Assembly (NCBI RefSeq): GCF_003086295.3
Contig: NC_092052.1
Coordinates: forward strand, 75,757,559 to 75,821,558
DNA length: 64,000 nt
Reading direction: 5' to 3'
Source: Arachis hypogaea
Lineage: Eukaryota; Streptophyta; Magnoliopsida; Fabales; Fabaceae
Below, piece after piece: positions 1 through 64,000 of the stretch. A model generated the notes under the pieces. The model searched no databases and had not been told where the DNA came from. It worked only from the letters and a program-made list of their open reading frames with translations. Made by a program: the position numbers and the translations under genes. Within the stretch, counting starts at the first letter, position 1, and every line of letters begins with the position of its first letter.

Positions 1-2
1 GT

Positions 3-418
3 CGCCGGTTTGGTCACATGACAACGAATCTCTCGGAGTGCATCCATACAGTGCTTAAGGGTACACGGTGCTTGCCGATTTCTTCCATCATACGATGCAC
101 TCTCGTGAGGCTGCAAAAGTTGTTCGTCACGAAGAGCGGGGAGGCACAGGCACAACTGGCGGCTGAAAATCGTTTCTCCCAACGGCTAATGGCTGCCATT
201 GAAAAGAACAGAGAGAGCATCCCAAAGATGCGTGTTACTCACTGTGACAGACGGGCTTCAGTGTTTGTTGTTGAGGAGTTAGACCCTTTCGAGGGTTGGT
301 CTCAAGGTTCATTCCGTGTTCGGTCACAGCGGGGACGTGTAACTGTGGTCATTTTCAATCTCTCCATTTTCCATGTCGTCATGCGCTTGCCGCTTGTGCT
401 GCCGCAAGCATTGAATAG
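3..418 (+). pseudogene. Mutator-like (MULE) transposase, C-terminal remnant
   Basis: The frame beginning at base 3 reads RRFGHMTTNLSECIH, the block that follows the catalytic core in MuDR-type transposases, and the frame continues to about 330. From 335 the homology moves to another frame, where CNCGHFQSLHFPCRH (338-382) is a SWIM zinc finger (CxC...CxH) that normally ends these proteins. That frame stops at TAG 416-418. The product is therefore split by a frameshift between about 310 and 335 and is cut by the window edge on the left. The family normally binds terminal inverted repeats and cuts DNA; this copy cannot be active as written. Identification rests on motif recognition. Confidence 0.8.
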
Positions 419-454
419 GCTCCATATGTTCATCCGCTGCAGAAGTTTACACAA

Positions 455-535
455 ATCTCGTTTATAGTGTAAACGAGATATACACGTGTCATTCAGTTTG
501 TCTTATATATGTGTAACTGTAAACGAGATAAGACA
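455..535. repeat. Nested hairpins downstream of the MULE remnant
   Basis: A perfect 10 bp inverted repeat, ATCTCGTTTA (455-464) and TAAACGAGAT (470-479), is followed by a third copy of TAAACGAGAT at 520-529 flanked by GTCTTAT and ATAAGAC arms. It could be a leftover of the MULE terminal region or a small foldback element. No target duplication was recognised. Confidence 0.4.
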
Positions 536-1802
536 TACTACATATTTTTGTAATTATTTTACAAATTATTTATTTTAATAAATAAAATATATTTTTTTAA
601 TTATTTAAAAGAATCCATATATGTAGTGGTGATGGTAATAGTGATCAGAAGAAGAAGAAAGTCACGATGGTGGTACTAATGGCTGGAGTGGTGGTTGCAG
701 TATTGATGATGATGATGATAATGATGATGGAAGGAGAAAGGTGAATTAGAGATGGTGTGATGATGATGAAAATGATATTATATTAAATAAGATAAAATTG
801 ATAAAAATATTTTGACTTAATAATTGATTGTTATAAAATTAATGATAGAGATAAAATTAAAATATATTCTAAATATTAAGGACAAAATTAAATTGAATTA
901 ATTATTAAAAGATATTTTTAAATTTTTTTTAAAAACGTTTAAAAAAATATCTTTTACCGAAAAAAAAAAAAAGAAATATGCCACCAATGAAGTAACTTAA
1001 AATCTAAATAAATGAGATGTTTTGAGGATGTGCATATAATTTGGAGACTCTCATAGGATGTAATAGATGGAAGTAGGTGAGAGAGTTTAAGACTAAAGAG
1101 ATTTCATATTAAAGTTTATAACAATAGAAAAATATTTGTAACTTGTAAGGAGAAAAGTGAATGCTAATCCTTCGCTCTTGTCTTTACCTATGCCCTTTTA
1201 AAGTGATTCTTAAAGAACATATAAAGGATGATTCCTATGGTAAAAATGGAATTTATCTTCACATGAAATCAAAACTATGTAGAGAAGACATATAAATCCG
1301 TAAATCATGAAAAAAAAAATACTATAAGCAATTAAGCACTAGTTTATTGTTTATTTTTTTAATATATTTTTTTATTTTTTGTATGAAAGTAATTGACAAA
1401 AAATGAAAAAAATAAAATATTTATTTTTTATACCATAATTAAAAAGTGTACAAAAAAATATTAAAAAATATACAAATATCATTTCTCAAAAATAATTTGG
1501 TTACATATCTTACTAGCTACTAAGAAGAACACATGCAAAGACCTGATGACCTAAAATACCGAAAGTGCCAAGAAGAGAGAGTTGAAACACACTAATACAG
1601 TAATACTAACTAAACAAAATACATGCAAAAGAGTATATAATTTCGCGGTTTCGTTTTCCTTCCACGAAGGGATAAGGGTATGGGACCTCAAGAACCTAAA
1701 TGACAAAACGGTAGGGAACAATAACCATGTTAAAAGCAGGGAAACTGTCCCAAGAAAATAACTATTGAAATTCCAAACAAGTTTCAAGATCCAAGCTCAT
1801 CA
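536..1802. other. AT-rich spacer and probable Rab 3' UTR
   Basis: No gene was recognised. There is a GAT-rich simple repeat around 700-730 and long A/T runs. The part next to 1802 is presumably the 3' untranslated region of the minus-strand Rab gene, since translation ends at 1803; no polyadenylation site could be fixed. Confidence 0.4.
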
Positions 1803-4447
1803 TCAAGAACAACAAGAAAAATTGAACTGATGTTGCTTTGATCCCGCTCCATTGACAAGGCTTACTCGATTCGCAGACAATTCAGCCTTGTGAGAATCAG
1901 AACTTAGGACTTTGCGGCTGATGTTGTCGTAAATCTCACGGATAACAGTCTCAAAAGCTATTTGGACATTAGTAGTGTCGAGTGCTGAAGTCTCCATGAA
2001 GAACAAACCTTCTGCTTCTGCAAGGTTTTTTCCCTCCTCTACGCTAACCTCCCTGATATTCTCCAAATCACACTTGTTTCCCACCAACATGGTTGCCACA
2101 GTGCCATCATTTTGAGCTGCGGTTTATGCAAGAATTAAATTATATTAAAATAAAATACAAACCACTCACGAGAACTAAGAACCTTCAGTCATGTCACGGA
2201 TCATATGGGAAACATAAAAGATGCAAGATTTGGACTGACCCCACCACCATACTCAATCGAATTTAAGCTAGTTTTATATTATAATAAATTAAACTGATAT
2301 AATTTACCCGCAAAAAACTAAAAATAATAAATAGCTAATATGCAAAATTCGATGCTCGGGTAAATCTGCATATAATACGACAGGTGTCATTATACCAGCA
2401 AACTATAACAGAAATTTATTTAATTAGTTCATCCAATCCAGTTTAAACAATTTATTTAGTGAAAAGTAATTAATCTTGATAAACAGATATCGAGTTCCCT
2501 ATAAACACTTAGATTTGTGAATATGTTACAAATCTCTAATTTTCCATTATATTCGTTTGTTATTGCAGAAAAAGGTCCTGACGATGGAATGGGTTGCATA
2601 ATTTAGGCCACCAATTGAGAATTTCTGATTCAAAGCCTAGCGGAAATAAAACAAGATATCCATTAATTAATTCATCAACTTAATGATATGTTAAGATTCC
2701 TACTTACAAATGTCAAATACTGATATTATTAGTGCATAATCCACACCAATGGCAAGGATAGAATATCCATATTCTACCACTGCAAATAAATCAATCTTCA
2801 GGCATATATTTGGCACATCATTTACCAAGCTGCACGCACAATCATTCAATCAATTCGATACCCTTCACCAACTTTTCTTCCAGAAGAGCCTCAACATAAT
2901 TGATACCTCCCACGCCCATACAAACTCAATGAACACTGATTCAAACTTAAAACTATCCAATCCTTAGTTCCTCTACCTCATCTTCCCATTTTTCCAATAA
3001 AGGAACCATATCAAGTACACATGTAGCACCAACTATACTACTAGCCACTAATTGCTAAAGAAAAAAAGGCAGCAAAGAAATATAGAAACCCTACTCTTAT
3101 CCTTCTCCTTCCTAATCCTAATCCTAAACAATTCTTCCTTTTAACAAAACCCCACCATGTAAATTAAACACACTAAATAGAAGCCCACAATACACAACAT
3201 CAGTTACTAGCAGCATAATACATAGAAATTAAAAGAAATAAATTATTCTCTTAACCTTTATAGTTTTACCGAATTCATAATTAAACTCCTATAGCTTAAA
3301 AGCTTCTAATTGGGTTACTATACCATTTTGAATTTTGTGATTAGGTCCTTGTCATGCCAAAAACATTAGAGCTAACAAAAGTGTGAGTATCTCCAATTTG
3401 GAGAGGATCATTCGGTTAACTTTTTAATGTTTTTTTGCACCACATGAATCTAATTACAAAATTAAAAAAATATAAGAATATAATTGGGGACTTTCTAAAC
3501 TATAAAAACTTAATTACAAATTGAATAAAAGAGAACTCCAGAAATTATTTTTAATATGGAAATAGAGATGGTATTTTGGTTAAATATTGATATTTGAAAT
3601 GTATTACAGTATTGTGGAAATCATTCAACACGCCCCACGTATTTCAATACGCCCCACGTGTTGGCTAATATGTTGTCACATGTCCAACACACCTCCACGT
3701 GTTGGCCAGGATGCTGTCACGTTTCCATCACGCCCCTTGCGTGTTACCCTTCTACCTGACACCTCCATCTATGCGTAAATACACTAGGTTCACCCATTCC
3801 GAGCCAATACACCACCCTAAACCCCATAACCAAATTTTTGAGCCAGAGAACTCGAGAAAGTAATTTAACCATAAAAAAAAAAAAAAACAAAAGCCCAGCA
3901 TATCACGTCACAAAGAAATTCTTCGGTCTTAGAGTACATTTAAGTATTTAGCACATGTTCAATAAGCATTAAGAAGTTAGAACCACTCCTTTATTTTTAA
4001 CATTGTAAATTAAAACATAGAGTAAACATTTGTTAAGCACGTATGAAATATATGTTCTAAGATGATGCAAGAATACCAAAAAATAAAAGAAAAGAAGGGG
4101 AATGAGGACTAACTAGCAAGCTCTTCAAGCCACCTCTTGATGCCGTCAAAGGTGCTCCGGCGACTGATATCATAGACAACGAGAGCACCAACGGCTCCCC
4201 TGTAGTATGCAGAGGTAACGGCCCTGAAGCGTTCTTGGCCCGCGGTGTCCCAGATCTGCGCCTTCACCTCCTTCCCCTCGATTTCTACCACCTGTGTTTG
4301 GAACTCAACACCAATCGTGGCCTTCGAGTTCGTGTCGAATTCGTTCCTCGCAAACCTCGAAAGCAGGTTCGACTTCCCCACCGCCGAGTCCCCTATTAGG
4401 ACTATCTTGAACAGGTACTCCTCCCCAACATCTCCATCTTCTTCCAT
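1803..4447 (-). CDS. RABA5: Rab GTPase, RABA5 clade (Rab11-like), two exons
   Basis: The coding sequence is complement(join(1803..2116,4114..4447)), 215 aa, a normal Rab length. Exon 1 ends after GCTA before a GTTAGT donor (4113-4108). Exon 2 starts after a CAG acceptor (2119-2117). The split codon gives Thr112, and the joined frame fits the family at the usual plant Rab11 intron site. P-loop GDSAVGKS is at 19-26, switch I Thr at 44, WDTAGQE at 66-72, NKCD at 125-128, ETSAL at 153-157 and a double-cysteine prenylation tail CCS at 213-215. Met at 4447 is preferred to an upstream in-frame ATG at 4501 because relatives start about ten residues before GEEYLFK. RABA proteins are membrane-anchored GTP switches in trans-Golgi/endosome to plasma-membrane traffic. 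All catalytic motifs are intact. The closest match from memory is RABA5b/c; the exact paralogue is uncertain. Confidence 0.93.
3271..3523. mobile_element. MITE-like inverted-repeat element in the Rab intron
   Basis: The left arm (about 3271-3357) and the reverse complement of the right arm (about 3437-3523) share an ordered series of blocks: ATAATTAAACTCCTATAG against GTAATTAAGTTTTTATAG, then CTAATTGGG against CCCCAATTA, then AATTTTGTGATTAGGTCC against AATTTTGTAATTAGATTC. I estimate about 65-70 percent identity by eye. There is no ORF. It is probably an old non-autonomous DNA transposon; the exact ends and target duplication are not resolved. Confidence 0.5.
3629..3760. repeat. Degenerate CACG-rich repeats in the Rab intron
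   Basis: CACGCCCCACGT, CACGTGTTGGC and GTCACATG/GTCACGTTTCC recur in two to three loose units. This is a GC-rich island in an otherwise AT-rich intron. It contains CACGTG (G-box-like) hexamers, but nothing shows that they are regulatory. Confidence 0.3.
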
Positions 4448-4501
4448 TCTTGCTGCTTCAAAAGAAAGAAAAGAAGATTTCTGTATCTCTGTGTATTTCA
4501 A

Positions 4502-4790
4502 TTGAGTAGTTGTGTTGTGGTGGTGGCGAGAGTAATGTAGTTATGTACTTAAGCTATGGTTTATTATTTTTTTTTTCCGTTTCCCTGCTATTGTAAGGTT
4601 TTTACTTTTTACTACAGCTTTTTGGGCATGCCCGCGTGATTGGAGGCGGGATTTTTGTGAACCTTTTTCAGTGGGTTTTTTTATGGCACCTCGCCACTTC
4701 GTGCCTGCTTCTCTGAAATGTGCTTGACGTGCTACTTTTTATTATTATTGTTATTGGAGAAAAAGATAAATTGATACTTTTTTTTTTTGT
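4502..4790. other. Rab 5' UTR/promoter-side spacer
   Basis: Read on the minus strand this lies upstream of the Rab start. The first 50 bases have CT-rich and CCACCACCA character that fits a plant 5' UTR. No convincing TATA box was found. Confidence 0.3.
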
Positions 4791-5107
4791 CTCATTTTAG
4801 TTTTTGATAATTTAAAAATATATTTAAATTTTTTATTTTTTTTAAATTTGAACATATCCACTTGACAGATTTTCTCTAAAGGCTAATGGCACTGCCTGGA
4901 GAGAAAGCATATATTTGAATTTAATTTGTCCAATTTTAAAAACTTTTTACGTATGTATTCGCATTAACTAGGTCAGTACAACGGGAGTCATGCTTGATTT
5001 TTTTGTTGAATCTGATAGACCCAAATGAACATAAGCGACCAATATGTTCAAATTTTTAAAAAGTCAAAAACTTGAGTGTATTTTCAAATTCTCAAAGACT
5101 TAAATGT
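4791..5107. mobile_element. Foldback/MITE-like inverted-repeat element
   Basis: Left arm about 4791-4858 and right arm about 5040-5107 form an inverted repeat of about 65 bp. The inner ends match best: TAAATTTGAACATAT at 4841-4855 against its complement ATATGTTCAAATTTTTA at 5042-5058. The outer ends share CATTT(T)AGT(T/C)TTTGA. There is no coding content. It fits a non-autonomous DNA transposon upstream of the Rab gene; the target duplication was not identified. Confidence 0.5.
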
Positions 5108-6676
5108 CTGTAGATCATAAGATCAATAATCTATTTGTCCTTTTCTCTTATTATTATCGTTATATTTTAGTGGTGTCAATATGTTTGGTTCTATAAAGTT
5201 TAGGCTCTGTTTTATAGGAGGTTAGGTAATTAATAGGGCTAAATTTTAAAAAAGTCTACAGGCCAAAAGTCTTAGGGCTAACCCATATCTACCAAATCTT
5301 TTTTTTAACCTTACTTTTTCAATAAAGTTATTAAAAGTTATTGGCTTCTTTTATCGGTTATCATTTTTTATATATAAAAAATGACAAAATTGAAAAATAG
5401 ATATCGAAATATATATAAAAAAAATGTTTTTAAATCACTATTTTGCTTTTTTTTAAAAGTGCTATAATTTTGTATTAATACCAAGCACCAAAACCACCTC
5501 CATGAACAAAAATAAAATGATTCATCTTGAGATCATCAATATTTATACCCTATCAAATTGATAAGAAAAGAAGAGCTCTTATTATTTGAGTTCTAAGAAA
5601 AATAAGAACTAAATAATCATAGTTTGCTCTAATAGCAATATACCAACTTTTGCAATAGATAAAAAGTAAATAAGTGAATAAACACATTTAACCGAATCTG
5701 AATCAAGAAGCTAAAAATTCTTAATACATTTTTTTTTGTTTGAAAATGACACTACATAGTCATTGTATTCTCAATACTTAAATTCTGAATGTCAATTATT
5801 ATTTTAAAAGTCATATCTTTGTTACCGTAATATTTCAATTTTGTAATAAGAAAGAGCCAAAACAAGGTTACCTTCAAAATTATACACAATTTACAGTAGA
5901 AAACACTTGAAAGGTCATCAAACCTCACATCCTCAATTCAATGAATGAAAGGCAACATATTTGAATAATTGAATTATTAATAATTGATAAAATAGATAAA
6001 ATAAATAACAGAAGCTTAATCATGATTCATGTTACTGATTTTGTTAATAATTAACTGCTAACTCAGATAAAACTTATGCATTAACAAACCCAACCCACAA
6101 ATAAAATAATTTCATAAGGGATCAATTCAAAACACATTGCAAATAATCACACGTTCCCAGTGCAAATTCTTGTGAAAGGAATTCAACAAAATTCAAATTC
6201 AAATATAAGAAAATTCAAACACCACAATTGAACCCATTTTTAAAATCAAGTAGAAATAAACAAATTAGAAAGGCAAAAACTCTAAGAGAGGGAGAGAAGA
6301 AGAAGAAAGTCACCTATGAGGCTCTGAAGCAGAAACACACACTCTTTAAAGTAGAAATAAGCTAAATCGCTGATAGGAGGACGAGCACCGCATCACGGGA
6401 TCAGGGGAAGGAAAAGCACCGCGTCAGGAAGGAGGAGGATCACCATGTCACGGTGTCAGGGAGGAAGAGGAGCACAAAGGAGGATCACTGCGTCATGGCA
6501 TCAGGGAACAAGAAGAGAATCGCATCAGGGAGGAGGAGTAGCACCGCGCAGGACATCAGGGAGGTGGAGCGCACCGCATTCGTCTTCACTCTTCAGCAGG
6601 TTTCACATTTCAATGCAGGTCTTACCATCTCAGGGTCAGGGAGGAGGAGGTCACCAATTTGATTCTAGGATTTTTA
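5108..6676. other. Spacer without recognisable gene
   Basis: Mostly AT-rich single-copy-looking DNA. From about 6366 to 6655 there is a low-complexity GA-rich stretch built from loose repeats of CACCGCGTCA, ATCAGGGA and GGAGGAGGA. The short reading frames there have repeat-driven composition and no protein similarity that I can recognise. Confidence 0.4.
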
Positions 6677-7082
6677 GGCTGGGTTTGTTCACAGAGACAA
6701 GACACTGAGACAGGAACATAGAGACATAAAATCGTGTTTGGCAAAGGAGACATAGATAGAGAAAATGTGTCCAGAGACATTGAATTAGTGTATTTTGTGT
6801 CCATCCTAACAGGAACGACACGGGAACACTTAGAAAGGACACAACTTATTTTTCATTTTTTCTTTCATCATTCTTGTTAATTTTTCATAATTATATTTTT
6901 TTATTATTATATCTTTCATCTCAAATTTTTTAAATGAAAAAAAATAAGAATAAATTGGATTTTCATAATTTGTTCTAGTTTATCACCAAACAAAATACAA
7001 AAAAACAAAATTTTGTGTCTCTATCCCTTATGTTTTGTTCTCAGTGTCTTGTCCTGTCATGTTCTCAGAAACAAATGCAGCC
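6677..7082. mobile_element. Harbinger/Tourist-type MITE (406 bp) with TTA duplications
   Basis: The left end starts GGCTGGGTTTGTTC. The right end, reverse-complemented, starts GGCTGCATTTGTTTC. Both arms then share GACAAGACACTGAGA and AGAGACA blocks. The element is flanked by TTA on both sides (6674-6676 and 7083-7085), the TWA-type target duplication of PIF/Harbinger transposons, whose MITEs typically begin GG(G/C)..GTTTG. The interior is AT-rich and non-coding, so it would need a transposase from elsewhere. Confidence 0.75.
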
Positions 7083-7148
7083 TTAGGGCTTGTAAGGCCA
7101 GCCCTATTTTAATTATTTTTTAGGGGTGCTTAATTAGAGTCAGGGCTT

Positions 7149-7806
7149 TGATGCGTGAGCATCTTATACCCTTTTTCTTATAATTTTTAGTTAGATTTTA
7201 TTTAGTTTTACTTAATTTTAGTGCAAAATCCTCTTTATATGCTACTTTGAGATATTTTAGTGTTTTTATGAATTCAGGTGAAATTTGGAGCAGTTTGGCA
7301 GAGTTTGGAGTAAAAACAGAAAAGCTAGCAACCCCCCAGGGCGCTAAACGCCAAGCTAGCGTTTAGCGCCAACAGCATGTGTGAAGGTGCTCCCCTTAAG
7401 GTGTTAAACTCTCAATTTGACATTTAATGCTAGCAAGTTGAATTTGAATGTGAAGGCCACTCTTGAAGCATTTCTAGTGGATCTAGCATTTGGTATTAGT
7501 TATATTTTATTTTCTTTTTGTAATTTTTATTTACAAACAATATCTTTTAGTTTTAGGAATTATTATTATATTTTATTTTTCGTATCAAATTAGGTTGGTA
7601 TAAAAGCAAAAAAGATCTCTTGTATTCGGATCTTCGCACCTTTCCGCACATTTTTAGAACCCTAGTTTCTTTGTAAGTCATGAGCAACTAAACCTCTTGG
7701 TTAAGGTTAGGAGCTCTGTTTATTTCTATGGATTAGAACTATTGCTTTTCTATTTTAAGTTATGCATTGTTTCAATTTCAATGATTATTTTCGTTCTTAA
7801 TCTTAT
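7149..7806 (+). repeat. Element H 5' LTR, 3'-truncated
   Basis: It aligns with 10755-11405 of the 3' LTR and then stops; about 630 bp of the LTR end and the primer site are missing. A TATAAAAG box is at 7599-7606. It holds the imperfect palindrome pair GCGCTAAACGCC and GCGTTTAGCGCC (7341-7369). Confidence 0.75.
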
Positions 7807-7930
7807 AGATAAGTGTGTTCAAGGATCAATCAGAGCTTCAAGATATAAAGAGAATCTATAATGTCATCCGAGTTCTAGTTTTGAAGGATACTAATATTTC
7901 TGAGCTTCAAAGGATAGTGAAATGCCAAAC
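7807..7930 (+). other. Unassigned internal fragment of element H
   Basis: This unique 124 bp piece has an open frame from 7815 rich in charged and hydrophobic residues (FKDQSELQDIKRIYNVIRVL...). It does not match gag, protease, RT or integrase blocks that I know. It may be a remnant of an internal domain or captured host DNA. It ends in CAAAC, the target duplication of J. Confidence 0.3.
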
Positions 7931-10606
7931 TGATAAACCACTATTTTATGGTTTATTTTTTATTGAATTGAGTAGATTTTATCAACTATTCACACACTTA
8001 TCCATGTAAATTGCATGTTTTTAAGTTTCCTTCCTAATTTCATGCTATGATTGAAAACATGCTTCTTTGCCCTTAAAATTGCTAATTTTTAATCCTCTTT
8101 TATTACCATCGATGCCGTGATACGTGCGTTAAGTGATTTCAGGTTTTCTAGGGTAGGAATGACTTAGAGGATGGAAAGGAAGCATGCAAAAATATAAGGA
8201 ACACAAGAAATTGAAGTTTTGAGAAGCTGGCCTTGACGCGCACGTGTGGATGATGCGTACGCGTGACCGGTGCAGCAGGCAAGTGACGCGTACGCGTGGA
8301 TGACGCGTACGCGTGACCAGGGATTCGTTCAGCGACACGTACGCGTGGATGACGCGTACGCGTGACGAGCGTTACGTGCTTCAATTACGAGAAAATGCCG
8401 GTGGCAATTTTTGGGCTGCTTTTGACCCAGTTTCAGGCCCGAAAATATAGATTAGAGGCGGCAGAGTGAAGCTGGAAGAGGGATTGATTCACTTTTCATT
8501 CACACATTAGGTTTTAGATGTAGAATTCTAGAGAGAGAGGCTCTCTTACTTTAATTTAGTTTTCTTCTTAGGTTTAGGTTTCAATCTTATTTTAATTTAG
8601 TTTTCTCTTACTTTTATTTGTTTTAGCACTTTAGTTATCTACTTCCCTTATTGATTCTTTTATTTTGCTAATTTAGTTTATGAGTTAATGTGTTACTCTC
8701 AATTTTCATTAATTCAATTTATGTTTCATGTTTCTTATTGTTCAATTGCTTTGTTATTGTTATTTCTTTGCTTTGGTTAGTCTTCGAATTTCCTATGTCT
8801 TCTCAATTTTCTTTGTTTTTATTTTATGCCTTCCAAGTATTTGATAAAATACTTGGGTGAATTTTAATTTAGATTTTTATGTTCTTGACTTAGATTGATT
8901 AATTAGAGACTCTTGAGTTGTCAAAATTCTTTTTTTTGATTTGTGATTGAAAGTTGCTAGTTGGCTTGAGCATCACTAAATCTAGTCTTTGATTAGGACT
9001 TGTGAACTTAAGTCGATTTTGCTCGCTTGACTTTTCTTCATTTGTTAGAGGATAACTAAGTGAAAGCAATTTACATTTATCATCACAATTGACGATGATA
9101 ATGAGGATAGGACTTCTAATTCTCTTTCCTTGCTAAGAGCTTTCTTAGTTATTAGTTTATTTTCTTGCCATTTTACTTTCTTGTTTCTTATTACAAAACT
9201 CAAAAATATACTTTTTCATAGCCAATAATAAACATACTTCCCTGCAATTCCTTGAGAGTCGACCCGAGGTTTAAATACTTTGGTTGATTTTATTGGGTTT
9301 GCTTAAGTGACAAACAATCTAAATTTTGATTGAGGTTTAATTGTTGGTTTAGAACTATACTTGCAATGCGATATTTTTGTGAAAATCTTTACCGACATTT
9401 TTCTTCCGTCAAGTTTTTAGCCGAGGTGTATGCGTGATTAAGCCATTTTCCAATGACGCGTACGCGTGACTGATACGTACGCGTGACCTTGTGTAGAGCC
9501 ACCGACGCGTATGCGTGGCTGATGCATACACGTGACGAACGTCACGTGCTCCAATTAACAGAACTCGCTAGGGGCAATTTCTGGGCTGATTTGGACCCAG
9601 TTTCAAGCCCAAAAGTGCAAACTAAAGGCTGGGATAGAGCTGAGACTGAAGACACTTCATTTTTTGCTTTTAGTTTTTGATTAGTTTTGAATTCTAGTGA
9701 GAAAAACTCCTACTTCTCTCTAGGGTTTTGGCATTCTTATTTTTATTTCGAATTGGATCTTGGGAGAGCTGTTGCTACCTTCATTCCTCGTCATTTTATT
9801 TCTAGTTTTTTCTTTAATTACCTGAATACTCTTTTTCATTTGGTTATTGAATTCATGTTTGGATCTTGTTTCTCTTGAATTTTATTAATGCATATTTTTA
9901 TGTTTATTTTTATTGCTTGTTTGATCATTGTTAATTATTGTTAGTGCTAATTTCGATTTAATTAATTTCTGATAATTATCATGTCTTTTATTTACACCCA
10001 CCATGTATTTCTGAAAATGACATTCATGATAATGGAGTAAAATTTCCAACTTGGTTGGGGGTTGAGTAATTGAAACTCCTTGAGTTGTTATATCCAAGTA
10101 TTAATCTGTAATTGAAAATTGTTGTCTAGCTCAAATCTCACCAACTTTAGTCCTTCCCCATGAAGTGACTAGGACTTGTGAGCTAGAGTTAGTGACGCCC
10201 ACTTGACTTTCCTTCAATTGCTAGAGGATAACTAAGTGGGAGCAATGAACCTTTATCATTACACATGGGAAAGACAACAAGGATAGAAATTCCAATTCTC
10301 TCCCCTAACCAAGGCCTTTTATTTTGATTAATTATCAACTCTTACTAGTTATCCATTGCTTTAATTTCTAGCTATTTATTTTTCCGTTCTCAATTTTCAA
10401 AAATATTCAGGAAAATCCTTACCAATAATTTGCATCATGGGTCAACTCTTAGGGAAACGACCCAGGATTCTACTCCCGGTTATTTATTATTAATTTTGAC
10501 AGATTCAAAATTGATAGTGAAAATTTTGTCGGTTAAGGATGTACTTGCAACGCTGTTTTAGAAAATACTTTTCAGAAATTCTTAACCGGCATTTATCCGT
10601 CCATCA
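7931..10606 (+). mobile_element. LTR-LTR deletion derivative J (two joined LTRs)
   Basis: The insertion is bounded by CAAAC at 7926-7930 and 10607-10611. It consists of a full LTR (7931-9411, TGATAAACCACTATTT...CCGTCA), six to nine bases of leader (AGTTTTTAG), then a 5'-truncated related LTR (9421-10606, ending CCATCA). Both contain a GACGCGTACGCGTGAC palindrome array (8234-8365 and 9454-9545) and the block GGCAATTT(C/T)TGGGCTG. The whole coding interior and the start of the second LTR are gone, probably by recombination. The first LTR resembles the LTR of element E. Confidence 0.7.
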
Positions 10607-10754
10607 CAAACCTATTCAAAATTGGAGTGTCATTAGCCCCACTCAGTAGTTAGACATGAGCATAAATGAACACTCAAGTCTTGGGCATTTTCTTTTCTTG
10701 GTCTTATATTATTTTGGTTGCTTGAGGACAAGCAACACTTTAAGTTTGGTGTTG

Positions 10755-12036
10755 TGATGCGTGAGCATGTTGTACCATTTTTCTTATCATTTTCTAGTTG
10801 TTTTTAGTTAGATTTTATTTAGTTTTACTTAATTTTAGTACAAAAATTCTCTTTGGATGCTACTTTGATTTATTTTAGTGTTTTTATGAATTCAGGTGAA
10901 ATTTGGAGCAGTTTGGTAGAGTTTAGAGCTAAAAATAGAAAAGCTGGCAGCCCCCCAGGGCACTAAATGCCCAGCCAACATTTAGCGCCAGTAGCATGTG
11001 CGAAAGTGCTCCCCTTAGGGCGTAAAACAAGTTGAATTCGAACGTGAATGCCCACTCTTGGAGCATCTCTAGTGGATTTTAGCATTTGGTACTAGTTATA
11101 TTTTATTTTATTTTTTTTTTGTAATTTTTATTTACAAGCAATATCTTTTAGTTTTAAGAATTATTATTTTATTTTATTTTCTGTATCAAATTAGGTTAGT
11201 ATAAAAAGGAAAAAGATCTCTTGTATTCGGATCTTCGCACCTTTCCGCACATTTTCAAAACCCTAGTTTCTCTGTAAGTCATGAGCAACTAAACCTCTTG
11301 GTTAAGGTTAGGAGCTCTGTTTACTTCTATGGATTAGAACTATGGCTTTTCTATTTTAATTTATGCATTGATTCGATTTCAAAGATTGTTTGCATTCTTA
11401 ATCTTATGAATTTGGGTGGAACGAGGGTGTGACCTTTATTCTACATGAGTTCTTATGAATCTCGAGAGAGTTATCTCGGTTGAATTACAGCTTGAAAACA
11501 AATTCCTCCTAAATTGCTAATTACATGAACTAATTGGGATATGTGACATATAATCCTGTTAGTTTTAGGTAATTAGGGTTTCTGTGGCTATAAACTAATT
11601 TTTGAACTTAACCCTCTAATCGGAATTAAGTGACCACGAGAGTGGCGGTTAATGAAGGTTAGAGGAGGCTAAATCACTAAGAGATTAGGGTTTAGACATT
11701 TACAGTTTGCCATGAAATGAATCATGCATTGTTAAAATAGTTGGTAAGAACTTTTAATCCGGAAAAGTAAACATCTCCAAAGCCTGAACTGTTTTCTCAT
11801 ACTGTTTTTACACCAAACCCTGTATTTGCTCTCTTTATTTGTTTATTTATTGTTTTATGCGAATTTCAACCATCAAAACCCTTTTGTTTCTATTCGCCTA
11901 ACTAAGTCCAACTAGATAACCATTGTTGTTCAGTACGAAAATCCTCATGGGATCGACCCTCACTCACCTGAGGTATTACTTGGATGACCCGGTGCACTTG
12001 CCGGTTAAGCTGTGGGAATCTCGAATTCCCGCACCA
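10755..12036 (+). repeat. Element H 3' LTR
   Basis: It starts TGATGCGTGAGC after AAGTTTGGTGTTG and ends CCGCACCA. TATA box TATAAAAA is at 11201-11208. Near its end are CCTCA-CTCACC-TGAGG (11958-11973) and CCGG-TGCACTTG-CCGG (11989-12004), hairpins shared with the other LTRs in this window. Confidence 0.85.
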
Positions 12037-12336
12037 GGCATACAGAATGTGATTTTGTAATTTTTGGGGTTGTGGGCTGAAATTATTTTGAAGGGTTTAG
12101 GGGCAACCCTAGGGTCTTGTGCTCAATTGACATTACTACTATTTCCAGATAATACCGTTGGCTTGTTACCTGAGTAGGGTTAATAAGTTAGAAGGTTACC
12201 AAGGGCAGCGTGCACATGTGCGTGATTGTTAGAGACATAATAATAAACTACCATTTGTACGCATGAAATTTGTGAATGCTTACAAAAATATTCATCAAAC
12301 AAAGAAACTAACGTTGTATCCATGAAAGATGGGTTC
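12037..12336. other. Spacer between element H and element A
   Basis: About 300 bp of apparently single-copy DNA. I see no coding, RNA or repeat feature in it. Confidence 0.4.
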
Positions 12337-12700
12337 TGTTACGGACCCGGTTCTCGGGTCCCCCAACTCAGAGCAACTTCCGACCCGAATACCTGGGCCC
12401 CGATCCCCCTCGTGGTCCAAACTGTCCCTGCAATTCCCAACCAATATTCAAAATCAAATACCCCCTTATCTTCATAGATAAGATAGTATAACTATCCTGA
12501 GCTATATAAAGGGGAGCCAGAGGCCCCCAGGTATGTTACTCATTCCACACACCTTACACCTTTCAGATCCATTCTGACTTGGACGTTAGAGTGTTTTTGC
12601 AGGTACCGCTCCCCGCCGCTCCAATTAGATCATCCGACAACCACCTTGACTCGTAAGTTCCCGATCCATCTCACTACCCGTACTAGAGACTTCTAGTACA
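12337..12700 (+). repeat. Element A (Tat-type Ty3/gypsy) 5' LTR
   Basis: A short, GC-richer LTR (364 bp) starting TGTTACGGACCCGG and ending TAGTACA, directly before a primer-binding site. A TATATAAAG box at 12503-12511 suggests the transcription start lies shortly after it. The 3' LTR is outside the window. It is the outermost host of the nested stack. Confidence 0.85.
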
Positions 12701-12719
12701 TTGGCGCCGTCTGTGGGGA
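12701..12719 (+). promoter_or_regulatory. Element A primer-binding site
   Basis: TTGGCGCCGTCTGTGGGGA lies immediately after the LTR. It is the stereotyped leader start of Tat/Retand-lineage elements and differs from the tRNA-Asp sites of the other elements after TGGCGCCGT. Confidence 0.8.
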
Positions 12720-12737
12720 CTGCCAAGTCGTGGCGGC

Positions 12738-13235
12738 ATGATGGAGAATCTCGAGGAGCAATCCTCAAGCCATCACCATGACTCAAACTCGCGAAGCCTA
12801 ACACCCAAACTTAGGGATAACATTCCTCTCACCCATGGGAGGATAACAAGCACCGTGCACCGCCAACCAATCCCGGTCCAGAGGGAACAAAAGGAGGACA
12901 ATCGGCAGCCCGTTGAAGGCTGAGCACCTCGAGGGCCGAGTCACATCCAAGTAGCAATATCACCCGAAACACGCAAGTCAAGCAACCTCTAGAAACGACA
13001 GGTCACCTGAAGAACAACACGGGAAACGACGTAACCACAACGTCTCCAGAGATCCGGAACGCCAATGCGACGAGGACGACCGAAGACACTGCTGGGATGT
13101 CAAGCGAACACGAAGCAAGCATGTGATAATAGGAGCCACCTCATTCATCGAGAAAATTCTGAAAGCCAAACTCCCAAAAGGTTTAACAAACCCACTAACA
13201 TGAAGTATGACGGCACCAAAGATCCCCAGGAATAC
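12738..13235 (+). pseudogene. Element A gag, N-terminal fragment
   Basis: It starts MMENLEEQSSSHHHD at 12738; this first frame ends at 12923. Further on, around 13117-13235, another frame reads GATSFIEKILKAKLPKG and then MKYDGTKDP, the conserved entry to the retrotransposon gag domain in Tat elements. At least one frameshift separates the two. The gene is cut at 13235 by element B (left target duplication AATAC, 13231-13235), so the remainder lies beyond the window. Confidence 0.75.
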
Positions 13236-13371
13236 TGATGCATGAGCATCTTCCTTATCTTTTCTTAGTGAATTTGCATATGAAATTGTTGAATTATATC
13301 AAGATTTGGGTGTTTTAAGCCACCATGAATGCTACTTTGAGTTGTTGTGCAATTTGATTTATTATAGGTAG
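13236..13371 (+). repeat. Element B 5' LTR, first part
   Basis: It begins TGATGCATGAGCATC and matches the start of the element F LTR closely (TTAGTGAATTTGCA, GTTGTTGAATT, GCCACCATGAATGCTA). It is interrupted at 13372 by element C and resumes at 21293. The bases GGTAG at 13367-13371 are duplicated at 21288-21292. Confidence 0.85.
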
Positions 13372-15823
13372 TGATGCACATAAACTAGTTATGCTACGAT
13401 TTAGGAAATTGCACGATCGGCAAAATTCCTTCCGGCAAGTGCACCGGTTATCGTCAAGTAAAAACTCACAATAGAGTGAGGTCGAATCCCACAAGGATTG
13501 GTTGAGTGAGCAATTCGGATTAGAAGTGTGTTCTAGTTGAGCGAAATCAAGATTGAGATGAGAATTGCGGAATGTAAAATTGGCGGGAAAAGTAAATGAC
13601 AAGAAATTGAAATGGCGGAATCTTAAATTGCAATGAATTAAAGAGCAGAAACTAAATTGCTGAAATTAAAAGGGAATGGGGGTGTTGCATGAATTGAGTT
13701 GCAGAATGTAAAGAGAAAGTGGAAATCAGAAATGGGGAATTCATTGGGTTATAGGAGATATTGAGATCTCCGAATCAAAACATGTTTATCTCTTCCTCAA
13801 CCAATGCGTTCATTGAATTTTGCTTGGCAATCTTATATGATTGGATCCCAATCCCTTGGCTCACCAATTCTCTCTAAAAACAAACAAATTCCCAATCCCT
13901 TGGTTTAAATGTTCATAAGAAGAGATGATGCTTGATCACTGATTATACCACACAATTTCATGAACCACAATTTGGTAGGATTACATGTCACAATATCCAT
14001 CCAAACCCCAATCCAATTCACTGTGAGAAAGCTTCTCTAGCATGAATCCTCCATTCCTTTCCCAAGGCTCCGAAGGATTCCAAGTATGGGTAGTTTCTTT
14101 CCCAAGACAACTACTCAATGGAATTAGATCGAGAAGCTTTCTAACAAAATTCAAGAGAAAAGATTGAAGAAGAAGATAAACTATTATTGATTCATTGAAT
14201 TACAATAGAGCTCCCTAACCCAATGAAAGGGGGTTTAGTGAATCATAGCTCTGAATTCAATTACAAAGAAAAGGAAAACTAGCTAAAAGTGAAAGTAAAA
14301 GTCCCCATCAGGGGCTGGATTCCCCTTCAATCCCCCCCTCTCTAAATGCAGAAACTAAGGCCTTTAAATAGGCTCCCTAAATTACAAAATGAAAATGAAA
14401 TTCAAAGCAAATTACAATCAAATGAAAATAAACTATTCTAGATGATTCTTGTGGCCTTGATTTGGTGTTGTTGATGGGCCTTGCTTGCTTGAAGGGCTGA
14501 GTGACATAATTGATCCAAAAAGGATAATGATCCATTAAACTACACTCAAATGTTGCACCCCCTTTCTTGAGTCGTCACTTTGTTCTCTTGTCAACCTTGC
14601 CAATTTGATGCCAAATATAGACTATTATACCTCGTTGGAAAGCTATGGATGTCAGCTTTCTAACGCAACTGGAAGCACCTCAATTGGATCTCTACAACTC
14701 GAGTTATACTCCATGGAAGGTGAAGAGGTCAGCTGGCCTGATTGCATGTTGGTACTATGCTCTTCTATGCACATTACGGGGCTGTTTTCTCCCTCAATTT
14801 TTAGTATCCACCATGCATGCCATATATGCTTGGAAAGCTCTAGATGTCTTCTTTCCAATGCATTTTGAATCACCTCATTTGGAGTTTTGTAGCTCAAGTT
14901 ATTTATGTTTGAAGAAGGCATGGTCAAGCTGTTCCATATAACACGTTTAAGCTTCAGTTTAAGGTTAAACTGAAGCTTAAACGTGGATAAAGGAAGGGCA
15001 GCCCTGGAGGTCGAACACGTTTAACCTCCAGTTTGAGGTCAAAATGGAGGTTAAACGTGGAAGCTTAGAATGGTAGCCCTGGAGGTGTCGAACACGTTTA
15101 ACCTCCAGTTTGAGGTCAAACTGGAGGTTAAACGTGGAAATGGAGAGAGCAACCCTGGAGGAGAAAGGCTGTCGAACACGTTTAAGCTCCAGTTTGAGGT
15201 CAAACTGGAGCTTAAACGTGGAAATGGCTCCCTGGTGCTATTCCCACTTCTGGCGTTTAACCTCCAGTTTGAGGTCAAACTGGAGGTTAAACGTGGAACT
15301 CCTTCCTGAGTGGCATTGTCATTCTGGCGTTTAACCTCCAGTTTGAGGTCAAACTGGAGGTTAAACGTGGAATGCTTCTTTGGTGAGACTTTTCATTCTG
15401 GCGTTTAACCTCCAGTTTAAGGTTAAACTGGAGGTTAAACTTCCATTCCAGCATTCCTTAGCCTTCATGATTCTGGCGTTTAAGCTCCAGTTTAGGCTTA
15501 AACTGGAACTTAAACTCCACATGTGATATTCAAGCTTCCTTTATTGATTTTGTTGCTTCCTTGCTTAGCCTCTTCTTCCCTGAAATCATCCAAACAAATG
15601 CATCAAAGTCTTGCAACATTTCATGAGAAATCTTCCATTCATAGCATTCAAGTAATATAACTAAAACTCATGGAAATTGCATCAAAATCATATTGTTTGG
15701 ATGGTTCATTGCTTTGTTCTTCATTTAACCATTTTTGGTTACTTTAAGCTCAAGAAAATGCATAAAACAACTAAAACTAACAGAAAAATGCTAGTGAAAC
15801 TAGCCTAAGATGCCTTGGCATCA
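13372..15823 (-). repeat. Element C 3' LTR
   Basis: On the minus strand it begins TGATGCCAAGGCATC (at 15823) and ends GTTTATGTGCATCA (13372). Next to it inside the element is the AAGTTTGGTGTTG motif (complement of 15824-15836). Its palindrome array is listed separately. Confidence 0.92.
14942..15515. repeat. Array of eight near-perfect palindromes in element C 3' LTR
   Basis: There are eight units about 75 bp apart. Each has the form CGTTTAACCTCCAGTTTGA, GG, then the exact reverse complement, giving stems of about 19-21 bp with a 2-base loop. Units differ by paired changes: AACC/GGTT in most but AAGC/GCTT in units 1, 4 and partly 8; CTCC/GGAG but CTTC/GAAG in unit 1; TTTGA/TCAAA but TTTAA/TTAAA in units 1 and 7. 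Only isolated mismatches occur (unit 2, and the last unit). Confidence 0.95.
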
Positions 15824-17401
15824 CAACACCAAACTTAATACTTGCTTGTCCCTAAGCAAGTTCTGAATTATTGAGAAGAAAGAATGAAACAGAAAGTAAA
15901 TTCATTAGCCATATCAGTAAGTAATTGACATTGATTAATGGCGTGTTCATGTAGAAAGTTGTTGCAGCATCACTTTATTGTTTCTTAGGTAAGAATGTCA
16001 CTTTTTATGTTTCCACTAAAACACTGCTATGGCCTCTTGTTATTCACATATCCTTGGCAAGTTTCTTTTCTTTGTGTTTTCTTTTTCTTTGAGCTTATTT
16101 GCTCCTTGTTGCTCAGTGTCATGTGTTGCACAAGCCTTTGGCATTTTCTTTTTCTTATCAGTGCACTACACATATCCACTACAGGCATTTTAGTTCACAT
16201 TTCTTCTTGAGACATTGGTACCCAGCACCTCTTTGTGTACTAAATGTTTTGTATTTAGGTTGCTCTTGATAATGGACTTTTGGTTGATAATCCCGGGTTA
16301 GTTAACCCAAGTTACCAAGTGTTGAAACACTCCTCAGAACCTATTCATCCAAGCATATCCTTAATACATAAACACCACAGGCATTTGTCTCAGAAGTTCA
16401 AACCATTGGTGCCTAGCTTATTTTCTCAATTTTTTTTGCTTTTTGGTTGCCCTTTTTCAGTGGCTTTTTCTTCTTCTTTTTCTTTCTTTTTCATGGCCAA
16501 TGATATTTATTCATCAAGATCCATAGACAGCATCCTAATTTCCACTAAAAGTGACAATTCTAACTTTATTTCTTAGTGAGCTGACTATTCAATCAAACAT
16601 GCATACCACCACTTAATCTTATTTGATTTCTTACTAAATGGAATTGAGTTACTTTTGTTCAAACATCTCTTTTATTTTATGGAAACAGAACAAGCATGGC
16701 AAGCATACATTTAAGCAAGTGAAGTTTATCCAGACACTTAGACTATCACTTATTTGGAAATTAAACAAACAGACAAACAAAAACTGCAATGACTCAAACT
16801 TAAAGCAGGGGTGCATGCAAACTTCAAATATCAGCAATTCAAAGTACAAGTAATTAAGTGACAATACAACCTTTTAGCATCTTCTTTGTTGTTCATCATC
16901 CTTCCTAGCCTTGGTGTTCTCTTTGATGATGATGTATATTCCTTCCATGAGATTGATTGTCTTCCTGCAAAGTTATTAGAAGTTTCTTGTTCCCCAAGCA
17001 CTTTGAGAATTGGTTAGCATGCATGGATGTTTGTAGGCCTCTGAACTTAGATTGGTGTGTGAACACGAAACTTAGTTCCTTGCCATATGCAGCAATTGGG
17101 ATCATATGCAGAAAACCTCATGTGCTTTTATTAAGAAAATAACTATGAACTAGAAAAAGAAACTATGAACTAGAAATTAAACTATTGTTTAAGTAGTTTC
17201 CCTGATTGGTTGGAGCTAGTGACTAGTCATGCTGAGGTAGAAATGTGCTTTTAATGAAGTTTTTTGGTGGAACACCAAACTTAGAATCTCACATTCACCC
17301 TTGAATTGTTTTGGTGTGCAACACCAAACTTAGCTCCTTGCAATACAGATAAATCTACTTAACTCTTTTATTGAAATAACTAGAAAAGAAAAACTACCTT
17401 T
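15824..17401 (-). other. Element C 3' internal region, non-coding
   Basis: This lies between the ORF and the 3' LTR. It has no recognisable protein. It holds three copies of AAGTTTGGTGTT on the minus strand (15826-15836, 17272-17282, 17321-17331) and a GCTTAGGGACAAGC hairpin near 15845. Confidence 0.6.
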
Positions 17402-17450
17402 GGTTGGGTTGCCTCCCAACAAGCGCTTCTTTAACGTCATTAGCTTGACA
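17402..17450 (-). promoter_or_regulatory. Conserved post-coding hairpin block, element C
   Basis: On the minus strand it reads GTCA-AGCTAA-TGAC, AAGCGCTT, then GTTGGG-AGGCAA-CCCAAC. The same three-part block follows the last gag/pol codon in elements D, F and G, with a variant in E. The first arm overlaps the end of the ORF. An RNA structural role is inferred from paired changes among copies. Confidence 0.7.
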
Positions 17451-18630
17451 TGCTGTTCCTGACTTTCTTCCTCTTCTTCCAGTTTGTTAAGAGGAATGAC
17501 TTCAAGTGGATAAAGGAGCTAGTTAGTGCCCCTTGTTGTGAATGCTTCTTTCCAGCAAGCTTTCCCTTGTGATTGGCTTGAGTGAACTTGCTTGTTGGCT
17601 CAGGAGTTGGATTGTTCTTCGACCTTCTCTTCTTCATGGATATGATCCTTTGTTTCTCGGTCACAATCCTCATTTTGGTGCTTGTTTCTACTGCCTTCAC
17701 ATCCTTGATCTCAGAACTTGGTTGTTGTTGGACAGTTGGAGTATCCTGTTCATCAAAAGCTTCCTGAATTTGTGGTTCAATGAACCCTTCCTCTTTGCAA
17801 CTCTCTGTGTCATTGGAGTGTGATCTCCCTTGATTGACTTTCTCCCTTTCTTGTTCTTCTGATTCCTCCCTTGGGTTTGCCATGGTATCACTAGAAGAAT
17901 TGTGGGTAGGGATTTGCTTTGATAGATATCCAATTTGTGCTTCTAGCTTTTGAATGGCAGCACCATGATTTTGTAAGTTGGATATCACTTCTTCCTTAAA
18001 GCTTTTCAAATCGGCCACATCTCTGCCCATAGTTGCAATCATTCCTTCTATCCTGTTTAATTGATCTTGAAATTGTTGGTTCGGATTGGGTTGATGAGGT
18101 TGATTATCTTGGCTGTGATATGGTGGCTGGGAGTATGTGTTTTGTGTGGGCTGATAGAGTCTTTGGTTGGAGTGTTGGTAGTGGTATGACTCTTGTGTGT
18201 AGTGGAATGAGTCTTGTGGATAGTGAAATGAATTGTATGAATTTGAGAAGGAATTTTGTGCTGAGAAATGCTCAAGTGATGAAGAATTTGGATATGTAAA
18301 ACTAGGAGGTGAGGTTGGATAATTCAGAGGTGATGGCTCTTGATGAATGGGGTGTGAATAAGTGAAATCTCTTTGGTTTTGATCTTCCCAGCCACAACTT
18401 GAGTAGTGATCAAATTCACCAAAACATGGACCATTTTGTGGCTCTGGGAAGTATCCCGTTTCCTGTTCCTGATACTCCCACCCACCATGAGCATAATAAC
18501 ATGAATCATTCTGTGGTGGTGGAGAGTTTCTCATGAATTTTGATTGACCAAAAGATGATGGATACTCCTTTCTTTTTTGCAATGTGCTCAGTCTCAAACA
18601 ATACTCATCCAAAGATAGTGGAAATTCCAT
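17440..18630 (-). CDS. Element C protein: Tyr/Gln/Ser-rich, coiled-coil, gag-tail-like
   Basis: An intact 396-codon frame, starting 182 bp after the primer site. Residues 40-185 are a low-complexity, prion-like stretch rich in Y, Q, S, H, P and N. Residues about 185-240 form heptads typical of a coiled coil and include LEAQIGYLSKQI, followed by ANPREES. Those blocks match the post-capsid part of gag in G (LEAQVGQLSK) and F (PNPREEC). The C-terminus is basic (KKRRSKNN, KKRKK). There is no capsid domain, zinc knuckle or protease. I infer a shortened gag derivative, possibly an assembly or RNA-binding partner of another element's gag. Function is not established. Confidence 0.7.
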   Translation of the reverse strand: MEFPLSLDEYCLRLSTLQKRKEYPSSFGQSKFMRNSPPPQNDSCYYAHGGWEYQEQETGYFPEPQNGPCFGEFDHYSSCGWEDQNQRDFTYSHPIHQEPSPLNYPTSPPSFTYPNSSSLEHFSAQNSFSNSYNSFHYPQDSFHYTQESYHYQHSNQRLYQPTQNTYSQPPYHSQDNQPHQPNPNQQFQDQLNRIEGMIATMGRDVADLKSFKEEVISNLQNHGAAIQKLEAQIGYLSKQIPTHNSSSDTMANPREESEEQEREKVNQGRSHSNDTESCKEEGFIEPQIQEAFDEQDTPTVQQQPSSEIKDVKAVETSTKMRIVTEKQRIISMKKRRSKNNPTPEPTSKFTQANHKGKLAGKKHSQQGALTSSFIHLKSFLLTNWKKRKKVRNSMSS

Positions 18631-18811
18631 AGTGAGGCAATATTACAAACAGCTAGTGGTTAGTATGCTAACAAGTGAATAAGCAAAGAAAACAAATTAA
18701 AATTTGCAGAAATTAGCAGTAATAAACTGAAACAAAAACTATTAACAAAAGAAAAGAAAAATTGCTCAATCTAGTTAACTTCCAATTGGAGAATTGTCAA
18801 TCGAAAACCAA

Positions 18812-18829
18812 TCCCCGGCAACGGCGCCA
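18812..18829 (-). promoter_or_regulatory. Element C primer-binding site (tRNA-Asp)
   Basis: The minus strand is TGGCGCCGTTGCCGGGGA, a perfect complement to the 3' end of plant tRNA-Asp including CCA. It is six bases inside the 5' LTR boundary at 18836. Confidence 0.92.
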
Positions 18830-18835
18830 TAAACT

Positions 18836-21287
18836 TGATGCACATAAACTAGTTATGCTACGATTTAGGAAATTGCACGATCGGCAAAATTCCTTCCGGC
18901 AAGTGCACCGGTTATCGTCAAGTAAAAACTCACAATAGAGTGAGGTCGAATCCCACAAGGATTGGTTGAGTGAGCAATTCGGATTAGAAGTGTGTTCTAG
19001 TTGAGCGAAATCAAGATTGAGATGAGAATTGCGGAATGTAAAATTGGCGGGAAAAGTAAATGACAAGAAATTGAAATGGCGGAATCTTAAATTGCAATGA
19101 ATTAAAGAGCAGAAACTAAATTGCTGAAATTAAAAGGGAATGGGGGTGTTGCATGAATTGAGTTGCAGAATGTAAAGAGAAAGTGGAAATCAGAAATGGG
19201 GAATTCATTGGGTTATAGGAGATATTGAGATCTCCGAATCAAAACATGTTTATCTCTTCCTCAACCAATGCGTTCATTGAATTTTGCTTGGCAATCTTAT
19301 ATGATTGGATCCCAATCCCTTGGCTCACCAATTCTCTCTAAAAACAAACAAATTCCCAATCCCTTGGTTTAAATGTTCATAAGAAGAGATGATGCTTGAT
19401 CACTGATTATACCACACAATTTCATGAACCACAATTTGGTAGGATTACATGTCACAATATCCATCCAAACCCCAATCCAATTCACTGTGAGAAAGCTTCT
19501 CTAGCATGAATCCTCCATTCCTTTCCCAAGGCTCCGAAGGATTCCAAGTATGGGTAGTTTCTTTCCCAAGACAACTACTCAATGGAATTAGATCGAGAAG
19601 CTTTCTAACAAAATTCAAGAGAAAAGATTGAAGAAGAAGATAAACTATTATTGATTCATTGAATTACAATAGAGCTCCCTAACCCAATGAAAGGGGGTTT
19701 AGTGAATCATAGCTCTGAATTCAATTACAAAGAAAAGGAAAACTAGCTAAAAGTGAAAGTAAAAGTCCCCATCAGGGGCTGGATTCCCCTTCAATCCCCC
19801 CCTCTCTAAATGCAGAAACTAAGGCCTTTAAATAGGCTCCCTAAATTACAAAATGAAAATGAAATTCAAAGCAAATTACAATCAAATGAAAATAAACTAT
19901 TCTAGATGATTCTTGTGGCCTTGATTTGGTGTTGTTGATGGGCCTTGCTTGCTTGAAGGGCTGAGTGACATAATTGATCCAAAAAGGATAATGATCCATT
20001 AAACTACACTCAAATGTTGCACCCCCTTTCTTGAGTCGTCACTTTGTTCTCTTGTCAACCTTGCCAATTTGATGCCAAATATAGACTATTATACTTCGTT
20101 GGAAAGCTATGGATGTCAGCTTTCTAACGCAACTGGAAGCACCTCAATTGGATCTCTACAACTCGAGTTATACTCCATGGAAGGTGAAGAGGTCAGCTGG
20201 CCTGATTGCATGTTGGTACTATGCTCTTCTATGCACATTACGGGGCTGTTTTCTCCCTCAATTTTTAGTATCCACCATGCATGCCATATATGCTTGGAAA
20301 GCTCTAGATGTCTTCTTTCCAATGCATTTTGAATCACCTCATTTGGAGTTTTGTAGCTCAAGTTATTTATGTTTGAAGAAGGCATGGTCAAGCTGTTCCA
20401 TATAACACGTTTAAGCTTCAGTTTAAGGTTAAACTGAAGCTTAAACGTGGATAAAGGAAGGGCAGCCCTGGAGGTCGAACACGTTTAACCTCCAGTTTGA
20501 GGTCAAAATGGAGGTTAAACGTGGAAGCTTAGAATGGTAGCCCTGGAGGTGTCGAACACGTTTAACCTCCAGTTTGAGGTCAAACTGGAGGTTAAACGTG
20601 GAAATGGAGAGAGCAACCCTGGAGGAGAAAGGCTGTCGAACACGTTTAAGCTCCAGTTTGAGGTCAAACTGGAGCTTAAACGTGGAAATGGCTCCCTGGT
20701 GCTATTCCCACTTCTGGCGTTTAACCTCCAGTTTGAGGTCAAACTGGAGGTTAAACGTGGAACTCCTTCCTGAGTGGCATTGTCATTCTGGCGTTTAACC
20801 TCCAGTTTGAGGTCAAACTGGAGGTTAAACGTGGAATGCTTCTTTGGTGAGACTTTTCATTCTGGCGTTTAACCTCCAGTTTAAGGTTAAACTGGAGGTT
20901 AAACTTCCATTCCAGCATTCCTTAGCCTTCATGATTCTGGCGTTTAAGCTCCAGTTTAGGCTTAAACTGGAACTTAAACTCCACATGTGATATTCAAGCT
21001 TCCTTTATTGATTTTGTTGCTTCCTTGCTTAGCCTCTTCTTCCCTGAAATCATCCAAACAAATGCATCAAAGTCTTGCAACATTTCATGAGAAATCTTCC
21101 ATTCATAGCATTCAAGTAATATAACTAAAACTCATGGAAATTGCATCAAAATCATATTGTTTGGATGGTTCATTGCTTTGTTCTTCATTTAACCATTTTT
21201 GGTTACTTTAAGCTCAAGAAAATGCATAAAACAACTAAAACTAACAGAAAAATGCTAGTGAAACTAGCCTAAGATGCCTTGGCATCA
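18836..21287 (-). repeat. Element C 5' LTR
   Basis: Same length and, apart from one base seen, the same sequence as 13372-15823. A TATTTAAAGG box lies on the minus strand at 19834-19825. The CTCAC-AATAGA-GTGAG (18929-18944) and CCGG..CCGG (18896-18911) hairpins sit close to the primer site. Confidence 0.92.
20406..20979. repeat. Array of eight near-perfect palindromes in element C 5' LTR
   Basis: This is the second copy of the array at 14942-15515, unit for unit, 5464 bp further on. Both copies are intact, including the covarying units. Confidence 0.95.
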
Positions 21288-21292
21288 GGTAG

Positions 21293-22636
21293 CATTCAGG
21301 CAAGTTTGACAAAGTTCGTGTTAAAAAAAAGAAAGAAAGTGGATGTTATCAACCCTAACCTTTTTGCGTTCCAACGAGTGTAACATTAGCTATAAAGGTC
21401 CAATTGACATGGTTCCAGTGGCCTTGGAAAGCCAACTTCTAGAGCTTTCCAACGATATATAATAGTCTATACTTTTTATCTGGCATCATGGCGTCAAATG
21501 CCACCAACCCAAGTTTGGCGCCAAGATCACAAGAACCTCCATATTTGCTTCGGCCATCCTGGCGCCAAATGCTAGAAACCCCAAGTTTGGCACTAGGAAC
21601 GTGGAATTGCGTGCATTATTACGTGAACATGGTGTCAAACTTCATTCAGCTCAAGTTTGGCGCTAGAATGCTGATTTTGAAGGGCTTCCGTGTGATCTTC
21701 ACTAAATCTTTTGATTTAATTTAGTTTTTTAAAATTAGTTTTGAATTAGGAAAAGATATTTTTAGGTTTTAGAAATTATATTTTATATTTATGAGGATTA
21801 GATATAAAAGGAGAAGATATTCTGACCTAGGACTACTTCTCCTCTTCCGCACTTTACACTTTTCTCTGCTTGGGTTTCCAAACCATGTGCAACTAAGCCT
21901 CCATTGTTAAGGTTAGGAGCTCTATTTATTTGAATGGATTAATAACTATTGTTTTCTACTTCTTATTAATGCATTGATTTATATTCAAGAATCTGTTTCG
22001 TTCTTCATCCTACGGATTAGAGTGTATTGGAAAATAACTCTTTTCTAAATTGAATTCTTGTTGAATCTTGAAAAGTTATCTCACCTGAATAACAGCTTGA
22101 AACTGAATTCTCATAACTCTATAATTGTCCGAATTTAATGTGATACATGATATATAATCATATCATCTTTGGATCTTTATGGTTTTTTGTGGCTATAAAA
22201 TAAAGTTTGAACTTAAACCCTCTAATTAGATTAAGTGACCAAGGAATTGATGGTTAATTGAGTTAGAAAAGGATTAAATTACCAAGGAATTAGAATCTAA
22301 TCACTTCAAGTTGCTATGAATTAAAATCCTTACAAAATCAAACTGGTTAATAAGAATTGTTAATGTAGAAAAGTAAATATCTCCAAAACCTTAACTATTT
22401 TCTCATATAATTCTCACAACCAATTTACTGTTTGCTTTCTTAACTCTTCTAAATTACTGTTTAATGCTATTTGAACTCAAAATTGTCCTTTTTGCTTGTC
22501 TGACAAAGTGAATCACTCAACCATTATTGTTTGATCCATCAATCCTCGTGGGATCCACTCTAACCCACCTGAGATATTACTTGGTATGATCCGGTGCACT
22601 TGTCGGTTCAGTTGTGGTATTCTAACATCCACACCA
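21293..22636 (+). repeat. Element B 5' LTR, second part
   Basis: It continues the LTR interrupted at 13371, giving about 1480 bp in total, and ends CCACACCA. It has a TATAAAAG box (21803-21810), a TTGGAAAGC...GCTTTCCAA stem followed by TATATAATAG (21427-21470), and CCGG-TGCACTTG-TCGG (22591-22606). Confidence 0.85.
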
Positions 22637-22641
22637 AGTTT

Positions 22642-22659
22642 TGGCGCTGTTGTCGAGAA
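22642..22659 (+). promoter_or_regulatory. Element B primer-binding site, decayed
   Basis: TGGCGCTGTTGTCGAGAA lies five bases after the LTR. It differs from the tRNA-Asp complement by C-to-T and G-to-A type changes, as expected of an old methylated copy. Confidence 0.75.
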
Positions 22660-23005
22660 TTGACTGTGATTAACAACTACCCGTTGTTTGATTACCTAGA
22701 TTAGATAACTTTTCTTTTTCAATTAGTTATCTTTTATTATTAATTTTTTATTTTCATATTCTTTTTCTTTTATTCCTTCAGTTTCATTCCCCTCCCCTAT
22801 TTTCCTTTTCCTTTTTATTTTATTATTATTTAGTTTCAATTTTATATTTAAAAAAAAAACATTCGTTCTCTTTTCTTATAATTATATTCCTTTTAATTTT
22901 TCCTTTCCTTTTATTTTTTTTCTTTTTTTTTCCTTCATGAAAACCCCCCTTTGTTCTTTACTTTCTTTTTCCTTAATTTTAATTTTTCCTTTTTTTCAAG
23001 ATTTG
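22660..23005 (+). other. Element B leader, T-rich
   Basis: A pyrimidine-rich untranslated leader dominated by TTTTC, TTTATT and CCTTT runs. No ORF or other feature. Confidence 0.5.
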
Positions 23006-23309
23006 TTTCTTTCAATTACCTATTTTTATTGTCCTCTGTTTACTTTATCAATTGTTTAGTTTAATTTTATTTTCTAGTTGCTTCACCGGGATTCTCTGCA
23101 TTATGATATTGAGGATCTGCATTTTTCTTGTTTCTTGATTGTTTATCTAGAGGAATAGGGTTTCTTTCGTTTACCTTTTTTTATTGTCCTCTGTTTACTT
23201 TATCAATTGTTTAGTTTAATTTTATTTTCTAGTTGGTTCACCCGGATTCTCTGCATTATTGAGGATCTATATTTTTCTTGTTTCTTGATTATTTATCTAG
23301 AGGAATAGG
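23006..23309 (+). repeat. Tandem duplication of about 150 bp in element B leader
   Basis: Unit 1 (about 23006-23160) and unit 2 (about 23161-23309) share TTATTGTCCTCTGTTTACTT, CTCTGCATTAT and ATCTAGAGGAATAGGG in order. The second unit runs into the gag frame. Unit 1 carries a small duplication (ATTATGATATTGAGG against ATTATTGAGG). Confidence 0.8.
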
Positions 23310-25652
23310 GACAAAAAACCTCTTCTTGACTTTGATCCTGAGATTGAGAGGACTTTAAGAAGGCGTTTATATCAGACTAGAGCTTACAAAGCTACTGAGA
23401 ATCTCAAGGATAATTTTGAGAAAGAAGCTGAAGAAATCACTATGGAGCTAAACAACAACAATGTTGTCATTCCTAATGCTCATAATAATCCTGAGCAACC
23501 TAGAAAGACTCTTGGCTCATACACTACTCCAAACCTAACTTCTATGGTAATAGAATTGTTGTACCTCCTGTGGGTGCTAATAACTTTGAGCTGAAGTCTC
23601 AACTTATTTTCCTGGTGCAATAAAACTGTTAGTTTCATGGACTCCAGCAGGAAGATCCAAACTTATTCATCTATAATTTCCTGTAAATCTGTGATACAGT
23701 GAAGACCAATGGAGTCTATCCTAATATTTATCGGTTGTTGCTCTTTTCGTTTGCTATATGGGACAGGCCAAGCAGTGGCTTGACACACAACCCAAGGAGA
23801 GCTTGGATACACATTAAAAATTGGTCAATAGATTCCTGACTAAATTCAAGCAGAGAGAGAGTGAATCTCTTTATGAAGCTTGGGAGAGGTACAAGCTAAT
23901 GCTTAGAAAATGTCCTCCTGACATGTTTTCAGACTGGATCCAGTTACAGGTCTTTTATGATGAAGTTACTGAGGCTGCCAAAATATCTTTGGATAATTCT
24001 ACAGGCGGATCTCTTCACATGAAAAAAACTCATGAGGAGGCTCTAGATTTGATTGAGATGGTTGCTAACAACCAATATCTGTATTCTTCTAAGAGGACAT
24101 TTGTGAGGAAATGAGTCATAGAATTGGATGCTTTGGACACAAGTCTTGCTTAGAATAAAGCCATGTCTCAACAGATAAATACTATTTCTCAACACTTAGG
24201 TGGATTGCAAGTCTCAGCCATTAATGCCCAAGACACATCTTATGACATGAGTGGTGGCTTTCCTCAAGGTAAGACTTTTTGATTATGGTCAATTTTCCTC
24301 TGAACATGTTAATTATATGGGTGATTCCTACAGAACTCCTAATAATGATCCTTTCTCCAAGACATATAATCCAGAATGGAGGCTTGGAGTGGAGAAATCA
24401 CCCAAATTTTGGATGTAAAAATCAACCACAGAGGCACCAGAATATTAAAAACAATCAGGCCATCAGAATAATTTTAATCAGAGTAATTTTAGCAACAACA
24501 ATCCACCATCCAGTTCTCAAAAGTCCTCTGACTTGGAATATATAGTTGTAGAACTCTCCAAGATACTCTTAGTTTTATGGAGGAAACTAGAGCTTCACTT
24601 AGGAACTTGGAGGTTCAGATGGGTCAAATAGCCAGAAAATTTGCTAAAATTGATCAAACGTCCACCAATTCCTTTCCTAGTAACACAATTTCAAATCCAA
24701 GAAAGGAGTGCAAGGTTATCACCTTGGTAAGTGGACCAGCGACAGGTCAGGAAGCACAAGTTATTTTGGAACCAGTTGAAAAAGAAGCTCCAGAGAAGGC
24801 ACAAGCCAAAGAGAAGCACACCCCAGAGAGGCACCTTGATATCCCTTTTCAGTTGATCTTGGGCAATATCCAGTGAAGCCTAAAGCACCAGAGTACAAGC
24901 CAAAGATGACATATTGTTAGAGGCTTCAAAAGGAGACCAAGGACAAGCAGTTTTCAAAGTTTTGGAAGTCTTTAGAAAGTTACAAATCAATATTCCTTTT
25001 GCTGAGGTTTTGGAGCAAATGCCTCTCTATGTTAAGTTCATGAAGGAGTTGCTATCCAAGAAGAGAACTTTAAAAGGAGATGAGACAGTGGTCATGAATA
25101 AGGAATGTAGAGCCATTACTCAGAGCAAATTACCAAGAAAGATGCAAGATCTGGAAGCTTTCAAATACTATGTACCATTGGAAGTGCAACCTTGAAAAAG
25201 TCTTGTGTGAACTAGGAGAAAGCATCAATTTAAAATCCTTGTCTGTGATGGAGAAGTTGCAAATTAAAGAGGCACAACCAACAAGGATAGCATTACAAAT
25301 GACAAACAAATATCTGAAACATGCACATGGAATAGTGGAGAATGTCTTGGTCAAAATGAGAAAATTTTTCCTCCGAACAGATTTTGTAATTCTTGCCATG
25401 GGGGAGGATGAAAACACCTATATTATCCTAGAAAGACCATTCTTAGCCACTGGGAGAGTTCTAATTGATGTAGAAGAGTGTGAATTAGTGCTTAGAGTAC
25501 ATGATGAGCAACTGGTCTTTCTTGTCTTCAAAAGTACGCATTCAACAGGTGAAGAGGAGAGGTGCATGTAGACTGAGGTTATTGATCCAAACCTTCAAGA
25601 ACCCCCTGATGATGCACAAAAAGATCTACAGCTCAAGCCCCCCATTGGTGAC
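23301..25652 (+). pseudogene. Element B gag-protease, heavily mutated
   Basis: The N-terminus reads RNRDKKPLLDFDPEIERTLRR, matching F gag. Capsid blocks follow (ESLYEAWERYKLMLRKCPPDMF near 23865-23930, and the ETRASLRNLEVQMGQIA coiled region near 24580). Several stops and frameshifts break the frame (for example near 23540, 23622, 23815, 24112, 24875 and 25193). At the protease site (about 25206-25220) CDLGAS is replaced by CELGES, so the catalytic aspartate is lost. The frame is cut at 25652 by element D. Its downstream sequence (DPNLQEPPDDAQ) parallels F, so B is probably also of the pol-deleted kind, but that part lies beyond the window. Confidence 0.85.
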
Positions 25653-26173
25653 TGATGAGCGGATAATTTATACGCTTTTTGGCATTGTTTTTACATAGTT
25701 TTTAGTATGTTTTAGTTAATTTTTAGTATAATTTTATTAATTTTTATGCAAAAATCATATTTCTGGACTTTACTATGAGTTTGTATATTTTTCTGTGATT
25801 TCAGGTATTTTCTGGCTGAAATTGAGGGACCTGAGCAAAAATCTGATTCAGAGGTTGAAAAAGGACTGCAGATGCTGTTGGATTCTGACCTCCCTGCACT
25901 CGAAATGGATTTTCTGGAGCTACAGAAACCCAATTTCTGTGCTCTTAATTGCGTTGGAAACTAGACATCCAGGGCTTTTCATCAATATATAATACTCCAT
26001 ACTTTTCCCGAGTTTTGACGATGCAAACTGGCATTTAAACGCCAACTTCCTGCCCTATTCTAAAGTTAAACGCTAGAAATAGGTTACAAACCAGAGTTAA
26101 ATACCAGAAATAGGCTGCAACCTGGCGTTTAACTCAAAGAGAAGTCTCTACACGTGTAAAGCTCAATGCTCAG
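25653..26173 (+). repeat. Element D 5' LTR, first part
   Basis: It begins TGATGAGCGGATAATTTATACGC, as do the LTRs of G. GTGAC (25648-25652) is the presumed left target duplication; the right copy is outside the window. A TTTAAACGCC/GTTTAACTC palindrome-type cluster lies at 26025-26150. Element E splits it after CTCAG (26169-26173). Confidence 0.88.
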
Positions 26174-27670
26174 TGATAAACCACTATTTTATGGTTTATA
26201 ATGTGTTTAATTGTGTGGTTTTATCATGATCTTTACCCACTTATTCATATAATTAGCATGCATTTATATTTCCTTCCTAAAATTATTACATGATTGAAAA
26301 CTTACTTCCTAGAGACTTTTAATTATGTATTTTAATTCTCCTTTATTCCATTCGATGCCGTGATCTGTGTGTTAAGTGTTTCAGGCTTTATAGGGCATGA
26401 ATGAGTTGGAGATTGGAAAGGAAGCTTGCAAAAATGGAAGGAACACAAGAAATTGAGGAGATGACCAGCAAGAAGTGACGCGGCCACATGGCTCACGCGA
26501 CCGCGCGAAAGAGAGGAAATCGCAGTGACGCGACCGCATGGCTCACACGACAGCGCGGATTGGAATAGCACAAGTGACGCGGAGGCGTGGACAACGCGCT
26601 CGTGTGGCAGGGCAAAACGCCGAATGATGCGGCCGCATGAATGACGCGATCGCGTGATGTGCGTGATCTGCATAATCTGCAGAATTCGCTGGGGGCAATT
26701 TTGGGCCCTTCTTTGACCCAATTCTCGGCCCAGAAAAGCAGACTAGAGCCAGAGAACATGCAGGAACCAACAACAACATTCATTCTACACAATTTTAGTT
26801 TTTTCAGATCTAGTTTTACTCCTCTTCTAGGTTTTCTCTCTACACATTCATAGTTCTTAGGATTTTATTTCTATTGCTTTTTGCATTGGGATATTGAGAA
26901 GAGTTATTACCTCATCAAGACTTCGTCATTCTAGTTCGTTTTCTTTACTTGGCTCTACTCTTCCATGTCCTTTAATTTACTCAATTTTACTATTGGATTA
27001 TTTTAGAATTTATTAATACAAGGATTACTTTTATTTTTAATTGATTTCTTTGATTTTTATTTATTATGTCTTTCTTTAATTCCCTTTCCTATGTTATGAA
27101 TTTTGCAGTCACAATGAGTGAGTAGTTCCCTAACTTGATGGGGAGTTGATTGAAAGGAACCCTTGAGTTGGAATGCTCAAAAGAAAAAATTATAATTGGG
27201 TTTATTGTTGGATTGCCCTCTAGTCACTGACACCAATCCCTTTCAATTGAGTGGGTTGGAACTTGTGAATAGAAGTAGCATTCCAACTTGTTTGACTTTC
27301 CCTTACCTAGTAAGGGATAACTAAACAAGACAACCTACAATTATCAATTAATCTTGAGAGTATTTTAACAAGAATAGGGCTTCCAACTAATCTACTCCCA
27401 GTCAAGGCTTTTATTTAATTTATTTAATTTCTCTAATTTAATTTCCTGTTTATTCAACTCAAACATTTTTTTTGAAAACATCTGATTAATAAAATAGCAC
27501 ACCTTTCTGCAACTCGTTGGGAGACAACTTGGGATTCATACTCCCAGTATTTTAATTTTAATTTTTTTGACACCCTTCTAAATTGATAAGCGGATTTCTG
27601 GTTGGTTAAGAACTATACTTGCAACGCATATCTTATAACAATTCTTGACTCGCCCATTTCCGCAACGTCA
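26174..27670 (+). repeat. Element E 5' LTR
   Basis: 1497 bp. It carries an ACGCG(A/G)CCGC-type palindrome array at 26478-26665, then GGGGGCAATTTTGGGC. It is 49 bp longer than the 3' LTR because of an extra array segment near 26508-26556. Confidence 0.9.
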
Positions 27671-27675
27671 ATTTT

Positions 27676-27693
27676 TGGCGCCGTTGCCGGGGA
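27676..27693 (+). promoter_or_regulatory. Element E primer-binding site (tRNA-Asp)
   Basis: TGGCGCCGTTGCCGGGGA, a perfect complement of the tRNA-Asp 3' end, five bases after the LTR. Confidence 0.92.
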
Positions 27694-27784
27694 GTTGCAA
27701 TAGAGTACTAAGTTATTGATTGGAATTTATTTATTTGCATTTTATTTTATCTTGCTACTATGAGTTGCTTGTTTCTTTCGTTAG

Positions 27785-29592
27785 ATGACGCGTTCACTTC
27801 CTGATCCAAGCTTGCCAGTATTCAATCCTGAGATTGAAAGAACTATTTCACGAATAAGGCAAGCTCGGCGTCGGTTAGTCCTCTCTGAGGGCGGATCTGA
27901 AACGTCATTTGAGGAAGAAACCAGCCCCCGTTCTACTGATTTGGTTGATTTATGTGTAGGTGACATGGCAGCACCTAGGAGAGTTACTATCCAGGAGGCT
28001 GGAGCCCCTGATTTTACAATGCAACTGTTTCAAGCGCATCACCCAGCGGTGGCTACAGACTTTGAAATAAAGACTGCACTGCTCAATTTGATTCCCAAGT
28101 TTCATGGCTTACCTGCTCAAGAGCCTATCAAGCACCTGAGAGATTTTCAAGCAGCCTATTCTACTGTCAGGCATGATGGTGCAGATGAAACTTCAATTTT
28201 GTTGAAAGCTTTCCCATTATCTCTTGAGGAAAAGGTAAGAGAATGGTACTACACTCAACCCGTAGCAACTGTATCCAACTGGGATACACTTAGAAGAGAA
28301 TTTTTGGAAAAGTTCTTTCTGGCTGAAGTTACTGATAAACTGAGGAAAGACATTTCCATGATTGTTCAGGACAAATCCGAGACTCTCTATGAATACTGGG
28401 AGCGCTTCAATAATCTTCTGGAAGCATGCCCTCACCATATGATTGACAAGATAGTGTTACTCGGTTACGTCACAAAGGGCATGAGGCCCCAAGATAAGAC
28501 CACATTGGAAAGTGCTAGCAATGGGTCTATGAAAATGTACAAAACCACTGATGAGGCTGGAAATTGATCAGCGACTTAGCTGAATCTACTCAGAATCACA
28601 GGCAGAAACAAGGCCGTTCAAAAATCATTGCAGAAGTATCCTCTAGCAGAGAGACTGCTGCTCTAACTCAGAGTATCTGTGAAATGACCAACTTGCTGAA
28701 GCAGATGCAATTGAATCAACAAGTTCAGCAAGCTCAACCTTCTCCACCACAGCAAAGCCAACAGTTAGTCCCACAGAGAGTTTGCGGAGTCTGTGCTGAT
28801 TATAGCCATTATACTGATGAATGTCCGCAGCTCCAGCAGGAAGACAACACCGTGACAGCCACTCATAACTTCTATGACCGCCCCAACCAAGGGTACAATC
28901 AAGGTGGCAATTACAGCCATGGATGGCAGGACAATTCTAACCAGAATTGGAGGGACAACAACAACAGAGGAGGCAGAGACAATCAGAGAAATCAGAGGTG
29001 GAATAATAACAATAACAGGCAGCAGAACCAGAACCAGCCTTACAGAGCACCTCACCTGAGGCAATCCCAAGGACCACAGAATACCCAACAGCAGACCTCT
29101 CAATTTACTTATCCTTCTTCATCTTCTAATGACGACTTACTACAATCTATTGATCGGAGACAATAGACCATGGAAAATAACCTTTATGCTACACTAAATG
29201 GTCTGAACTCTACTTTGCAAGCTCTTGTCTCACAGATTGGATCAATGAATAACTCCAATAACCAACCTTTGAGCTCCAGTGAAATCCCCTCTCAACCATT
29301 ACCCAATCCAAAGGGTGGCATTAATGCCATCACCCTAAGGTCCGGAACCACACTGCAGGAGAGGAATCAGGAGGAGCCAAGCCCACCAGAACACGCCTCA
29401 GCTGAAGAGGTAGTGGAAATAGAAGATGTTGAAGAGGAAGAGGACATACAGGACATGGCTGAAAAAGAAGAAATTCAACCACAGGAGGAAGCACCACAGG
29501 CACAGACACTGCAGAAGACACCACTCCCATTCCATTTCCACAACTTGCAAGGAAGCCCAAGAAGCAGCTGGAACCTGATCCCAAAATGGTAG
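27785..29592 (+). pseudogene. Element E gag
   Basis: It starts MTRSLPDPSLPVFNP at 27785. The capsid region runs to about 28560 and includes ETLYEYWERFNNLLEACP. A one-base loss near 28560 shifts the frame; the second frame (28564-29166) carries a CCHC zinc knuckle CGVCADYSHYTDEC (28783-28824) for nucleic-acid binding and a Gln/Asn/Arg-rich tail. After TAG 29164-29166 the same frame continues to 29592, where another shift near 29530 misplaces the link to the protease frame. Only this gag in the window has a recognisable zinc knuckle. Confidence 0.88.
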
Positions 29593-30359
29593 AGATATTC
29601 AAAAAGGTTGAGGTAACTGTTCCTCTTTTTGATGTTATTCAACAGGTACCTAAATATGCAAAGTTTCTAAAAGATTTATGTATACATAAAGACAAAATTA
29701 ATGAATTAGAAACTATTCCTTTAGGAAGTTCCATATCTACTTTAATGGGATGTTTACCTGAAAAGTGTAGTGACCCAGGTCCATGTATGATTAATTGTAC
29801 TATTGGTGGTGTAGTATTTTCTGACTGCATGTGTGATTTAGGAGCATGTGTGAGTATAATGCCTTTGTCTATATATGATATTTTGAGGCTCCCTCTCTTA
29901 AAAAGGTCGGCAGCTCGTTTTGTGTTAGCAGATAAAAGCATTATTACAGTGGCTAGAGTTGCTGAAGATGTATTAGTGGGCATTAAGGGGCTCACATTTT
30001 CCACTGATTTTTATATCCTGGAGATGCTCCAAAATGACTCAGAGAAGCCGTCATCAATCCTACTCGGAAGACCATTCCTGAAGACCTCGAAGTTCAAATT
30101 AGATGCTTTTTCAGGAACATACTCTTTTGAAATAGATGGCCGAGTAGTAATCTTCAATCTGAATGGAGTTATGAAGCATCCTCCAGAGGATCATTCTATC
30201 CTCCAGTGTGACATTATAGATGAAACCGTGGCTGAAGTTCATCAGGAGGAATTTGAAGAGAAGTACATAGGACAAGGTCCAAGTGTGGGGACATTCTCAA
30301 AGGACAATGACAGTGCTTTACCACCAGCTCCAGACAACCCAGAGCCTGACCATGATTAG
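29586..30359 (+). CDS. Element E retropepsin-like protease
   Basis: An open frame of 257 codons. The active site appears as CDLGAC (29832-29849), the plant variant of DTGA, after INCTIGG. The later ILLGRPFL block (about 30058-30080) is the second conserved strand/flap signature of these aspartic proteases. It would cleave the Gag-Pol polyprotein as a dimer. The ATG at 29586 is internal; in the intact element this would be part of a longer gag-pol frame. Confidence 0.85.
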   Translation: MVEIFKKVEVTVPLFDVIQQVPKYAKFLKDLCIHKDKINELETIPLGSSISTLMGCLPEKCSDPGPCMINCTIGGVVFSDCMCDLGACVSIMPLSIYDILRLPLLKRSAARFVLADKSIITVARVAEDVLVGIKGLTFSTDFYILEMLQNDSEKPSSILLGRPFLKTSKFKLDAFSGTYSFEIDGRVVIFNLNGVMKHPPEDHSILQCDIIDETVAEVHQEEFEEKYIGQGPSVGTFSKDNDSALPPAPDNPEPDHD

Positions 30360-31307
30360 AAGTTAGAATTAAAACCCTTCCTCCATACCTCAAATATGCT
30401 TACCTTGAAGACGAGCAGAAGTTTCCAGTTATCATTGCATGGGAACTCACTTCTCAATAGGAAGAGCAGTCACTTAGTGTGCTGAGGAGGCACAAGAAGG
30501 CAACTGGTTGGAGTTTGGCAGACATAGTAGGCATCAACCCTCAAGTCTGTGAGCATAGGATATTTTTAGAAAAGGGAGCAAGACCTGTCCGTCAACCCCA
30601 GAGAAGACTGAACCCCACTATCTTAGAGGTTGTCAAGAAGGAAGTGACCAGACTACTGGAGGCAGATATCATCTACCCCATTTCAGATAGTGAATGGGTA
30701 AGCCCAGTACAAGTGGTGCCCAAGAAGTCTGGAGTCACTACAGTGAAGAATGAGCACGAAGAACTCATGGCAACTAGAGTTCAGAACGCCTGGAGGGTCT
30801 GCATTGACTACAGACGCCTCAACCAGGCCACTCGTAAAGATCACTATCCTCTTCCATTCATTGATCAAATGCTGGATCGCCTGTCAGGTAAATCACATTA
30901 TTGTTTTTTAGATGGTTACACAGGTTATTTCTAGATTCATATAGCTCCTGAGGATCAGGAAAAGACCACTTTTACATGTCCTTTTGGGACTTATGCTTAC
31001 AAGAGAATGCCATTTGGCTTATGCAATGCACCAGCTACCTTCCAAAGGTGCATGATGGGTTTTTTCTCTGATCTTATTGAGGACTGTATGGAAGTTTTTA
31101 TGGATGATTTTAGTGTATATGGCGATTCCTTCAGCCTTTGCTTAGATGGATTATCTAGAGTATTAGATAGATGTGTCAGTACAAACCTTGTATTAAATTT
31201 TGAAAAATGTCACTTTATGGTAAAACAAGGTATTGTACTAGGACATGTTGTGTCTAATACTGGCATTTCTGTAGATCCAGCAAATGTGGATGTTATTTCT
31301 AGTTTAC
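30360..31307 (+). pseudogene. Element E reverse transcriptase, N-terminal part
   Basis: After a shifted linker (30360-30478) the frame from 30479 carries RT blocks: HRIFLE, QRRLNP, YPISDSEWVSPVQVVPKKSG, WRVCIDYRRLN, then PFGLCNAPATFQRCM and the catalytic VFMDDF (about 31088-31105). TAG at 30932-30934 replaces the Gln of GYFQI. The frame is cut at 31307 by element F and resumes at 50559. The duplicated TTTAC (31303-31307 and 50554-50558) shows the original join, which keeps the reading frame. Confidence 0.92.
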
Positions 31308-31635
31308 TGGTGCGGTATTTTACAACCACACTTACTAACCGGCAAGTGTACCGGGTCGTACCAAGTAATACCTTACGTGAGTAAGGGTCGATCCCACGAG
31401 GATTGATGGACTAAGCAACAATAGTGTTTGATAGACTTAGTTAGACAAACAAAAATTGCTGTTGAGATGCAGTATAAAAAACATTAAACAATATCAAAAA
31501 TATTGAAGAAGGGCAAGTAATTAAGTAGGGAATAAAATATGGAGAAGATAGTTAAGGTTTCAGAGTTATCTATTTTTCCGGATTAATTTTTCTTATTAAC
31601 TATTTTAATCATGTAGGATTTAATTTATGGCAAAC
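31308..31635 (-). repeat. Element F 3' LTR, first part (U5 side)
   Basis: It starts TGGTGCGGTATTTTAC on the plus strand, as does the other LTR at 49153. It contains CCGG..CCGG and CCTTAC-GTGA-GTAAGG hairpins within the first 75 bases. It is interrupted by G after CAAAC and continues at 42612. Confidence 0.9.
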
Positions 31636-33308
31636 TGATGAGCGGATAATTTATACGCTTTTTGGCATTGTTTTTAGTATGTTTTTAGTAGGATCTAGTT
31701 ACTTTTAGGGATGTTTTCATTAGTTTTTATGTTAAATTCACATTTCTGGACTTTACTATGAGTTTGTGTGTTTTTCTGTGATTTCAGGTATTTTCTGGCT
31801 GAAATTGAGGGACTTGAGCAGAAATCAGATTCAGAGGTTGAAAAAGGACTGCTGATGCTGTTGGATTCTGACCTCCCTGCACTCAAAGTGGATTTTCTGG
31901 AGCTACAGAACTCGAAATAGCGCGCTTCCAATTGCGTTGGAAAGTAAACATCCAGGGCTTTCCAGCAATATATAATAGTCCATACTTTGGCCAAGAATAG
32001 ACGACGTAAACTGGCGTTCAACGCCAGCCTTCTGCCCAAATCTGGCGTCCAGCGCCAGAAAAGGATCCAAAACCAGAGTTGAACGCCCAAACTGGCACAG
32101 AAACTGGCGTTCAACTCCACAAATGGCCTCTGCACGTGCAACACTCAGGCTCAGCCCAAACGCATACCAAGTGGGCCCAGGAAGTGGATTTATGCATCAA
32201 TTACTTACTCATGTAAACCCTAGTAGCTAGTTTATTATAAATAGGACCTTTTACTAGTCTTTTAGACAATCTTTGGTCTCAGTTTTATTCCATTGTTCAT
32301 CTTAGGAGACTATTGATCTCGTTTAGGGGGCTGGCCATCTCGGCCATGCCTAGCCCTTCACTTATGTATTTTTAACGGTAGAGTTTCTACACTCCATAGA
32401 TTAAGGTGTGGAGCTCTGCTGTTCCTCAAAGATTAATGCAAGTACTACTATTTTCTATTCAATTCATCTTATTTCTCTTCTAAGATATCCATTCGCACCC
32501 AAGAACGTGATGAAGGTGATGATTATGTGTGACGCTCATCATCCTTCCCCCTTATGAACGCGTGCCTGACAAACACTTCTGTTCTACATGAATTAAGCTA
32601 GAATGAGTATCTCTTAGATCTCCTAACCAGAATCTTCGTGGCGTAAGCTAGAATGATGGCGGCATTCAAGAGAATCCGGAAAGTCTAAACCTTGTCTGTG
32701 GTATTTCGAGTAGGATTCAATGATTGAATGACTGTGACGAGCTTCAAACTCGCGATTGTTGGGCGTTAGTGACAGACGCAAAAGGAGGGTGAATCCTATT
32801 CCAGCATGATCGAGAACCGACAGATGAATAGCCGTGCCGTGACAGGGTGCGTGAGCATATTATTCACTGAGAGGAGGGGATGTAGCCACTGACAACGGTG
32901 ATGCCCTTGCATAAAGCCAGCCATGGAAAGGAGTAAGACTGATTGGATGAAGATAGCAGGAAAGCAGAGGTTCAGAGGAACGAAAGTATCTCCATTCGCT
33001 TATCTGAAATTCCTACCAATGATTTACATAAGTACCTCTATCCCTATCTTATTAATTATTATTCGAAAACACCATTATCCATTTATATCTGCCTGACTGA
33101 GATTTACAAGGTGACCATAGCTTACTTCATACCAACAATCTCCGTGGGATTCGACCCTTACTCACGTAAGGTATTACTTGGACTACCCAGTGCACTTGCT
33201 GGTTAGTTGTATCGAAGTTGTGACAATTATGTATTAAGATCAAAGCACCAAGCTTTGGAGCCATTACCAGGGATTGTTCGAGCCTGGACATCACAATTTC
33301 GTGCACCA
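31636..33308 (+). repeat. Element G 5' LTR
   Basis: It starts TGATGAGCGGATAATT and ends TTCGTGCACCA. TATAAATA box at 32236-32243. A GGCGTTCAACGCCAG-type palindrome cluster is at 32008-32120. Near the end are CCTTAC-TCAC-GTAAGG (33156-33171) and CCAG-TGCACTTG-CTGG (33187-33202). The last 60 bases include a decayed primer-site copy (33254-33272) preceded by its own AGCACCA LTR end. Confidence 0.93.
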
Positions 33309-33314
33309 AGGTTT

Positions 33315-33332
33315 TGGCGCCGTTGCCGGGGA
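33315..33332 (+). promoter_or_regulatory. Element G primer-binding site (tRNA-Asp)
   Basis: TGGCGCCGTTGCCGGGGA lies six bases after the LTR end. It is a perfect match to the tRNA-Asp 3' end complement. Confidence 0.92.
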
Positions 33333-33413
33333 TTGTTTGAGTTCTCGGCAAGCTTTTGGTCCGGTAACATCAGTGCCATATTCCCTTTTGATCCGGCAAC
33401 AGCACCAAGTTTT

Positions 33414-33431
33414 TGGCGCCGTTGCCGGGGA
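33414..33431 (+). promoter_or_regulatory. Second, duplicated primer site in element G leader
   Basis: A second perfect TGGCGCCGTTGCCGGGGA lies 99 bases after the first, again preceded by GCACCAAGTTTT and followed by TTGTTTGAGT. The intervening segment also has shortened GGTCCGGTAACA and ATCCGGCAACA versions. It is likely a tandem duplication of the LTR-end/primer region. Confidence 0.85.
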
Positions 33432-35332
33432 TTGTTTGAGTTTGGACAACTGACGGTTCATCTTGTTGCTCAGATTAGGTAATTTTCTTTTTGTTTTCTT
33501 TTCAAAAAATTTTTCAAAAATATTTCAAAATATTCTCATCTGTTTTCGAAAAAAAAAATGTTTTCAAAAATTTATTCAAAATTTTTAAGAATGAATTCTA
33601 GTGTTTCATGAAGCATGTGAAGCCTGGCTGGCTGTAAAGCCATGTCTAAATTCATTTGGACTGAGGCTTGCAATTTGTTATCAAAGAGCAACTTAGTTGT
33701 TGCTCATCCACCTGCTGCTGATCCATGATCACCTGCTGAAGCTTGGCTGGCCATTGGGCATGTCTAGTGTTTTGGACCGGAGCTTTCTTTGAAAGCTTGG
33801 CTGGCTAGTGAGCCATGTCTAATTCCTGGACTGAAGCTTTAGACTAACATGGCAAGATTCCTGGAATTCATATTAAAAATTTTTGGAATCCTTATTTTTC
33901 CTTTTAATATGCGAAAAATATAAAATAAAAATCCAAAAAAATTAGAAAATCATAAAAATCAAAAATATTTTGTGTTTCTTATTTGAGTCTTGAGTCATAT
34001 CATAAGTTTGGTGTCACTTGCATAAGCATCTTGCATTTTTTTCGAAAATATCATGCATCCATAGTGTTCTTCATGATCTTCAAGTTGTTCTTGGTAAGTC
34101 TTCTTGTTTGATCTTGATGATTTTTTGTTTTGTGTCTTTTCATGTTTATCATATGCATTCTTGAATTCTTAGTGCGTAAGCATTAAAGAATTCTAAGTTT
34201 GGTGTCTTGCATGATTTCTTTGCATTAAAAATTTTTCAAAATTGTGTCTATGATGTTCATCTTGACATTCATAGTGTTCTTGGTGTTCATCTTGACATTC
34301 ATAGCATTCTTGCATGCATTCATTGTTTTGATCTAAAAATTTCATGCATTGCATAATTTTCATGTTTTTCATAAAAATTTCAAAAATCAAAAAAATATCT
34401 TTCCCTTTTTCTCTCATCAAATTCGAAAATTTGGATTGACTTTTTCAAAAATTTTTAAAATCAAGTTGTTTCTTATGAGTCAAATCAAATTTTCAATTTG
34501 AAAATCTTATCTTTTTCAAAATCTTTTTCAAAAATCAAATCTTTTTCAAAATTCTTAGTTCTTTTCGAAAATTCAAAAAATATTTTTCAAAAATCTTTTT
34601 CTTAATTTTTTCACAAATTTTCGAAAATAACATAAACAATTAATGTTTTGATTTAAAAATTTGAAGTTTGTTACTTGCTTGTTAAGAAAGATTCAAACTT
34701 TAAGTTCTAGAATCATATCTTGTGATTTCTCATGAATCAAGTCATTAATTGTGATTTTAAAAATAAAATCTTTTTCAAAACTAATTTCAATCATATCTTT
34801 TCAAAAATATCTTCTTATCTTATCTTTTTCAAAAATATCTTTTCAAAATATCTTTTCTAACTTCCTAACTTCCTATCTTTTCAAAGTTTGTTTCAACTAA
34901 CTAACTAACTTTTTGTTTGTTTCTTAACTTTTTCAAAACCACCTAACTAATTCTCCCTTTCTAATTTTCGAAAATATCTCCCCCTTTTTCAAAAATTTCT
35001 TTTTAATTAACTAATTATTTTTATTTTTATTTTTGATTTCAAAAATTTTTGAAAAAAAAAATACTAACAATTTTCAGAAACCATTTTCAAAAATCACTAA
35101 CTCTTTTTCAAAATAATTTTCGAAAATTATCCCTCCCCCATCTCATTCTATTTATTCATTCATATCCTAACATCTCAACTCACCTCTCTTCCATCCTCAC
35201 AGTTGTGTTTCTTCCATTATATTACATTCTTTGTCTCCCCCTCTTCTTCCACTTACATAGGGGAACCTCTATACTGTGGTAAAGAGAATCTCTATTATTA
35301 TTATTATTTTTCTGTGCCCTCTTCTTTATCAT
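33432..35332 (+). other. Element G long AT-rich leader
   Basis: About 1.9 kb without a protein. It holds three copies of a GCTTGGCTGGC...GCCATGTCTA motif (33605-33850), two CATCTTGACATTCATAG repeats (34258-34308), AAGTTTGGTGT at 34004 and 34195, and long TTTTTCAAAAAT runs. The same TTTCAAAAAT-rich leader style occurs in D. Confidence 0.6.
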
Positions 35333-37525
35333 ATGAGCAGGAGCAAGGATAAGAACATTCTTGTGGAAGCAGATCCAGAACCTGAAAGGACTCTGAAGAG
35401 AAAATTAAGAGAAGCTAAAATACAACAATCCAGAGATAACCTTTCAGAAATTTTTGAACAGACAGAGGAGATGGCAGCCGAAAATAATAATAATATAAGG
35501 AAGATGCTTGGTGACTTCACTGCACCTAATTCCAATTTACATGGAAGAAGCATCTCCATTCCTGCCATTGGAGCAAACAACTTTGAGCTGAAACCTCAAT
35601 TAGTTTCTCTAATGCAGCAGAACTGCAAGTTTCATGGACTTCCATCTGAAGATCCTTTTCAGTTCTGAACTGAATTCTTGCAGATATGTGATACTGTTAA
35701 GACTAATGGAGTAGATCCTGAAGTCTACAGGCTCATGCTTTTCCCTTTTGCTGTAAGAGACAGAGCTAGATTATGGTTGGATTCTCAACCCAAAGACAGC
35801 CTGAACTCTTGGGATAAGCTGGTCACGGCTTTCTTAGCCAAGTACTTTCCTCCTCAAAAGCTGAGCAAGCTTAGAGCTGATGTTCAAACTTTCAGACAGA
35901 AAGAAGGTGAATCTCTCTATGAAGCTTGGGAAAGATACAAACAGTTGACCAAAAAGTGTCCTTCTGACATGCTTTCAGAATGGACCATCCTGGATATATT
36001 CTATGATGGTTTATCTGAGCTATCAAAGATGTCACTGGACACTTCTGCAGGTGGATCCATTCACCTAAAGAAAATTCCTGCAGAAGCTCAAGAACTCATT
36101 GACATGGTTGCTAATAACCAGTTCATGTACACTTCTGAAAGGAATCCTGTGAGCAATGGGACGCCTATGAAGAAGGGAGTTCTTGAAGTTGATACTCTGA
36201 ATGCCATATTGGCTCAGAACAAAATATTGACTCAGCAAGTCAATATGATTTCTCAGAGTCTGCATGGAATGCAAGCTGCATCCAACAGTACTCAAGAGGC
36301 ATCTTCTGAAGAAGAAGCCTATGATCCTGAGAACCCTGCAATAGCAGAGGTGAATTACTTAGGTGAACCTTATGGAAACACCTATAACTCAACATGGAGA
36401 AATCATCCAAATTTCTCATGGAAGGATCAAAAGCCCCAACAAGGCTTTAATAATGGTGGAAGAAACAGGTTTAGCAATAGCAAGCCTTTTCCATCATCAA
36501 CTCAGCAACAGACAGAGAACTCTGAACAAAATGCTTCTAATTTAGCAAATCTAGTCTCTGATCTATCTAAGGCCACTGTAAGTTTCATGAATGAAACAAG
36601 GTCTTCCATTAGAAATCTGGAAGCACAAGTGGGCCAGCTGAGTAAAAGGATCATTGAAATCCCTCCTAGTACTCTCCCAAGCAATACAGAAGAGAACCCA
36701 AAAGGAGAGTGCAAGGCCATTGACATAAGCGCCATGGCCGAACCTGTGAGGAGAGGAGAGGACGTGAATCCCAAGGAGGAAGACCTCCTGGGACGTCCAG
36801 TGGTCAATAAGGAGCTTCCCTCTGAGGAACCAAAGGAATCTGAGACTCATCTAGAGACCATAGAGATTCCATTGAACCTCCTTATGCCCTTCATGAGCTC
36901 TGATGAGTATTCCTCTTCTGAAGAGAATGAGGTTGTTACTGAAGAGCAAACTGCCAAGTTTCTTGGTGCAATCATGAAGCTGAATGCCAAATTGTTTGGC
37001 ATTGATACTTGGGAAGTTGAACCTCCCTTGTTCATCAATGAACTAAGTGATCTGGATCAACTGACATTGCCTCAGAAGAGACAGGATCCTGGAAAGTTCA
37101 TAATCCCTTGTACCATAGGCACCATGATCTTTAAGGCTCTGTGTGACCTTGGTTCAGGGATAAACCTCATGCCCCTCTCTGTAATAGAGAAACTAGGAAT
37201 CTATGGGGTGCAAGCTACTAAAATCTCATTAGAGATGGCAGACAGCTCAAGAAAACAGGCTTATGGACAAGTAGAGGACGTTTTAGTAAAGGTTGAGGGC
37301 CTTTACATCCCTGCTGATTTCATAGTCCTGGATACTGGAAAGGAAGAGGATGAATCCATCATCCTAGGAAGACCTTTCCTGGCCACAGCAAGAGCTGTGA
37401 TTGATGTTGACAGAGGTGAAATATTCCTTCAATGGAATGAGAACTCCCTTGTATTTAAAACTCAAGGATCTCCCTCTGCAACCATGGAGAGGAAGCTTGA
37501 AAAGCTTCTCTCAAAGCAGAGTTAA
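35333..37525 (+). pseudogene. Element G gag-protease (one in-frame stop)
   Basis: It starts MSRSKDKNILVEADPEPERT. One TGA at 35666-35668 (codon 112) interrupts an otherwise continuous 730-codon frame. Capsid blocks (LMLFPFAVRDRARLWLDSQP, ESLYEAWERYKQL) lie within 35730-35945. A coiled region with LEAQVGQLSK follows near 36620. The protease active site is CDLGSG (Asp at 37145) with ILGRPFL near 37361. No zinc knuckle was seen. The frame ends soon after the protease, so no pol is encoded. The stop would give a truncated product unless read through. Confidence 0.9.
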
Positions 37526-37541
37526 CCAGAGCCCCCACAGT

Positions 37542-37632
37542 CAAACTCTAAGTTTGGTGTTGGGAGGCCACAACCAAACTCTAAGTTTGGTGTTGAACTC
37601 CCATATCCAAACTCTAAGTTTGGTGTTGGAGA
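37542..37632 (+). repeat. Triple CCAAACT-CTA-AGTTTGG hairpin with GTGTTG
   Basis: Three units, each CAAACT-CTA-AGTTTGGTGTTG, start at about 37542, 37575 and 37608. Each is a 6-7 bp inverted repeat. They sit right after the gag-protease stop and multiply the AAGTTTGGTGT motif that also borders the 3' LTR. Confidence 0.85.
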
Positions 37633-37680
37633 GTCTCAACAAAGCTCTGCACATCTGTGAGGCTCCATGAGAGCCCACTG

Positions 37681-37725
37681 TCAAGCTATTGACATTAAAG
37701 AAGCGCTTGTTGGGAGGCAACCCAA
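37681..37725 (+). promoter_or_regulatory. Conserved post-coding hairpin block, element G
   Basis: GTCAA-GCTA-TTGAC (from 37680), AAGCGCTT (37701-37708), then TTGGG-AGGCAA-CCCAA (37710-37725). It occupies the pol/envelope-position boundary, as in the other elements. Confidence 0.75.
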
Positions 37726-37860
37726 TGTTTATCTAATTCTTATTTTTATTATTTTTCATGTTTTCTTAGGTTCATGATCATGTGGAGTCACAAAATAAAT
37801 ATAAAAATTGAAAACGGAATCAAAAACAGCAGAAGAAAAATCACACCCTGGAGGAGCATC

Positions 37861-38034
37861 TGTCTGGCGTTCAGCGCCAGAACAGAGCATGGTTCTGGCG
37901 CTGAACGCCCAAAATGAGCAGCTTCTGGGCGCTGAACGCCAGAACAGGCATGGTTCTGGCGTTCAACGCCAGAAATGGCACACAGATGGGCGTTGAACGC
38001 CCAAAATGGCCACCAACCTGGCGCTGAACGCCCA
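37861..38034 (+). repeat. GGCGTTGAACGCC-type palindrome array, element G 3' region
   Basis: At least six imperfect palindromes such as CTGGCGTTCAGCGCCAG, TGGGCGTTGAACGCCCA and CTGGCGTTCAACGCCAG occur within 175 bp. Some variants keep pairing (GGCG/CGCC against GGGCG/CGCCC). A related cluster is in both LTRs of the same element. Confidence 0.85.
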
Positions 38035-38100
38035 GAGTTGGATACAAAGGCATTTTTACATGCCTAATGGGTGCAGGGATGTAAATCCTTGAACACCTCA

Positions 38101-38211
38101 GGATCTGTGGACCCCATAGGATCTACTCAGGATTTGTGGACCCCACAGGATCCACTCAGGATCTGTGGACCCCACAGGATCCACTCAGGATCTGTGGACC
38201 CCACAGGATCC
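38101..38211 (+). repeat. Four 29 bp tandem repeats, GGATCTGTGG-ACC-CCACAGGATCC
   Basis: Units start at 38101, 38130, 38159 and 38188. Each is itself a hairpin of GGATCTGTGG with CCACAGGATCC. A single copy exists at the matching place in element D (about 63467-63490), so the array is an amplification in G. Confidence 0.85.
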
Positions 38212-38650
38212 CCACCTACCTCCACTCACTTCTTCTCACCACTCTCTTTCACACAACCCCATAAACACTCTTCCCTAAAAACCCCTCACCAATCACCTCA
38301 TTCTCTCTTCCCCACTAAACCTTCACCACTCACAATCCATCTCCTCTTCCCCATAAACCTACCTCATAAACTCCACCTACCTTCAAAATTCAAAACCAAT
38401 TTCCCACCCAAACCCACCCATATGGCCGAACCAATACCCCCCCTCCCTTCCCTATATAAAGACCTCCATTCTTCCTCAAATTCACACAACACACCCCTCT
38501 ACACTCCTCTTGGCCGAAACCACATCTCCCTCTCCCTCTCCATATTTCTTCTTCTTCTTCTACTATTCTTTTGTTTATTGCTCGAGGGCGAGCAATATTC
38601 TAAGTTTGGTGTGGTAAAAGCATAGCTTTTTTGTTTTTCCATTACCATTG

Positions 38651-39799
38651 ATGGCATCAAAGACCGGAGAATCCTCTAGAAGAGGGAAAGGGAAGATAAA
38701 AGCTTCCACATCCGAGTCATGGGAGATGGAAAGATTCATCTCCAAAGCCCATCAAGACCACTTCTATGATGTTGTGGCCAAGAAGAAGGTGATCCCTGAG
38801 GTCCCTTTTAAACTCAAAAGAAATGAGTATCCGGAGATCCGACATGAAATTCAAAGAAGAGGTTGGGAAGTTCTAACAAATCCCATCCAACAAGTCGGCA
38901 TCCTAATGGTTCAAGAGTTCTATGCCAATGCATGGATCACCAAGAACCATGATCAAAGTAAGAACCCGGATCCAAAGAACTATGTTACAATGGTTCGGGG
39001 GAAATACTTAGATTTTAGTCCGGAGAATGTGAGGTTGGCGTTCAACTTGCCATACATGGAAGAGAACGCACGCCCCTACACAAGGAGAGTCAACTTTGAT
39101 CAAAGGTTGGACCAAGTCCTTATGGACATATGTGTAGAAGGAGCTCAATGGAAGGTTGACTCCAAAGGCAAGCCGGTTCAACTAAGAAGATTGGACCTCA
39201 AGCCTATAGCTAGAGGATGGTTGGAGTTTATTCAATGCTCAATCATTCCCACTAGCAACCGGTCTGAAGTTACTATAGACCGGGCCATCATGATCCATAG
39301 CATCATGATTGGAGAAGAGGTGGAAGTTCATGAGATTATACCTCAAGAACTCTACAAGGTGGCTGACAAGTCCTCCACTATGGCAAGGTTAGCCTTTCCT
39401 CACCTCATCTGCCACCTATGCAATTCAGCTGGGATTGACATAGAGGGAGATATCCTCATCAAAGAGGACAAGCCCATCACTAAGAAAAAGATGGAGCAAG
39501 CAAGAGAGCCCAGTCATGGAGCTCAAGAGGCGCAAGAAGCTCACTTCCATGAGATCCCTGAGATGCCTCAAATGCACTTTCCTCCACAAAATTATTGGGA
39601 GCAAATCAACACCTCCCTAGGAGAATTGAGTTCCAATATGGGACAACTAAGGGTGGAACATCAAGAGCACTCCATCATGCTCCATGAAATAAGAGAAGAT
39701 CAAAAAGCAATGAGGGAGGAGCAACAAAGACAAGGAAGAGACATAGAAGAGCTCAAGGACATCATTGGTTCCTCAAGAAGGAAACGCCACCATCACTAA
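38651..39799 (+). CDS. Envelope-position ORF, 'putative plant transposon protein' family
   Basis: An intact 382-codon frame starting at ATG 38651. A basic Ser-rich start (MASKTGESSRRGKGK) leads to the core RFISKAHQDHFYDVV..KKKVIPEVPF, VLTNPIQQVGILMVQEFYANAW, VRGKYLDFSPENVRLAFNLP and MIHSIMIGEEVEVHEIIPQELY. A heptad-rich tail ends in RRKRHHH. This matches the domain annotated in plant genomes as putative plant transposon protein (I believe Pfam PF20167, accession from memory). There is no signal peptide or membrane segment, so it is not a viral-type envelope despite its place. The function is unknown. Upstream lies a GCTCGAGGGCGAGC hairpin with AAGTTTGGTGT (38581-38612). Confidence 0.82.
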   Translation: MASKTGESSRRGKGKIKASTSESWEMERFISKAHQDHFYDVVAKKKVIPEVPFKLKRNEYPEIRHEIQRRGWEVLTNPIQQVGILMVQEFYANAWITKNHDQSKNPDPKNYVTMVRGKYLDFSPENVRLAFNLPYMEENARPYTRRVNFDQRLDQVLMDICVEGAQWKVDSKGKPVQLRRLDLKPIARGWLEFIQCSIIPTSNRSEVTIDRAIMIHSIMIGEEVEVHEIIPQELYKVADKSSTMARLAFPHLICHLCNSAGIDIEGDILIKEDKPITKKKMEQAREPSHGAQEAQEAHFHEIPEMPQMHFPPQNYWEQINTSLGELSSNMGQLRVEHQEHSIMLHEIREDQKAMREEQQRQGRDIEELKDIIGSSRRKRHHH

Positions 39800-40933
39800 G
39801 GTGGATTCATTCCTTGTTCTTGCTTTCTCTGTTTTTCGTTTTCTATATTATGTGCTTATCTATGTTTGTGTCTTCATTACATGATCATTAGTAGTTAGTA
39901 ACTATGTCTTAAAGTTATAAATGTCCTATGAATCCATCACCTCTCTTAAAAGAAAAATGTTTTAATTCAAAAGAACAAGAAGTACATGAGTTTCGAATTT
40001 ATCCTTGAACTTAGTTTAATTATATTGATGTGGTGACAATGCTTCTTGTTTTTTGAATGTATGCTTGAACAGTGCATATGTCTTTTGAAGTTGTTGTTTA
40101 AGAATGTTAAATATGTTGGCTCTTGAAAGAATAATGACTAGGAGACATGTTATTTGATAATCTGAAAAATCATAAAAATGATTCTTGAAGCAAGAAAAAG
40201 CAGCAAAGAACAAAGCTTGCAGGAAAAAAAAAAGAAAAAAAAAGTAGGCGAAAAAAAAAATATAGAAAAAAAAAAGAAAAAGAAAAAGCAAGCAGAAAAA
40301 GCCAATAACCCTTAAAACCAAAAGGCAAGGGCAAATAAAAAGGATCCCAAGGCTTTGAGCATCAGTGGATAGGAGGGCCTAAAGGAATAAAATCCTGGTC
40401 TAAGCGGCTAAACAAAGTTGTCCCTAACCATGTGCTTGTGGCGTGTAGGTGTCAAGTGAAAACTTGAGACTGAGCGGTTAAAGTCAAGGTCCAAAGCAAA
40501 AAAAAAAGAGTGTGCTTAAGAACCCTGGACACCTCTAATTGGGGACTTTAGCAAAGCTGAGTCACAATCTGAAAAGGTTCACCCAATTATGTGTCTGTGG
40601 CATTTATGTATCCGGTGGTAATACTGGAAAACAAAGTGCTTAGGGCCACGGCCAAGACTCATAAAGAAGCTGTGTTCAAGAATCATCATACTGAACTAGG
40701 AGAGTCAATAGCACTATTCGAAATCTGAAGTTCCTATAGATGCCAATCATTCTGAACCTCAATGGATAAAATGAGATGCCAAAACTATTCAAGAGGCAAA
40801 AAGCTATAAGTCCTGCTCATATGATTGAAGCTCTGTTTCATTGATAGTTTGGAATTTATAGTATATTCTCTTCTTTTTATCCTATTTGATTTTCAGTTGC
40901 TTGGGGACAAGCAACAATTTAAGTTTGGTGTTG
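39800..40933 (+). other. Element G 3' untranslated region
   Basis: Non-coding. It has an A-rich stretch (40225-40300) and blocks with CAAGTGAAAACTTGAGACTGAGC and ACTGAACTAGGAGAGTCAATA that recur, reversed, in F (43900-44180). It ends with TTGCTTGGGGACAAGCAA and AAGTTTGGTGTTG (40921-40933) directly before the 3' LTR. Confidence 0.6.
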
Positions 40934-42606
40934 TGATGAGCGGATAATTTATACGCTTTTTGGCATTGTTTTTAGTATGTTTTTAGTAGGATCTAGTTAC
41001 TTTTAGGGATGTTTTCATTAGTTTTTATGTTAAATTCACATTTCTGGACTTTACTATGAGTTTGTGTGTTTTTCTGTGATTTCAGGTATTTTCTGGCTGA
41101 AATTGAGGGACTTGAGCAGAAATCAGATTCAGAGGTTGAAAAAGGACTGCTGATGCTGTTGGATTCTGACCTCCCTGTACTCAAAGTGGAATTTCTGGAG
41201 CTACAGAACTCGAAATGGCGCGCTTCCAATTGCGTTGGAAAGTAGACATCCAGGGCTTTCCAGAAATATATAATAGTCTATACTTTGGCCAAGAATAGAC
41301 GACGTAAACTGGCGTTCAACGCCAGCCTTCTGCCCAAATCTGGCGTCCAGCGCCAGAAAAGGATCCAAAACCAGAGTTGAACGCCCAAACTGGCACAGAA
41401 ACTGGCGTTCAACTCCACAAATGGCCTCTGCACGTGCAACACTCAGGCTCAGCCCAAACGCACACCAAGTGGGCCCAGGAAGTGGATTTATGCATCAATT
41501 ACTTACTCATGTAAACCCTAGTAGCTAGTTTATTATAAATAGGACCTTTTACTAGTCTTTTAGACAATCTTTGGTCTCAGTTTTATTCCATTGTTCATCT
41601 TAGGAGACTATTGATCTCGTTTAGGGGGCTGGCCATCTCGACCATGCCTAGCCCTTCACTTATGTATTTTTAACGGTAGAGTTTCTACACTCCATAGATT
41701 AAGGTGTGGAGCTCTGCTGTTCCTCAAAGATTAATGCAAGTACTACTGTTTTCTATTCAATTCATCTTATTTCTCTTCTAAGATATCCATTCGCACCCAA
41801 GAACGTGATGAAGGTGATGATTATGTGTGACGCTCATCATCCTTCCCCTTTATGAACGCGTGCCTGACAAACACTTCTGTTCTACATGAATTAAGCTAGA
41901 ATGAGTATCTCTTAGATCTCCTAACCAGAATCTTCGTGGCGTAAGCTAGAATGATGGCGGCATTCAAGAGAATCCGGAAAGTCTAAACCTTGTCTGTGGT
42001 ATTCCGAGTAGGATTCAATGATTGAATGACTGTGACGAGCTTCAAACTCGCGATTGTTGGGCGTTAGTGACAGACGCAAAAGGAGGGTGAATCCTATTCC
42101 AGCATGATCGAGAACCGACAGATGAATAGCCGTGCCGTGACAGGGTGCGTGAGCATATTATTCACTGAGAGGAGGGGATGTAGCCACTGACAACGGTGAT
42201 GCCCTTGCATAAAGCCAGCCATGGAAAGGAGTAAGACTGATTGGATGAAGATAGCAGGAAAGCAGAGGTTCAGAGGAACGAAAGTATCTCCATTCGCTTA
42301 TCTGAAATTCCTACCAATGATTTACATAAGTACCTCTATCCCTATCTTATTAATTATTATTCGAAAACACCATTATCCATTTATATCTACCTGACTGAGA
42401 TTTACAAGGTGACCATAGCTTGCTTCATACCAACAATCTCCGTGGGATTCGACCCTTACTCACGTAAGGTATTACTTGGACGACCCAGTGCACTTGCTGG
42501 TTAGTTGTATCGAAGTTGTGACAATTATGTATTAAGATCAAAACACCAAGCTTTGGAGCCATTACCAGGGATTGTTCGAGCCTGGACATCACAATTTCGT
42601 GCACCA
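40934..42606 (+). repeat. Element G 3' LTR
   Basis: Same 1673 bp length and structure as the 5' copy, including the decayed primer-site copy near its end (about 42552-42570). TATAAATA at 41534-41541. Hairpins CCTTAC..GTAAGG at 42454-42469 and CCAG..CTGG at 42485-42500. Confidence 0.93.
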
Positions 42607-42611
42607 CAAAC

Positions 42612-43685
42612 TATATGTGACTAGACCCTAATTCCTTAGACCTTCTTAGTCTCCTCTAAAATTCATCAATAGCCAATTCCTTGGTCAATTAATTCCAATT
42701 AGAGGGTGATAATCAAATTCTAGTTTATATGCCACAAAAACTCTAATTACCCAAAAATAAAAGGATTATATGTCACGTATCCCGTTAAATCCAAATAATT
42801 AAAATTTAGGAGAAATTATTTTCAAGCTGTGTTCAAGTAAAGAGCTTTTCCAAGTTTTACAAGAACTCAAATAGAAAGAGGGTCATACTTCCGTTCCACC
42901 CAAATTCATAAAATAAAGAACGAAAATAATTCTTAAATTGTAAATCCACACATAAATTAAAATAGTAAAAGCAATAAAATTAATCCATAGAAATAGACAG
43001 AGCTCCTAACCTTAACAGTGGATGTTTAGTTGCTCATGGAAAATAGAAAATAAGGATTCAGGTAAAAATGTACCGAGTTCCAATCTGATGGCCTCAGATT
43101 CCTTTTTATAACTAATCCTAATAAATTTAAAATCTAATATTTAAAATTAAACTTAAAATAATATGTTTTCCTAATTTAAGATTTGAATTTAAATTTGAAT
43201 TAATTAACAGATCTTCAGTTGATGAGTGGGGACCACTTGTTCTGTCCATTCTGCAGCTTCTAATCTGTGTTTTCTGGGCTGAAAATTGAGTTAAAACAGC
43301 CCAGAAATCGCCCCCAGCGTTTTTCTGCATTTTCTGCACGTGGCACATGTGATGTGTCCGCGTCGTCCACGCGTTCGCGTCATTTGTGCAGATTCCAGTC
43401 CACGCGATCGCGTCAGGCACGCGATCGCGTCATTGCTATTTCCTCTATTCCGCGCGGTCGCGTGAGCCATGCGTCCGCGTTGGTATTTGCTGGTCATCTC
43501 CTTGGCTTTTTCTCTTTCTCTGCAGAAACTTCATCAAATCCCTCCGAATGCTACCTAAATTAAATAAAATTGCACAAAACTCAAAATAGCATCCATAGTG
43601 GCTAAAATATAATTAATTCTTAATTAAATTCAACAATTTAGGTGCAAATTCACTAGAAAAAGATAGGAAAGATGCTCACGCATCA
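42612..43685 (-). repeat. Element F 3' LTR, second part
   Basis: It continues 31308-31635 after removal of G, giving 1402 bp against 1401 bp for the 5' LTR. A TATAAAAAGG box is on the minus strand at 43110-43101. An ACGCG(A/T)(T/C)CGCGT palindrome cluster is at 43355-43475, partly decayed by TG/CA changes relative to the other LTR. Confidence 0.88.
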
Positions 43686-44830
43686 CAACACCAAACTTAA
43701 ACTGTTGCTTGTCCTCAAGCAACCAAAACTAATATAAGCTTAGGATGTGAATTTTCATGAGAATGAGAGTTCGATTAAGCCCATGTTTTCTCTTATAGTG
43801 GGGTTTATAACTGCAATCCTGAACAGTTTTGGCATCTCACTTTATCCTTTGAAGTTTAGAATGATTGGCATCCATAGGAACTCAGAATTCAAATAATGTT
43901 ATTGACTCTCCTAGTTCAGTATGTTGATTCTTGAACATAGCTACTTTATGAGTCTTGGCTGTGACCCTAAGCATTTTGTTTTCCAGTATTACCACCGGAT
44001 ACATAAATGCCACAGACACATAACTGAGTGAACCTTTTCAGATTGTGACTCAGCTTTGCTAGAGTCTCCAGTTAGAGGTGCCTAGAGTTCTTAAGACACT
44101 TTTTTTTTGCTTTGGACCACGACTTTAACCGCTCAGTCTCAAGCTTTTCACTTGACACCTTCACGCCACAAGCACATGGTTAGGGACAGCTTGATTTAGC
44201 CGCTTAGGCCAGAATTTTATTCCTTAGGGCCCTCCTATCCATTAATGCTCAAAGTCTTGGATCCTTTTTACCCTTTGCCTTTTAGTTTAAAGGGTTATTG
44301 GCTTTTTTTGCTTGCTTTTTCTTTTTTTTTTTCTTTTTTTTTCTTTTTTTTCGCAAGCTTTGTGTTTTTCACTGCTTTTTCTTGCTTCAAGAATCAATTT
44401 TATGATTTTTCAGATTATCAATAACATTTTTCTTTTTCATCATTCTTTCAGGAGCCAACAATTTTAACATTCATAAACTTCACTATCAAAAAATATGCAC
44501 TGTTCATGTCATGCTTTCAGAATCACAAAAAATACCACCACATTTAAGTAAATCCGACTATTTTTAAAATTAACTCAATTTCTCATGCAATACATCACTT
44601 CTTTTTCTTTTATTTTTAGATTCAAGTACAGTGAGTGGTACATGAAACATCTTTTTTTTCAGTATTAAAGCAATTAAATGAAAACTAAACTAGTCCTAGG
44701 ATTCTAACTAATAAAGGATCATGCAACAAACAAAGAAAAATAACAGGAAACTGGAACATAATATAGAAAAGAGGGAAGGAATAAAAATGAAAGGAACTCA
44801 ACCACCTTAATTATCCTAGCGGTCGTTTTA
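43686..44830 (-). other. Element F 3' untranslated region
   Basis: Minus strand. Next to the LTR are AAGTTTGGTGTTG (43698-43688) and a GCTTGAGGACAAGC hairpin. The rest parallels the G 3' UTR, including A/T-rich runs. No protein. Confidence 0.6.
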
Positions 44831-44844
44831 TTCTTCAGGTTGTG

Positions 44845-44883
44845 TTCCTCCGTGAAGATGATTCGCCTCCCTTTGGTGCCATA
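44845..44883 (-). pseudogene. Element F envelope-position ORF, reduced to 15 codons
   Basis: The minus strand reads MAPKGGESSSRRNTT and stops. The start matches the N-terminus of the G protein (MASKTGESSRRG), but the core has been deleted. It is preceded by the GCTTGAGGACAAGC hairpin and AAGTTTGGTGTTG (44927-44917), as in G. Confidence 0.6.
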
Positions 44884-45057
44884 AGAATAGACAGAAAACC
44901 TATAAGCGAAGCGTCAACACCAAACTTAAAGGTTTGCTTGTCCTCAAGCAAAGAAGAACTGAAAATAGAAGAGACAAATATTAAAATGAAAGAAAAAATA
45001 AAAGGATAAGAGAATAAGAGAGAATTAGGATTGGGAGAGAGAGAAAAAGAAAACTGG

Positions 45058-45485
45058 GCGGCGCAAGCGACGCGTTCGCGTCGATGACGCGATCGCGTGC
45101 GTCGCGCGTTCTTCATAATGACGCGTTAGCGTCAGACACGCTTCCGCGTGGATGGCCATGTATGCAAATGACGCGGACGCGTCGGGCACGCGTCCGCGTG
45201 ACCAAATTTGTGCTTTTAGCACACTTCTTGCCTCAAGCCAGCTTAACTCTCTGTCCAGACGCTCTTTTACGTCGAATTTGCAGGTCACGCGATCGCGTCA
45301 GTGACGCGACCGCGTGAATGACGAAAATCACAAACGACGCGGACGCGTGAGGTACGCGATCGCATGGGATCGTTTGTGCGAAAGGCTCCATTCTAGCGCC
45401 ACTCCCGCGCAACTCTCTGTAACTTTTTATTTTTTTCTCGCACCCCTAGATGACGCGTTCGCGTCAGCGACGCTGGCGCGTCGGG
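45058..45485. repeat. ACGCG-type palindrome array, element F 3' region
   Basis: More than a dozen short palindromes of the form GACGCGTTCGCGTC, GACGCGATCGCGT or GACGCGGACGCGTC, GC-rich islands in AT-rich DNA. The same type occurs in both F LTRs. Confidence 0.85.
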
Positions 45486-45640
45486 TGCTTTCTTTTTTTT
45501 TTTTTTTGAAATATAGCTTGAGGTGTTCGGTTCCTGGAAGAACATAGCTGCATGATCAGAAAATTAGTAAGAACTCAAAAAAATAAAATAAAATAACTAA
45601 GAAAACTACTACTACGAAAAATAGCTAAGGATACGAATTT

Positions 45641-45692
45641 ATCGGGTTGCCTCCCGACAAGCGCTTCTTTATCGTCACTAGCTTGACGGTCA
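45641..45692 (-). promoter_or_regulatory. Conserved post-coding hairpin block, element F
   Basis: The minus strand reads GTCA-AGCTAG-TGAC, AAGCGCTT, then TCGGG-AGGCAA-CCCGA. Relative to G, one base pair has changed on both sides (T-A to C-G), so the stem is kept. Confidence 0.78.
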
Positions 45693-45752
45693 GCTCCTCT
45701 AAGGAGGAGGATCATAGGGGCTCAGCTCTTCACCCCTTACTTTGAACTTCTT

Positions 45753-48488
45753 TCATGTGTCTCCATAACGTAGCTCAATATGCTTCAGAGAGAGGATTTT
45801 GATTACTGTATAAACCCATGCTGGATTGCTGGTCAACACCACCTTCATTCCTGGGGAGAAACCTTCAGTGGGGATCTTTTTGTTTCTCCATCCTCTGGAT
45901 ATTTTTTTCTTTTTGGGGACCTCCTCCTTGGTGGATGATGCAGTTTCAATACCAAACTTAGGTTTGATGTCATGCGGAATTTTATCGGTTGTCACCACAG
46001 GAGGTTTGAGTTGCAAATTCTGTTGTGCATCATCAGGGGGTTCTTGAAGGTTTGGATCAATAAGCTCAGCCTGCATGCACCTCTCTTCTTCACCTGTTGA
46101 ATGTACATCTTTGAAGACATGAAAGACCAGTTGCTCATTATGCACTCTAAGCACTAATTCACCCACTTCTACATCAATTAGAGCTCTTCCAGTGGCTAGA
46201 AATGGTCTTCCTAGAATTATAGAGGCATTCTCATCCTCCCCTGTATCAAGAATCACAAAATCTGCTGGGAGGAAGAACTTACCCACTTTGACCAAGATAT
46301 TCTCCACTAATCCGTATGCTGGCTTCATAGATTTTTCTGCCATCTGTAATGCTATCTTTGTGGGTTGTGTCTCTTGGATCTGCAGCTTCTTCATCACAGA
46401 CAAGGGCATTAAATTGATGCTTGCTCCCAGATCACATAACGCTTTCTCAAAGGTTGTGCTCCCAATGGTGCATGGAATTTGAAAGCTCCCTGGATCTGGC
46501 ATCTTCCTTGGCAAGTTATTCTGAATGACAGCACTACATTCCTTAGTCAGGACTACTGTCTCATCTCCCTTTAAACGCTTTTTCTTTGACAACAGCTCCT
46601 TCATGAACTTGACATAGATAGGCATTTGCTCTAAAACCTCAGCAACAGGAATATTGATTTGTAACTTTCTGAAGATTTCCAAGAACATTGAAAACTGCTT
46701 GTCCTTGGTCTCCTTTTGAAGTCTCTGAGGATACGGCATCTTAGGCTTGTACTCAGGAGCCTTTGGCAGTGTAGGATAAGTGTCAAGAGAGTCTGGGAAT
46801 GGGTTGTCTGCACGCTTTGGAGGGGCGTGCTCTACTTCTTGCTTCTTCTCATCTGGAGCTTCTTTTTCAACTAGCTCTTCATTGGCCTTGGTCTCAGAGC
46901 TAGCTACTTTACCACTTCTCAATTGAATAGCCTTGCAATCTTCTCCTGGGTTCACCACTGTATCCTCTTGAAATGTACTTGCAGACTTCTCAAGTATTTG
47001 CTTACTCAGTTGGCCCACTAGCACCTCTAAGTTTCTAATAGAGGCTCTGGTTTCCTGTATAACTTGTGCTTCCGTACTTGCCACTTGTTCACTTATTACG
47101 GTGATAGCCTTGCATTCCTCTCTTGGATTTGGAATTGTGTTACCAGGAAGGCTATTAGTGGTCCTCTGATCAATTTCATTAACTTTTGTGGCTAATTGAC
47201 CGATTTGAATCTCCAGGTTTTTGATGGATGCTCTGGTTTCCTGTCTAAAACCTGTCAATATTGCTTCCAAATCATTGTTCTGCTGGAAATTGCCCTGAGA
47301 ACTATTGTTGAAGTTCTAAGGTCTCTGAGGTTGGTCCCTCCACCCAAAGTTTGGGTAATTCCTCCATCCCTGGTTGTATGTCTTAGAATATGGATCATTG
47401 TTGGGATTTCTAGGACCACTCCCCATGTAATTCACCTGTTCAGAAGAAGGTTGAGCATAATCATAATTATCATTTTGTATAAAGTTACCTGTCATATCAT
47501 AGGAGGTATCTTGGGGTGGATTTTGAGTGTTGATAGCTGAGACTTGCATGCCACCCATCTGTTGAGTAAGTAGATTTATCTGCTGAGACATAAGCTTGTT
47601 CTGAGCAAGAAGAGCATTAACAGCTTCTACTTCCAACACACCTCTCTTTTGAGAGGTTTCAGAGTTCACAGGATTCCTGTTAGATGAGTAGAGATATTGG
47701 TTGCTTGCAACTAATTCAATCAGCTCAATAGTCTCCTCTGGTGTCTTCTTCTTGTGCAATGAACCGCCTGCAGAGGTATCTAAGCTCATCTTTGACATCT
47801 CTCCTAAACCTTCATAAAAGATATCCAGTTGGGTCCACTTGGAGAACATGTCAGGAGGGCATTGCCTAGTCAATAGCTTGTATCTCTCCCAAGCTTCATA
47901 AAGAGTTTCACCCTCCTTCTGTCTGAAAGTCTGAACCTCCAACCTAAGCTTAGTCAACTTCTTTGGTGGGAAAAATTTAGTGAGAAATTCAGTAACGACC
48001 TTTTCCCAAGTATTCAGACTCTCCTTTGGTTGGGAATCTAGCCATAGCTTTGCTTTATCCCTCAGAGCAAAAGGGAAAAGCATGAGTTTGTACACCTCTG
48101 GGTTTACTCCATTTGTCTTCACAGTATCACATATCTGCAGAAAATCAGAAATAAATTGATTTGGATCTTCATGAGAAAGTCCATGATACTGGCAGTTTTG
48201 TTGCACCAGGGTGACCAATTGTGGCTTCAACTCAAAGTTGTTTGCAGTTATAGGAGGCACCACAATACTTTTTCCATAAAGATCCGCAGTAGGGGCAGAA
48301 TAAGAGCCAAGCACTCTCCTCTATTGATCATCCCCATTCGGATTTACCACATTGGCATTAGCATTATTATTTGCCATAGTGGATTCTGCAGCCTTGCAAA
48401 GTCTTGCTTGTTGTAAACGTTGCCTGAAAGTTCTTTCAGGTTCAGGATCAAAATCTAAGAGATGTTCTTTGTCTCTATTCCTGCGCAT
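45753..48488 (-). pseudogene. Element F gag-protease with integrase-tail-like end
   Basis: It starts MRRNRDKEHLLDFDPEPERT at 48488. Two TAG codons (48323-48321 and 47318-47316, both where CAG is expected) and a TGA (45755-45753) break one continuous frame. Capsid blocks (LMLFPFALRDKAKLWLDSQP, ETLYEAWERYKLL) are followed by LEIQIGQLATK and LEVLVGQLSK. The protease site is CDLGAS (Asp at 46433) with ILGRPFL. About 100 codons later the protein reads FSPGMKVVL...VYTVIKILSLKHIEL, and past the TGA, KFKVRGEELSPY. This resembles the integrase C-terminal FxPGDLVLL...FKVNGxRLKxY layout. RT, RNase H and integrase core are missing. Confidence 0.85.
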
Positions 48489-49128
48489 ACACAAGCAGAA
48501 AACAAGAAAAAATGGGACTCTCTACGTCAGAGTGCAGAGAAGTCCCTGAGGTAACTTGTGTAAAATAAAATAAAAATACTAAATAGATAAAAAATTCAAA
48601 AATTTAAAAGAAAAAAATAAACAGAAAAATTAAAATAAAAACAACTGGGTAACACCAAACTTAATTTCAGAAATTAAGAAAAAAAAATATTAATACTAAA
48701 ATATTTATTTATTTATTTAATTTTTAATTTTTTTTAAAATTTAAAGATAAAAACAAAACTAATAAAATATAGAAAGAGAAAATAAAATAATGGAAGTAAA
48801 CCAAAAACAAAAATAAAAAAAAATAAAAATAGAAGGAAATTAAAATAAAAATGAAATAATAAAATATAAAAAAATAAAAACGAACTAAAAAAAGAGAAAG
48901 AAAGATCAAAGCAAAAGGACGTAAAGGAAACAGGAAGGGGGGGAGAAACGAACGAAACTGTACGGAAAATAAAATAAAAAATAACGTAAATGAGAAAAAA
49001 ATTTTAACGTAAAAAAAATTAACTAAAAAAATGCAAAATAAAAATTTATAATAAAATAAAATAAAAAATATAAAAAAAATTATTTAATCTAAGCAATCAA
49101 ACAACGAATAGTTGTTAATCACAGTCAT
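48489..49128 (-). other. Element F leader
   Basis: An extremely A/T-rich untranslated leader between the primer site and gag. On the minus strand it has one AAGTTTGGTGTT (48662-48652). No protein. Confidence 0.5.
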
Positions 49129-49146
49129 TTCCCGACAACGGCGCCA
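49129..49146 (-). promoter_or_regulatory. Element F primer-binding site (tRNA-Asp, two changes)
   Basis: Minus strand TGGCGCCGTTGTCGGGAA, six bases inside the 5' LTR. Two mismatches to the tRNA-Asp complement. Confidence 0.85.
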
Positions 49147-49152
49147 AAAACT

Positions 49153-50553
49153 TGGTGCGGTATTTTACAACCACACTTACTAACCGGCAAGTGTACCGGG
49201 TCGTACCAAGTAATACTTTACGTGAGTAAGGGTCGATCCCACGAGGATTGATGGACTAAGCAACAATAGTGTTTGATAGGCTTAGTTAGACGAACAAAAA
49301 TTGGTGTTGAGATGCAGTATAAAAGACATTAAACAATATCAAAAATATTGAAGAAGGGCAAGTAATTAAGTTGGGAATAAAATATGGAGAAGATAGTTAA
49401 GGTTTCAGAGTTATCTATTTTTTCGGATTAATTTTTCTTATTAACTATTTTAATCATGTAGGATTTAATTTATGTCAAACTATATGTGACTAGACCCTAA
49501 TTCCTTAGACCTTCCTAGTCTCCTCTAAAATTCATCAACAGCCAATTTCTTGGTCAATTAATTCCAATTAGAGGGTGATAATCAAATTCCAGTTTATATG
49601 CCACAAAAACTCTAATTACCCAAAAATAAAAGGATTATATGTCACTTATCCCGTTAAATCCAAATAATTAAAATTTAGGAGAAATTATTTTCAAGCTGTG
49701 TTCAAGTAAAGAGCATTTCCAAGTTTTACAAGAACTCAAATAGAAAGAGGGTCATACTTCCGTTCAACCCAAATTCATAAAATAAAGAGCGAAAACAATT
49801 CTTAAATTGTAAATCCACACATAAATTAAAATAGTAAAAGCAATAAAATTAATCCATAGAAATAGACAGAACTCCTAACCTTAACAGTGGAGGTTTAGTT
49901 GCTCATGAAAAATAGAAAATATGGATTCAGGTAAAAATGTACCGAGTTCCAATCTGATGGCCTCAAATTCCTTTTTATAACTAATCCTAATAAATTTAAA
50001 ATCTAATATTTAAAATTAAACTTAAAATAATATCTTTTCCTAATTTAAGATTTGAATTTAAATTTGAATTAATTAACAGATCTTCAGTTGATGAGTGGGG
50101 ACCACTTGTTCTGTCCATTCTGCAGCTTCTAATCTGTGTTTTTTGGGCTGAAAATTGAGTTAAAACAGCCCATAAATCGCCCCCAGCGTTTTCTGCATTT
50201 TCTGCACGTGGCGCACGTGACGCGTCCGCGTCGTCCACGCGTTCGCGTCATTTGTGCAGATTCCAGTCCACGCGATCGCGTCAGGTACGCGATCGCGTCA
50301 TTGCGATTTCCTCTATTCCGCGCGGTCGCGTGAGCCATGCGTCCGCGTCGGTATTTGCTGGTCATCTCCTTGCCTTTTTCTCTTTCTCTGCAGAAACTTC
50401 ATCAAATCCCTCCGAATGCTACCTAAATTAAATAAAATTGCACAAAACTCAAAATAGCATCCATAGTGGCTAAAATATAATTAATTCTTAATTAAATTCA
50501 ATAATTTATGTGCAAATTCACTAGGAAAAGATAGGAAAGATGCTCACGCATCA
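49153..50553 (-). repeat. Element F 5' LTR
   Basis: It begins on the minus strand with TGATGCGTGAGCATC (50553) and ends CCGCACCA. TATAAAAAGG at 49979-49970. ACGCG-type palindromes at 50215-50350. CCGG..CCGG at 49184-49199 and a CTTTAC/GTAAGG hairpin at 49216-49231. Confidence 0.9.
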
Positions 50554-50558
50554 TTTAC

Positions 50559-52525
50559 CTTATCCCTCCTCTGTGAGGGAAGTCCGTTCGTTCCTTGGCC
50601 ATGCAGGTTTTTACAGGAGATTCATTAAGGACTTCAGTAAGGTAGCACTTCCCTTATCTATACTACTGCAGAAGGATATTGAGTTCGAGTTCAGTGAGGA
50701 TTGCAAACAAGCGTTTGATAAGCTGAAGACCACCCTGACTCAAGCTCCAATTGTGAGAGGACCAGATTGGAGCCAGCCATTTGAAATAATGTGCGACGCC
50801 TCCAACCATGCAGTAAGAGCATCACTGGCTCAGCGTGAAGGTAAGGACCCCTTTGTTATTGCTTATGCGTCTAAAACTTTAGATGCCGCTCAGTCTAATT
50901 ACACTACTACTGAGAAAGAGCTTCTTGCTATTGTTTTTACTCTGGATAAATTCCAAGCCTATTTACTTGGTACGAAGGTAGTAGTGTACTCAGACCACGC
51001 AGATCTAAAGTATCTATTAGCTAAAAAGGAATCCAAACCAAGGCTTATACGTTGGATACTGCTATTACAAGAATTTGATTTAGAAATTAAGGATAGGAGT
51101 GGTAACCAGAATTTAGTGGCAGACCACTTTAGTCGCCTTGAGCACATTACAGATGACCCCACTCCTATAGCTGATAATTTCCCATTTGATAACCTGCAAG
51201 CAGTATCTGAGGTAGTCCCTTGGTATGCACCTGTAGCTAATTATCTAGTTCGCCGCACCTTTCCTCCAAACTTTTCTAAGCATCAAAGAGACAAGCTGAA
51301 AAGCAAGTCTAAATATTATATATGGGATGACCCATATTTATGGAGATGTGGCGCTGACCAGGTAATTAGACGGTGTGTGCCTCAATCAGAATTCCAGTCC
51401 ATCTTAGAGGCCTGTCACTCATCTGAGAGTGGAGGACATTTTGGCCCTCAAAGAACAACTAGAAAAATCTTAGACTGTGGATTCTGGTGGCCTACTCTTT
51501 TTAGAGACGCTGCTGAATTTTGTAGACCTTGTTTCCCATGCCAAAAATTTGGTAATATATCCAAGAGGGATGAGATGCCTCAAAAAATTATGCTTTTCTG
51601 TGAAATTTTTGATGTTTGGGGCATTGACTTCATGGGTCCATTTCCAAATTCTAATGGTTATTTTTACATATTGTTAGCTGTGGATTATGTTTCCAAATGG
51701 GTGGAAGCAATTCCTACCTGCACTGATGATGCTAACACTGTTGTTTACTTTGTGAGAAACCACATTATTTGTCGCTTTGGATCACCACGAGCAATCGTGA
51801 GCGATCAAGGCACCCATTTTCGTAACAGGAGACTAACAGGATTAATGAAGAAACACGGGATAATTTATAAGGTTGCAACAGCCTACCATCCTCAGACTAA
51901 TGGGCAAGCCGAGGTGTCAAACAGAGAGATAAAGCGTATCTTGCAGAAGATAGTCAAACCTCATAGAAGAGACTGGAGCACCAGGCTACAAGATGCACTC
52001 TGGGCATACAGAACAGCATACAAAACACCCATTGGGATGAGTCCTTTCAGCTTAGTTTATGGAAAAGCTTGTCATCTCCCTGTTGAAGTAGAGCACAAAG
52101 CCTTTTGGGCAGTAAAGGAGTGCAACATGGGAATTGAGAAAGCCGGAGCTGAAAGGAAGTTGCAGCTGCAAGAACTGGAAAACCTTCGCCTAGAAGCTTA
52201 TGAGAACTCCAGACTATACAAGGAGAAGATGAAGGCTGTACATGATCAGCACATCAAGAGAAAAGAGTTCCAACCTGGGGATTTAGTCCTCCTTTACAAA
52301 TCTCGATTGAGGCTTATGCCAGGCAAGTTGAGATCAAGATGGGAAGGTCCATACAGAGTCGAGAAGGCCGAACCGTACGGAGTTTTTCACCTAATTCATC
52401 CTTCCAGCTCTGAACTTATCAAAGTTAATGGACATCGTTTAAAGCTGTACCATGGTGAGAGGATGAAGAAAAACAAGGAGCTCGAGATCTTCCTCTTGGA
52501 AGATCCCCACATAGCCGAAGACTGA
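50559..52525 (+). CDS. Element E RT end, RNase H and integrase
   Basis: A continuous 655-codon continuation of the RT frame after the F insertion. The open frame itself begins at 50540, but its first codons belong to the F LTR. RT thumb [17 protein letters not shown] is at once present. RNase H has MCDAS, TEKEL, YSDH and ADHFSR. The integrase zinc domain has H..GGH (about 51416-51439) and CFPCQ (51530-51544). The catalytic triad is D in GIDFMG (51626), D in VSDQG (51803) and E in GQAEVS (51911), with 35 residues between the last two. A GPY/F motif ([16 protein letters not shown]) lies near 52340. No stop interrupts it, so it is the best preserved pol segment here. In a cell it would integrate cDNA into chromosomes. 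Confidence 0.95.
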
Positions 52526-52547
52526 GCTAGTGGAGCGTCCAACTTAC

Positions 52548-52588
52548 GAACGTTAAAGCAAAGTGCTAGGTGGGAGACAACCCACCAT
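52548..52588 (+). promoter_or_regulatory. Post-integrase hairpin, element E variant
   Basis: Twenty-odd bases after the integrase stop, GTTAAAGCAAAGTGCTAG leads into GGTGGG-AGACAA-CCCACC (52569-52586). It matches the TTGGG-AGGCAA-CCCAA hairpin of the other elements with two compensating pair changes. Confidence 0.7.
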
Positions 52589-52694
52589 GGTATGATCGTT
52601 CTTTTCTTTATTCTTAGTTTTCCTATTCAATAACTATTCTCTTTATTAGTGTATTTTGTGCATCTGCATTTACATACTTTTATTTAAAAAAAAA

Positions 52695-53255
52695 ATCACG
52701 CGACGCGACTGCCTCATTGACGCGTCCGCGCCGCAAGTGATTGGAGAAAATAAGAAAACGAATAGAGAGTCACGCGAGAGCGTGGCTGGAGGTGTACCCG
52801 TGGCACAAATCGCCCCACGTGACCACGTCGCTGACGCGTCCGCGTCGAGTGGGAACATTGGCCTCCCACGCGACCGCGTCACTCACGCGACCGCGTCACT
52901 CACGCGGCCGCAGGCCCTGGAATTCGACGTGAAAAGGGTGCATGACCGAAAGTTGTGCTAGAGTGGTGCTGGATTGGCGCTGAACGCATAATTCTTCCTA
53001 CGCGGACGCATGGCTCACGCGTCCGCGTCATATCCTTCCAATGGCCACTCACGCGATCGCATGCCCCACGCGATCGCGTCACCCCAGATTTGGCAAAAAT
53101 AAAATTTCAAACAGAGAGTTGTGCGAGCACGAGGCTGCCCTCGCGCCAGTAGCATAAAACGGGTCATGCGACCGCGTGACCGACGCGACCGCGTCAATTA
53201 GTATAAGTGCAAGTCGCGCGACTGCGTTCCTCACGCGACCGCGTCGCTTGCGCCA
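52695..53255 (+). repeat. ACGCGACCGCGTC-type palindrome array, element E 3' region
   Basis: About fifteen palindromic words such as GACGCGTCCGCGTC, CACGCGACCGCGTCA and CACGCGATCGCGTCA are scattered over 560 bp. The E LTRs carry the same words. Composition is far more GC-rich than the surroundings. Confidence 0.85.
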
Positions 53256-54072
53256 CACAGCTTCCCTGATTTGCCAATTATCTTATCTTTCTTTTCCCCA
53301 AATCCTATTTTCTCTTTTCCTTCCTTATTTCTTCCTTCTCCCTTCTTCCTTCTTTCTCACTTTTTACTCTCTCTCTCTCTCTCTCACTCCCATTAACAAG
53401 GTTTTCTTTTCTTCTTTCCCCCCTTACTTTTCTATTATTCTTCTTATTTTTATATGTTATCTTCTTTTCTTTTCTTTTTACTTTCATTATCCATATTTTT
53501 TTTTCTTTCTTTTTCCTTTTTACTTGGTGTTGGAAAATAATTTAAGTCATTATTTCTCATTATATGCTTGTGGATTGTTGTAAAAATATTTGGCAATTAT
53601 ATATATTACCTTTTTAAAGGGTTGCTTGCATGTTCACTTTAATACTTTCTATATCTTATTTACCATGCATGCTATGTGTTTGTGAAAAAGCCAATATGGC
53701 ATTATGCATTTTTCTACGTTATTCTATTCTACTATTAAATGCTTGTTTTTCACAAAACCCCTTTCATATTTTATTAATTGAATTTAATTGTCAATACAAA
53801 CGTGATGGCTAGTTTGTTACGAGTGATAACACATTCAACTAATCAAATGCTTGATCTATGCTACTCATGCCTTTGCCTGCATGCCAATAAACCCCTTGCA
53901 TTTAATTATCCTCCAATGCACTTGCTATATTTTCATTGATGAACTTTTTACATGTAGTCATCACCATGTGTTAACAACATCCTCTTTACTGTGCATTTCT
54001 TATCACTTATACAACCCTCTTCCTTGCTCTATCTCTTTGAATTTACGTTACTTTCTTTTTTCCCTTTTCAGG
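53256..54072 (+). other. Element E spacer before envelope-position ORF
   Basis: Pyrimidine-rich, with a CT microsatellite (about 53369-53386). It ends in TTCTTTTTTCCCTTTTCAG one base before the ATG at 54073, a good plant 3' splice-site sequence. This would fit expression of the next ORF from a spliced transcript. Confidence 0.5.
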
Positions 54073-55326
54073 ATGGCCACCAAGAAAGGAAAAGAGAAAG
54101 CTACTCCCAAACCATCAGCAAGAAGAGGAACAAAAAGAGCATTAGTGGCAGAGCCCTCTTCAACTGCGGTTAAACCCTCAACAAAAAGAACTAAGAGGAT
54201 TATAAAGGTTGATGATAAAGAAAAAGCCTTCCCAGCAAAGGACACTGCGCGATTTCCCAATCGCTACTGTGAGCAGATGTTCTCCATCCTGGCAGAAAGG
54301 AGTTACAACAACGGATACCTTCTTCTCCTCCCAAACCATATTGCTACCTTTGTTGAGCCGCAAATTGCACAAAGACAATGGGGTTTCCTACAGAGACAGC
54401 CGAGGCAGGTCAATCTTTCTTGGGTAGTCGAGTTCTACTCCAACTTCCACCTGCCAACCCTGCAGTCTGTCTTTGTCCGTCAGAAGCAAGTCCCCATTAC
54501 AGAAGAGGCCATTCAAAGAGCTCTAGGTCTTCCCCCTATTTCTGAAGGATTGGACGACTTTCAAGAAGCCGCACTCAAGCGCCAGCTATACCAATTTGAC
54601 TGGGACGCCGTTCTCAGAGTTATCGCACTACCTGGTAGCCGTTGGATCTACGGATACCATCGTACCCGCCCTAAGGGAATATCGGCTTCAGCACTTACCT
54701 TTGAGGCTCACGTATGGGCACAGATCATGTCCCATTACGTCTTTCCGAGCACTCACGAGTCCTCCTTCACTGCAGACATAGCCGTTCTACTATGGTGCAT
54801 CCTTACAGACCAACCTCTGAATCTACCGAGACATATCCGGAATGCCATGGGACATGTGCAAATTGCGGGCAACTTACCTTTTCCCGCCCTGGTCTCAGAT
54901 CTTGTCTCAGCAGCCGGAGTCTCCTACAGAGCTGGGGACACCAAAGCCATGCTTCCACGGGATGATTAGTATGTCCCTAACGGGAAATACATCAGACCTC
55001 CACCAGCCGCCACAAGCCATCAGACTGAACCGGTTGAAGATATTCCTTCTTCACCACCACAAGCACCTACAACAGACCAACTGCTCCATCAGATACTCGA
55101 AAGGTTGGATCGGCAGGAACACAAAGCTAAGATGAGAGAGCGCCGTAACAAGCGCTGATTCACATACCTCAAGGAGTTGATTATGGGAAAATTCAAGGAC
55201 TCAGACACCCCGGACTCCACTTCCTTTACCAGCACAGGAAGCCATGATGGTCCCGACTATGGAGATACTGCTACCAGCCCACCTTTGTTCCTGACAGATG
55301 GCACCAAGGACGGTGCAAAGCCTTAA
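54073..55326 (+). pseudogene. Element E envelope-position ORF, 'putative plant transposon protein' family
   Basis: It starts MATKKGKEKATPKPSARRGTK, a basic and probably nuclear-type N-terminus. The core (RFPNRYCEQMFSILAERSY, LSWVVEFYSNFHLPTL, PITEEAIQRALGLPP, VWAQIMSHYVFPSTH) follows the same order as the G protein. TAG at 54967-54969 and TGA at 55156-55158 interrupt a 417-codon frame that ends at TAA 55324. A heptad tail (LHQILERLDRQEHK) lies between the stops. There is no signal peptide or membrane helix. The role is unknown. Confidence 0.8.
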
Positions 55327-55338
55327 GTGTGGGGAGGT
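55325..55338 (+). promoter_or_regulatory. Internal copy of element E polypurine tract
   Basis: AAGTGTGGGGAGGT begins in the stop codon of the envelope-position ORF. The identical 14-mer occurs at 56779-56792 directly before the 3' LTR. Confidence 0.75.
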
Positions 55339-56778
55339 CGGTCAGTACCTGACTTCCGGAGGTAATTTCTTTTCCCTAAACACCAATAAATTACGATATT
55401 TAGTTAGTTTTTCTTTTGTAGAATAGGATAAATTGCATAGTAATAGGTTAGTTGCATGCATGTTCTACTTGATTGAAAAGACAATAAGTTTTCTTCTAAG
55501 ACCCTATTTTTGGAACAAAATTTCACTAACTTTAATTAAAATTTTTATGTTAAATTTGCTTGAAGTTGTATTTGGAACATAATTTTTAAGCTAAAGAACA
55601 CACAACCTGCGAGATTTGAGCCTTTATGCATGGTTACATTATTTAACCATAATTATTTTATTCTTGTGTGTTTAATTCTCTATGATTGTAATCTATATTT
55701 TGTTTCATCCTATATATCCAATGTTTATTATATTTGTATGCTTGCATATGATTGAAGCCATTATTTGCTTAAACTCACTTATCCAAATTAAACCTACCCT
55801 TTCAATTACCTTTGTTAGCCACTTTGAGCCTTTAAATCCCATTTGTTCTATATTTTACCACATTACTAGCCTTAAGCGAAAAAATAATTATATATCCCAA
55901 ATTGAATCTTTGGTTAGCTTAAGATAGAATTGGGTGTGCTAATTAAGTATGGGAAATTGTGGGAACAAAAGATAATAAGGGAATGTGTCATGATAATATA
56001 ATGGAAATTTGGATACCTACTCATGTGAAACTATAAGAATTAAAAAATCTATGTGCATTGATAAGCTATGTTTATTTTTATGTTCATTAAAAAAAAAACC
56101 AAAAATATTCAATAAATAAATAAGGGGACAAAATCACACCAATGCTAAGTTAAGAATTCAAAGATCAATGCATGTATGATAAAATTAAAATAAAAAGTTG
56201 ATACACGAGTATGGAATGTGAAAGGGAAATTCCGGGTAGCTAGGTATGAATTCTAAAGTTATATAGAATATATATAGGTTATGTTAAAGCTTGGGTTAAT
56301 CAAAGATTCAGTTTATAAGCTTACTTAGCCACATATGTATCCTTACCATTACCTTGGCCCCATTACAACCTTGAAAATACCTCATGATGTTTGCATTGGT
56401 ATATTAAATGTTGTTGATTGGTTAGGAAAAGAACAAAAATTAGAGAGCATGATTAGAGAAGGATAGAGTGATTGCCCTATACACTAGAGAGATTAGAGCG
56501 TACATACATCATCAATGAGGGTTCAATGCTTAAAATTCTATGTTCCCTGCTTTCATGAGCTACCTTCTTGCATTTTTATCTGTTCTTACTGTATAAGAAT
56601 TGAATTAGTGGAATTTGATTTGTAATTGTTTTGAAGAGCTTATTTACTATTGATCACGTGGACAAGAATCATATAGTTGCATTCACATACATAGGTTGCA
56701 TTGCATTGCATGAGTTTTACATGTTCCTACTCATTTATTTTATCTCCTTCAACTAAGCATGAGGACATGCTAATGTTT
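55339..56778 (+). other. Element E 3' untranslated region
   Basis: About 1.4 kb of AT-rich DNA between the two copies of the polypurine motif. I see no coding or RNA feature. Confidence 0.5.
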
Positions 56779-56792
56779 AAGTGTGGGGAGGT
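56779..56792 (+). promoter_or_regulatory. Element E 3' polypurine tract
   Basis: AAGTGTGGGGAGGT abuts the 3' LTR start (TGATAAACC at 56793). It is the expected primer site for plus-strand DNA synthesis. Confidence 0.85.
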
Positions 56793-58240
56793 TGATAAAC
56801 CACTATTTAATGGTTTATAATGTGTTTAATTGTGTGGTTTTATCATAATCTTTACCCACTTATTCATATAATTAGCATGCATTTATATTTCCTTCCTAAA
56901 ATTATTACATGATTGAAAACTTGCTTCCTAGAGACTTTTAATTATGTATTTTAATTCTCCTTTATTCCATTCGATGCCGTGATCTGTGTGTTAAGTGTTT
57001 CAGGCTTTATAGGGCATGAATGAGTTGGAGATTGGAAAGGAAGCTTGCAAAAATGGAAGGAACACAAGAAATTGAGGAGATGACCAGCGAGAAGTGACGC
57101 GGCCGCATGGCTCACGCGACCGCGCGGATTGGAATAGCACAATTGACGCGGAGGCGTAGACGACGCGCTCGCGTGGCAGGGCAAAACACCGAATGACGCG
57201 GCTGCATGAATGACGCAATCGCGTGACGTGCGCGATCTGCATAATCTGCAGAATTCGCTGGGGGCAATTTTGGGCCCTGCTTTGACGCAGTTCTCGGCCC
57301 AGAAAAGCAGACTAGAGCCAGAGAACATGCAGGAACCAACAACAACATTCATTCTACACAATTTTAGTTTTTTCATATCTAGTTTTACTCCTCCTCTAGG
57401 TTTTCTCTCTACACATTCATAGTTCTTAGGATTTTATTTCTATTGCTTTTTACATTGGGATATTGAGAAGAGTTATTACCTCATTAAGACTTCGTCATTC
57501 TAGTTCGTTTTCTTTACTTGGCTTTACTTTTCCATGTCCTTTAATTTACTCAATTTTACTATTAGATTATTTTAGAATTTATTAATACAAGGATTACTTT
57601 TATTTTTAATTGATTTCTTTGATTTTTATTTATCATGTCTTTCTTTAATTCCCTTTCCTATGTTATGAATTCTACAATCACAATGAGCGAGTAGTTCCCT
57701 AACTTGATGGGGAGTTGATTGAAAGGAACCCTTGAGTTGGAATGCTCAAAAGAAAAATTGTAATTGGGTTTATTGTTGGATTGCCCTCTAGTCACTGACA
57801 CCAATCCCTTTCAATTGAGTGGGTTGGAACTTGTGAATAAAAGTAGCATTCCAACTTGTTTGACTTTCCCTTACCTAGTAAGGGATAACTAAACAAGACA
57901 ACCTACAATTATCAATTAATCTTGAGAGTACTTCAACAAGAATAGGGCTTCCAACTAATCTACTTCCAGTCAAGGCTTTTATTTAATTTATTTAATTTCT
58001 CTAATTTAATTTCCTGTTTATTCAACTCAAACCTTTTTTTTTTGAAAACATCTGATTAATAAAATAGCACACCTTTCTGCAACTCGTTGGGAGATGACTT
58101 GGGATTCATACTCCCAGTATTTTAATTTTAATTTTTGTGACACCCTTCTAAATTGATAAGCGGATTTCTGGTTGGTTAAGAACTATACTTGCAACGCATA
58201 TCTTATAACAATTCTTGACTCGCCAATTTTTGCCACGTCA
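56793..58240 (+). repeat. Element E 3' LTR
   Basis: 1448 bp. It aligns along its length with 26174-27670 but lacks 49 bp in the palindrome array (junction near 57121-57130). Confidence 0.9.
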
Positions 58241-58245
58241 CTCAG

Positions 58246-59270
58246 CCCAAGCACACACCAAGTGGGCCCCAGAAGTAGATTTCTGTACTATCTACCTCAG
58301 TTTACTCATTTTCTATAACCCTAGGTCACTAGTTCAGTATAAAAACTACTTTTAGAGATTTATTTTGTATCTCATGACATTTTTACACTTCACATTGTAT
58401 TTCTGACGGCATGAGTCTCTAAACCCCATGGTTGGGGTGAGGAGCTCTGCTGTGTTTCGATGAATTAATGCAATTACTACTGTTTTTCATTCAATCATGC
58501 GTGTTTCTATTCTAAGATATTCACTTGCACTTCAACATGATGAATGTGATGATCCGTGACACTCATTACCATTCTCAACCTATGAACGCGTGCCTCACAA
58601 CCACCTCCGTTCTACCTTAGATTGAGTGTGTATCTCTTAGCCTCCTGGTTCCTGATCAGAGTCTTCATGGTATAGGCTAGAATTATTGGCGGCCATTCCT
58701 GAGATCCGAAAAGTCTAAACCTTGTCTGTGGTATTCCGAGTAGAATCTGGGAAGGGATGACTGTAACGAGCTTCAAACTCGCGAGTGTTGGGCATAGTGA
58801 CAGACGCAAAAGAATTAACGGATTCTATTCCAACATGAGTGAGAACCGACAGATGATTAGCCGTGCGGTGACAGCACATTTGGACCATTTTCACTGAGAG
58901 GATGGATGATAGCCATTGACAACGGTGATCCACCAACATACAGCTTGCCAAGGAAGGAGACCTGTGTGCGTGAAGAAGAAGACAGTAGGAAAGCAGAGAT
59001 TCAGAAGACAGAGCATCTCCAAAACCTCAATCTGTTCTCCATTACTGCATAACAAGTATTATTTATTTTATGTTAATTACTTTTCTTAAACCCAACCATT
59101 TTTATTATTAATTTCCTGACTAAGAATTACAAAATAACCATAGCTTGCTTCAAGCCGACAATCTCCGTGGGATCGACCCTTACTCATGTAAGGTATTACT
59201 TGGACGACCCAGTGCACTTGCTGGTTAGTGGTACGAGTTGTGAAAAGTGTGATTTACAATTTGTGCACCA
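58246..59270 (+). repeat. Element D 5' LTR, second part
   Basis: It resumes after the CTCAG duplicate (58241-58245) with the same text that follows CTCAG in the G LTR (CCCAA..CACACCAAGTGGGCCC). It ends TTTGTGCACCA. TATAAAAA at 58338-58345. Hairpins CCTTAC-TCAT-GTAAGG (59178-59193) and CCAG-TGCACTTG-CTGG (59209-59224). Joined with 25653-26173 it is about 1546 bp. Confidence 0.9.
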
Positions 59271-59276
59271 AGTTTT

Positions 59277-59294
59277 TGGCGCCGTTGCCGGGGA
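59277..59294 (+). promoter_or_regulatory. Element D primer-binding site (tRNA-Asp)
   Basis: A perfect TGGCGCCGTTGCCGGGGA six bases after the LTR. Confidence 0.92.
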
Positions 59295-60099
59295 TTGTTC
59301 GAGTTTGGACAATAGACAGTTTATTTTGTTGTTTAAATTAGGAAAAATTTATCTTTTTTGTTTAGAGTCACTAAAATTGCGTCTTCTATTATTGTTTTTG
59401 GTTGAAACTTTTTTTTAGAATCCTTATTTTCTTTTTCAATTTTTTTTTGAAAATTTCTAAACTAATAATTGAGTTTTTCTGTTTGAGTTTAGTTTCATAT
59501 TTTAAGTTTAGTGTCAATTGCATGATTTTATTTTTCTTTCAATTTTTTCCGAATTATTAGTGCTTAGAATATAAAAACTTTTAAGTTTGGTGTCCTTTGT
59601 GTTTCTGTTTTCTTAAAATTTTTTTCAAAAGTTGTTCTTAGCGTTCATCGTATATTCAAAGTTTTCCTGTTTGTTTCCTTTGTTTTGATCTAAAAATTTA
59701 AGTTTGGTGTCATTCTTTTACTGTTTTTCTCTTTCTTCATTAAATTCAAAAATATCTTTTCTCTTTATTTTAATTAATTTTTGAATTTTCCTTTAAAAAT
59801 TCAGATTTTTATTTTAAAAACATTCTATTCTATCTTATCTTAGTTTTGAAATTTCAAAATTCAAAATCTTTTTCAAAAATCATATCCAAAGTGTTTCAAA
59901 TCTTCTTAATTAAGTAATTATTTTAGATTTCAAATTTATTTTTCTCTTAGTTTTTGAAATTTATATTTTAATTTCTAATTATTTTATTTTACCTTATTAT
60001 TTTTATTTAATTTTAATTATTCGGTTTGTTTTTAATTAAATAAGATAAAAATAAAAATATATTTTTTTTACAATTCATATCAATTTCCTTTTATCCATC
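59295..60099 (+). other. Element D leader
   Basis: AT-rich untranslated leader with AAGTTTGGTGT at 59583 and 59700 and a variant at about 59506. No protein. Confidence 0.55.
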
Positions 60100-61230
60100 A
60101 TGGACCTAAAGGGAAATGAACAGTCCAGAAGGACTCTGGGGTCATATGCTAACCCCATTACTGCTGCATATGGGAGTAGCATCTGTATACCTCCCATCAA
60201 AGCAAGCAGTTTTGAGCTAAATTCTCAGCTCATTGTCATGGTGCAGCAAAATTGCCAGTTTTCCGGTCTTCCACAGGAAGAACCTACTGAGTTTCTGGCG
60301 CAGTTCTTGCAAATTGCTGACACAGTGCGTGAGAAGGAGGTAGATCAGGATGTATACAGGCTGTTACTGTTTCCGTTTGCTGTAAAAGATCAAGCTAAGA
60401 GGTGGTTAAATAACCAACCCACAGCAAGCATAAGAACATGGAAACAGTTATCAGACAAATTCCTGAATCAATATTTCCCTCCAAAAAGGATGACACAGCT
60501 AAGGCTGGACATCCAAGGCTTTAAACAAGAGGATGATGAATCCCTTTATAATGCCTGGGAGAGGTACAAAGGGATGCTAAGGAAATGCCCCTCTGAAATG
60601 TTTTCAGAGTGGGTGCAATTAGACATCTTCTACTATAGGCTTACAGAAAAAGCTCAGATATCTCTAGACCACTCAGCTGGTGGATCTATACACATGAGAA
60701 AGACTATTGAAGAGGCTCAAGAGCTTATTGATATAGTTGCTAGAAATCAGCATCTATACATAAGTAATGAGTCCTCCATGAAAGAAGAAACTAAGGCAGT
60801 ATCAACTGACTTTAGTCCTCAGGAACAAGTTACTGAACTCAATCAACAACTATCTTCTATAACAAGGCAGTTAGCAGAATTTAAGGAGATGCTACAAGAA
60901 ACCAAAATTGCTAACAAGGATATGGAATCACAATTGAATCAGACAAAACAGCAATTATCAAAACATATAACAGAGGAGTGCCAAGCAGTTCAACTAAGAA
61001 GTGAAAAAATATTAAATATCTCAACTCAAGGCAGCAGAAAGCCAAGAAAGGAACAGCTGACAGAGGATGAGCAACCTGCTACCCAAAATCCCTCTGAGGA
61101 CAGTAAGAGCCCAGAGAGGAATAAGTTTGGCATTCAAACGCCAGAAAAGGGTGAAAAACTGGCGTTAACACCCAATCCATGTCCAGTTCTGGCGTTCAAA
61201 CACCAGAAAAGGGTTGGAATCTGGCGTTAA
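60100..61230 (+). CDS. Element D gag
   Basis: A 376-codon frame starting MDLKGNEQSRRTLGSYANP. Capsid blocks (LLLFPFAVKDQAKRWLNNQP, ESLYNAWERYKGMLRKCPSEMFSEW) match G and F. A coiled-coil region (ELNQQLSSITRQLAEFKEMLQE, then LNQTKQQLSKH) spans about residues 245-300. The last 35 residues are encoded by GCGTTCAAACGCC-type palindromes and are not gag. No zinc knuckle. The protease that follows gag in G and F is missing. Confidence 0.85.
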   Translation: MDLKGNEQSRRTLGSYANPITAAYGSSICIPPIKASSFELNSQLIVMVQQNCQFSGLPQEEPTEFLAQFLQIADTVREKEVDQDVYRLLLFPFAVKDQAKRWLNNQPTASIRTWKQLSDKFLNQYFPPKRMTQLRLDIQGFKQEDDESLYNAWERYKGMLRKCPSEMFSEWVQLDIFYYRLTEKAQISLDHSAGGSIHMRKTIEEAQELIDIVARNQHLYISNESSMKEETKAVSTDFSPQEQVTELNQQLSSITRQLAEFKEMLQETKIANKDMESQLNQTKQQLSKHITEECQAVQLRSEKILNISTQGSRKPRKEQLTEDEQPATQNPSEDSKSPERNKFGIQTPEKGEKLALTPNPCPVLAFKHQKRVGIWR

Positions 61231-61265
61231 ACGCCCAATCCCTGTCCAATCCTGGTATTCAAAGA
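61129..61265 (+). repeat. GGCGTTAAACGCC-type palindromes inside element D gag-pol
   Basis: TTGGCATTCAAACGCCAG, CTGGCGTTAACACCCA, CTGGCGTTCAAACACCAG and CTGGCGTTAAACGCCCA lie in the region where a protease would be expected. The same words occur in the D LTR and its 3' array (63262-63408). Confidence 0.75.
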
Positions 61266-63057
61266 TATTTTTAAATGCTCAATCCATGTGGATTGAGTCT
61301 TGAATCAGAGCTAGAGGACATTTTTAAAGATGTTTAGCCTGATCTGGAGGAACCAGAGGAAATAAAAGAACCTCTAAAAATTCCTCAGGAAGAGGAGAAG
61401 CCTCCTAAACCCAAGCTCAAACCACTACCACCATCCCTGAAATATGCATTTCTGGGAGAATGTGACACTGTTCCGGTGATCATAAGCTCTGCTTTAAATC
61501 CACAGGAAGAGAAAGCACTAATTCAGGTGCTAAAGCACACAAGACAACTCTTGGGTGGTCCATAAGTGATCTTAAGGGCATTAGGCCAGCAAGATGCATG
61601 CACAAGATCCTATTGGAGGATGATGCTAAGCCAGTGGTTCAACCACAGAGGCGGCTAAATCCAGCCATGAAGGAGGTGGTGCAGAAAGAGGTCACTAAGT
61701 TACTGGAGGCTGAGATTATTTATCCTATTTCTGATAGCCCCTGGGTGAGCCCTGTCTATGTTGTCCCCAAGAAGGGAGGCATGACAATGGTTCATAATGA
61801 AAAGAATAAACTGGTTCCTACAAGAGTAGTTATAGGGTGGCGTATGTGTATTGACTACAGAAGGCTCAATACAGCCACCAGGAAGGATCACTTTTCTTTA
61901 CCATTCATAGACCAGATACTAGAGAGACTAGCAGGTCATGAATATTACTACTTTTTGGATGGCTATTCAGGTTACAACCAAATTGCAGTAGATCCCCAAG
62001 ACCAAGAGAAAACAACATTCACATGCCCTTCTGGAGTATTTGCCTACAGAAGGATGCTTTTTGGTCTGTGCAATGCACCTGCAACCTTTCAGAGGTGCAT
62101 GCTCTCTATCTTCTCTGATATGGTAGAGAAATTTCTGGAGTCTTCATGGATGATTTCTTAGTATTTGGAGACTCATTCAGCTCCTGCCTTGTCCATTTAG
62201 CACTTGTTCTGAAAAGGTGCCAAGAGACCAACCTAGTTTTAAATTGAAAAAAATGTCACTTTATGGCGACTGAAGGAATTGTCCTTGGGCATAAAATTTA
62301 AAACAAGGGAATAGAGGTGGATCAAGCTAAAGTAGAGGTAATTGAAAAATTACTACCACCTACCAATGTTAAGGCAATCAGAAGCTTTCTGGGGCATGCA
62401 GGATTCTATAGGAGGTTTATAAAGGATTTTTCAAAAATTGCAAAACCTCTGAGCAATCTGCTAGCTGTTGACACACCATTTGTGTTTGACATAGAGTGTC
62501 TGCAGGCGTTTGAAACTCTGAAAGCTAAGCTGGTCACAACACCAGTTATTTCTGCACCAGACTGGACATTACCATTCGAACTAATGTGTGATGCTAGTGA
62601 CCATGCTATTGGTGCAGTATTGGGACAGAGGCATAACAAGCTTTTGTACGTCATTTACTATGCCAACTGTATTTTAAATGATGCACAGAAGAATTACACA
62701 ACCACAGAAAAGGAATTGCTTGCAGTGGTTTATGCCATTGACAAGTTTAGATCTTACTTAGTAGGATCAAAAGTGATTGTGTACACTGACCATGCTGCTC
62801 TAAAATATCTCCTCACAAAGTAGGATTCAAAACCCAGACTCATAAGATGGGTGTTGCTTCTGCAAGAGTTTGATATAGAAATAAGAGACAGAAAAGGGAC
62901 AGAGAATCAAGTAGCTGATCACCTGTCCCGGATAGAACCAGTAGCAGGAGCGTCCCTCCCTCCTACTGAGATCTCTGAAACCTTTTCGGATGAGCAACTG
63001 TTTGCTATTCAGGAAGCTCCGTGGTTTGCAGACATTGCAAACTATAAGGCTCAGTAA
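61266..63057 (+). pseudogene. Element D reverse transcriptase and RNase H, integrase deleted
   Basis: Linker KPLPPSLKYAFLGECDTVPVII is at 61419-61482. A frameshift near 61556 precedes the RT frame at 61598 (QRRLNP, YPISDSPWVSPVYVVPKKGG, WRMCIDYRRLN, LFGLCNAPATFQRCM). A one-base loss near 62140 displaces the catalytic FMDDF. Further stops occur near 62245 and 62300, and at 62821-62823. RNase H motifs CDASDH, TEKEL, YTDH and ADHLSR are present. The frame ends at 63057, about 20 bases before the conserved post-pol hairpin, so integrase was removed cleanly. Confidence 0.9.
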
Positions 63058-63058
63058 T

Positions 63059-63104
63059 GTCAAGCTATTTACAGTAAAGAAGCGCTTATTGGGAGGCAAC
63101 CCAA
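63059..63104 (+). promoter_or_regulatory. Conserved post-coding hairpin block, element D
   Basis: GTCAAGCTATTTAC (weakened first stem), AAGCGCTT (63080-63087), then ATTGGG-AGGCAA-CCCAAT (63088-63105). Confidence 0.75.
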
Positions 63105-63261
63105 TCTTATTTATCTATGTTAATTACTTTTTCATTTTATTTTCAATTGTTATTTTATGTTTTCTTTAGGTTGATGATCATGTGGAGTCATAAAAACAGC
63201 TGTAGAATTAAAGTAGAATAAAAAATAGCATCAAAAATAGCACACCCTGGAGGACAGACTT

Positions 63262-63408
63262 GCTGGCATTTAACGCCAGAAAAAAGCAACAAGCTAGCGT
63301 TTAACGCCAGAACAGAGCACCAAGTTGGTGTTAAACGCCCGAAAGGGAAGAAAAGTTGGCGTTAAACGACAGAAACAGGCTACAGCCTGGCGTTTAACGC
63401 CAGAATTG
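63262..63408 (+). repeat. GGCGTTTAACGCC-type palindrome array, element D 3' region
   Basis: Five imperfect palindromes with CTGGC(G/A)TTTAACGCCAG or TGGCGTTAAACG(C/A)C cores. The position equals the 37861-38034 array of G. One GGATCTGTG..CCACAGGATCC unit follows at about 63467. Confidence 0.85.
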
Positions 63409-63657
63409 CACTATAAGGGTGTTTTGCATGCCTAAATGGAGCAGGGATGAGAAGTCCTTGACCCCTCAGGATCTGTGAACCCCACAGGATCCCCACCTAC
63501 CTCACCATTCAAATTCAAACTATTCCCCTCCCAAACCCACCTCCATCTCCTCCACTTCTCCTTCTACTCCTTTCTTTCTTCTTTTGCTCGAGAACGAGCA
63601 AACATTTTAAGTTTGGTGTGGAAAAAAGCGTTGCTTTTTATTTTTCCATAACCATTT

Positions 63658-63889
63658 ATGGGACCAAGGCCGGAGAAACCTCTAGAAAGAGGAAAAGGAA
63701 GGCAGTTGCTTCCACTCCCGAGTCATGAGAGATGGAGAGGTTCATCTCAAGGGTCCATAGTTCAATGGTAGAGCATTTGACTGCAGATCAAAGAGCCACG
63801 AGGGAGGAGCAACAAAGGCAAGGAAGAGACATAGAGGAGCTCAAGAGCACCATTGGTTCTTCAAGAGGAAGAAGACGCCACCCTCACTA
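63658..63889 (+). pseudogene. Element D envelope-position ORF, core deleted
   Basis: It starts at ATG 63658, and the nucleotide sequence follows the first 95 bases of the G ORF (GGAGAAACCTCTAGA, CCGAGTCATGAGAGATGGA, TTCATCTC). It then jumps, through a tRNA fragment, to the last 100 bases of that ORF (GAGGGAGGAGCAACAAAGGC...CGCCACCCTCACTAAGGTGG). A TGA replaces TGG at about 63727. About 950 bp of the ORF are missing. Confidence 0.8.
63751..63791 (+). pseudogene. tRNA-Cys(GCA) 5' half captured at a deletion junction
   Basis: GGGTCCATAG, TTCAATGGTA, GAGCATTTGA, CTGCAGATCAA is the acceptor 5' strand, D arm and anticodon arm of plant tRNA-Cys with GCA anticodon, with two changes in the D-arm part (positions 63761 and 63765). 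It lacks the variable loop, T arm and 3' acceptor strand. It replaces the core of the envelope-position ORF. Sequence at the 3' junction (AGATCAA) is shared by the tRNA and the ORF. Confidence 0.82.
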
Positions 63890-64000
63890 AGGTGGACCCG
63901 TTCCTTAATCTCCTTGTCTATTTGTTTTTCTGTTTTTCGATTTATATGCTTTATGTTTTATCTATATTTGTGTCTTTATTACATGATCATTAGTGTCTAG
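63890..64000 (+). other. Element D 3' region, runs off window
   Basis: It matches the start of the G 3' UTR (GGTGGA..CGTTCCTT, ATGTTT..ATCTAT..TTGTGTCTT.ATTACATGATCATTAG). The 3' LTR of D lies beyond 64000. Confidence 0.7.

What the first reader, a model, noticed from the sequence alone, without database searches (positions are those of the whole stretch)
14942..20979. Eight long near-perfect palindromes in each LTR of a very young element
Element C carries 16 palindromes (8 per LTR), each of about 19-21 bp stem with a GG centre, spaced about 75 bp. Unit-to-unit differences are mirrored in both arms at three separate positions (AACC/GGTT to AAGC/GCTT, CTCC/GGAG to CTTC/GAAG, TTTGA/TCAAA to TTTAA/TTAAA). 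Long palindromes are normally unstable, yet these are intact in an element whose LTRs are almost identical. They could form RNA hairpins feeding small-RNA pathways, cruciforms, or protein-binding arrays. Mirrored change could come from selection or from gene conversion between arms.
Basis: seen in the sequence. Interest (0 to 1): 0.87.

Follow-up and report, generated by a model that had tools for sequence, protein, structure and literature searches.

The report
Palindrome array in peanut retrotransposon LTRs
A young jumping element in what looks like the peanut genome carries eight long mirror-image sequences in each end repeat, and thousands of related copies show that when one half of a mirror changes the other half nearly always matches it, which points to a maintained control region of a kind so far described in a different group of plant retrotransposons.

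Summary
Each 2452-bp LTR (13372-15823, 18836-21287; one difference between them) has eight palindromes, six perfect and two with one mismatch. The element lies on the minus strand, has a 5-bp TSD and a PBS, and belongs to a Ty3/gypsy-type family whose longer members encode Gag. All 85 further LTR copies fetched by an array-external flank keep 3-9 units. At an inner G/C position the two arms agree in 16,527 of 16,560 exact cores of the genome; at a C/T position in 12,149 of 12,330. Within 10 arrays examined, palindromes are 88-97% identical and spacers 35-63%. Differences between the LTRs of 26 pairs hit single arms at about the background rate (20 single, 0 mirrored), and rare unit types show no mirrored change (0 of 58). 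Symmetry is therefore set in the replicating lineage, not repaired after insertion. Best reading: a cis-regulatory palindrome array in the upper LTR, the gypsy counterpart of the Sirevirus 'RM boxes', with symmetry kept by selection on mobile copies. Rare template switching is the main rival. Small-RNA and promoter roles were not testable. New variant of a known kind.

The parts
13372..21287 (-). non-autonomous Ty3/gypsy-type LTR retrotransposon ('element C')
   Evidence: LTR pair at offset 5464, TG..CA ends, TSD, PBS; relatives encode gag in the same sense
18836..21287 (-). 5' LTR in element sense, 2452 bp, TGATGC...GCATCA
13372..15823 (-). 3' LTR in element sense, 2452 bp
13367..13371 (.). 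target-site duplication GGTAG, left copy
21288..21292 (.). target-site duplication GGTAG, right copy
18812..18829 (-). primer-binding site TGGCGCCGTTGCCGGGGA, 6 nt from the 5' LTR
   Evidence: tRNA-Asp assignment recalled
17440..18630 (-). 396-aa ORF, the longest ORF of the internal region; no Pfam family above its cut-off
20406..20979 (-). palindrome array of the 5' LTR, LTR nt 309-882 in sense, 8 units
14942..15515 (-). palindrome array of the 3' LTR, 8 units
14942..14985 (.). unit 1, 21-bp arms, perfect (second copy 20406-20449)
15016..15059 (.). unit 2, 21-bp arms, one mismatch (second copy 20480-20523); this mismatch is absent from unit 2 of close relatives such as L001
15093..15136 (.). 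unit 3, 21-bp arms, perfect (second copy 20557-20600)
15177..15220 (.). unit 4, 21-bp arms, perfect (second copy 20641-20684)
15254..15293 (.). unit 5, 19-bp arms, perfect (second copy 20718-20757)
15328..15367 (.). unit 6, 19-bp arms, perfect (second copy 20792-20831)
15403..15440 (.). unit 7, 18-bp arms, perfect (second copy 20867-20904)
15478..15515 (.). unit 8, 17-bp arms, one mismatch, 4-nt centre (second copy 20942-20979)

Best explanation
The array is a cis-acting control region in the upper half of the LTR (probably U3) of a Ty3/gypsy-type family. It is built of repeated palindromic boxes and works like the repeated-motif (RM) boxes of Sireviruses. Shown: the boxes are conserved while their spacers are not; symmetry is kept through sequence change in lineages that went on transposing; after insertion the arms decay one at a time at about the background rate. 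Inferred: element copies whose boxes stay symmetric are the ones that are transcribed or copied well, so arm changes are compensated over successive transpositions. Not resolved: whether a dimeric host factor on duplex DNA or a hairpin/cruciform reads the symmetry. Because variable inner positions also covary, pairing or joint reading of both arms fits better than two independent half-sites.
For: All 85 non-window LTR copies found by an array-external flank keep 3-9 units. Palindromes are 88-97% identical within an array against 35-63% for spacers, in the 10 of 87 arrays examined. Whole-genome exact cores: G/G 6928, C/C 9599, mixed 33, where independent arms would give about 8065 mixed; C/C 6928, T/T 5221, mixed 181, where about 6047 would be expected. 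29 amplified 46-nt types: 94.7% of cells paired against 88.7% in shuffles, 46 cells changed on both sides against 17.7, covariation 0.211 against 0.111, each with 0 of 500 shuffles as high; 8 of 22 pairs changed on both sides against 4.9, 6 of 500 as high. Amplified types have fewer mismatches (13 of 522 pairs) than rarer types (93 of 1566), Fisher p 0.0012. Differences between paired LTRs: 20 single, 0 mirrored; arm rate 0.41% against 0.49% elsewhere. Other LTR elements of the window carry palindromes in a similar part of the LTR, as do Sirevirus RMs (PMC2829016 section 9).
Against: 11 of 21 amplified unit types carry one or more mismatches, one of them in 24 loci, so selection for pairing is weak or not absolute. 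The number of further pair types, 14, is no higher than the shuffles' 13.5. Mismatches in amplified types are not biased to G-U in the sense strand (8 wobble on plus, 4 on the sense strand, 1 neither), so no RNA-specific signature. Unit turnover and recombination reduce the number of independent events. In element A of the window the box array starts just downstream of a TATA-like block (31969) whose counterpart in this LTR (near nt 1195) lies downstream of the array, so a fixed place upstream of the promoter is not shown. The short palindrome CTGGCGTTNAACGCCAG has 88,351 T/T but only 40 mirrored C/C copies, so mirrored evolution is not shown for that family. No transcript, methylation or binding data. 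CpG o/e of this array is only 0.58 at 45% GC.
Confidence: 0.58

Rival explanations
1. Mutational drive without function: template switching between the arms of a hairpin, during reverse transcription or DNA replication, copies one arm onto the other and keeps quasi-palindromes perfect.
For: The mechanism is described: it homogenises inverted-repeat arms and inverts spacers (PMC8604942, passages) and can make and maintain hairpins (PMC8794818, abstract and outline). Centres GG and CC, reverse complements of each other, both occur on the same arms. At the G/C position only 33 of 16,560 cores are mixed.
Against: 0 mirrored changes in 58 rare unit types and 0 beside 20 single-arm differences of paired LTRs, so it is not frequent; the rare-type test cannot see a mirrored change that lands on an already common type. 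Arm copying within a unit does not explain why arms of different units stay 88-97% alike while spacers do not. Mismatched types persist through many insertions. GG to CC can also go through the common GC centre by single substitutions.
Confidence: 0.22
2. RNA hairpins from read-through or antisense transcripts feed small-RNA pathways, and the array is kept as a self-limiting or host-exploited signal.
For: Very strong predicted fold on RNA (z -21). In maize Sireviruses an excess of small RNAs maps to palindrome clusters (reported in PMC10760457, passages and section 21; the original Bousios 2016 paper is not held).
Against: No small-RNA data were available. No G-U bias on the sense strand among tolerated mismatches. 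A silencing trigger should be lost from successful lineages, yet all 85 flank-selected copies keep units. No Rfam family reached its gathering score.
Confidence: 0.1
3. Founder and unit-shuffling effect: a few symmetric units arose once each and were spread by recombination between units, so covariation counts copies and not events.
For: Arrays are mosaics with 3-9 units in different orders. The LTR pairs L010 and L048 differ by 72 and 77 alignment columns, about one unit. In L046 one arm carries two linked changes of another unit type.
Against: Eight distinct symmetric arms exist among amplified types, so at least seven mirrored steps are needed however they spread (my count); shuffling alone makes hybrids with unlike arms.
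Confidence: 0.1

Closest known systems
Sirevirus LTR repeated-motif (RM) boxes (Bousios et al. 2010, PMC2829016; passages, section 9)
   Same: High-copy palindromic boxes. [quoted passage not shown] here nt 309-882. Within-element identity commonly above 85%. In the same window another LTR element has boxes both in the LTR and in the linker upstream of a downstream ORF, the two places used by Sireviruses.
   Different: Ty3/gypsy type, not Ty1/copia. Arms of 17-21 bp here against about 5-9 in the printed Sirevirus boxes. No CGG-CCG core. Not a CpG island. 3-9 units per LTR in this family. Mirrored evolution is measured here.
[quoted passage not shown] 2016; known to me through PMC10760457)
   Same: Palindromes in the LTR cis-region, strong hairpins, proposed trade-off between function and small-RNA production
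   Different: PMC10760457 states that maize Ty3 elements generally lack an obvious peak of such structures; here it is a Ty3/gypsy-type family
Template-switch homogenisation of inverted repeats (PMC8604942 passages, PMC8794818 abstract)
   Same: Mirrored changes and centre inversion are its expected products
   Different: No one-step mirrored change was seen in rare unit types or between paired LTRs here
U3 tandem enhancer boxes of Tnt1/Tto1 (recalled; papers only listed)
   Same: Repeated, partly dyad-symmetric boxes in U3 (recalled)
   Different: Copia elements, short boxes, few copies (recalled); no sequence comparison made

Membership tests
Sirevirus RM boxes | carried by a Ty1/copia Sirevirus | tested here: not met
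   relatives encode Retrotrans_gag/Ty3_capsid (L021, L037, L056)
Sirevirus RM boxes | palindromic dyad symmetry, high copy, within-element identity commonly above 85% | tested here: met
   8 units per LTR, mean pairwise identity 0.90 in the window array; other copies have 3-9 units, some below the eight of every Sirevirus listed
Sirevirus RM boxes | start 200-400 bp into the LTR and extend 300-500 bp | tested here: met
   LTR nt 309-882, 574 bp long, slightly over the quoted extent
Sirevirus RM boxes | CGG-CCG core | tested here: not met
   amplified arms are variants of GTTTAAGCTCCAGTTTAA
Sirevirus RM boxes | cluster coincides with a CpG island | tested here: not met
   CpG o/e 0.58, GC 0.45; five other palindrome arrays of the window measured 0.82-1.86
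Sirevirus RM boxes | lies upstream of the TATA box | tested here: inconclusive
   TATA at nt 884 next to the array end, in a stretch of 0.99 identity, but eight other TATA sites in the LTR and no known start site; in element A the array lies downstream of a TATA-like block
Ty3/gypsy, OTA superclade (Athila/Tat) | Ty3-type gag and protease in relatives | tested here: met
   PF03732 and PF19259 above cut-off in L021, L037, L056; PF13650 protease above cut-off in L021 only, just below in L037, none in L056
Ty3/gypsy, OTA superclade (Athila/Tat) | RT/RH/INT phylogeny places it in Athila or Tat | not tested
   no pol domain among the six ORFs scanned; Athila-like PBS is recalled, so the clade is left open
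MITE or other DNA transposon nested in the LTR | unit flanked by its own target-site duplications and found outside the LTR | not tested
   units recur with unlike spacers inside the array; which elements hold the genome-wide cores was not traced

The most novel reading that the evidence does not exclude
In this genome several LTR families keep palindrome arrays of quite different sequence (long 38-44-mers, ACGCGNNCGCGT, CTGGCGTTNAACGCCAG with 88,351 exact copies) in a similar part of the LTR, and one of them also in the linker. Symmetry itself, not one sequence, would then be the selected trait: a DNA- or RNA-structure code shared with Sireviruses across the two superfamilies, either convergent or exchanged.
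Probability: 0.3. Interest if true: 0.8.

Novelty: new variant of a known kind. Interest (0 to 1): 0.6.

Why it matters
More than 16,500 exact palindrome cores in one genome, with paired LTRs as an internal clock, make a natural experiment that separates selection on structure from arm-to-arm copying. It extends LTR palindrome arrays from copia Sireviruses to a gypsy-type family, and it offers a measurable case of the conflict between a control region that must form or present symmetry and a host that can turn hairpins into small RNAs.

Tried and rejected
Arm-to-arm gene conversion after insertion: no support. RNA-specific G-U tolerance: no bias. Known RNA family: none at gathering score. Pfam on the window ORF gave only a sub-threshold match to a bacterial haemolysin model (17.1 against 29.1 bits); the related ORF of L017 passes that cut-off narrowly (30.1 against 29.1); I take both as coiled-coil artefacts. 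Generality of mirrored evolution in the short palindrome: 88,351 T/T against 40 C/C; the mixed count did not complete, and mixed units are seen in the window, so it is not claimed. Literature: the listings showed no title or abstract start on this array in Arachis; passages of PMC10578108 were not about it; the 2026 peanut assembly paper PMC13175896 has no occurrence of 'palindrom' in its held main text. That covers open-licence PMC only.

Limits of sampling: 60 regions (85 arrays, all with an exact flank) came from the first 100 listed of 1031 flank places, on contigs C2-C5; not all 100 were fetched. The genome holds far more cores than these flanks account for, so the sample describes one subfamily. 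Of 449 units, three in L012 lie beyond the LTR end. The 28 close relatives (two of them the window itself) are 100% to the 90-nt probe. 'Pairs' are neighbouring same-strand LTRs; L017 and L018 show the same difference and may be one event; four pairs differ in called unit number. Units with a centre other than 2 nt were dropped. 12 complete LTRs came from 26 candidate loci. The tree order used 80 of 87 arrays. The Fisher test treats types as independent, which they are not.
Full report
What is there. At 13372-21287 lies an LTR retrotransposon on the minus strand: LTRs 13372-15823 and 18836-21287, 2452 bp each with one difference, ends TGATGC/GCATCA, TSD GGTAG on both sides, PBS TGGCGCCGTTGCCGGGGA at 18812-18829. 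One difference in 2452 gives 16-31 thousand years with recalled substitution rates. The longest internal ORF has 396 aa and no Pfam family above its cut-off. Longer members of the family encode Gag (L021, L037, L056) and, above cut-off in L021 only, an aspartic protease, in the same sense, which fixes the orientation. This copy is non-autonomous.

The palindromes. Each LTR has eight units in 574 bp, LTR nt 309-882 in sense. Arms are 17-21 bp; six of eight are perfect. In 100 Markov resamples of the LTR the longest arm was 13 bp against 22 observed. RNA and DNA folds are 21-22 standard deviations below shuffles.

Other copies. A 25-nt pattern just outside the array occurs at 1031 places with up to 3 mismatches, reversed control 0. 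I fetched 60 regions from the first 100 listed places, giving 85 arrays plus the two of the window. None lacked the array: 3 to 9 units per array, 449 units of which three lie beyond an LTR end, 74 distinct. Of 28 close relatives on C11-C17 (two are the window itself) 27 show 6-8 units and one, L083, shows four.

Constraint. Within an array the palindromes are 88-97% identical to each other while spacers are 35-63% after alignment (10 of 87 arrays). Arms are invariant at TTTAA and AGTTT among amplified types; changes fall at a few positions between and beside them.

Mirrored change. At the inner G/C position the genome holds 6928 G/G, 9599 C/C and 33 mixed cores. At the C/T position on the G background it holds 6928 C/C, 5221 T/T and 181 mixed. 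Independent arms would give about 8065 and 6047 mixed. These count copies, not events, and they exceed what the flank-defined subfamily can hold; where the other cores lie was not traced. On 29 unit types present in at least three loci, 8 of 22 pairs have changes on both sides (shuffles 4.9; 6 of 500 as high), 46 cells against 17.7 and covariation 0.211 against 0.111 (0 of 500 as high); slid pairings give at most 0.050. The count of further pair types does not differ from shuffles, 14 against 13.5. Three of the eight pairs are in the outer flank (CAC...GTG against TGG...CCA).

When the symmetry is made. In 26 LTR pairs, differences fell on single arms 20 times and on both partners never; L017 and L018 share one of them. 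The arm rate (0.41% of 4908 bp) is like the rest (0.49% of 12,940 bp). Of 58 unit types seen in one or two loci, 52 differ from the nearest amplified type by one change and 6 by two, none mirrored. Amplified types comprise 10 symmetric and 11 asymmetric ones; the symmetric ones have eight distinct arms, so at least seven mirrored steps (my count). Amplified types also have fewer mismatches than rarer ones (13 of 522 against 93 of 1566 pairs). So insertions decay freely, and symmetry is restored or retained only along lineages that keep transposing.

Mechanism. Selection on mobile copies for a symmetric box explains conserved boxes, diverged spacers, compensated changes and free decay after insertion. 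A plain dimer site would not need its degenerate positions to match, so joint reading or pairing of the arms is the better reading; the tools cannot say which. Template switching, known to homogenise inverted repeats and invert their spacers (PMC8604942 passages; PMC8794818 abstract), remains possible as a rare source of mirrored steps, especially for the G/C flip, where mixed cores are only 33. Against selection as the whole story: 11 amplified types carry mismatches, and they show no preference for G-U in the sense strand.

Comparison. Sireviruses, copia elements, carry palindromic RM boxes most of which start 200-400 bp into the LTR and run for 300-500 bp, with extra copies in the linker upstream of the env gene (PMC2829016 section 9). 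Here the LTR position matches. Another element of the window (31636-42606) has CTGGCGTTCAACGCCAG-type boxes in its LTR (32011-32120) and again at 37866-38030, between a gag ORF with a below-cut-off protease match (35669-37522) and an ORF with PF20167 (38618-39796). Further LTRs in the window have ACGCGNNCGCGT-type boxes roughly 200-500 nt from the LTR start; their superfamily was not tested by Pfam. Superfamily, CGG-CCG core and CpG island fail, so this is not a Sirevirus RM, but it works like one. PMC10760457 (passages and section 21) reports that maize Ty3 elements generally lack an obvious peak of such structures.

Verdict. Real, strongly non-random, and an extension of a known kind to another superfamily, with an unusually clean data set for asking how symmetry is kept.

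Noticed in passing
window 37866-38030 and 63262-63405; genome-wide: The 17-nt palindrome CTGGCGTTNAACGCCAG occurs 88,351 times exactly in the genome, reversed control 0; in the window it or close variants form arrays in an LTR (32011-32120) and between gag and a downstream ORF (37866-38030).
   Followed up: partly
window 8235-8366, 26477-26668, 57090-57230, 43330-43480: Arrays of ACGCGNNCGCGT-like palindromes in other LTRs, roughly 200-500 nt from the LTR start; CpG o/e 1.57-1.86 in the three that were measured (57090-57230 was not).
   Followed up: partly
L010, L048, L062: Paired LTRs differ in the array: 72 and 77 alignment columns (about one unit) in L010 and L048, 29 columns in L062.
   Followed up: no
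L046, third unit: Left and right arms match different unit types at two linked positions, a conversion-like tract that hit one arm only.
   Followed up: no
G000:C2:44822554, 44830070, 44837572; C11:102650183, 102656319, 102662455: Three matches at equal or nearly equal spacing, as in LTR-internal-LTR-internal-LTR tandems.
   Followed up: no
L037 2071-3867 and window 38618-39796: ORFs with PF20167 ('putative plant transposon protein') lie downstream of a gag ORF in two LTR elements, in the position of an env-like gene.
   Followed up: no
window 31308-31636, 42607-43685, 49153-50553: Element 31636-42606 seems to be nested inside the LTR of a minus-strand element whose other LTR is 49153-50553, with a PBS-like site at 49129.
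   Followed up: no
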